Of a DNA stretch of 32,727 nt, positions 1-32,727 are shown piece after piece. Location: the NCBI GenBank assembly GCA_016649745.1, contig JAENXD010000008.1, positions 1 through 32,727 on the forward strand, given 5' to 3'. Each line of letters begins with the position of its first letter. Position 1 is the stretch's first letter. Origin of the DNA: Flavobacteriaceae bacterium (lineage in GTDB: Bacteria > Bacteroidota > Bacteroidia > Flavobacteriales > Flavobacteriaceae). The translations under genes were made by a program, and so were the position numbers. The notes under the pieces are model-generated. The model was not told where the DNA came from, ran no database searches, and worked only from the letters and a program-made list of their open reading frames with translations.

Positions 1-55
1 TCATTTTTACAAATGTCATAAAAATCATTAGCGTTAATCCTATTATCTTTCTCAT
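1..55 (-). CDS. 5' end of a leftward gene with a signal peptide, possibly porU
   Basis: An ATG at 55-53 on the minus strand opens a frame that runs off the left edge without a stop. The 18 visible codons read MRKIIGLTLMIFMTFVKM, a basic start followed by a hydrophobic run, as in a Sec signal peptide. From memory, porU, the gene for the type IX secretion sortase, lies beside gldJ in flavobacteria. That makes porU a plausible identity, but nothing visible in the sequence proves it. Any exported protein would look the same over 18 residues. Confidence 0.4.
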   Translation of the reverse strand, partial: MRKIIGLTLMIFMTFVKM

Positions 56-871
56 TAATTTTGTGTGATTAATTAACAAATATCTCATTTTATTATTGAA
101 GTTTCCTAATTTTTCTGCCAACTTGCAAAAACTAGGTCACTTTACATTTAATTTACAACTATATATATCTTTTCCTTATTTCCTTATTCTGAAAAAAAAG
201 CATCCATTCTATTCCCAACCAATAGGTCTGAATTAATTTTCTTCAAATTGAACGGTTTCATTACCAGTTTTAGCTATTTTTCTATATCTATTTTTTATTT
301 GATAGTCGTGATATCGTATCAATTCATTATTCACCGAGAAAATTCACTACCTTTTGAAAGAAAAATAAGTAGTTTCTTTTACAAAAAACGCTGTTTTTGT
401 CATATTATTGCAGATGTTCCATTCTTTTGAAACAGGCCAAACTTAGATAACATTTCATAAAAAATATTTTTTAGCTGAAATTCAATTTCATTCAAATTTT
501 ATAATAATATAAGTGTCAGTAATCTAATTACTTAAATCTATTTTAAACATCCCAATTTCAGTTAGATTCACTTTAATTATATACTTTTCATGGCTGTTTG
601 AGGCTGCATTTTCAATTCAATTTTAAAAAAATATATCCATTTCTTAAGAATGTTGTAATTTTGGTTGAAAGAAATATAAAAATAATTACTGTTTGTGAGG
701 TACTTCATTAAAAAAATAGCATTATCATTGAAATATATTACAACATTTGGCATACTAAAAATTGAAAACTGCCGTTAGTAAAAGCGTAGCAAATATTTAT
801 TAAACTTATTTCTTGCAAAAAAATTAAATTAATGTAAATTGCGGAAAAAATATAACCCTAACCAATTTGAA
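56..871. other. Long AT-rich intergenic spacer upstream of gldJ
   Basis: These 816 bases hold no coding region I can support. The only track ORF here (248-430) starts at TTG, is 60 codons of mostly Phe/Ile/Ser, and has no recognisable domain. If the left-edge gene is real, the spacer must carry two divergent promoters. Matches to the Bacteroidota -7 box TAnnTTTG occur at 656-663 on the plus strand and at 438-445 on the minus strand. Neither has a convincing TTTG box at the expected distance, and such matches are common in DNA this AT-rich, so I do not call them promoters. Confidence 0.5.
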
Positions 872-2578
872 ATGAACTTAAAAAATCTAAATAACATTAC
901 TAGGTTAATCATATTAACTATTACTGTTGTTTTCTTTGTGAGTTGCCATAATAGAAATCCAAGAAATAACGTATCTCTTACCGGTTGGAGTTCAAAAGAC
1001 AAGAAAGCTGGTGGTTTTGCGGGGGATACAAAATATAAAGGCCAGGAAGCTCCTCCGGGAATGGTTCTGATAGAAGGTGGTACATTTACCATGGGCCATG
1101 TGCAGGATGATGTCATGTTCGATTGGAATACCACACCTGTTCAACAACAGGTGCGTTCATTTTATATGGATGAAACTGAAGTGACCAACTCGGAATATCT
1201 ATTTTATTTAGATTGGATGGAAAAAGTTTTTCCTCCAAATGATCCCAACTATGAGCATATATATGAATCGGCTGTTCCTGATACATTAGTATGGAGAGAC
1301 GTTTTGGGATTGAACGAATCATTGACTGAAAACTATTTAAGGCATCCCGGCTATGCCGACTATCCTGTGATTGGTGTTAGCTGGATTCAGGCCAATCAAT
1401 ATTGCAAGTGGAGAACTGATAGGGTTAATGAAAAAATATTAATGGATAAAGGAGTGTTAAAACCACTTTTCAAGTTAGATTCTTTAGAAGTTAAAGGACA
1501 AAATAATTTTAATACAGATACTTATTTAACAAATCCTTATGCACTTTTTGACGGTGATTCAACCATTTACAAAAAAGGATTGCCAACTAATAAACAACTT
1601 AAAAAAGGAGAAGCTAAACCAACAAGAGGTTCATTTACGGGAAGACAGGTTAAAATTTCTGATGGAATACTAAGTACAAAATTCAGACTTCCAACCGAAG
1701 CCGAATGGGAATATGCAGCAAAAGCTGTTGTTGAAGATCGTGAGTACAACAATACCCGTGGAAGAAAAAAATACGCCTGGAGCGGGAAATATACCCGTAA
1801 CAAATCAAAAAAATATAAAGGAGACCAACTTGCCAACTTTAAGCAAGGAAAAGGAGATTACAGTGGTGTTCCCGGATGGAGTAACGATGGCGCAGATATT
1901 ACCATTGCTGTAAAATCATATGAACCTAACGCATTCGGTTTATATGACATGTCAGGTAATGTTGCTGAATGGGTCGCTGATGTTTACCGTCCTATTATTG
2001 ACAATGAAGCAAATGATTTCAACTATTTCAGGGGAAATATTTTTACAAAAAAAATGATTGATGCCGAAGGAAATGTTGTTATTGCAGATGATCAGAATGT
2101 GGGATATGACACCTTAGATAATGGAAAAATAGTACCAAAATTTTTGCCCGGAAGCGTTAAATATACTCCAGTTACCAAACGTGACGCATATATGAGAAAT
2201 AATTATGAGAAGGCTTATAATGTAGATATTAATGATGGTGATTTGGCTTCGACAAAATTATACAGTAAAGATGAAGAAGATTTGGAAACCAAACCCCGAA
2301 TGTACAACTCGCCTATTAAACCTCGAGTTATTGGAGAAAGCGGCTTATTAATGCAAGAATACGACGTTAAAAAAAGAACGACTTTAGTTAGCGATATAAC
2401 ACGCGTTTACAAAGGAGGTTCATGGAAAGATATGGAATATTGGTTAGACCCTTCCCAGCGAAGGTATTTGCCGGAATATATGGCCACCAACTATATTGGT
2501 TTCAGATGTGCTTCTGACAGAATTGGTCCAATGACCTATAAAAAAAGAAAACCGTCAACCACAAAAGTCAGATATTAA
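872..2578 (+). CDS. gldJ: GldJ, gliding-motility and type IX secretion lipoprotein
   Basis: GldJ is an outer-membrane-associated lipoprotein required for gliding and for stability of the type IX secretion/motility machine. I take the ATG at 872 as the start (568 aa) instead of the track's TTG at 839. The ATG puts MNLKNLN directly before a hydrophobic segment and a lipobox ending FVSC, with Cys25 lipidated. The rest is a formylglycine-generating-enzyme-like (sulfatase-modifying factor) fold: IEGGTFTMG near 67-75, DETEVTNSEY at 100-109, RLPTEAEWEYAA near 271, MSGNVAEWV near 359, YKGGSW near 513 and GFRC near 543. In GldJ this fold is structural and not known to be catalytic. The residues after the Cys (HNRNP) are not acidic, which fits retention on the periplasmic side. 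GldK is a paralogue with the same fold; the murF neighbour favours GldJ. Confidence 0.9.
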   Translation: MNLKNLNNITRLIILTITVVFFVSCHNRNPRNNVSLTGWSSKDKKAGGFAGDTKYKGQEAPPGMVLIEGGTFTMGHVQDDVMFDWNTTPVQQQVRSFYMDETEVTNSEYLFYLDWMEKVFPPNDPNYEHIYESAVPDTLVWRDVLGLNESLTENYLRHPGYADYPVIGVSWIQANQYCKWRTDRVNEKILMDKGVLKPLFKLDSLEVKGQNNFNTDTYLTNPYALFDGDSTIYKKGLPTNKQLKKGEAKPTRGSFTGRQVKISDGILSTKFRLPTEAEWEYAAKAVVEDREYNNTRGRKKYAWSGKYTRNKSKKYKGDQLANFKQGKGDYSGVPGWSNDGADITIAVKSYEPNAFGLYDMSGNVAEWVADVYRPIIDNEANDFNYFRGNIFTKKMIDAEGNVVIADDQNVGYDTLDNGKIVPKFLPGSVKYTPVTKRDAYMRNNYEKAYNVDINDGDLASTKLYSKDEEDLETKPRMYNSPIKPRVIGESGLLMQEYDVKKRTTLVSDITRVYKGGSWKDMEYWLDPSQRRYLPEYMATNYIGFRCASDRIGPMTYKKRKPSTTKVRY

Positions 2579-2599
2579 TACTATTTTTAAAATAAACGA

Positions 2600-2630
2600 A
2601 ACCTCACTGAAATTTCAGTGAGGTTTTTTT
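2600..2630 (+). terminator. Strong intrinsic terminator after gldJ
   Basis: A perfect 26-base palindrome (arm AACCTCACTGAAA, 2600-2612, with its exact complement at 2613-2625) is followed by a run of T to 2630. It lies 21 nt after the gldJ stop and only 11 nt before the murF start codon, so it must be either passed by or built into the murF leader. Confidence 0.85.
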
Positions 2631-2641
2631 ATATTTAATTC

Positions 2642-3901
2642 ATGAATATTGAACAATTATACGAGTTATATACCAAAACTTATTTAGTGGATACAGATTC
2701 CCGAAAAATAAGAAAAGGCAGCATATATTTTGCCCTAAAAGGAGATAATTTCAATGGAAACGAATTTGCGGCAGAAGCATTGAAAAGTGGAGTAAGTTAT
2801 GCGGTTATTGATGAAACAGAATACCATAAGTTTCCTAATACGGTATTAGTCAGCAATGTTTTAGAGACACTTCAAAAGTTAGCAAATTTTCACAGAAAGC
2901 AACTTACATTCCCTATTATTTCATTAACAGGGAGCAACGGAAAAACCACCACCAAAGAACTTATTAATGCTGTGTTGTCAAAAAAATATCAAACAACCGC
3001 AACCACAGGCAATTTAAACAATCATATTGGTGTGCCGCTTACGTTGTTATCCATGACGCCAAAAACAGAAATTGGCATTGTTGAAATGGGCGCAAACCAT
3101 TTAAAGGAAATTAAATTTTTATGCAGTATTGCTGAACCTAGTTATGGCTTAATCACCAATTTCGGAAAAGCACATTTAGAAGGATTTGGAGATTTTGAGG
3201 GTGTTATTAAAGCCAAATCGGAATTGTATGATTTTTTGAGATTGACCAACGGTACTGTTTTTATAAATACAGATGATGCGCTGCAAATAAAACAATCATC
3301 AGGAATAAATGCCGTTGAATTTAACAGTCGTGACATTAAATTTGTTGAAGCAGGCCCATTTGTAAAAGTTCAATTCAAAAACACTATTATTGAAAGTAAC
3401 CTCATCGGAAAATACAATTACAACAATATTGCGGTTGCCGTTGCCGTTGGAAATTATTTTAGTGTTCCTGAAACCGATATTAAAAAAGCCATTGAAAATT
3501 ATATTCCTTCTAATAACCGTTCACAAATCATTCAAAAAGGAACCAACAAAATAATTTTAGATGCCTATAATGCAAATCCCAGCAGCATGCATGCAGCGCT
3601 CGAAAATTTTGCGCAACTGAAGGACACCAATAAAATTGCATTTTTAGGAGATATGTTTGAATTGGGAGAAGAAAGCAAGGCAGAACATCAAAAAATAGCT
3701 GATTTGGTGACTTCCTATAACTTTTCAAAAGTTTATTTAATAGGAAAAGCATTTTCTACAATCCATGTAAAAAATGCTTTTGTTTCTGAAAGTTTTGAAT
3801 CTTTCAAAAATTCAACTAATTATTCAAACATTAACAATGCCACAATTCTTATAAAAGGATCTCGTGGTATGGCTTTAGAAAGACTTTTAGATCTTCTCTG
3901 A
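2642..3901 (+). CDS. murF: UDP-MurNAc-tripeptide--D-Ala-D-Ala ligase MurF
   Basis: MurF adds D-Ala-D-Ala to UDP-MurNAc-tripeptide, the last cytoplasmic step in making the peptidoglycan precursor. The 419-aa protein has the Mur-ligase N-terminal motif DSRKIRKGSIYFAL (19-32). The ATP-binding P-loop GSNGKTTTK lies at 97-105, with Lys101 expected to contact phosphate. It is followed by TTGNLNNHIGVPLTLL (121-136), EMGANH (near 148) and the C-terminal-domain motif DAYNANPSSM (307-316). The length is normal for Bacteroidota MurF, a little shorter than the E. coli enzyme. The ATG at 2642 gives a family-like N-terminus. There is no signal peptide. Its last 15 bases overlap the end of the convergent kinase gene. 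It follows gldJ in the same direction across a terminator. Confidence 0.96.
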   Translation: MNIEQLYELYTKTYLVDTDSRKIRKGSIYFALKGDNFNGNEFAAEALKSGVSYAVIDETEYHKFPNTVLVSNVLETLQKLANFHRKQLTFPIISLTGSNGKTTTKELINAVLSKKYQTTATTGNLNNHIGVPLTLLSMTPKTEIGIVEMGANHLKEIKFLCSIAEPSYGLITNFGKAHLEGFGDFEGVIKAKSELYDFLRLTNGTVFINTDDALQIKQSSGINAVEFNSRDIKFVEAGPFVKVQFKNTIIESNLIGKYNYNNIAVAVAVGNYFSVPETDIKKAIENYIPSNNRSQIIQKGTNKIILDAYNANPSSMHAALENFAQLKDTNKIAFLGDMFELGEESKAEHQKIADLVTSYNFSKVYLIGKAFSTIHVKNAFVSESFESFKNSTNYSNINNATILIKGSRGMALERLLDLL

Positions 3902-4747
3902 TTTTATTATTTCTCTGTGATATTCTATTAAACCGTCAATAGGCCGTCTCAAAATATTTCCTATTTCTACCATGTAATATCTTGCCACATCATTGATAAT
4001 GTCTTGAGAGAAAAAAGCAATTGAGCCTACAAAATGAATAGGCACATGAACTGATTCTGTATATGGCAATATTCGATTCTTAAAAAATTCTTTAATACCT
4101 TTTTGCAACACTTTATTAAAATAAGGAGTGCGTTCATTTTTGAAAATAAATTCAGCAAAATGCGCTAAATAGGCATTCGGATTATCTTCTTTATAAATAT
4201 TTCTTTTAATGACATCGGCATCCAAATCAAACTGCGTTTCAAAAAGTTTTGCAATCTCCTTTGGCATTTTATGGTAATAATAATCTCTTATTAATTTTTT
4301 TCCGAAATAATTTCCGCTGGCCTCATCCATCAAAATATACCCTAAAGAAGGAACTCTGACATCCACATTTTTTCCGTCAAAATAACAGCTGTTTGATCCC
4401 GTCCCAAGTATACATACAATTCCGGGCTTTGTTGTCACGGCATAAACTGCTGCGAAAGTATCTTCTTTTACAACAATTTCAGCATTCAAAAAAAATGATT
4501 CAAATATAGATTTCAAAAGCGATGTCAGTCTCTCTGTTCCACACCCGGCACCATAAAAATAAACTTCGGTCACTTCTTCTTTGTGACTCGTTATTTCCTG
4601 GTTGCTTTGGATTCTGCTTTTTAATAAGTCGGCAGACAATATCTCAGGATTTAACCCCTCAGTTCTTGTTTTAAATATTTGATTTCCAGATTTATCCAGT
4701 AAAATCCAATCGGCTTTTGTAGAACCACCATCTGCTATTAGAATCAT
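3887..4747 (-). CDS. N-acetylglucosamine kinase-like protein, BadF/BadG/BcrA/BcrD ATPase family
   Basis: This 286-aa cytoplasmic protein belongs to the ASKHA sugar-kinase/BadF family. It opens with the phosphate-1 motif ADGGSTKADW (5-14). It has a likely catalytic Asp97 in EDTFAA, the second phosphate/adenosine motif ILGTGSNSC (113-121), and DEASGNYFGK (141-150), a motif typical of GlcNAc-kinase-like members. The family reaction is ATP-dependent phosphorylation of GlcNAc, sometimes of other amino sugars or glucose. The gene is last in a tight leftward run pfkA-gapA-kinase (26 nt after gapA), which ties it to glycolysis instead of cell-wall recycling. No dedicated glucokinase is visible in the window, so it might phosphorylate the free glucose released by maltose phosphorylase; that is inference. 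Substrate is unproven. Confidence 0.83.
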   Translation of the reverse strand: MILIADGGSTKADWILLDKSGNQIFKTRTEGLNPEILSADLLKSRIQSNQEITSHKEEVTEVYFYGAGCGTERLTSLLKSIFESFFLNAEIVVKEDTFAAVYAVTTKPGIVCILGTGSNSCYFDGKNVDVRVPSLGYILMDEASGNYFGKKLIRDYYYHKMPKEIAKLFETQFDLDADVIKRNIYKEDNPNAYLAHFAEFIFKNERTPYFNKVLQKGIKEFFKNRILPYTESVHVPIHFVGSIAFFSQDIINDVARYYMVEIGNILRRPIDGLIEYHREIIKSEKI

Positions 4748-4773
4748 TTTTTATTTTTTAGAACTATTATTTC

Positions 4774-5781
<1,008 letters not shown>

Positions 5782-5808
5782 CTATTGTTTTAATTTATTA
5801 TTCTATTT

Positions 5809-6795
5809 TTATACTGAAGTTATTTCAGCAACTTTAAGTAATTCTTGATTAATATCATTATTCATTTTTATGGCTTTATTTAAATCAACTTTTGATATTT
5901 GATTATTTGTAATACCTACCATAATTCCTGTTGATTTATCCAGTAAAGCTTCAACTGCCGCAACACCCAATCTGCTCGCCAAAACCCTGTCATAACAACT
6001 TGGAGATCCGCCGCGTTGCATATGCCCTAAAACCGATACTCTAATGTCATAATAAGGAAAGTTTTCATTGATATAATCGGCCAGTTCAAAAACACTTTTG
6101 CCAATTTTATCTCCTTCTGAAACAACTACAATACTGCTTGTTTTACCTTTTTCTTTACTTTTTTGAAGAGACTCTACCAACCTGTCCAATCCTAAATCTT
6201 TTTCGGGGATTAAGATTTCTTCGGCACCGGCTCCAATTCCTGAGTTTAAGGCTATAAAACCTGCATCACGCCCCATAACTTCAATAAAGAACAATCTGTT
6301 GTGAGAACTTGCGGTATCGCGTATTTTATCAATCGCTTCCACAACGGTATTTAATGCAGTATCGTACCCAATAGTGTTATCAGTTCCGTAAATATCATTG
6401 TCAATCGTACCAGGAATTCCGACAATTGGAAAATTAAATTCTTCAATAAATTTTAGGCCTCCGGTAAAAGTTCCATCCCCTCCAATAAGCACTAATGCAC
6501 CAATACCTGCTTCTTTTAAACTTTCATAAGCCTTAACCCTTCCCTCAACCGTTCTAAATTCATTGGAACGTGCCGATTTTAAAATTGTGCCTCCTTTATT
6601 GATAATATTGCTGACATGGCGCGCAGAAAGTATTTCAAAATCTCCTTCAATCAAACCTTGATAACCTCTATAAACACCAACACATTCAACCCTGTAATAA
6701 GTACAGGCCCTAACAACGGCTCTTATAGCTGCATTCATTCCAGGAGCATCTCCTCCGGATGTTAAAACTGCTATCTTTTTTATTGGTTCATTCAT
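5809..6795 (-). CDS. pfkA: ATP-dependent 6-phosphofructokinase
   Basis: PfkA phosphorylates fructose-6-phosphate to fructose-1,6-bisphosphate, the committed step of glycolysis. The 328-aa protein has TSGGDAPGMNAAIRAVVR (12-29), GGDGTFTGG (105-113), PGTIDNDIYGTDNTIGYDTA (128-147; catalytic Asp near 132) and EVMGRDAGFIAL (172-183). The Gly at the second G of GGDG marks the ATP-using class; pyrophosphate-dependent enzymes carry Asp there. The C-terminal effector/substrate half, with VLGHMQRGGSP, is present, so the protein is complete. It is the first gene of the leftward pfkA-gapA-kinase run, with a 247-nt spacer upstream that separates it from the amylase gene. The enzyme is cytoplasmic. Confidence 0.97.
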   Translation of the reverse strand: MNEPIKKIAVLTSGGDAPGMNAAIRAVVRACTYYRVECVGVYRGYQGLIEGDFEILSARHVSNIINKGGTILKSARSNEFRTVEGRVKAYESLKEAGIGALVLIGGDGTFTGGLKFIEEFNFPIVGIPGTIDNDIYGTDNTIGYDTALNTVVEAIDKIRDTASSHNRLFFIEVMGRDAGFIALNSGIGAGAEEILIPEKDLGLDRLVESLQKSKEKGKTSSIVVVSEGDKIGKSVFELADYINENFPYYDIRVSVLGHMQRGGSPSCYDRVLASRLGVAAVEALLDKSTGIMVGITNNQISKVDLNKAIKMNNDINQELLKVAEITSV

Positions 6796-6866
6796 GTGTA
6801 AAAAATATAATACAAAGTTACTTTTAAATGCATTTTCCGCCTACGAAACCTCCTAATATTCACTAA

Positions 6867-6878
6867 AACGATTTCGTT
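6867..6878. promoter_or_regulatory. Short palindrome upstream of pfkA, possible operator
   Basis: AACGATTTCGTT has 5-bp inverted arms (AACGA/TCGTT) around a 2-base centre and lies about 70 nt upstream of the pfkA start. Its position would suit an operator, but it also abuts the hairpin at 6883-6925 and could simply be chance. Confidence 0.2.
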
Positions 6879-6882
6879 AAAC

Positions 6883-6925
6883 AAAGCAAGATAAGGAGTT
6901 TATTTTAAACCCCTTATCTTGCTTT
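6883..6925 (-). terminator. 20-bp hairpin downstream of the leftward starch operon
   Basis: AAAGCAAGATAAGG and its complement CCTTATCTTGCTTT enclose a second matched pair, GTTTA/TAAAC. Together they form a 20-bp stem with one A-C mismatch and a 3-nt loop. It lies about 118 nt beyond the stop of the last amylase gene. On the minus strand the stem ends in GCTTTGTTTAA, a weak T-rich tail. I call it a likely terminator of the amylase operon or an insulator before pfkA. Confidence 0.55.
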
Positions 6926-6927
6926 AT

Positions 6928-6976
6928 GTTATCGGTTATATGTTAGCTGTTAAATGTTATAGGTTGTTGGTTTTGA
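6928..6976. repeat. Seven tandem 7-nt units beginning GTT
   Basis: The stretch divides without gaps into heptads GTTATCG, GTTATAT, GTTAGCT, GTTAAAT, GTTATAG, GTTGTTG and GTTTTGA, consensus GTTATnn. Every unit keeps GTT in the same phase. It lies between the starch-operon hairpin and the REP-like hairpin at 7003. I recall similar GTTATC heptads in other flavobacterial intergenic regions, but have not checked this. Confidence 0.55.
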
Positions 6977-7002
6977 ATTTTGTTTGAATTGAACTATAGA
7001 AC

Positions 7003-7022
7003 GGACAGGTTGCGACCTGTCC
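7003..7022. repeat. GGACAGGT hairpin downstream of the amylase gene
   Basis: GGACAGGTTGCGACCTGTCC is a perfect 8-bp inverted repeat with a TGCG loop, 20 nt beyond the stop of the leftward amylase gene. It shares the GGACAGGT core with the repeat at 19731-19781. It may act as the first transcript-end hairpin of the starch operon, or be a dispersed repeat. Confidence 0.5.
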
Positions 7023-7042
7023 CCTACTTTTAATTGAATAAA

Positions 7043-8404
7043 TTAATCAATCAAAATTTTATATTGCCAAGGTTTAAAAGTTAAGGGCTTTTCTTTGGAA
7101 AACAAAAACTTTTCATTGCTAAAAAAATCAATTGATTCTCCTTCATTTTCAGAAGTAAATGTAACTTCTTTATTGGATAGATTGGCCATGAAAGTTATCT
7201 TATCACCATCCTTTTCTCTTGAGAAAATTAAAATATTTTCATCATCAGAAGAAGGAATTTTAGTGTATAAAGCTGCATTTTTACCTCCGCTTAGTGCTTT
7301 ATTATTATTTTTTAGCTCCCCTAATTTCACCAATAATGGCCATACTTTACCTTTAGTTTTTGGAATGGTGTCTTTTTCGAAAAATAATAAACGTTTGTTC
7401 ATATCATATTCCTGTCCGCTATAAATTAAAGGCATTCCAGGTGCGCAATACGATAATGCCAACATGACTTCTGAAGCGTCTCCCATGCGTTCTTTTACGG
7501 TTCCACTCCAAGAATTTTCATCGTGATTGGTCACAAAATTCATCAAAATGTCGTCTTTTTTATACAAGGTATCGATTTGAGCCATGCGTTCATCCCAATT
7601 TTTAACGGTTTCCTTACCTTGTGCAATGGCATTCATTCTATGGTGCGTATCCCAACTGTATCCCATATCAAAACCATTTTCAAATAAATTTGGCTCCCAA
7701 CCTTCGGCTAGCATAAAAACAGGTTTTATTTTTTTAAGTTCCACTACTGTGTTTTCCCAAAAATCAACCGGAACCATACCGGCAACGTCACATCTAAATC
7801 CATCCACACTAACTTCAGTTAGCCAATATTTCATATCTTCCAACATTTCAGCACGCATTTCTTGATTGTCGTAATTTAAATCTGCAACATCTGTCCAATC
7901 TGTTCCAACGGTATGCGTAATTTCTCCTTTTTCATTTTTTGTATAATATTCCGGATGGCTTTTTAACCACACGTGATCCCAACCGGTATGATTTGTCACC
8001 CAATCCAAAATTACATACATTCCATTTTCATGTGCGGTATTTACCAAATTTTTCACATCCTCTAAGTTTCCAAATTCAGGATTCACTTTTGTATAGTCTG
8101 AAACGGCGTAATAACTTCCTAAACTGCCTTTACTTTTTGTTGTAGAAATAGGATAAATAGGCATTACCCATATAATTTTTACGCCCAATTCCTTTAATTG
8201 AGGAATATCTTCCGTGAATTTTTGAAAAGTTCCCTCTGGGGAATACTGACGAATATTCACTTCATAAATTACCGCATTTTCCAATGCTTCATCTGAAACT
8301 GGTTTTATGGTTGTCAAATTATTTATGTTAGATTGTTCTTTTTTATTTTCTGATTTACACGATACTAAAACAGCAAGAATTATTATAAAAAGTAAATTTT
8401 TCAT
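7043..8404 (-). CDS. GH13 alpha-amylase, probably periplasmic lipoprotein
   Basis: This 453-aa protein starts with a lipoprotein signal whose lipobox is LVSC, with Cys16 modified. The residues after the Cys (KSENKKEQ) are not the acidic export signal used for surface display, so I infer a periplasm-facing anchor. The (beta/alpha)8 GH13 motifs are complete and in order: DWVTNH (134-139), DGFRCDVAG with nucleophile Asp206, MLAEGWE with acid/base Glu234, and VTNHDENSW with Asp295. A short C-terminal beta domain follows. It should hydrolyse alpha-1,4 links in imported malto-oligosaccharides. It is the last gene of the leftward starch operon, 2 nt after the GH97 gene. It has the minimal A/B/C domain set and no carbohydrate-binding module. 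Exact product size cannot be read from the sequence. Confidence 0.93.
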   Translation of the reverse strand: MKNLLFIIILAVLVSCKSENKKEQSNINNLTTIKPVSDEALENAVIYEVNIRQYSPEGTFQKFTEDIPQLKELGVKIIWVMPIYPISTTKSKGSLGSYYAVSDYTKVNPEFGNLEDVKNLVNTAHENGMYVILDWVTNHTGWDHVWLKSHPEYYTKNEKGEITHTVGTDWTDVADLNYDNQEMRAEMLEDMKYWLTEVSVDGFRCDVAGMVPVDFWENTVVELKKIKPVFMLAEGWEPNLFENGFDMGYSWDTHHRMNAIAQGKETVKNWDERMAQIDTLYKKDDILMNFVTNHDENSWSGTVKERMGDASEVMLALSYCAPGMPLIYSGQEYDMNKRLLFFEKDTIPKTKGKVWPLLVKLGELKNNNKALSGGKNAALYTKIPSSDDENILIFSREKDGDKITFMANLSNKEVTFTSENEGESIDFFSNEKFLFSKEKPLTFKPWQYKILID

Positions 8405-8406
8405 TT

Positions 8407-10539
8407 TTAATTATTTTTTAATGGTTTTAAACTTATGGCGAAACCTCCTCCCGAGGCTAATTTTAATTTTAAATCTGATTGATTGGTGATTTCAATTTTT
8501 CTGATGTTAATAGCTGTTGGGTTTTTATCCCAATCGGCATCTTTTCCATCTTCATAAATAATTGCTTCATAGTTGGTATCCGGACTTAAGAACTCAAAAG
8601 AAATATTCATTTCTCTTGAATTTTCATCGGTAATTCCACCCACAAACCAATTTTCTGAACTGCGTTCTTTTCTGGCAATGGTTACAAAATCCCCAATTTC
8701 ACCGTTTAAAACTTTTGTTGTTTGCCAATCTACACCCACATCTTTTATAAATTGAAAAGCAGGATTCCCTTCATAGTTTTCTATTAAATCGGCTGCCATT
8801 TGAACCGGACTGTAAATGACGACGTACAATGCCAGTTGTTGTGCAATGGTTGTGTTTACCTGGTTGTCTTTTTTCCACTTTTCAAATTTAATGTCGAAAA
8901 TTCCCGGTGTATAATCAATTGGCCCGGCCAACATTCTGGTAAAAGCAACAATCGGTAAATGTTCTGGCGGATTTCCTCCGTCCGAAGCCCACGCGTTAAA
9001 TTCCTGTCCGCGCAAACCTTCGCGAGAAATAGTGTTTGGATACGTCCTGCGCAAACCCGTATCTTTAATGGGTTCATGCGCATTAATGGCGACTTGATAT
9101 TTTGCCGCTTTGATTACCGCATCGTTGTATTGGTTTACCATATATTGCCCGTGATGGTATTCTCCTTTTGGTAAAATTTTACCTACATAACCTGTTTTAA
9201 CCACATGTATTCCCAAACTTTGCATTAAAGCATAAGCAGTATCTTGTTGTTTTTCATAGGTTTCAGTGGCTGCTGAAGTTTCGTGATGCATAATAATTTC
9301 AACGCCTTTTTCTTTACCATAGCGCACCACTTCTTTTAAATCGTAATCCGGATATGGTGTCACAAAATCGAATACGCCTTCTCTGTCTTCAAAACCAATC
9401 CAATGTTCCCAACCGGTATTCCATCCTTCAACCAAAACAGCCCCAATATTATTTTTTGCAGAAAAATCAATATACCTTTTAGTATTTTCAGTAGTTGCTC
9501 CATGATTTCCATGAGGTTTTGCATCTGTTGTAAAAGAAGTCATATCTTGGTTTCCACTATAATCCCACGTAGATTTTCCCAAATGCATCTCCCACCAAAT
9601 TCCCATATATTTTGTGGGTTTAAACCAAGAAACATCTCCAATTTTATTGGGTTCGTTCAAATTTACAATAAGCCTGGATTCAATTAAATCACCTGCTTTT
9701 TCGGCGATTTGAAGGGTTCTCCAAGGTGTATGGAAAGGAACTGTCCTTTTTACTTTATAGCCTGTGCGTTCAGAACCCACCAATTCACTGGTCATAGATA
9801 AATTTTCTTTGTCTATTTTTAAAGTCATATCCGAATAATCCACCAAACTTGCTTCGTGAAAACTCAAGTACAAACCTTCATCCGTTTTCATGGTAACTGG
9901 CGTATTTACTGCATTTTCAGGAATATACGTTTGCGCTAAATTTGGGTGGTTTGCTTTTGAAAGCGCATCAATTTCCGTAAACTTTGAAGTGGTGTACAAA
10001 TGCTCATAAATATCCCAATCGCCCGGAGCCCACCAAACCATATGGTTGCCCGTTAATTTAAACTGGGTATTTTCATCGGTAATAATTACTTCGGAAAGAT
10101 TTTCCTGTTCAGGAAATTCATATCTAAAACCCAATCCGTCATTATAAACCCTGAAAACAATGGTTAGTTTTCGTTTTAAATCCGTTTTTTCCTGTAGCTC
10201 AATTTTTAACTCGTTATAATTATTTTCAACCTTGGTTTGTTCGCCCCAAGGCATTTCCCATACTTCGCTGAAATTGCTTTTTGTTGCATTTATAATTTCA
10301 AAGTTCTCTTTTAAAGATGCCCTATCTTTTAAATCGAAACTACCTAAGATTGACTTTTTTATGACCTCCTTATTTTTGAAAGTCACTAAATAGGTAGGTT
10401 CCCCTTTTTCGGTTAAATTAAATTCAACTTTAACAGTTGAATCGGGTGAGGCAACAGCAGTTTGCCAATTGTTCTTTTTAGAACATGAAAACAGCATTAT
10501 ACTTACTAGTACAATGCTAAATTTTAAACTATTTTTCAT
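8407..10539 (-). CDS. susB: GH97 alpha-glucosidase, SusB-like, lipoprotein
   Basis: GH97 enzymes of the SusB type are calcium-dependent, inverting alpha-glucosidases that release glucose from maltodextrins in the periplasm. The 710-aa protein has a lipoprotein signal (lipobox LFSC, Cys19) followed by basic residues KKNN, which argues against surface export. An N-terminal beta-sandwich (about 25-300) precedes the barrel, which includes WWEMHLGKSTWDYSG (315-329) and VEGWNTGWEHW (370-380). Glu420 (HHET), Glu489 (NAHEP), Glu507 and Glu513 (REGLRGQE) sit at a constant offset of 19 from SusB Glu439, 508, 526 and 532, as I recall that numbering. This is strong evidence for the inverting alpha-glucosidase class and against the retaining alpha-galactosidase class, which uses an Asp. 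It sits 5 nt after the MalS-like gene and 2 nt before the last amylase. Confidence 0.95.
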   Translation of the reverse strand: MKNSLKFSIVLVSIMLFSCSKKNNWQTAVASPDSTVKVEFNLTEKGEPTYLVTFKNKEVIKKSILGSFDLKDRASLKENFEIINATKSNFSEVWEMPWGEQTKVENNYNELKIELQEKTDLKRKLTIVFRVYNDGLGFRYEFPEQENLSEVIITDENTQFKLTGNHMVWWAPGDWDIYEHLYTTSKFTEIDALSKANHPNLAQTYIPENAVNTPVTMKTDEGLYLSFHEASLVDYSDMTLKIDKENLSMTSELVGSERTGYKVKRTVPFHTPWRTLQIAEKAGDLIESRLIVNLNEPNKIGDVSWFKPTKYMGIWWEMHLGKSTWDYSGNQDMTSFTTDAKPHGNHGATTENTKRYIDFSAKNNIGAVLVEGWNTGWEHWIGFEDREGVFDFVTPYPDYDLKEVVRYGKEKGVEIIMHHETSAATETYEKQQDTAYALMQSLGIHVVKTGYVGKILPKGEYHHGQYMVNQYNDAVIKAAKYQVAINAHEPIKDTGLRRTYPNTISREGLRGQEFNAWASDGGNPPEHLPIVAFTRMLAGPIDYTPGIFDIKFEKWKKDNQVNTTIAQQLALYVVIYSPVQMAADLIENYEGNPAFQFIKDVGVDWQTTKVLNGEIGDFVTIARKERSSENWFVGGITDENSREMNISFEFLSPDTNYEAIIYEDGKDADWDKNPTAINIRKIEITNQSDLKLKLASGGGFAISLKPLKNN

Positions 10540-10544
10540 TCTTT

Positions 10545-12212
10545 TTAATTTTTATTTTCTAATAAAACAATGGCGAATGGCGTGTTTAAATTTACCGATC
10601 CGTTTTTAACCGTCACTTCTGTATCGGAATAAGCATCAACTAAAACAGCTCCTTCCATAAATACATCGCCAACATTCATTTGTTTTTCACCTTTATTTAA
10701 ATCCAATCCAACCACAACAGCATCCTTAAAATTGCCTTTTGAATACGTTCTTTGAAAAACATATGGGTTTTCACTAATCATTTTATGGGATCCTGCCCCA
10801 ACAGAAATATGGTTGCTTCTAAATTTCCCCAACTTTTGCCAATGTGTCAAAATTTCTTTGGTTTTATCCTTATTTTCAATATCATCCCAGTTCATATTGG
10901 AACGTAAAGTGGCATCTCCAACTGTGCCTTCAACAATTAAGGAACGAGCAGATTCATCGCCATAATAAACTTGAGAAGTGCCCGGACATAACAATAATTT
11001 TGTAGCCGATTCAAAAGATTTTACTCTTTCTTTGTCGAAAGGATCGCCATCATCATGGGAACTGATATAATTTAAAACGCCAAATCCTTTTAAATTATTC
11101 GCTAAAAGCGTATCATATTTTGAAAAAAGTGCTTCATAAGTTGGCAATTGCGCAGCATTCCATTTGAATTCAAAATTGATTAAACTGTTAAAGCCATTCT
11201 CAAAATAATTAACTTTCTTGTCGCCAAAGTCAAAAATTTGCCCTCCGGAAATATTGTAATTATAAACTTCTCCAACCAAATAAAAATCATTGGTATCCAA
11301 AACTTTCTCGGGATTTTTTTCTTTCCACAATTTGAAAGCATAATTGCATTCATTTTTAAAGTCTCCCCACACACTTTCTTCTGTATGCTTCACTGTATCA
11401 GCACGATATCCATCAATTCCATATTCAGTAATATAATCCGTTAACCATTTAATAATATAATATTTTGGCGCTCTGGGATAGCCGGTTCTTTTAAAGAAAT
11501 CATCCAATTCCTTCATTTCCTGCTCATATCTTCCTTCAGCTTTCCATTTTTCAGCCAATTGCTTCGGAATATCAACAGTTGAGTTGCTTTCGGTTTTAAT
11601 ATCAGGAAGATTTTTAACCAAGGTGCAGGCTGTGGTAGAATTATAAGTCTGATAATCGCATTGCGGGCCAGTCCTCACCCAATCTTCAGGCCAAACATAA
11701 TCTACATTTGTTACCGGACCTGTATGGTTAATCACGCCATCCAAGACAATTCTAATCCCGTTTTTATGAGCCACTTCAACTAAAATTTTCAACTCCTCTT
11801 TAGTTCCAAAATTTGGATCCAAAGCTGTCCAGTCTTTTGTCCAATATCCATGATAAGCAAAAGTTACACCAGTACCCTCATCAACAGAACCATGAATTTG
11901 TTCGACAACAGGAGTTAACCAAATAGCATTAATACCCAAATTATTAAAATAGCCTTCTTTAATTTTCTGGGTAATCCCTTTAATATCTCCTCCCTCAAAT
12001 CCTCTTAATTTAGCAGTTGCCTGGGTTCTATTAAAGTTCAAATCATTCGAAACATCACCATTATAAAATCGGTCTGTCAGTAAAAAATAAATGTTTGCGC
12101 CTTCCCAAATAAATGGTTTTTCGGCATTACTTGTACTCCCCATTTTCTTTTTATTATTTGTAGAACATGTTATAGAAACAATTGATAGTAAGATGAGTAA
12201 ATATTTTTTCAT
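10545..12212 (-). CDS. GH13 alpha-amylase, MalS-like, lipoprotein
   Basis: This 555-aa lipoprotein has a signal with lipobox SITC (Cys16), then STNNKKKMG, which suggests the periplasmic face. Its front half resembles E. coli MalS, a periplasmic amylase: IYFLLTDRFYNGD, RGFEGGDIKGIT, WLTPVVEQIHG and AYHGYWTKDWT. Catalytic motifs are DGVINHTG (158-165), GIDGYRADT with nucleophile Asp272, LVGEVY with Glu315 and ISSHDDGDP with Asp387. A roughly 90-residue insertion follows motif I. It contains Cys185 and Cys196, which could pair in the oxidising periplasm; MalS also has disulfides. MalS-type enzymes release maltohexaose-like products, but this specificity is not proven here. The start codon overlaps the GH31 stop by one base, so the two are translationally coupled. 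Confidence 0.92.
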   Translation of the reverse strand: MKKYLLILLSIVSITCSTNNKKKMGSTSNAEKPFIWEGANIYFLLTDRFYNGDVSNDLNFNRTQATAKLRGFEGGDIKGITQKIKEGYFNNLGINAIWLTPVVEQIHGSVDEGTGVTFAYHGYWTKDWTALDPNFGTKEELKILVEVAHKNGIRIVLDGVINHTGPVTNVDYVWPEDWVRTGPQCDYQTYNSTTACTLVKNLPDIKTESNSTVDIPKQLAEKWKAEGRYEQEMKELDDFFKRTGYPRAPKYYIIKWLTDYITEYGIDGYRADTVKHTEESVWGDFKNECNYAFKLWKEKNPEKVLDTNDFYLVGEVYNYNISGGQIFDFGDKKVNYFENGFNSLINFEFKWNAAQLPTYEALFSKYDTLLANNLKGFGVLNYISSHDDGDPFDKERVKSFESATKLLLCPGTSQVYYGDESARSLIVEGTVGDATLRSNMNWDDIENKDKTKEILTHWQKLGKFRSNHISVGAGSHKMISENPYVFQRTYSKGNFKDAVVVGLDLNKGEKQMNVGDVFMEGAVLVDAYSDTEVTVKNGSVNLNTPFAIVLLENKN

Positions 12213-14590
12213 TAATGATGAAATTTAATTTTTATCTTTTTTTCTGATGTGTCCTTTACTAAAACAATAATTGTTACCGTTTTATTATGTTCATTCCAAT
12301 CAAATGTGTAGCCTTTTACTTTTTTGGGCTTTTTTAAAATATTATGAATAATCAGTTTAATTTCCTTTGATGAAAATTGAAAGTTTTTACCAATTTCAGA
12401 CTCAATTTCAATGGTTAAACGATTCTGCTTGTATTCACTTTCAAAAGTCAGCATTTCATACATTCCTTTTTCAAAAGCGTTTGGCGTTTCACCATCATCA
12501 TTGTACAAATGCCCTTCACTTTCTTTAACAGATTCATCGAAATAAAAATGCAAATCGAACGACTTTAAATTATATAAACCTGTATTTTGAATGGGTTGAA
12601 TTCTAGAAATAAAAGCACCGCCACGAACATATACAGGAATACTTTCTTCATGCAACTGAACCATTTTTGTTTGTCCGCCTGCTACTCTTTCATACGTATA
12701 AAAATCAAACCAATTTGAGTTGGTAGGAAAATAAACTTCCTGTGCTGAAATGCCAGAATTTACCACCGGACTCACCAAAAAACTGTCCCCCCATAAATAC
12801 GTTTTGTCGTTTGTATATGAGGAAGCCTCGGAGTCTTCAAAAAATAACGGACGCATTAAGGGTGTTCCTCTTTGGTTGTTTTCAAAAGCCAAGGTATAAT
12901 TGTAAGGCAACAAACTGTAACGCAATTCGATGGATTTTTTAGCCAATGCTTTTGTTTTCGGTTCTCTGAAAACAGGTTCAGAAGGTACCTCTTCTTGCGC
13001 GTGCGGACGATAAATGGGTTGAAAAACGCCATATTGCAACCATCGCGTGTACAATTCATTATCTAAATTGGCACCTGCAAACCCACCTAAATCCGAATGC
13101 ATATAGCCCATTCCCTGCATACCCATTTGCAAGGCAATTTCGGGCTGCGACTGCAATCCGCCCCAACTTCTGTTTACGTCTCCCGACCAAGGAATCATTC
13201 CGTAATGTTGTGAACCGGAATATCCGGCGCGCATTAAAATAAATGGACGCTGGTTTGGGAATTCTTTTTGATAGCCTTCAAAAATAAGTTTCGCCCAATT
13301 GTGTCCGTAAATATTATGAACTTCATCGGCAGAACCTGTGGCGTGCTGCAAATCGGAAGGATGCACTTCGGGCTCGCCCAAATCTCCCCACCAGCCGGCA
13401 ACGCCATAATCGGCATATTTCTTGTAAATACTCCAAAACCAAGCTTTTCCTTCGGGTTTAAAAATATCTATAATTCCTGTGTTTCCGAAATAGAAATCAT
13501 AAGTATATGGTTTGCCTTCTTTGGTTTTTCCCAAAATATCCTTTTCAACCGCTTCGTTCCATTTGCTTGAAGTCGTTAATATAAACGGTTCCGTAATTAA
13601 AATGGTTTTAACGCCCTTGTACTTTAAATCGGCAATCATTTTCTTCGGATTTGGGAATGAATCTTTTTCAAACTCAAAATTTCCCATAGTTCCTTTCATT
13701 TCCTTTCCAAACCAAAATAGATCTAAAATAACGGCATCAACAGGTGTTTTTTCTTCTATAAATTTATCTATTGTCCTTATCACCTCATCTTGAGAATGAT
13801 ACCCAAATCTACTTGAAAAATTCCCCAAAGCCCAACGCGGAATCATTGGTTGTTTCCCAGTTAAACTGGTGTATTGGTTTATTAAATCTTTCCAGGAATC
13901 GCCGGCAACCACCTGATACGTTTTTCTTCCGCTGATGGTTTCATATTGCAAAGAATTGTCTTTTTTACTGTCCAAATCCAAATAACCAATGGGCGCATTG
14001 TCGAAATGAACGGCATATAAATTAGAGGAATACACCAAAGGCATTGTAAAATTCATCAATTCCGAATGGGTTTCATAGCCATAATGCGCGCGGTTATACA
14101 ATTGCAATCGATAGCCTCGGCGGTTCATTCCCAAAGCACGGGCGCCTCCTCCAAATAAAATTTCATCGGCTGTTAAATTGAAATCCAATGTTTCAAATTC
14201 CTCGGTTTTAACATAGCCTTTTCTTTCAGAAATTAACGGTTTATTTTTATAAAAATAGGAAATCTGGAACGGATTTTTCTTTATTTGAATGCTAATTCCT
14301 GAAGTTGTCAATTGAATTGAATTCCCAATTTCTGTCACTTTAAATTTCAAATTTTCGGGTTTTAAAACCACCGCATGTGAATTGGCATTATAAACTTCGC
14401 CGTTAGGAATAAATGAAGTTTCCACAATTTTTGCTGAATAGGGTTTTATTTGATAAGAACCATCGTTAGTTTTAACCTCAACAACTGCATTTTTTTGGCT
14501 AACGGAAATAAATTTTCTGTCGGCATTTTGCGCATTCAAAAACGAACTTCCTGCAATAAGAAAAATTAGAAAAAGCTTTATTACCTTCAT
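12212..14590 (-). CDS. GH31 alpha-glucosidase family protein, exported
   Basis: A 792-aa GH31 enzyme with a Sec signal (cleavage likely after SSFLNA, about residue 20) and no lipobox, so it is probably soluble in the periplasm. Order: N-terminal beta-sandwich (about 25-250), (beta/alpha)8 barrel with AVILDLFWFG (286-295), and C-terminal beta domains. The nucleophile region reads GWWGDLGEPEVHP, with Asp403 as nucleophile. The acid/base is Asp471 in IPWSGDVNRSW. The GH31 nucleophile consensus is usually closer to WxDMNE. The GDLGEPE version belongs to a subgroup whose substrate I cannot assign with certainty. In this operon, trimming of maltodextrins from the non-reducing end or attack on alpha-1,6 links is the natural guess. 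It overlaps the next gene by one base and follows a 255-nt spacer with a repeat. Confidence 0.93.
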   Translation of the reverse strand: MKVIKLFLIFLIAGSSFLNAQNADRKFISVSQKNAVVEVKTNDGSYQIKPYSAKIVETSFIPNGEVYNANSHAVVLKPENLKFKVTEIGNSIQLTTSGISIQIKKNPFQISYFYKNKPLISERKGYVKTEEFETLDFNLTADEILFGGGARALGMNRRGYRLQLYNRAHYGYETHSELMNFTMPLVYSSNLYAVHFDNAPIGYLDLDSKKDNSLQYETISGRKTYQVVAGDSWKDLINQYTSLTGKQPMIPRWALGNFSSRFGYHSQDEVIRTIDKFIEEKTPVDAVILDLFWFGKEMKGTMGNFEFEKDSFPNPKKMIADLKYKGVKTILITEPFILTTSSKWNEAVEKDILGKTKEGKPYTYDFYFGNTGIIDIFKPEGKAWFWSIYKKYADYGVAGWWGDLGEPEVHPSDLQHATGSADEVHNIYGHNWAKLIFEGYQKEFPNQRPFILMRAGYSGSQHYGMIPWSGDVNRSWGGLQSQPEIALQMGMQGMGYMHSDLGGFAGANLDNELYTRWLQYGVFQPIYRPHAQEEVPSEPVFREPKTKALAKKSIELRYSLLPYNYTLAFENNQRGTPLMRPLFFEDSEASSYTNDKTYLWGDSFLVSPVVNSGISAQEVYFPTNSNWFDFYTYERVAGGQTKMVQLHEESIPVYVRGGAFISRIQPIQNTGLYNLKSFDLHFYFDESVKESEGHLYNDDGETPNAFEKGMYEMLTFESEYKQNRLTIEIESEIGKNFQFSSKEIKLIIHNILKKPKKVKGYTFDWNEHNKTVTIIVLVKDTSEKKIKIKFHH

Positions 14591-14689
14591 TTAGTTTATA
14601 TTTAATAATGTTGTCCTAATTAAAATTTGTAACTATTCAGTCTTTTAACAGGTAATCTACATATAACCATCAGGTTATTGATTATTTTA

Positions 14690-14795
14690 AACGCAAGGTT
14701 CGCAAAGAATTGCGCAAAGTTCGCAATTTTCTTTACTTTGCTGTTGATTTTTAGCTGTTATGATCTTAGCTAGTTTTCTACAGCTTTCTTGCGTT
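14690..14795. repeat. 106-bp element bounded by AACGCAAG inverted repeats, with internal CGCAA units
   Basis: AACGCAAG (14690-14697) and CTTGCGTT (14788-14795) are exact inverted ends. Inside lie direct units CGCAAGGTT, CGCAAAGAATTG, CGCAAAGTT and CGCAATTTT at 14692-14730. It fills the middle of the 255-nt gap between the SusA-like and GH31 genes, the widest gap in the operon. It could be a small non-autonomous element, a REP-like repeat or an RNA-processing hairpin. No terminator with a T tract is visible. Confidence 0.5.
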
Positions 14796-14845
14796 AAATA
14801 TAATCTACTGATATTTTGCATTTTACAATTATCAATTAGTTAAAT

Positions 14846-16711
14846 TTATAATTTAGTTGTTAAAATAGTTAAACCCTTTGAATTGATTTCCAATGCATCT
14901 TTCCAAGAAAACACTTCTCCTGTTACAATATTTTTAACTTGTTTTCCTATTAAACCAACCTCTTCAAATCTGCTTAAATTTAACGAGATCGGATTTTCAT
15001 TTTTGTTCAATATTACCGTAACTATTTCGTCATTTTTAATTCTGAAAAGTATATAAACCCCATTTTCAGGCGCAAAATGAATTGTTTTTCCTGAATGGAT
15101 GGCTTCACTGTTTTTACGATAATTCAATACTTTCTTCAAAAACGACTGCATCTCTGCTTGTTCAGATGTTAAGCCTTCACCTGTAAAACCATTCGATTTA
15201 TCGTCCTTCCAGCCTCCGGGAAAATCTGTTCTTCTTAATCCGTCATCACCTAGTTTGGCACTATTTTCAATCAACACCTCGGTTCCATAATACAATTGAG
15301 GAATTCTTGGTAATACAAGCATATAACCCAATGCCATTTTGGTATTTACCACATTTTCTTTTAATTGGGTGAAGATCCTGTCCATATCGTGGTTGTCAGG
15401 AAATATCATTATTTTTTCCGGATTGGCATAAGAAAAATCGTTTGCCAAACCTTCATACATTTTCACAAAACCTTTGTCCCAACTTTCCGCTTCATTCAAT
15501 GCGTCAATAATTGATTTTTGCATGGGAAAATCCATGGTGGACGATAAATTTGAAACGTAGCCATCCTTATTTTTTGCGCCTTGCTGCCAATAGCCAACCA
15601 AAAGCGGATTGGTGCTCCACTCTTCTCCAACAATGCTGAAATTCGGATATTCTTTCATGATGGCTCCTGCCCAATCTGACATAAATTGTTTGTTTGGGTA
15701 CGGATAAGTATCTTGACGGATTCCACCCAAATCAAGCGTTTCAACCCACCAAATACTATTTTGAATGAGGTACTTAGCCAATAATGGATTTCTTTGATTT
15801 AAATCGGGCATTGAAGATGCAAACCAACCATTTGACATTTTTTCTTTATCAGTTCTTGAGGCATACAAATCTTGATTTGTTGTGCGTCTATGGTTTGAAT
15901 AGGTGGTTTCTTTATTGTTTTCAAAATTCTCTTGATAATTCACCCAATCTTTTGCCGGTAAATCTTTCATCCACCAATGTTCAATGCCAATATGATTTTC
16001 AACTTGATCCATGATTAATTTCATGCCTTTATTTTTGGCTTGTTGCGCCAAATCAATATAATCTTCCAAAGTTCCAAATCGAGGATCAACCTGATAGAAA
16101 TCGGTCATAGCATAGCCGTGATATGAACTTGATTTCATGTCATTCGTCAACACTGGCGTTGGCCAAATTGCCGTAAATCCCATTTGGTCTATGTAATCCA
16201 AATGGTCTGTGATTCCTTTTATATCGCCGCCATGCCTTCCATAATCATCCTTTCTGTTGACGGTTTTTTCGTTCATGGTTTTTACAACGTCATTGGTAAC
16301 ATCGCCATTTACAAAACGATCTGGCGTGATCAAATAAATAACATCCGAACTGTTAAACCCTTCCTTTAATTTTGAATCTTTATTTCGTTCTTTTAATTCA
16401 TATACCACAGAAAAATTATTGCGCTTTCCTTTTTTTGAAAAGTTGATGTTGAATTTCCCTGAAATTGCTTTGGACAAATCTAAATTCAGAAACAAATAAT
16501 TGCTGTTCTCTGTTTTCTTGATGCCCAAAATCTGTATGTTTTTATTGTTGACAGAAGGCGTAAATTGAGATATGTCTTTTCCGTAAATTAGCAATTCCAG
16601 TTGATTGTTCTCCATACCAACCCACCAATTTGGAGGTTCAATTCTATCGATTTTCTGGGCATATAATGTACTGCCTAAAGTTAATAGTATTAAGAAACAA
16701 ATATTTTTCAT
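14846..16711 (-). CDS. susA: GH13 neopullulanase/cyclomaltodextrinase, SusA-like
   Basis: This 621-aa enzyme matches the SusA architecture. It has a Sec signal ending LYAQ, an N-terminal cyclomaltodextrinase-type beta domain opening IDRIEPPNWWVGM (21-33; about 20-110), then the GH13 barrel and a C-terminal beta domain. Catalytic motifs are DQVENH (235-240), GGIRQDTYPY with nucleophile Asp334, IVGEEW with Glu363 and FPDNHDMDR with Asp442. The first residues of the mature protein resemble B. thetaiotaomicron SusA (RVEPLHWWTGM, from memory). SusA is periplasmic and cuts maltodextrins, cyclodextrins and pullulan to small sugars. There is no lipobox, so it is probably free in the periplasm. It starts 11 nt after maltose phosphorylase and is followed by the 255-nt gap with a repeat. 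Neopullulanase and cyclomaltodextrinase cannot be separated by sequence reading. Confidence 0.93.
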   Translation of the reverse strand: MKNICFLILLTLGSTLYAQKIDRIEPPNWWVGMENNQLELLIYGKDISQFTPSVNNKNIQILGIKKTENSNYLFLNLDLSKAISGKFNINFSKKGKRNNFSVVYELKERNKDSKLKEGFNSSDVIYLITPDRFVNGDVTNDVVKTMNEKTVNRKDDYGRHGGDIKGITDHLDYIDQMGFTAIWPTPVLTNDMKSSSYHGYAMTDFYQVDPRFGTLEDYIDLAQQAKNKGMKLIMDQVENHIGIEHWWMKDLPAKDWVNYQENFENNKETTYSNHRRTTNQDLYASRTDKEKMSNGWFASSMPDLNQRNPLLAKYLIQNSIWWVETLDLGGIRQDTYPYPNKQFMSDWAGAIMKEYPNFSIVGEEWSTNPLLVGYWQQGAKNKDGYVSNLSSTMDFPMQKSIIDALNEAESWDKGFVKMYEGLANDFSYANPEKIMIFPDNHDMDRIFTQLKENVVNTKMALGYMLVLPRIPQLYYGTEVLIENSAKLGDDGLRRTDFPGGWKDDKSNGFTGEGLTSEQAEMQSFLKKVLNYRKNSEAIHSGKTIHFAPENGVYILFRIKNDEIVTVILNKNENPISLNLSRFEEVGLIGKQVKNIVTGEVFSWKDALEINSKGLTILTTKL

Positions 16712-16722
16712 GGGTTGTTATT

Positions 16723-19035
16723 TTAGCATTGTACAGTGACTGATAGGTTCGCCGGAATTAAATTTTCTTGGCCATTCACCAACAATTTTATTTCATTTTC
16801 CGATTCATTAAAGAATTTACATTCGGTCTGACTTTTATAAACCTTGATGATATTTCCCCTAAAATTTATGGTAAAGGAGTACGATTTCCATTCTTTAGGT
16901 ATTTGCGGATTGAATGATAAAACGCCATCTTCCCAAATGCGCATTCCACCAAAACCTTGTACAATGGACATCCAGGTTCCTGCCATACTGGTAATGTGGC
17001 AACCCTCATGAACTTCGTGATTGTAATCGTCTAAATCCAAGCGTGAAGTTCTCACATATTGCTCGTAGGCTTTTGGCATTCTGTCTATGGAAGCCGCCAA
17101 AATTGAATGAACACAAGGAGAAAGTGAAGATTCATGAACCGTTAAAGGCTCATAAAAATCGAAATGGCGTTCTAAATCTTCCTTGTTGAATTTGTTTTCA
17201 AAAAAGAACATGCATTGCAAAACATCAGCTTGTTTGATATAACAAGAGCGCAAAATACGATCCCAAGACCATTTTTGGTTGATTGGTCTTTCAAAACTTG
17301 ACAGTTCAGCAGCCGGAATTAATTCCTTATCCAAAAATCCGTCCTGTTGTAAATATACATTGTATTCCAAACTAAAAGGAAAATACATTTTCTCGGCAAC
17401 CTTCAACCATTCTTTGATTTCTTCATCTGTTAATTTGGTTTTATCCAACACGCGTGAAAAATCTGAAGGATACTCTTTTTCAACCCTTTCTAAACATTCT
17501 ACCGCATATTGAATGCACCATTTTGCCAAATAGTTGGTGTAAAAATTATTATTTACATTATTTTCGTATTCGTTTGGACCGGTAACACCTAAAACCACAT
17601 ATTGGCCTTTTGCTTCAGAAAAATTAGCGCGTTGGTGCCAAAAACGTGCAACGGCAATGATAACTTCCAATCCAAATTTTGGGACATATTCAAAATCCTG
17701 GGTATAATTTACATAGTTGTAAATTCCGTAAATCATGGCTCCGTTTCTATGGATTTCTTCAAAAGTAATTTCCCATTCGTTGTGGCATTCTTCCCCATTC
17801 ATAGTAACCATTGGGTATAATGCCGCTCCGTTTTTAAACCCCAGTTTTTCAGCATTTTCGATGGCTTTGTCCAATTGATTATAGCGATACATCAATAAAT
17901 TTTTAGCAACACTTGCGTCTTTTGTTGCCATATAAAAAGGAATGCAGTACGCTTCCGTATCCCAATAAGTGCTTCCGCCGTATTTCTCGCCGGTGAAACC
18001 TTTCGGACCAATATTTAATCGGGCATCGGTTCCCAAATAAGTTTGATTTAACTGAAAAATATTAAATCGGATGCCTTGTTGCGCTCTTACGTCGCCTTCA
18101 ATAATAATATCCGCTGTGTGCCAAATGTTTGACCAAGAATTTTTTTGGCTTTCCAAAAGTTGAGAAAAGCCTAAATTATACGCCTTTTTAACATTGTTAA
18201 ATGCAGCATCAATCAAATCCTCTTTTTGATAATTTAAGGAACTTACGCAACTGCCATATTTATAGATTGTGGCAGTATCACCTTTGGAAACAGGTAACTT
18301 ATAGGTATAATGCAAAGATTTCTCTTCAACCTTAGTTTGTTGTGCAATCTCAACTTTTTTATCATTTAAAGTAAACGAAACTTCCATCGCTGTTGCCACA
18401 TAAAATTCTGTTTTTAACGTTTTCGAAAGAATACATCCATTATTTTGGCCATTGACAATTTTCTGTATTTCCCAAAAATATTCGTCGTAATTGGAATCTT
18501 CATTCACAATACCGGCATCTATATAAGGAGAAAAAGAAATTTCACCTGAAAAATTTATTGCTTTTACGGTGTATTCAATAGCGCCTATTTCATTGTATTC
18601 CAAACTTATAAAACGCTTTGTTTCTACTTGAATTTCCTCACCAGTTTTAAGAATTGCAAGAAAAGAACGGCTAAGCCAGCCTTCTTTCATATTTAATTCC
18701 CTTTTGAAATTTGAAACTTGACAGGAATTTAAATCCAGTTCGGTATCATTAACTTTTATTTGAATACCAATCCAATTTGGGGCATTCAGCACTTTGGCAA
18801 AATACTCCGGATAGCCATTTTTCCACCACCCAACTCTCGTTTTATCTGGATAATAAATACCTCCAATATAACTTCCCTGAAAGGTTTTTCCTGAATAGTC
18901 TTCTTCAAAATTGGCACGTTGGCCCATAGAGCCATTTCCTATACTGAACAAACTTTCTGAGGCTTCCACATTTGAGGCATCAAATCCTTCTTCTACAATT
19001 GACCATTCGTAAGGCTTAATATAATCTTTATTCAT
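16723..19035 (-). CDS. GH65 maltose phosphorylase
   Basis: The predicted reaction is maltose plus phosphate to glucose plus beta-glucose-1-phosphate. The 770-aa protein has no signal peptide, so it is cytoplasmic. An N-terminal beta-sandwich (about 10-270) leads through a linker to an (alpha/alpha)6 barrel. The barrel includes YWDTEAYCIPF (357-367) and the strongly conserved YPMVTMNGEECHNEWEIT (407-424), which holds the acid Glu region of the family. VHESSLSPCVHS further on matches the phosphate-binding loop expected of a phosphorylase and not of a GH65 hydrolase. The GEECHNEWEITFEE block is the form I know from maltose phosphorylases; kojibiose, nigerose or trehalose phosphorylases differ there. 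The neighbour pgmB, 4 nt upstream, uses its product. Together they save one ATP per maltose compared with hydrolysis and phosphorylation of both glucoses. Confidence 0.94.
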   Translation of the reverse strand: MNKDYIKPYEWSIVEEGFDASNVEASESLFSIGNGSMGQRANFEEDYSGKTFQGSYIGGIYYPDKTRVGWWKNGYPEYFAKVLNAPNWIGIQIKVNDTELDLNSCQVSNFKRELNMKEGWLSRSFLAILKTGEEIQVETKRFISLEYNEIGAIEYTVKAINFSGEISFSPYIDAGIVNEDSNYDEYFWEIQKIVNGQNNGCILSKTLKTEFYVATAMEVSFTLNDKKVEIAQQTKVEEKSLHYTYKLPVSKGDTATIYKYGSCVSSLNYQKEDLIDAAFNNVKKAYNLGFSQLLESQKNSWSNIWHTADIIIEGDVRAQQGIRFNIFQLNQTYLGTDARLNIGPKGFTGEKYGGSTYWDTEAYCIPFYMATKDASVAKNLLMYRYNQLDKAIENAEKLGFKNGAALYPMVTMNGEECHNEWEITFEEIHRNGAMIYGIYNYVNYTQDFEYVPKFGLEVIIAVARFWHQRANFSEAKGQYVVLGVTGPNEYENNVNNNFYTNYLAKWCIQYAVECLERVEKEYPSDFSRVLDKTKLTDEEIKEWLKVAEKMYFPFSLEYNVYLQQDGFLDKELIPAAELSSFERPINQKWSWDRILRSCYIKQADVLQCMFFFENKFNKEDLERHFDFYEPLTVHESSLSPCVHSILAASIDRMPKAYEQYVRTSRLDLDDYNHEVHEGCHITSMAGTWMSIVQGFGGMRIWEDGVLSFNPQIPKEWKSYSFTINFRGNIIKVYKSQTECKFFNESENEIKLLVNGQENLIPANLSVTVQC

Positions 19036-19039
19036 TTTC

Positions 19040-19696
19040 TTAATTCATTAGATTTTTTAAAAAATCGGGTGTAATGGCGGTCATGTCTTTAAAAACATAA
19101 TCTGCTTCCTTTAACACCTTAGCATCTCCAATTCCTATACTTATCATTTTTGCTGTATTTGCAGCTTGTATCCCAGCAATGGCATCTTCAACAACCACGC
19201 AGTTTTCAGGATTCATCCCTAATTTTTTGGCCCCAATTAAAAATACTTCCGGATCGGGTTTCGCTTTAGAAACATCATTTCCGTCCACAATGGCCGTAAA
19301 CCTGTGTAAAAGCCCTACTTTCTCCAAAATTAATGGTGCGTTTTTACTTGCCGAACCAAGCGCGTATTTTATATCATTAACCTCTAAAAAATTCAACAAG
19401 TCATTTACACCTGGTAAAATTTCATCTGCTGTCATTTTATTGACATACTCCAGATATTCTTTATTTTTTTGAAGCAAAAGGGCTTGTTTTTTTTCTTCAG
19501 GTAATTTAATTTTGCCAATTTCCAACAAAATCTCGAGCGATTTAACCCTGCTCACCCCTTTCAACAATTCATTTTGTTCTTCGGTAAAATCGAAATTCAA
19601 AGCGTTCGCCAAATTTCTCCAAGCCAAATAGTGGTACTTTGCCGTATCCACTATTACGCCATCTAAATCAAATATAAATGCGAGTTCTTTTTTCAT
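19040..19696 (-). CDS. pgmB: Beta-phosphoglucomutase
   Basis: PgmB converts beta-glucose-1-phosphate to glucose-6-phosphate. The 218-aa HAD-superfamily protein has FDLDGVIVDT (9-18), with Asp10 as nucleophile and Asp12 as acid/base. The cap-domain motif LKGVSR (45-50) is specific to beta-phosphoglucomutases. SASKN (115-119), KPDP with Lys146 and the metal-binding VVEDAIAG (168-175) complete the set. Length is normal and there is no signal peptide. It lies 4 nt upstream of maltose phosphorylase, the enzyme that makes its substrate, so the pair is certainly co-expressed. The spacer before it holds the CCTGCCTGC repeat. Confidence 0.96.
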   Translation of the reverse strand: MKKELAFIFDLDGVIVDTAKYHYLAWRNLANALNFDFTEEQNELLKGVSRVKSLEILLEIGKIKLPEEKKQALLLQKNKEYLEYVNKMTADEILPGVNDLLNFLEVNDIKYALGSASKNAPLILEKVGLLHRFTAIVDGNDVSKAKPDPEVFLIGAKKLGMNPENCVVVEDAIAGIQAANTAKMISIGIGDAKVLKEADYVFKDMTAITPDFLKNLMN

Positions 19697-19730
19697 CTGT
19701 TTACATTTTATTTTTTAGCGGTAACAGCTA

Positions 19731-19781
19731 CTGCCTGCCTGCCTGCCTGCCGGACAGGTAGGCCTGCCTGCCGCAGGCAGG
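19731..19781. repeat. REP-like palindromic element rich in CCTGCCTGC
   Basis: Five CTGC tetramers (19731-19750) run into CGGACAGGTAGG. An exact 9-bp inverted repeat CCTGCCTGC/GCAGGCAGG with a one-base centre follows at 19763-19781. The GC content is far above the surroundings. It lies in the 136-nt gap between the MFS gene and pgmB. Such CCTGCC/GGCAGG elements are, from memory, dispersed in many Bacteroidota genomes. It could stabilise or cut the operon mRNA at this point. Confidence 0.7.
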
Positions 19782-19832
19782 TTCGCCAAGAATCATTCCT
19801 TTATATATCAAAATTTGTGATGCTCGTTTCAT

Positions 19833-21188
19833 TTAACTCTTTATTATTACAGCATCATCAACATCTTTTACTCTCACAACCAACACTGCCGCAATTAAAA
19901 ATGAAATTCCACTAACAACTAATGCATAAATGGCATCGCCGCCATAAAAATATTTCACCATTGGCCCGCCTATTAAAGCATTTATAATTTGAGGAATTAC
20001 AATAAAGAAATTAAATATCCCCATATAAACGCCCATTTTTTTAGGTGGAATTGACCCTGCCAAAATAGCATAAGGCATCGCTAAAATACTTGCCCAGGCA
20101 ATTCCTACGCCAAGCATAGACAGAATTAACCAATTTTCATTGGGCATAAAATAAACTGAAATCAATCCGATACCACCAACAACCAATGAAAAGGCATGCG
20201 TCTTTTTTCTTCCAATCTTTTTGGCAATAGCCGGTAAAAAGAAAGCGTAAACAGCTGAAACCGCATTGTAAACACCAAATAAAATACCCACCCAGTCACC
20301 TGCAATATTATAGGCAAGGCTATGTGAATCATCTAATGCCAATCCGTAAATATGATGAGCAATTGCAGGCGTTGCAAACACCCACATCCCAAATAAACCG
20401 AACCATGAGAAAAACTGAACCGAGCTTAATTGTCGCATCGTTAAAGGCATTTTCTTAAAATCGGAGAATATATTCAACAAACTCGATTTTTCTTCAACTT
20501 CAGATTCTTCATGTTTTGAATCCACTGGAAATTGAGCAACTTCTTCAGGCGAATATTCTTTTGTTGTAAAAACGGTGATTAGAATACTTATGACTAAAAC
20601 CGCCGCACCAATAATAAAGGAGAGTATTAAATTTGTTGGTACTTCTCCAGGTTCTGCTTCATTTAAAACGCCAAACCAATTTGTTAACACATAAGGCAAC
20701 CAAGAGCCTATAACTGCTCCAATACCAATTAAAATTGTTTGAACACTAAATCCGAGCGTCCTTTGATCTGAAGGCAAAATATCGGCAACCAAAGCCCTAA
20801 AAGGTTCCATGGCCACGTTAAATGATGCATCCATAATCATCAACATCCCGGCACCTACCCATAAGGATGGCATAATAGCTATAAACATGTCAGCGTTTGG
20901 CATTAAAACCAACCCAACAGAAGCCAATAATGCACCCGTTAAAAAATAGGGACGTCTTCGACCAAGTTTGGTCCAGGTTCTATCGCTGTAATACCCTATT
21001 ATAGGCTGAACTATTAAACCTGTTAAAGGAGCAACAATCCAAAACCAAGACAATTCATGAACATCGGCTCCAAAATTTTGCAATATTCTACTGGCATTGG
21101 CATTTTGCAGCGCAAAACCCATTTGAATTCCCAAGAAACCGAAACTCATGTTCCAAATATCCCAGAAACTTAGTTTCCGTTTTTCCAT
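19833..21188 (-). CDS. MFS sugar transporter, SLC45/GPH-like, probable maltose carrier
   Basis: This 451-aa protein has about 12 hydrophobic segments and no cleavable signal, so it lies in the inner membrane. After the second segment it carries GYYSDRTWTKLGRRRPYFLTG (about 64-84), a match to the SDR...GRRRPY loop of the sucrose/maltose-proton symporters of the SLC45/GPH group. The first segment region, NMSFGFLGIQMGFALQNANASR, is also typical of the group. An acidic central loop (SKHEESEVEEKSS) splits the two halves. It is first in the operon that continues to pgmB and maltose phosphorylase, so maltose or short maltodextrins are the likely cargo. The leader holds one copy of the operator-like motif (21368-21381). 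Transported sugar is inferred from context. Confidence 0.9.
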   Translation of the reverse strand: MEKRKLSFWDIWNMSFGFLGIQMGFALQNANASRILQNFGADVHELSWFWIVAPLTGLIVQPIIGYYSDRTWTKLGRRRPYFLTGALLASVGLVLMPNADMFIAIMPSLWVGAGMLMIMDASFNVAMEPFRALVADILPSDQRTLGFSVQTILIGIGAVIGSWLPYVLTNWFGVLNEAEPGEVPTNLILSFIIGAAVLVISILITVFTTKEYSPEEVAQFPVDSKHEESEVEEKSSLLNIFSDFKKMPLTMRQLSSVQFFSWFGLFGMWVFATPAIAHHIYGLALDDSHSLAYNIAGDWVGILFGVYNAVSAVYAFFLPAIAKKIGRKKTHAFSLVVGGIGLISVYFMPNENWLILSMLGVGIAWASILAMPYAILAGSIPPKKMGVYMGIFNFFIVIPQIINALIGGPMVKYFYGGDAIYALVVSGISFLIAAVLVVRVKDVDDAVIIKS

Positions 21189-21271
21189 AATGTAAATGTT
21201 AAAAATATTAATACAAGCTAAAGCCCATAAGTTTTAGTTGTTATTTTTGTGTGAAGTGTGAAAATAGTACA

Positions 21272-21289
21272 TGTAAAATCTCTTTTACA
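21272..21289. other. Small hairpin in the leader of the MFS operon
   Basis: TGTAAAATCTCTTTTACA is a perfect 7-bp inverted repeat with a TCTC loop, about 85 nt upstream of the MFS start codon. It may affect mRNA stability or be a protein site; no further evidence is visible. Confidence 0.3.
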
Positions 21290-21367
21290 GGGCGAATATA
21301 TAAATTATTTTTTAACTTTTAATTTTTTTTATGCTACGATTTAAGCCGAAATATAACAAATCGAGTA

Positions 21368-21381
21368 CTCTAACCTTTGCG
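21368..21381. promoter_or_regulatory. Candidate LacI-family operator in front of the MFS operon
   Basis: CTCTAACCTTTGCG matches 13 of 14 bases of the site at 22633-22646. It lies about 180 nt upstream of the MFS start, in the 262-nt spacer after the regulator gene. It falls between weak minus-strand promoter-like boxes (TTTG complement at 21388-21391; TCGATTTG complement at 21357-21364), where a bound repressor could block initiation. The central CG of the other copies is CC here. Confidence 0.5.
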
Positions 21382-21450
21382 CTCAATCAAATTTTTTTTG
21401 TAATTGATAAATTTAATAGGAGAATTGCTGTTAAAATCTTAAAAACATTT

Positions 21451-22476
21451 TTAATTCACTGACAAGGTGGATTTTCTAATTTTTAGATTTGTAGAAATAA
21501 CTACTTTTTGAAATTCGGCAGGTGCTGTATTCTCAATTCTATTTATTAATAATTCGGCCGCTTGTTTTCCCATTAAGAACCCGTGTTGTTCAACGCAAGT
21601 TAATGGCGGATAGGTAAATTCTGAAATCAATCCGCTGGTAAAACCTATAATGGCAATTTCTTTAGGGATATTCAGTCCTTTTTCTTTCGCTAATTTTAAA
21701 GCTATCGCTGCGTATATTTCGTTAACGGCCAAAATGGCGTCGGGTGGGTTTGCAACATTGATAACCTTTTCAATTTGTTCATATAAATCCTTTTCATCGT
21801 CTATTTTATAAATCAAACTTTCATCCACTTTAATTCCTTGACTTGTAAGCGCTTTTAAATACCCTTCCTTTCGTAATGAGCCCACCGTAATAAAATCATG
21901 AGTTGTTATTAATGCGATGCGCCTTGAACCAATTTCAATTAAATGGTTTGTCGCTTTAAAGGCACCTCCTATGTCGTCAATAATCACTTTATCACATTGA
22001 ATTTCATCATTAATTCTATCAAATAACACCAACGGAAAATCATCAGAAATTAATGCCTCAAAATGTTTGAAATTTTGATTTTGTTGTGTTTCTCTTGCGA
22101 TTGATACAATTAATCCGTCCACACTTCCATTAGTGAGCACTCCCATGTTTGAAACCTCTTTTTCGTAAGACTCATTGGATAAGCATACCATAACATTGTA
22201 TCCTTTTTCCGTGGCATATTTTTCAATTCCGTTGATTACCGTCGAAAAAAAATGATGAACAATTTCGGGAATAATAACTCCTATTACTGAAGTTTTTTGG
22301 TTGCGAAGCTGTAAAGCTAAATTGTTTGGCTTGTAGTGATAATAATCTGCGAAAGCCTTAATTTTCCCTCTTGTTTCTTCACTAATTTCATGACTGTCCT
22401 TTAATGCTTTTGAAACCGTTGAAATAGATACTCCAAACTCTTTTGCAATCTTTTTTAAGGTAATTCTTGGTTTCAT
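21451..22476 (-). CDS. LacI/GalR-family transcriptional regulator
   Basis: This 341-aa regulator has an N-terminal LacI helix-turn-helix, ITLKKIAKEFGVSISTVSKAL (about 5-25), and a hinge region KPNNLALQLR (about 50-60). A periplasmic-binding-protein-like effector domain follows (about 62-335: VIGVIIPEIVHHFFSTVINGIE, DGLIVS, LVLFDR, AIIGFTSG). It lies between the leftward MFS/hydrolase operon and the rightward susC operon and is the only regulator in the window. It therefore probably controls both in response to maltose or a maltodextrin. B. thetaiotaomicron uses the unrelated membrane sensor SusR for this role, so a soluble LacI protein is the alternative wiring. Whether it represses or activates cannot be read. 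No terminator follows it, so readthrough into the MFS operon is possible. Confidence 0.94.
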   Translation of the reverse strand: MKPRITLKKIAKEFGVSISTVSKALKDSHEISEETRGKIKAFADYYHYKPNNLALQLRNQKTSVIGVIIPEIVHHFFSTVINGIEKYATEKGYNVMVCLSNESYEKEVSNMGVLTNGSVDGLIVSIARETQQNQNFKHFEALISDDFPLVLFDRINDEIQCDKVIIDDIGGAFKATNHLIEIGSRRIALITTHDFITVGSLRKEGYLKALTSQGIKVDESLIYKIDDEKDLYEQIEKVINVANPPDAILAVNEIYAAIALKLAKEKGLNIPKEIAIIGFTSGLISEFTYPPLTCVEQHGFLMGKQAAELLINRIENTAPAEFQKVVISTNLKIRKSTLSVN

Positions 22477-22502
22477 TTTTATGAGCTAAAGTATATGTTC
22501 TA

Positions 22503-22510
22503 CAAATATA
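22503..22510 (-). promoter_or_regulatory. Candidate -7 box for the LacI-family regulator
   Basis: On the minus strand the bases read TATATTTG, an exact match to the Bacteroidota -7 consensus TAnnTTTG, 26 nt upstream of the regulator's start codon. The upstream -33 box is weak (TCTG, 17 nt away). A start here would leave a leader of about 20 nt. Confidence 0.35.
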
Positions 22511-22632
22511 AACTTTATACTTAAAAACAGAAAGGTTTAAAGAAGAACAATTGGAGAAACTTCGGTTTAAAATTCGAAAAATTGACTTAATAGGGGCTAA
22601 ACGAACAAAACCTTAGAAATAAAACCTTGAAA

Positions 22633-22646
22633 CTCTAACGTTTGCG
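22633..22646. promoter_or_regulatory. Candidate LacI-family operator 1 upstream of susC
   Basis: CTCTAACGTTTGCG has a central CG and shares the right half CGTTTGCG with the site at 22664-22677. The two centres are 31 bp apart, close to three turns of the helix, so two dimers would bind on one face. It lies about 155 nt upstream of the susC start. Confidence 0.55.
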
Positions 22647-22663
22647 TAAAAAAGTTATAAACA

Positions 22664-22677
22664 CGAAAACGTTTGCG
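22664..22677. promoter_or_regulatory. Candidate LacI-family operator 2 upstream of susC, near-perfect palindrome
   Basis: CGAAAACGTTTGCG is a 14-bp palindrome with a single mismatched pair (A/G at the third positions from each end) around a central CG. It is the form typical of LacI/GalR/CcpA operators such as TGAAAACGTTTTCA. It ends 14 nt before a promoter-like TATGCTTG, so occupancy would overlap the promoter region of susC. Confidence 0.6.
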
Positions 22678-22690
22678 GAGCTTTAATAAT

Positions 22691-22698
22691 TATGCTTG
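22691..22698 (+). promoter_or_regulatory. Possible -7 box of the susC promoter
   Basis: TATGCTTG matches TAnnTTTG at all but one fixed position and would give a leader of about 95 nt. The nearest upstream TTTG (22672-22675) is 15 nt away instead of the usual 19 or so, and it lies inside operator 2. This is a weak call. Confidence 0.22.
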
Positions 22699-22714
22699 TC
22701 ATTGTTAAATAAAT

Positions 22715-22741
22715 GTTAAGTCCTTAACTTCACAAAGTGAA
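22715..22741 (+). other. Two adjacent small inverted repeats in the susC leader
   Basis: GTTAAGTCCTTAAC (22715-22728, 6-bp arms, TC loop) is followed directly by TTCACAAAGTGAA (22729-22741, 5-bp arms, AAA loop), ending 59 nt before the susC ATG. They could protect the 5' end of a highly expressed mRNA or bind a protein. There is no T tract, so they are not a terminator. Confidence 0.4.
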
Positions 22742-22800
22742 ATGTAATAAAATAGTACAAATTTTTAAAACAAACTTAATTATTAATTAACTTAAAATAG

Positions 22801-25797
22801 ATGAAAAATTTTAAATTTTATTTGTTTAATGTCATGCTTCTTTTACCTGTAGTGCTATTTGCCCAGCAAACCGTTAAAGGAAAAGTTACGGAAGCAACAG
22901 GTGGTACAGCACTTCCTGGAGTTGGCGTTATTATTAAAGGAACTACTATAGGTACCGCAACAGATTTTGACGGAAACTTTACTATAGAAAATGTTAAACC
23001 TGAAGATGTTTTAGTATTCTCTTATATAGGATTCACTACACAATCAGTTACTGTAGATAACAATACAACTGTTAATGTTGCTTTATCAGAAAGTGCTGAA
23101 ACTTTAGATGAACTTGTTATTATTGGTTATGGATCAGTCAAAAAGAAAGACAAAACTGGGGCAGCCGTCAAAATTTCTGCTGATGATCTAAATCAAGGTA
23201 CACTTGTAGATCCTATCCAAGCAATTCAGGGTAAAGCAGCTGGTGTTAGTGTTACCAAACAAGGAGGTGACCCAAACTCAGGTTTTAATGTAAGAATTAG
23301 AGGTGCCGCTGGTTTTGCAGCTGGAGGTGACCCTTTATATGTTGTTAATGGTGTTAGAGGAGTAGATATTACTACCATTGCTCCTGAAGACATTACTTCA
23401 TTTGATATATTAAAAGATGCAGCCTCTACAGCGATATATGGTGCAGATGGTGCAAATGGTGTTGTATTTATAACCACAAAATCTGGGGTAAAAGGAAATG
23501 CTAAAATTGAATATAATACGTATGTTGCTTTAGATGAAGTTTCTAATAAATTAGGTCTTCAATCTGCAAAAAGTTACAGAGATTATATTGATGCAAACCA
23601 AGATAAATACGGTGACTTTAATGATGCCGGAGGTAATGTTGATTGGCAAAATGAAGTATACAGACCAGGTATAACTTTAAACAATAATTTAGCAATTTCA
23701 GGAGGTTCTGAAACTAGTAATTATAGAGCTTCTATAACTAATACAGATTTTGAAGGAGTAATTAATGGTTCTAATAAAAATAGAACTACTGGTAGATTAG
23801 ATTTGAATCAAAAATCTTTTGACGACAAATTAAATATTACCATGGGTATGTCTGCTTCCATAGAAAAAAACGAATATATTAATTATGGAAGTAATGAACC
23901 TACTGATGCATTATTTCAATCTTTTCAAAGACTCCCAACAGATCCTATTTATAATGCCGATGGTAGTTATTTTGAAACAACAAGAGTATTTAACTACTAT
24001 AACCCAGCAGCAAGTTTAAATCAAATTCAAAATGAAAGAGATGCAAAAAAATACACAGGAAATTTAGGTTTAGATTATACTTTTATTGAAGGTTTAAATG
24101 GAGTTGTAAACTTAAGTTATTTAAGAAACGATAGTGAGTCTACTTATTTTGAACCCAGATACAGCAATACAATTGGAACACAAAATACGCTGATAAGAGC
24201 TGGTTACGGTAAAAGATCTTATGAAAACTGGGCACAAGGAATGCTTGAAGGAACCTTAACTTATAAGAAAACTTTTAACGATGTTCACAACCTTACTGCT
24301 TTAACTGGTTATTCATACAGAAAACAAAATTGGGATGGATTCTTAGCAGAAGGAAGAGAACCTATTTCAAACTCATTAGGAGCAGATAAACTTCAAAATT
24401 TTGAAGATGTTCAATTAGGTGATCTAGAATCATACAAAGGTGATAGAACCGATATTGGCGTTTTTGCACGTGCTATGTACGATTATAATTCAAAATATTA
24501 TTTAACTGCGATGATTCGAAGAGATGGATCATCAGTTTTTGGAGATAACAATCAATGGGGTTGGTTCCCTTCAGTTCAAGTCGCTTGGAATATGGCTAAC
24601 GAAGACTTTATTAAAAATAACAGTCAGTTCATCAACTTATTAAAGTTAAGAGCCAGTTGGGGTATTTCAGGTAACAGTAACATTGATAGCTATCTGTCTT
24701 ATTTAAGAGTTGGTCCTTCTGAAACTTCTTCAATTGATCCTGTAACAGGAGACCCAATTGTAAATTTAGATTATTATAATAATGGAAACCCAGATTTAAA
24801 ATGGGATGAAAACGAAGAAATTAACTTAGGTTTAGATTTTGGAGTTTTAGACAACAGAATTTCAGGTTCCTTGGAATACTATTCTAAAAAAATAACAGAT
24901 ATGTTATCGGTTTATGATGTACCGACTGAAACAAATTATGCCGGAAAAATTTATTATAATGGCGGAGAAATGAAAAACTCAGGTTTTGAAGCAACATTAA
25001 TTGGAAAAGTATTTAATTCCGATAATTTTAAATGGAATACTACATTTACTTTCTCCAAAAACAATATGGAAGTCGTATCTCTTGATGGTGGAAAATATGA
25101 TTTGGCTTATAGAGATGTTGGATATATTTCAGCTCCAGGTATTGTTGGTGTTGCAACACAACGTATGCTACCGAAACATGATTTAGGAACTTTCTTTGGT
25201 TTTGAATATGCTGGAGTTAGTGAAGAAGGAAAGTGGTTAATTAAAGGTAATGACAATGAAATTTATTATTTAGATGATGTTTCTCAATCTGATTTACATA
25301 AAAAACCAATTGGAAATGCATTACCTGATTTTGAAATGGGATGGAGCAATAATTTGAACTATAAAGATTTTGATTTAAGCATGTCATTTAGAGCTGTTGT
25401 AGGCAATGATATTTACAATGCTACCAAGCAAGTTTTTGGTAACCCTGATTATATTACTCAAAGAAACGTACTTGATGAAGCATTTGCTTTAGACGGATAT
25501 GTTAGTGGAGCTTACCAAGCCTTAAGTTATTATATTGAAGATGGAAGTTTTATTAAATTAGATAATGTAAACTTAGGATATACATTCCCAAAAACCATCT
25601 TTAAAAATATAGGTAAACTAAGAGTCTATACATCCATAAATAATGTATTTACTTTAACAAATTATGATGGAATAGACCCTGAAGTTAACTTTAGTGGAGG
25701 AGATAAAGATAAAGGTGAAATTTATTTTGGTATAGATCAATATAATATTTATCCAAAAACGCGTACAATTACTTTTGGTATAAACGTTGAATTATAA
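22801..25797 (+). CDS. susC: SusC/RagA-family TonB-linked outer-membrane transporter
   Basis: SusC proteins are 22-strand outer-membrane barrels that import glycan oligomers with energy from TonB, with a SusD lid on top. The 998-aa protein has a Sec signal (LPVVLFAQ, cleavage near 21) and a carboxypeptidase-regulatory-like domain (about 23-98: VKGKVTEATGGTALPGVGV, DFDGNFTI, VFSYIGF). The TonB-box-like region ETLDELVIIGYGSVKKKDKTGA is followed by the plug (about 115-230: DPIQAIQGKAAGVSV, AASTAIYGADGANGVVFITTKSG) and a barrel ending INVEL. It is the first gene of susCDEF and the amylase, behind two operator-like sites. The starch/maltodextrin substrate is inferred from the surrounding GH13, GH31, GH97 and GH65 genes. 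SusD starts 10 nt after its stop. Confidence 0.97.
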   Translation: MKNFKFYLFNVMLLLPVVLFAQQTVKGKVTEATGGTALPGVGVIIKGTTIGTATDFDGNFTIENVKPEDVLVFSYIGFTTQSVTVDNNTTVNVALSESAETLDELVIIGYGSVKKKDKTGAAVKISADDLNQGTLVDPIQAIQGKAAGVSVTKQGGDPNSGFNVRIRGAAGFAAGGDPLYVVNGVRGVDITTIAPEDITSFDILKDAASTAIYGADGANGVVFITTKSGVKGNAKIEYNTYVALDEVSNKLGLQSAKSYRDYIDANQDKYGDFNDAGGNVDWQNEVYRPGITLNNNLAISGGSETSNYRASITNTDFEGVINGSNKNRTTGRLDLNQKSFDDKLNITMGMSASIEKNEYINYGSNEPTDALFQSFQRLPTDPIYNADGSYFETTRVFNYYNPAASLNQIQNERDAKKYTGNLGLDYTFIEGLNGVVNLSYLRNDSESTYFEPRYSNTIGTQNTLIRAGYGKRSYENWAQGMLEGTLTYKKTFNDVHNLTALTGYSYRKQNWDGFLAEGREPISNSLGADKLQNFEDVQLGDLESYKGDRTDIGVFARAMYDYNSKYYLTAMIRRDGSSVFGDNNQWGWFPSVQVAWNMANEDFIKNNSQFINLLKLRASWGISGNSNIDSYLSYLRVGPSETSSIDPVTGDPIVNLDYYNNGNPDLKWDENEEINLGLDFGVLDNRISGSLEYYSKKITDMLSVYDVPTETNYAGKIYYNGGEMKNSGFEATLIGKVFNSDNFKWNTTFTFSKNNMEVVSLDGGKYDLAYRDVGYISAPGIVGVATQRMLPKHDLGTFFGFEYAGVSEEGKWLIKGNDNEIYYLDDVSQSDLHKKPIGNALPDFEMGWSNNLNYKDFDLSMSFRAVVGNDIYNATKQVFGNPDYITQRNVLDEAFALDGYVSGAYQALSYYIEDGSFIKLDNVNLGYTFPKTIFKNIGKLRVYTSINNVFTLTNYDGIDPEVNFSGGDKDKGEIYFGIDQYNIYPKTRTITFGINVEL

Positions 25798-25807
25798 TAT
25801 AAAGAAA

Positions 25808-27319
25808 ATGAAATATATATATAAAATTGCAATCGTACTTATAGCTAGTTTTTCGCTATACAATTGCACAGAATTAGAGAGTGAAATTTCAGATTTTATT
25901 CCAGGAGATCAATACCCTGAAAATTCGGCACAAGCTATTCGAGTTGCTAACCCTGTATTCACAAAAACCCAAAGCATGTTAGATGGTGGCGGATGGTGGT
26001 TTCTTCAAGAAGTTCCCAGTGATGAGGCTGTAGCTCCAACAAGAGGTGCTGACTGGGATGACGGTGGAAAATGGCGTGTTTTACATACACATACTTGGGG
26101 AACTAATACTGAGGCCATTAACCAATTATGGGGATTAATTTATGACGCCGTTCCAAGAGCCAATAGAGCAATTGAGTTATTGGAAGTAAATGCAGAAAAC
26201 CCAGAAGTTACTACCGTATTAGCACAAACAATCGTTGCTAGGGCATATTATTACTATTTGGCTATTGACAATTATGGTGATGTACCGTTCCCTAGAACTT
26301 TCACAAATGCTGATGAGTTTCCATCTAGAACACCAAGAGCAGAAGTTTTTCAAACCATTGTTCAAGATATATTAGATAATATTGACAATCTTCCAACCCC
26401 TACACCTGGTGTAGCTTCAAGTTCGGTAAATAAAGGAACTGCTTATGCTTTATTAGCAAAATTATATTTAAATGCTGAAGTATATACAGGAACTCCAATG
26501 TGGACAGAAACCATTGATGCGTGTAATGATCTTATGAGCTTAGGTTATACCTTAGAAGGAAATCCATTAGCTCCTTTTGTTACAGATAATGGTGCTTCTA
26601 AAGAAAATATCTATACAATCGCTTATGATGAGAATAAATTCACTGGGTTTAATATTCATATGAGAACCTTGCATTATTTATCTCAACAAACATTTAATAT
26701 GGATGTTGCTCCGTGGAATGGTTTTGCTATTTTGGAAAGCACATACAACCTATTTGGAAATTCAGATTTAAGAGCCGACGGATTATTAGTTGGGCAACAA
26801 TATGCTAAAGATGGCACTGAAATTATTGATGATGTTGTTGGTGCAAATTTAATTTTAACGCCTACTATTCCTGCGTTATTAATAGATGCAAACACTTATA
26901 CTTTAAATGAAATTCGTAATTCAGGTGTTCGTGTGGCCAAATGGGAAATAAAAGAAGGTGCTAAAGGAAATTTGAGCAATGACTTTGCAATTTTTAGATT
27001 GGCAGATTTTAAATTAATGAAAGCAGAAGCGCTAGTGCGATTAAATGGAAATGGAGCCGGTGATGCTTTAGTAAATGAGATTAAGCTGAGATCTAATGCA
27101 ACAATTACAGGGAATTATTCACTTCAAGATATCCTAGATGAAAGAGGAAGAGAATTATTATGGGAAGGCGCACGAAGACAAGATTTAATTCGATTTGGAA
27201 AATTCAATAATGCTTGGTGGGAAAAAAACACTTCAGCTGTAACTAGAAATATTTTCCCTGTGCCTCAATTTGCAATAAATGCAAATAATAATTTATTGCC
27301 TCAAAACCCAGGATACTAA
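25808..27319 (+). CDS. susD: SusD/RagB-family surface glycan-binding lipoprotein
   Basis: SusD forms the lid of the SusC pore and binds the glycan at the cell surface. I use the ATG at 25808 (503 aa); the track's start at 25787 is a TTG that would add NYNIKK in front of the signal peptide. The lipobox is LYNC (Cys20), followed by TELESEISD, an acidic stretch consistent with the lipoprotein export signal for surface display. TPR-like helices (NQLWGLIYDAVPRANRAIELLE; RAYYYYLAIDNYGDVPFPR) and the C-terminal SusD motif ILDERGRELLWEGARRQDLI (near 441-460) are clear. It begins 10 nt after susC and is 16 nt before susE. Confidence 0.96.
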   Translation: MKYIYKIAIVLIASFSLYNCTELESEISDFIPGDQYPENSAQAIRVANPVFTKTQSMLDGGGWWFLQEVPSDEAVAPTRGADWDDGGKWRVLHTHTWGTNTEAINQLWGLIYDAVPRANRAIELLEVNAENPEVTTVLAQTIVARAYYYYLAIDNYGDVPFPRTFTNADEFPSRTPRAEVFQTIVQDILDNIDNLPTPTPGVASSSVNKGTAYALLAKLYLNAEVYTGTPMWTETIDACNDLMSLGYTLEGNPLAPFVTDNGASKENIYTIAYDENKFTGFNIHMRTLHYLSQQTFNMDVAPWNGFAILESTYNLFGNSDLRADGLLVGQQYAKDGTEIIDDVVGANLILTPTIPALLIDANTYTLNEIRNSGVRVAKWEIKEGAKGNLSNDFAIFRLADFKLMKAEALVRLNGNGAGDALVNEIKLRSNATITGNYSLQDILDERGRELLWEGARRQDLIRFGKFNNAWWEKNTSAVTRNIFPVPQFAINANNNLLPQNPGY

Positions 27320-27335
27320 TTAAAACTATATTAAA

Positions 27336-28511
27336 ATGAAAAAATTAAAATTTATACTAATATTACTTTTATCCATAAGTATTTGGTCATGCGAGGATGA
27401 TGATGCCGATATCGATATTTTTCCGTCTGAAACTGTTGAAGGAGTTGCAGTGTTAAATACACCTAACGTAATTGACTTTGAAATTACGGAAACCACAGAT
27501 GTTGTTGTTGGAAACGAAAATGAAATAGCGACAACTTTTACGTGGTCTAAGGTAACGGGAAATTATAATGGTTCTATACTTTATTTTCTTGAAATGGATA
27601 TAAAAGGAAATAACTTTAAAAATGGCGTTTATGCACCTTTAGGCAGTCAAGGAACTACTGAATTATCTAAAGAAATCAGTAATAGCGACTTAAACTTAGC
27701 CGTAAATGCTATTAACACCCAACTTGTCACATTAGGTTCTGCATTAAAGGTTGACTTTTCAACTGCCACTGAATTTGATATAAGAGTTGTTAGTGTTGCC
27801 GATATTTCTAAAGATAAAAGTTTTTCAGAACCAATCACAATCAACATAAATGCTTACGAAAAAATAGTTGTTATTGAACCACAATTATTTATTGCAGGTT
27901 CAGTTCAATCATATTATGGCAAAAGTAATTGGAATCCAGAACAAGGTCTAGAAATGAGATACATTGGTGATGGAACTACAAAAGTTTTTGAAGCTTATCT
28001 AAAGGCAACCGAAGGTGATATCTTTAAATTTATTTCAAATCAAGCAGTTTGGGATAATGTAGTGGGCAATTATGGTGTTATTGATGGTGCGCAGGATGGT
28101 AATTTGATCAATAGTAGCGATAGTGGAAATATTGAAATTCCTGAGGAAGGACAATATTATATAAAAGTTGATATTGATAATCTAACTTATAAATTGATTA
28201 AAATGCAATGGGGAGTTATTGGTAATGCCACACCTAATGGTTGGGATGGAGAAACGCCTATGACATACGATTTTAACACAAATACTTGGGAAATTACACT
28301 AAGCTTAACTGATGGTGAAGTTAAATTCCGTTCCAAATCGTTATCCAACGCAGTTTTTGGTGCTGGAGAAGAGTGGATCTGGAAGTTTAATGTTGGAACA
28401 AATTTAAACGCCTGGGATGAAGGTGAAGGAAACTTTGTCGTTAGTGCTGGAAGCGCATCACTTACACTTAAAATTGGATTTAAAGGTGATGCTGTTGTTA
28501 CTGGTATTTAA
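27336..28511 (+). CDS. SusE-like surface starch-binding lipoprotein
   Basis: This 391-aa lipoprotein has lipobox IWSC (Cys19) followed at once by EDDDADID, a textbook acidic surface-export signal. Residues about 45-175 form the SusE N-terminal immunoglobulin-like domain (TTFTWSKVTGNYNGSI at 66-81). Two beta-sandwich binding modules follow, about 183-289 (LFIAGSVQ...NWNPEQG, FKFISNQAVWDN) and about 292-391 (WGVIGNATPNGWDGETPM, VKFRSKSLSNAVFG). Trp199, Trp239, Trp303 and other aromatic residues could stack on glucose rings. SusE-type proteins hold starch chains outside the cell and have no enzyme activity. The first domain aligns without gaps to that of the next gene, so the two arose by duplication. 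It sits in the susCDEF run, 16 nt after susD. Confidence 0.9.
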   Translation: MKKLKFILILLLSISIWSCEDDDADIDIFPSETVEGVAVLNTPNVIDFEITETTDVVVGNENEIATTFTWSKVTGNYNGSILYFLEMDIKGNNFKNGVYAPLGSQGTTELSKEISNSDLNLAVNAINTQLVTLGSALKVDFSTATEFDIRVVSVADISKDKSFSEPITININAYEKIVVIEPQLFIAGSVQSYYGKSNWNPEQGLEMRYIGDGTTKVFEAYLKATEGDIFKFISNQAVWDNVVGNYGVIDGAQDGNLINSSDSGNIEIPEEGQYYIKVDIDNLTYKLIKMQWGVIGNATPNGWDGETPMTYDFNTNTWEITLSLTDGEVKFRSKSLSNAVFGAGEEWIWKFNVGTNLNAWDEGEGNFVVSAGSASLTLKIGFKGDAVVTGI

Positions 28512-28533
28512 TATTTAAAATAAAACATATAAT

Positions 28534-30252
28534 ATGAAAAAATTAATTTATATACTAATCGCTGTATTTGCAGTTACTGTAGCCTGTGAATCAGATGAAG
28601 TAACTATTAACACAATAAATGCTTCGGAAGCAGATCTAATTGCTGCTGAATTAGATGTGCCGGCAACAAATACGTTCGAAGTAATAAGAACTACCGATTT
28701 AGTGCAAGGAAATGAAGCAGCAGATGCAGTAACTTATACTTGGTCTAAGGCATCTGGTGATAATGATGGCGCTATAATGTACTACTTGCAACTGGATGTT
28801 GCAGGCAATGATTTTGCAACAGCAGTGACAATTCCTTTGGCTCAAGAAGGAACTTCGGAACTTTCTCGTACATTAACATTTGGTGATTTAAATAAAGCTG
28901 TCAATAAAATAAGCAGTAATTTATTTGCAATAGCATCTCCGCTGTCAATTAACTTTGAAGATGTAAACAACATGGAAATTAGGGTTGAAAGCATCTTGGG
29001 AGTGTCCATTGCCAAAGCATATTCACAACCAATTCCACTAACTGTAAAAGCCTATTTTTCAGGCTTAACAAATGATTTAGTTGTAAGTGGTGCTGCTTTA
29101 AATGAAGACGTTATTATCACAATTGCTGATGGTGTTTATAAAGGAAGGTTAAATTTAACTCAAAATACATTCAGGTTTTTTGCTCAGCCAGCTGATACAA
29201 ATGTTAGTTACAATTATGAGTATTTTGAATCTGATGGATATACAATCGATCCTTTATTGGAAAATGCAAATGATGAAAAAATGAATTTCAAGTTTACGGG
29301 TGCTGAAGGTCCTTGGGATATTTTTATTGACACTAATCTAAAATCTATTACCTTAGTGGAAGTAACAATACCTGATAACCTTTATATCGTAGGTAACAAT
29401 ACAAGTCCAGAATGGAACCCAGCAATTTCCCCTGAAATGAATTTAGTTAGCGAAGGCGTTTTTGTATTGGTTATTGAGCTTCAAGGAGTCTCTGACGGTT
29501 TTAAATTTATTCCAACTAATGCAAGTTTTGATGGAGATTGGGGCGAAGATCCCGCTAACCCAGGTCACATTATTCAAGATGGTGAACAAAATCTTACTGG
29601 ATATGAGGCTGGAAAATATTTAGTTACTGTTGATTATAACACGTTAACTTATAAAGTAACGGTGGTAAATAGTTTAAATGTTGTTGGATCTATTAACGGA
29701 TGGAATAGTACTACTGCCACACCTATGGTCGAGGCAAGCTTAGGAATTTACTCAATTGTTTTAGATTTACCAGTTGGAGCTGAATTTAAGTTTATACCAA
29801 CTACTGCAAGTTTTGAAGGTGACTGGGGTGCTGATGCCGCTAATGCCGGTAGAATTATCCAAGACGGAGAAGCTAACTTGTCTGGCTATGAAGCCGGCAA
29901 ATACGTTGTTGCAGTAAACTATAACACAATGAGTTTTACTGTTTCAAAAATTAGTGCAATTCCAACAAATTTATATTTAGTGGGTGATCATAATGGTTGG
30001 AACAATGCAACAGCAAATCAACTTACAAATGTAAGCTCTGGTGTTTTCTCTATTACATTAAACTTAAGTGCTGGTAATGGCTTTAAATTTTTACCGACAC
30101 AAGGATCTTGGGATGGTGATTTTGGGGAAAATAAATTAATTCCTCAAACATTAGTGCAAAATGACGAGCAAAATTTATCAGTTGCTGCTGATGGATCATA
30201 TAAAATTACAGTCGATTTTAATAATGGAAACTTTTCTGTAGTTTTACAATAA
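28534..30252 (+). CDS. SusF-like surface starch-binding lipoprotein with three tandem modules
   Basis: A 572-aa lipoprotein with lipobox TVAC (Cys18), then ESDE, an acidic surface-export signal. Domain order: a SusE-type N-terminal domain (about 45-175, TYTWSKASGDNDGAI at 67-81) and a divergent beta module (about 180-278). Three related starch-binding modules follow at 283-377, 381-472 and 479-572. Each has a VG...WN start, an FKF(I/L)PT strand and a D(W/F)G turn. The aromatic residues in these repeats are likely glycan contacts. It has one more module than the neighbouring SusE-like protein, like the SusE/SusF pair of B. thetaiotaomicron. It starts 22 nt after the previous gene and is followed by a strong terminator. 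There is no catalytic domain. Confidence 0.9.
   Translation: MKKLIYILIAVFAVTVACESDEVTINTINASEADLIAAELDVPATNTFEVIRTTDLVQGNEAADAVTYTWSKASGDNDGAIMYYLQLDVAGNDFATAVTIPLAQEGTSELSRTLTFGDLNKAVNKISSNLFAIASPLSINFEDVNNMEIRVESILGVSIAKAYSQPIPLTVKAYFSGLTNDLVVSGAALNEDVIITIADGVYKGRLNLTQNTFRFFAQPADTNVSYNYEYFESDGYTIDPLLENANDEKMNFKFTGAEGPWDIFIDTNLKSITLVEVTIPDNLYIVGNNTSPEWNPAISPEMNLVSEGVFVLVIELQGVSDGFKFIPTNASFDGDWGEDPANPGHIIQDGEQNLTGYEAGKYLVTVDYNTLTYKVTVVNSLNVVGSINGWNSTTATPMVEASLGIYSIVLDLPVGAEFKFIPTTASFEGDWGADAANAGRIIQDGEANLSGYEAGKYVVAVNYNTMSFTVSKISAIPTNLYLVGDHNGWNNATANQLTNVSSGVFSITLNLSAGNGFKFLPTQGSWDGDFGENKLIPQTLVQNDEQNLSVAADGSYKITVDFNNGNFSVVLQ
29380..30249 (+). repeat. Three tandem starch-binding module repeats within the SusF-like gene
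   Basis: The modules cover protein residues 283-377, 381-472 and 479-572. The first two share FKFIPT, ASF-GDWG, IIQDGE-NL-GYEAGKY and a V-YNT strand. Their codons differ at many third positions, so the duplication is old and kept under protein-level selection. The third keeps FKFLPT, GSWDGDFGE and DEQNLSV but lacks the GYEAGKY loop. Confidence 0.85.
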
Positions 30253-30261
30253 TAATTTTAG

Positions 30262-30293
30262 AAAAAAGGCTGCTGACATAGCAGCCTTTTTTT
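30262..30293 (+). terminator. Intrinsic terminator between susF and the amylase gene
   Basis: GGCTGCT and AGCAGCC form a 7-bp GC-rich stem with a GACAT loop, flanked by six A and seven T, which extends the stem and supplies the T tract. It lies 9 nt after the susF-like stop and about 24 nt before the amylase ATG. With A and T tracts on both sides it could act in both directions. Confidence 0.88.
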
Positions 30294-30317
30294 ATTTAAA
30301 TTTTAATTTTAAATAAC

Positions 30318-32727
30318 ATGAAAAAACTTGCCTTTTTTCTTTTTTGTTTTATATCATTATCCCTTTACGCTCAGGTAACAACTTCACCTACGTTACCGAC
30401 AACCATTGGGGAAATTACGATAACCCTTGATGCTACCGGAACAGAATTAGAAGGCTATACTGGTGATGTATATGCCCATACTGGTCTATTGACAACACAA
30501 TCCACAAGTAATACCGATTGGAAATATGTCATCGCTGATTGGGGTAGTAACATAGAAAAAGCAAAACTTTTAAAAATCTCCACAAATACCTACCAATTTA
30601 AAATAACACCTGACATTCCCACATTTTATAATGTAACAAGTGGAGAAACTGTAACTGATATTGCTGTTGTATTTCGAGCAGCTGATGGGTCAAAACAAAC
30701 TAGACCAGATTATTTCATAAAAGTTTATGAAGAAGGCTTAAACATAACAATTACAAATCCAATAAATAATAGTGCTTTTAATTTAAACGAAAGCATTAAT
30801 ATTACAGCTGTTTCTTCTATCTCAGCTGATTTACAACTTCTTATTGATGGCAGCACTCAACAAACTGCTTTAAATTCAACTACCATTTCAGGTTCTTTTG
30901 CTTTTTCAACAACTGGATATCATACAATAAAAGCAATAGCTACAACTTCAACAGAAACTAAAGAAACCGAGATTTCTATCTATATAAAATCCCCAACACA
31001 AAGTTTAACTATTCCTACAACAAAAAAGGGGATAACTGTAAATCCAGATAATTCTTTAACTTTTGTTATTGAAGCCCCAAATAAATCCACAATTAATTTA
31101 ATTGGAGATTTTAACGATTGGAAACTGAGTGAAACACATCAATTATACAAAGACACTACAAATCCAGATTTATTTTGGCTAACTGTTACCGGTTTAGATC
31201 CAAATATTGAATACGCCTACCAATATTTAATTGATTACACTATAAAGGTGGCAGATCCTTATTCAGAAAAAATATTGGATCCTCAAAATGATCAATATAT
31301 TTCAAGCGCCAACTATCCGAATTTAAAAGCCTATCCCACAAATCTAACTACAGGTTATGTGTCAACTTTCAAAATAAATCAGGAAAATTATGCCTGGACT
31401 ACAACCAATTTCACAAAACCATCACAAAACAATTTAATTATTTATGAATTGCTTATCAGAGATTTTACGGCAAGCGCTTCTTTTAATGAAGCCATCACAA
31501 AATTAGATTATTTAGCTTCCTTAGGCATAAATGCTATTGAATTAATGCCCGTAAACGAATTTGAAGGTAATGACAGCTGGGGCTATAATCCGGCATTGTA
31601 TATGGCTTTGGATAAAGCCTACGGAACAAAAAACGATTTTAAAAAATTTGTGGATGCCTGTCACCAACGCGGAATTGCGGTATTAACCGACGTTGTTTTT
31701 AACCATTCCTTTGGACAATCGCCATTGGTTCAAATGTATTGGGACAGTGCCAATAGCAAACCTGCGGCAGACAATCCTTGGTACAAACAACAAAGCAATT
31801 TTGCAAATCCAGATGCTCAATGGGGCTACGATTTTAACCACGAATCAACTTACACAAAAGCCTTTTTTAAAGACGTACTGAGTTATTGGATGAATGAATA
31901 TAAAATTGACGGATTCCGATTTGATTTCACCAAAGGATTTTCAAATACTCCATATGGAACAACAAGTTGGGGAAGTGATTATGATGCAACCCGTATAACA
32001 ATTTTAAAAAATTATGCAGATCACGTCTGGAATCAAAATCCAACCAACAAACCTTATGTGATTTTCGAACATCTGGCAGACAATTCCGAAGAAACTGTTT
32101 TGGCAGATTATGGCATACTACTTTGGGGAAATATGAACTACAGCTATAACCAGAACACGATGGGTTATAGTGATCAATCTGATATTTCCTGGATTTCCTA
32201 CAAAAATAGAGGCTGGGATAATCCAAATGTTGTGGGTTATATGGAAAGCCATGATGAAGAGCGTTTAATGTATAAAAACCTTCAATTTGGGAACAGCAAT
32301 ACCTCCTACAATGTTAAAGATTTAAACACTGCTTTGTCACGACAAGAATTGGCAGGAATGTTCCTTTTTACCATTCCCGGTCCAAAAATGATATGGCAAT
32401 TTGGAGAATTGGGTTATGACATTAGCATAGATGAAAACGGAAGAGTTGGCAGAAAACCTATTCATTGGGATTATTTTGACAATTCCAACAGGAAACAAAT
32501 TTACAATACCTGGGCAACAATGATTGCTTTTAAGAAAAAATATCCAGAGGTGTTTAATACCACTAATTTCACATTGAATGTAGGCAATACTTTAACAAAA
32601 TCTATCCTGTTAAAAAACACATCTTTTGATGTTGCCATCGTTGGAAATTTTGATATCGATTCCAAAACAATTACTGCCACCTTTTCCAAAACAGGAATTT
32701 GGTATGAATATTTTACAGGTGAAGAAA
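30318..32727 (+). CDS. Large secreted GH13 alpha-amylase, cut by the window end
   Basis: An ATG at 30318 opens a frame with no stop up to the right edge (803 codons visible), so it is absent from the ORF track. It begins MKKLAFFLF and has a Sec signal ending SLYAQ (cleavage near 18); there is no lipobox. Order: an unassigned N-terminal domain (about 20-145), an Ig-like stretch (about 146-235), a CBM48-like module with LIGDFNDWK near 261-269, then the GH13 barrel from about 370. Motifs are DVVFNH (458-463), DGFRFDF with nucleophile Asp536, IFEHLAD with acid/base Glu584 and MESHDEERL with Asp646. It takes the place of SusG as the outer-surface amylase, but as a non-lipidated protein. A type IX secretion C-terminal domain would be expected beyond the edge; I cannot see it. 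Confidence 0.93.
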   Translation, partial: MKKLAFFLFCFISLSLYAQVTTSPTLPTTIGEITITLDATGTELEGYTGDVYAHTGLLTTQSTSNTDWKYVIADWGSNIEKAKLLKISTNTYQFKITPDIPTFYNVTSGETVTDIAVVFRAADGSKQTRPDYFIKVYEEGLNITITNPINNSAFNLNESINITAVSSISADLQLLIDGSTQQTALNSTTISGSFAFSTTGYHTIKAIATTSTETKETEISIYIKSPTQSLTIPTTKKGITVNPDNSLTFVIEAPNKSTINLIGDFNDWKLSETHQLYKDTTNPDLFWLTVTGLDPNIEYAYQYLIDYTIKVADPYSEKILDPQNDQYISSANYPNLKAYPTNLTTGYVSTFKINQENYAWTTTNFTKPSQNNLIIYELLIRDFTASASFNEAITKLDYLASLGINAIELMPVNEFEGNDSWGYNPALYMALDKAYGTKNDFKKFVDACHQRGIAVLTDVVFNHSFGQSPLVQMYWDSANSKPAADNPWYKQQSNFANPDAQWGYDFNHESTYTKAFFKDVLSYWMNEYKIDGFRFDFTKGFSNTPYGTTSWGSDYDATRITILKNYADHVWNQNPTNKPYVIFEHLADNSEETVLADYGILLWGNMNYSYNQNTMGYSDQSDISWISYKNRGWDNPNVVGYMESHDEERLMYKNLQFGNSNTSYNVKDLNTALSRQELAGMFLFTIPGPKMIWQFGELGYDISIDENGRVGRKPIHWDYFDNSNRKQIYNTWATMIAFKKKYPEVFNTTNFTLNVGNTLTKSILLKNTSFDVAIVGNFDIDSKTITATFSKTGIWYEYFTGEE

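Follow-up and report, generated by a model that had tools for sequence, protein, structure and literature searches.

Conserved operator-like motifs beside a LacI-family regulator gene at a flavobacterial starch locus, with a layout suggestive of activation

The maltodextrin locus and its putative operators

The DNA analysed here (the window) is a stretch of 32,727 nucleotides from a member of the Flavobacteriaceae. Judging from gene content and domain searches, it is a maltodextrin utilisation locus with two divergent arms (Table 1). On the plus strand susC and susD are followed by two SusE/F-like genes and by a reading frame cut by the window end, which we read from its sequence as amylase-like. 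On the minus strand lie, in this order, lacI and the genes for an MFS transporter, beta-phosphoglucomutase, GH65, GH13, GH31, GH13, GH97 and GH13 enzymes, and then PFK and GAPDH. Named relatives place the genome in the genus Lutibacter. In the Lutibacter set (30 genomes, this one and 29 relatives) lacI is flanked by the MFS gene and susC wherever the contig is long enough.

The lacI product has the N-terminal HTH and the C-terminal periplasmic-binding-protein-like domain of the LacI/GalR family (PF00356, PF13377, and PF00532, all above cut-off), and its full-length PDB matches include CcpA, PurR and LacI, the first two being among the nearest solved structures. No NCBIfam equivalog scored above its cut-off for this protein, which by score is neither a CcpA (TIGR01481, 151.9 bits vs. 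a cut-off of 442.35) nor a member of the MalI subfamily (NF007449, 110 bits vs. 310). Its identity in the 29 Lutibacter relatives is 73–90%, and among 100 orthologs the residues S19, T20, and S22 and the hinge leucine L57 are invariant, with K23 present in 99.

An earlier note on this DNA had pointed to three copies of an operator-like motif, at 21368, 22633, and 22664, and the sequences are found exactly at these positions. The two copies on the susC side are 31 bp apart from start to start, as described, and the near-perfect 14-bp palindrome reported among the three, CGAAAACGTTTGCG, has six of its seven pairs symmetric. The note's author noticed no other copy in the window, which needs a small correction, given a weak match (CGCAAACCTTCGCG, 9011–9024) inside the GH97 gene. 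Operator A is asymmetric in this genome, whereas 11 of the 30 Lutibacter genomes have ACTCTAACGTTAGAGT in its place, 16 bp long and perfectly palindromic; in those 11, as in the consensus of operator B (ACGAAANCGNTTTCGT), the site has the form of an operator, that is, an even palindrome of ca. 14–16 bp with a central CpG. The MFS-side copy often carries CC/GG in place of the central CG within the same set. Both the central CG and the conserved hinge leucine of the regulator fit LacI-family binding.

Short degenerate motifs do arise randomly, and with one weak extra copy in a coding region it might be argued that the likeness of the three motifs is a matter of chance or a by-product of base composition. 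We rejected this explanation, which we consider vanishingly improbable, on finding the motifs conserved across relatives; their spacing and rarity likewise rule it out. With up to three mismatches CTCTAACGTTTGCG has seven matches in the window vs. 1.4 expected, a number reached by none of 100 shuffles, and the strict core WAACSTTTGCG has nine sites in the 3.1-Mb draft genome, three of them within the 1.3-kb stretch that carries the three motifs. The looser 14-mer (the union motif) has fewer strand-hits in genome G000 than the same motif reversed as a control (27 vs. 54). The motif is therefore rare and essentially confined to a single locus, rather than common and randomly placed in the genome, the latter being an outcome that the earlier note had named as fatal to its proposal.

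Table 1. Features of the locus, with window coordinates; operators are putative and promoter elements are inferred from consensus.
Feature	Position	Strand	Evidence and remarks
Beta-phosphoglucomutase, GH65 phosphorylase-type enzyme, GH13 cyclomaltodextrinase-type enzyme	14846..19696	-	bPGM TIGR01990 5.5e-70; GH65 domains; Alpha-amylase and Cyc-maltodext domains
MFS sugar transporter, catabolic operon gene 1	19833..21188	-	Pfam MFS_1 3.9e-33; orthologs downstream of lacI in most relatives
Inferred MFS operon -7 box TATATTCG (TATATTTG in most relatives)	21293..21300	-	TAnnTTTG-type consensus
MFS operon operator (putative), sense strand GCGCAAAGGTTAGAGT	21367..21382	-	Centre ca. -86.5; 26/30 genomes
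LacI/GalR-family regulator, 341 aa	21451..22476	-	HTH, hinge, sugar-binding core; Pfam LacI 1.5e-11, Peripla_BP_3 1.2e-27
Operator A (putative), ACTCTAACGTTTGCGT	22632..22647	+	Centre ca. -97 from inferred susC start; 30/30 Lutibacter genomes
Element C, AAAGTTATAAAC (family consensus AAAGTTNTNAAC)	22651..22662	+	Always abuts B at susC; near-invariant columns in 98 distinct promoters (collected by means of a pattern that takes in part of C and of B)
Operator B (putative), ACGAAAACGTTTGCGG (family consensus ACGAAANCGNTTTCGT, central CG)	22663..22678	+	Centre ca. -66.5; 30/30 Lutibacter genomes, most Flavobacteriaceae lacI-susC gaps examined
Possible -33 TTG of susC promoter	22702..22704	+	Weak element; in many species the TTG has an offset of 38 from B
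Inferred susC -7 box TAACTTCA	22725..22732	+	Start near 22737; 94/98 promoters have TAnnTTYR 50-51 or 59-61 bp from the start of B
susC, susD, two SusE/SusF-like proteins	22801..30252	+	TIGR04056 2.8e-222; SusD_RagB, SusE, SusF_SusE domains

Conservation in Lutibacter and across the Flavobacteriaceae

Both susC-side copies are present in all 30 Lutibacter genomes, 31 bp apart in 29 of them and 30 bp apart in one. The MFS-side copy was found in 26, the other four having a contig end, a short gap or a different MFS gene. Since SusC itself diverges to ca. 40% identity across this set, the sites have not been retained simply because the whole segment stayed the same. Besides, the distance from B to susC is steady (126–141 bp, sd 4.5) and that from B to lacI is variable (162–586 bp, sd 105), and B therefore belongs to the susC promoter. 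At orthologous susC and MFS promoters, where the earlier note had proposed to look, the motif is thus conserved and its spacing fixed.

Adding named Flavobacteriaceae loci, we could trace the susC-proximal site to Lutimonas, Flavicella, Tenacibaculum, Polaribacter, Aureibaculum, Sediminicola, and Aquimarina, and the tandem arrangement of A and B at 31–32 bp is also present in Lutimonas, Flavicella and several further relatives. In the family consensus B is directly preceded by AAAGTTNTNAAC (element C). The core of C and B together, AAGTTNTNAACACGAAANCG, gave 30 exact matches in the 398 genomes of the order that were searched, in 28 genomes of 18 genera, all of them Flavobacteriaceae; the reversed control had no match, nor had the 320 genomes sampled from other families. 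As many as 27 of these matches sit between a lacI relative and susC; one of the other three precedes a reading frame that looks like a GH57-type gene and two belong to a single type of Tenacibaculum locus. In four of four Lutibacter genomes C and the left half of B form a single-copy sequence, even with one mismatch allowed. We also gathered a set of 98 distinct promoters, in which the columns of C and B are no unbiased measure of conservation, because the collection pattern covers part of both. The conserved element to which the susC-proximal site belongs is larger than the site itself and far older than Lutibacter, and we regard the identity of the motif as well supported.

Some of these matches have features of their own. 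The reading frame that follows the element in another genus of the family (G356; L171, 1500–1660) reads, from its sequence, as a GH57-type amylase and is a possible extra member of the regulon. In two Tenacibaculum genomes (L192 and L193, ca. 1500–2150, reverse strand of the locus) C and the left half of B precede a conserved untranslated leader, followed by a small reading frame that carries an ISGG motif, is rich in cysteine at its end and looks like a secreted or modified peptide, and then by a gene of 290 aa; an Rfam search of these Tenacibaculum loci gave no match. Within element C lies TTATNAACA (TTTTCCACA in Aquimarina), whose likeness to a DnaA box is probably coincidental.

Promoter geometry and mode of action

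The flavobacterial sigma-A promoter has a -7 box, TAnnTTTG, at -12 to -5 (PMC9723704). All distances to boxes and transcription starts given here rest on -7 boxes that were inferred from this kind of degenerate consensus. In the set of 98 promoters a TAnnTTYR box is found 50–51 bp from the start of B in 40 cases and 59–61 bp from it in 54, vs. a chance expectation of ca. 0.5 per offset; of the remaining four promoters, one has its box in between and three have none. The two classes are intermixed on the LacI tree, with at least nine changes between them (the tree was built by a fast method and some of its forks are weak), and therefore insertions or deletions of about one helical turn have been repeatedly accepted and half-turns have not. 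At the MFS promoter, where element C was looked for and is absent, the centre of the site lies 72.5–75.5 bp from the -7 box in 26 out of 26 cases. Measured from the inferred starts, the centres are at ca. -56 or -66 (B), -97 (A) and -86 (MFS site), all of them near one face of the helix.

Both target operons share a leader sequence, GTGAAGTGTGAAAATAGTA / GTGAAATGTAATAAAATAGTA (window 21250–21269 and 22737–22757), in the same genomic orientation and kept across Lutibacter; elsewhere in four genomes the motif GTGAARTGTGAAAAATAGTA of this leader was no more frequent than the control. An inverted repeat, TGTAAAATCTCTTTTACA (21272–21289), lies where the MFS operon transcript should begin; many species retain it, with differences in the loop, and it could form a 5' stem-loop.

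Given the inferred -7 boxes, the operators lie upstream of the promoter core and in a fixed helical phase, which would suit an activator better than a classical LacI-type roadblock. On balance we favour the view that the three motifs serve as operators for the LacI-family regulator encoded next to them and that it most probably activates susC and the MFS operon. The neighbouring protein is their likely binder, and joint control of import through susC and of the MFS/phosphorylase operon by this protein, whose gene lies between them, would be the most economical reading; the activator role is what we infer from the geometry. The regulator, which we presume to be dimeric and to have the CcpA/PurR/LacI fold, would bind A and B upstream of susCDEF and the single site upstream of the MFS-phosphorylase operon. 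Occupation of its sugar-binding domain by a maltodextrin-derived ligand would lead to activation, the bound protein contacting RNA polymerase or a partner at AAAGTTNTNAAC. As the sites are upstream of the inferred sigma-A promoter and the helical face to the -7 box is kept, activation by contact is the most likely mode. Retention of the motif in ca. 100 bacteria related to this one, at set distances from the promoter, suggests that the neighbouring LacI-type protein turns starch use on from these sites and does not merely block it.

Sugar-specific LacI-family proteins are mostly repressors, and from this general experience the protein without sugar might be expected to bind A, B, and the MFS site and block transcription until maltodextrin releases it, a possibility that we find rather doubtful here but take seriously. 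None of the sites overlaps the inferred promoters, and the 10-bp jumps leave the phase to the -7 box unchanged, both of which speak against a block. Variants would be a loop joining both promoters, perhaps, or interference with an activator at AAAGTTNTNAAC. E. coli LacI loops DNA by means of a tetramerisation tail; the regulator lacks this tail, because it ends at residue 341 and leaves no room for one, which counts against the loop. In favour of interference, a LacI-type site placed upstream can repress by getting in the way of an activator, the lev operon of B. subtilis being an example (PMC3463425), and element C could be the site of such a blocked activator.

A different question is whether a second LacI-family protein binds some of these sites. 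A LacI relative whose recognition helix (VSISTVSKAL) is identical to that of the local regulator is encoded in most of these genomes, also in Lutibacter genomes with no close local-lacI ortholog, and ACGAWAACGTTWTCGT-type sites precede eno and pckA in two Lutibacter genomes. Moreover, the same site is found in a closely similar sequence context in a genome (G005) where a close local-lacI ortholog was not found. Thus B might be the site of a global relative that also controls eno and pckA, with A and the MFS site alone belonging to the local regulator. We consider this improbable, since B with element C is almost exclusive to the neighbourhood of the local lacI (the 27 of 30 matches above), and three genomes (G138, G204, and G324) have the element and the local lacI with no second close relative at E<=1e-60. 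The eno sites, in turn, are without element C and 56–57 bp from their box, outside the 50 and 60 classes. The persistence of B in those three genomes and the different make-up of the eno sites make the local regulator the more likely binder. Shared binding by both proteins is possible, as relatives with the same helix exist and similar palindromes precede eno and pckA.

The palindromes in question, ACGATAACGTTTTCGT and CGAAAACGTTTTCG, lie before the genes for enolase (L060/L048) and a PEP carboxykinase-like protein (L054/L051), near position 1501 of these loci and at G005:C232:2490 (Lutibacter). At the Lutibacter PEP carboxykinase-like gene a second copy follows ca. 72 bp further on. They suggest a global LacI relative acting on glycolysis and gluconeogenesis. 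An MFS-type promoter with an A-type site is also found at a contig edge in the genome with no close local-lacI ortholog found (G005:C37:1–400, L195), possibly owing to an assembly gap.

Comparison with known regulators

The palindrome is nearly the same as the E. coli PurR box, ACGCAAACGTTTGCGT, to which the site of Aquimarina muelleri is identical. PurR is a repressor of purine genes that works with a purine corepressor, and its recognition helix differs from that of the regulator described here.

Activation by CcpA goes with upstream cre sites and its action depends on the face of the helix (PMC3463425). The arrangement at the starch locus is like that of CcpA and cre at ackA, pta and ilvB of B. 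subtilis (PMC3463425) in its presumed LacI-family dimer, its central-CG palindrome, its upstream site and its apparent dependence on the helix face. Full activation of ackA by CcpA also needs a conserved sequence just upstream of the operator (PMC3463425), which recalls the element C. However, CcpA is a global regulator with HPr-Ser-P as a partner, whereas the one described here is local, beside the sus locus of a member of the Bacteroidota with a different sigma-A promoter. Along similar lines, AraQ and MalR1 of Bifidobacterium breve are LacI-family proteins with sites upstream at whole-turn increments, inferred to activate several genes, but their targets are the central metabolism and sugar uptake of an actinobacterium, with no sus genes involved (PMC6882875).

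A survey of the LacI family includes a single Bacteroides group as its only one from the Bacteroidota (PMC4052901), and no published LacI starch regulon in flavobacteria was found in the literature searched. As far as that literature shows, neither the operator nor its phasing has been described, i.e., a LacI-type operator set in an activator layout on a sus locus. The regulation of flavobacterial polysaccharide loci is little characterised; a regulatory element that is close to single copy is now defined across the family, including Polaribacter and Tenacibaculum, and the natural series of 10-bp spacing changes makes the question of activation directly testable.

The system with the same target is SusR of Bacteroides thetaiotaomicron, an activator that responds to maltose and likewise controls susC-type starch operons (PMC3878776). 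Unlike the regulator described here, SusR is a membrane protein with another DNA-binding domain, and the sites predicted for it are direct repeats with a spacing of 67 or 77 bp (PMC3878776). SusR-type regulation is not what is seen at this locus, where the adjacent regulator is of the LacI family and the sites are palindromes 31 bp apart. More tentatively, one could propose that in Flavobacteriaceae the main starch-uptake promoter is directly switched on by a cytoplasmic LacI-family protein and a second DNA-binding protein, at a helix-phased composite of AAAGTTNTNAAC and operator, in place of the membrane-bound SusR of Bacteroides. The starch system of these bacteria seems to be under a kind of regulator other than the textbook SusR.
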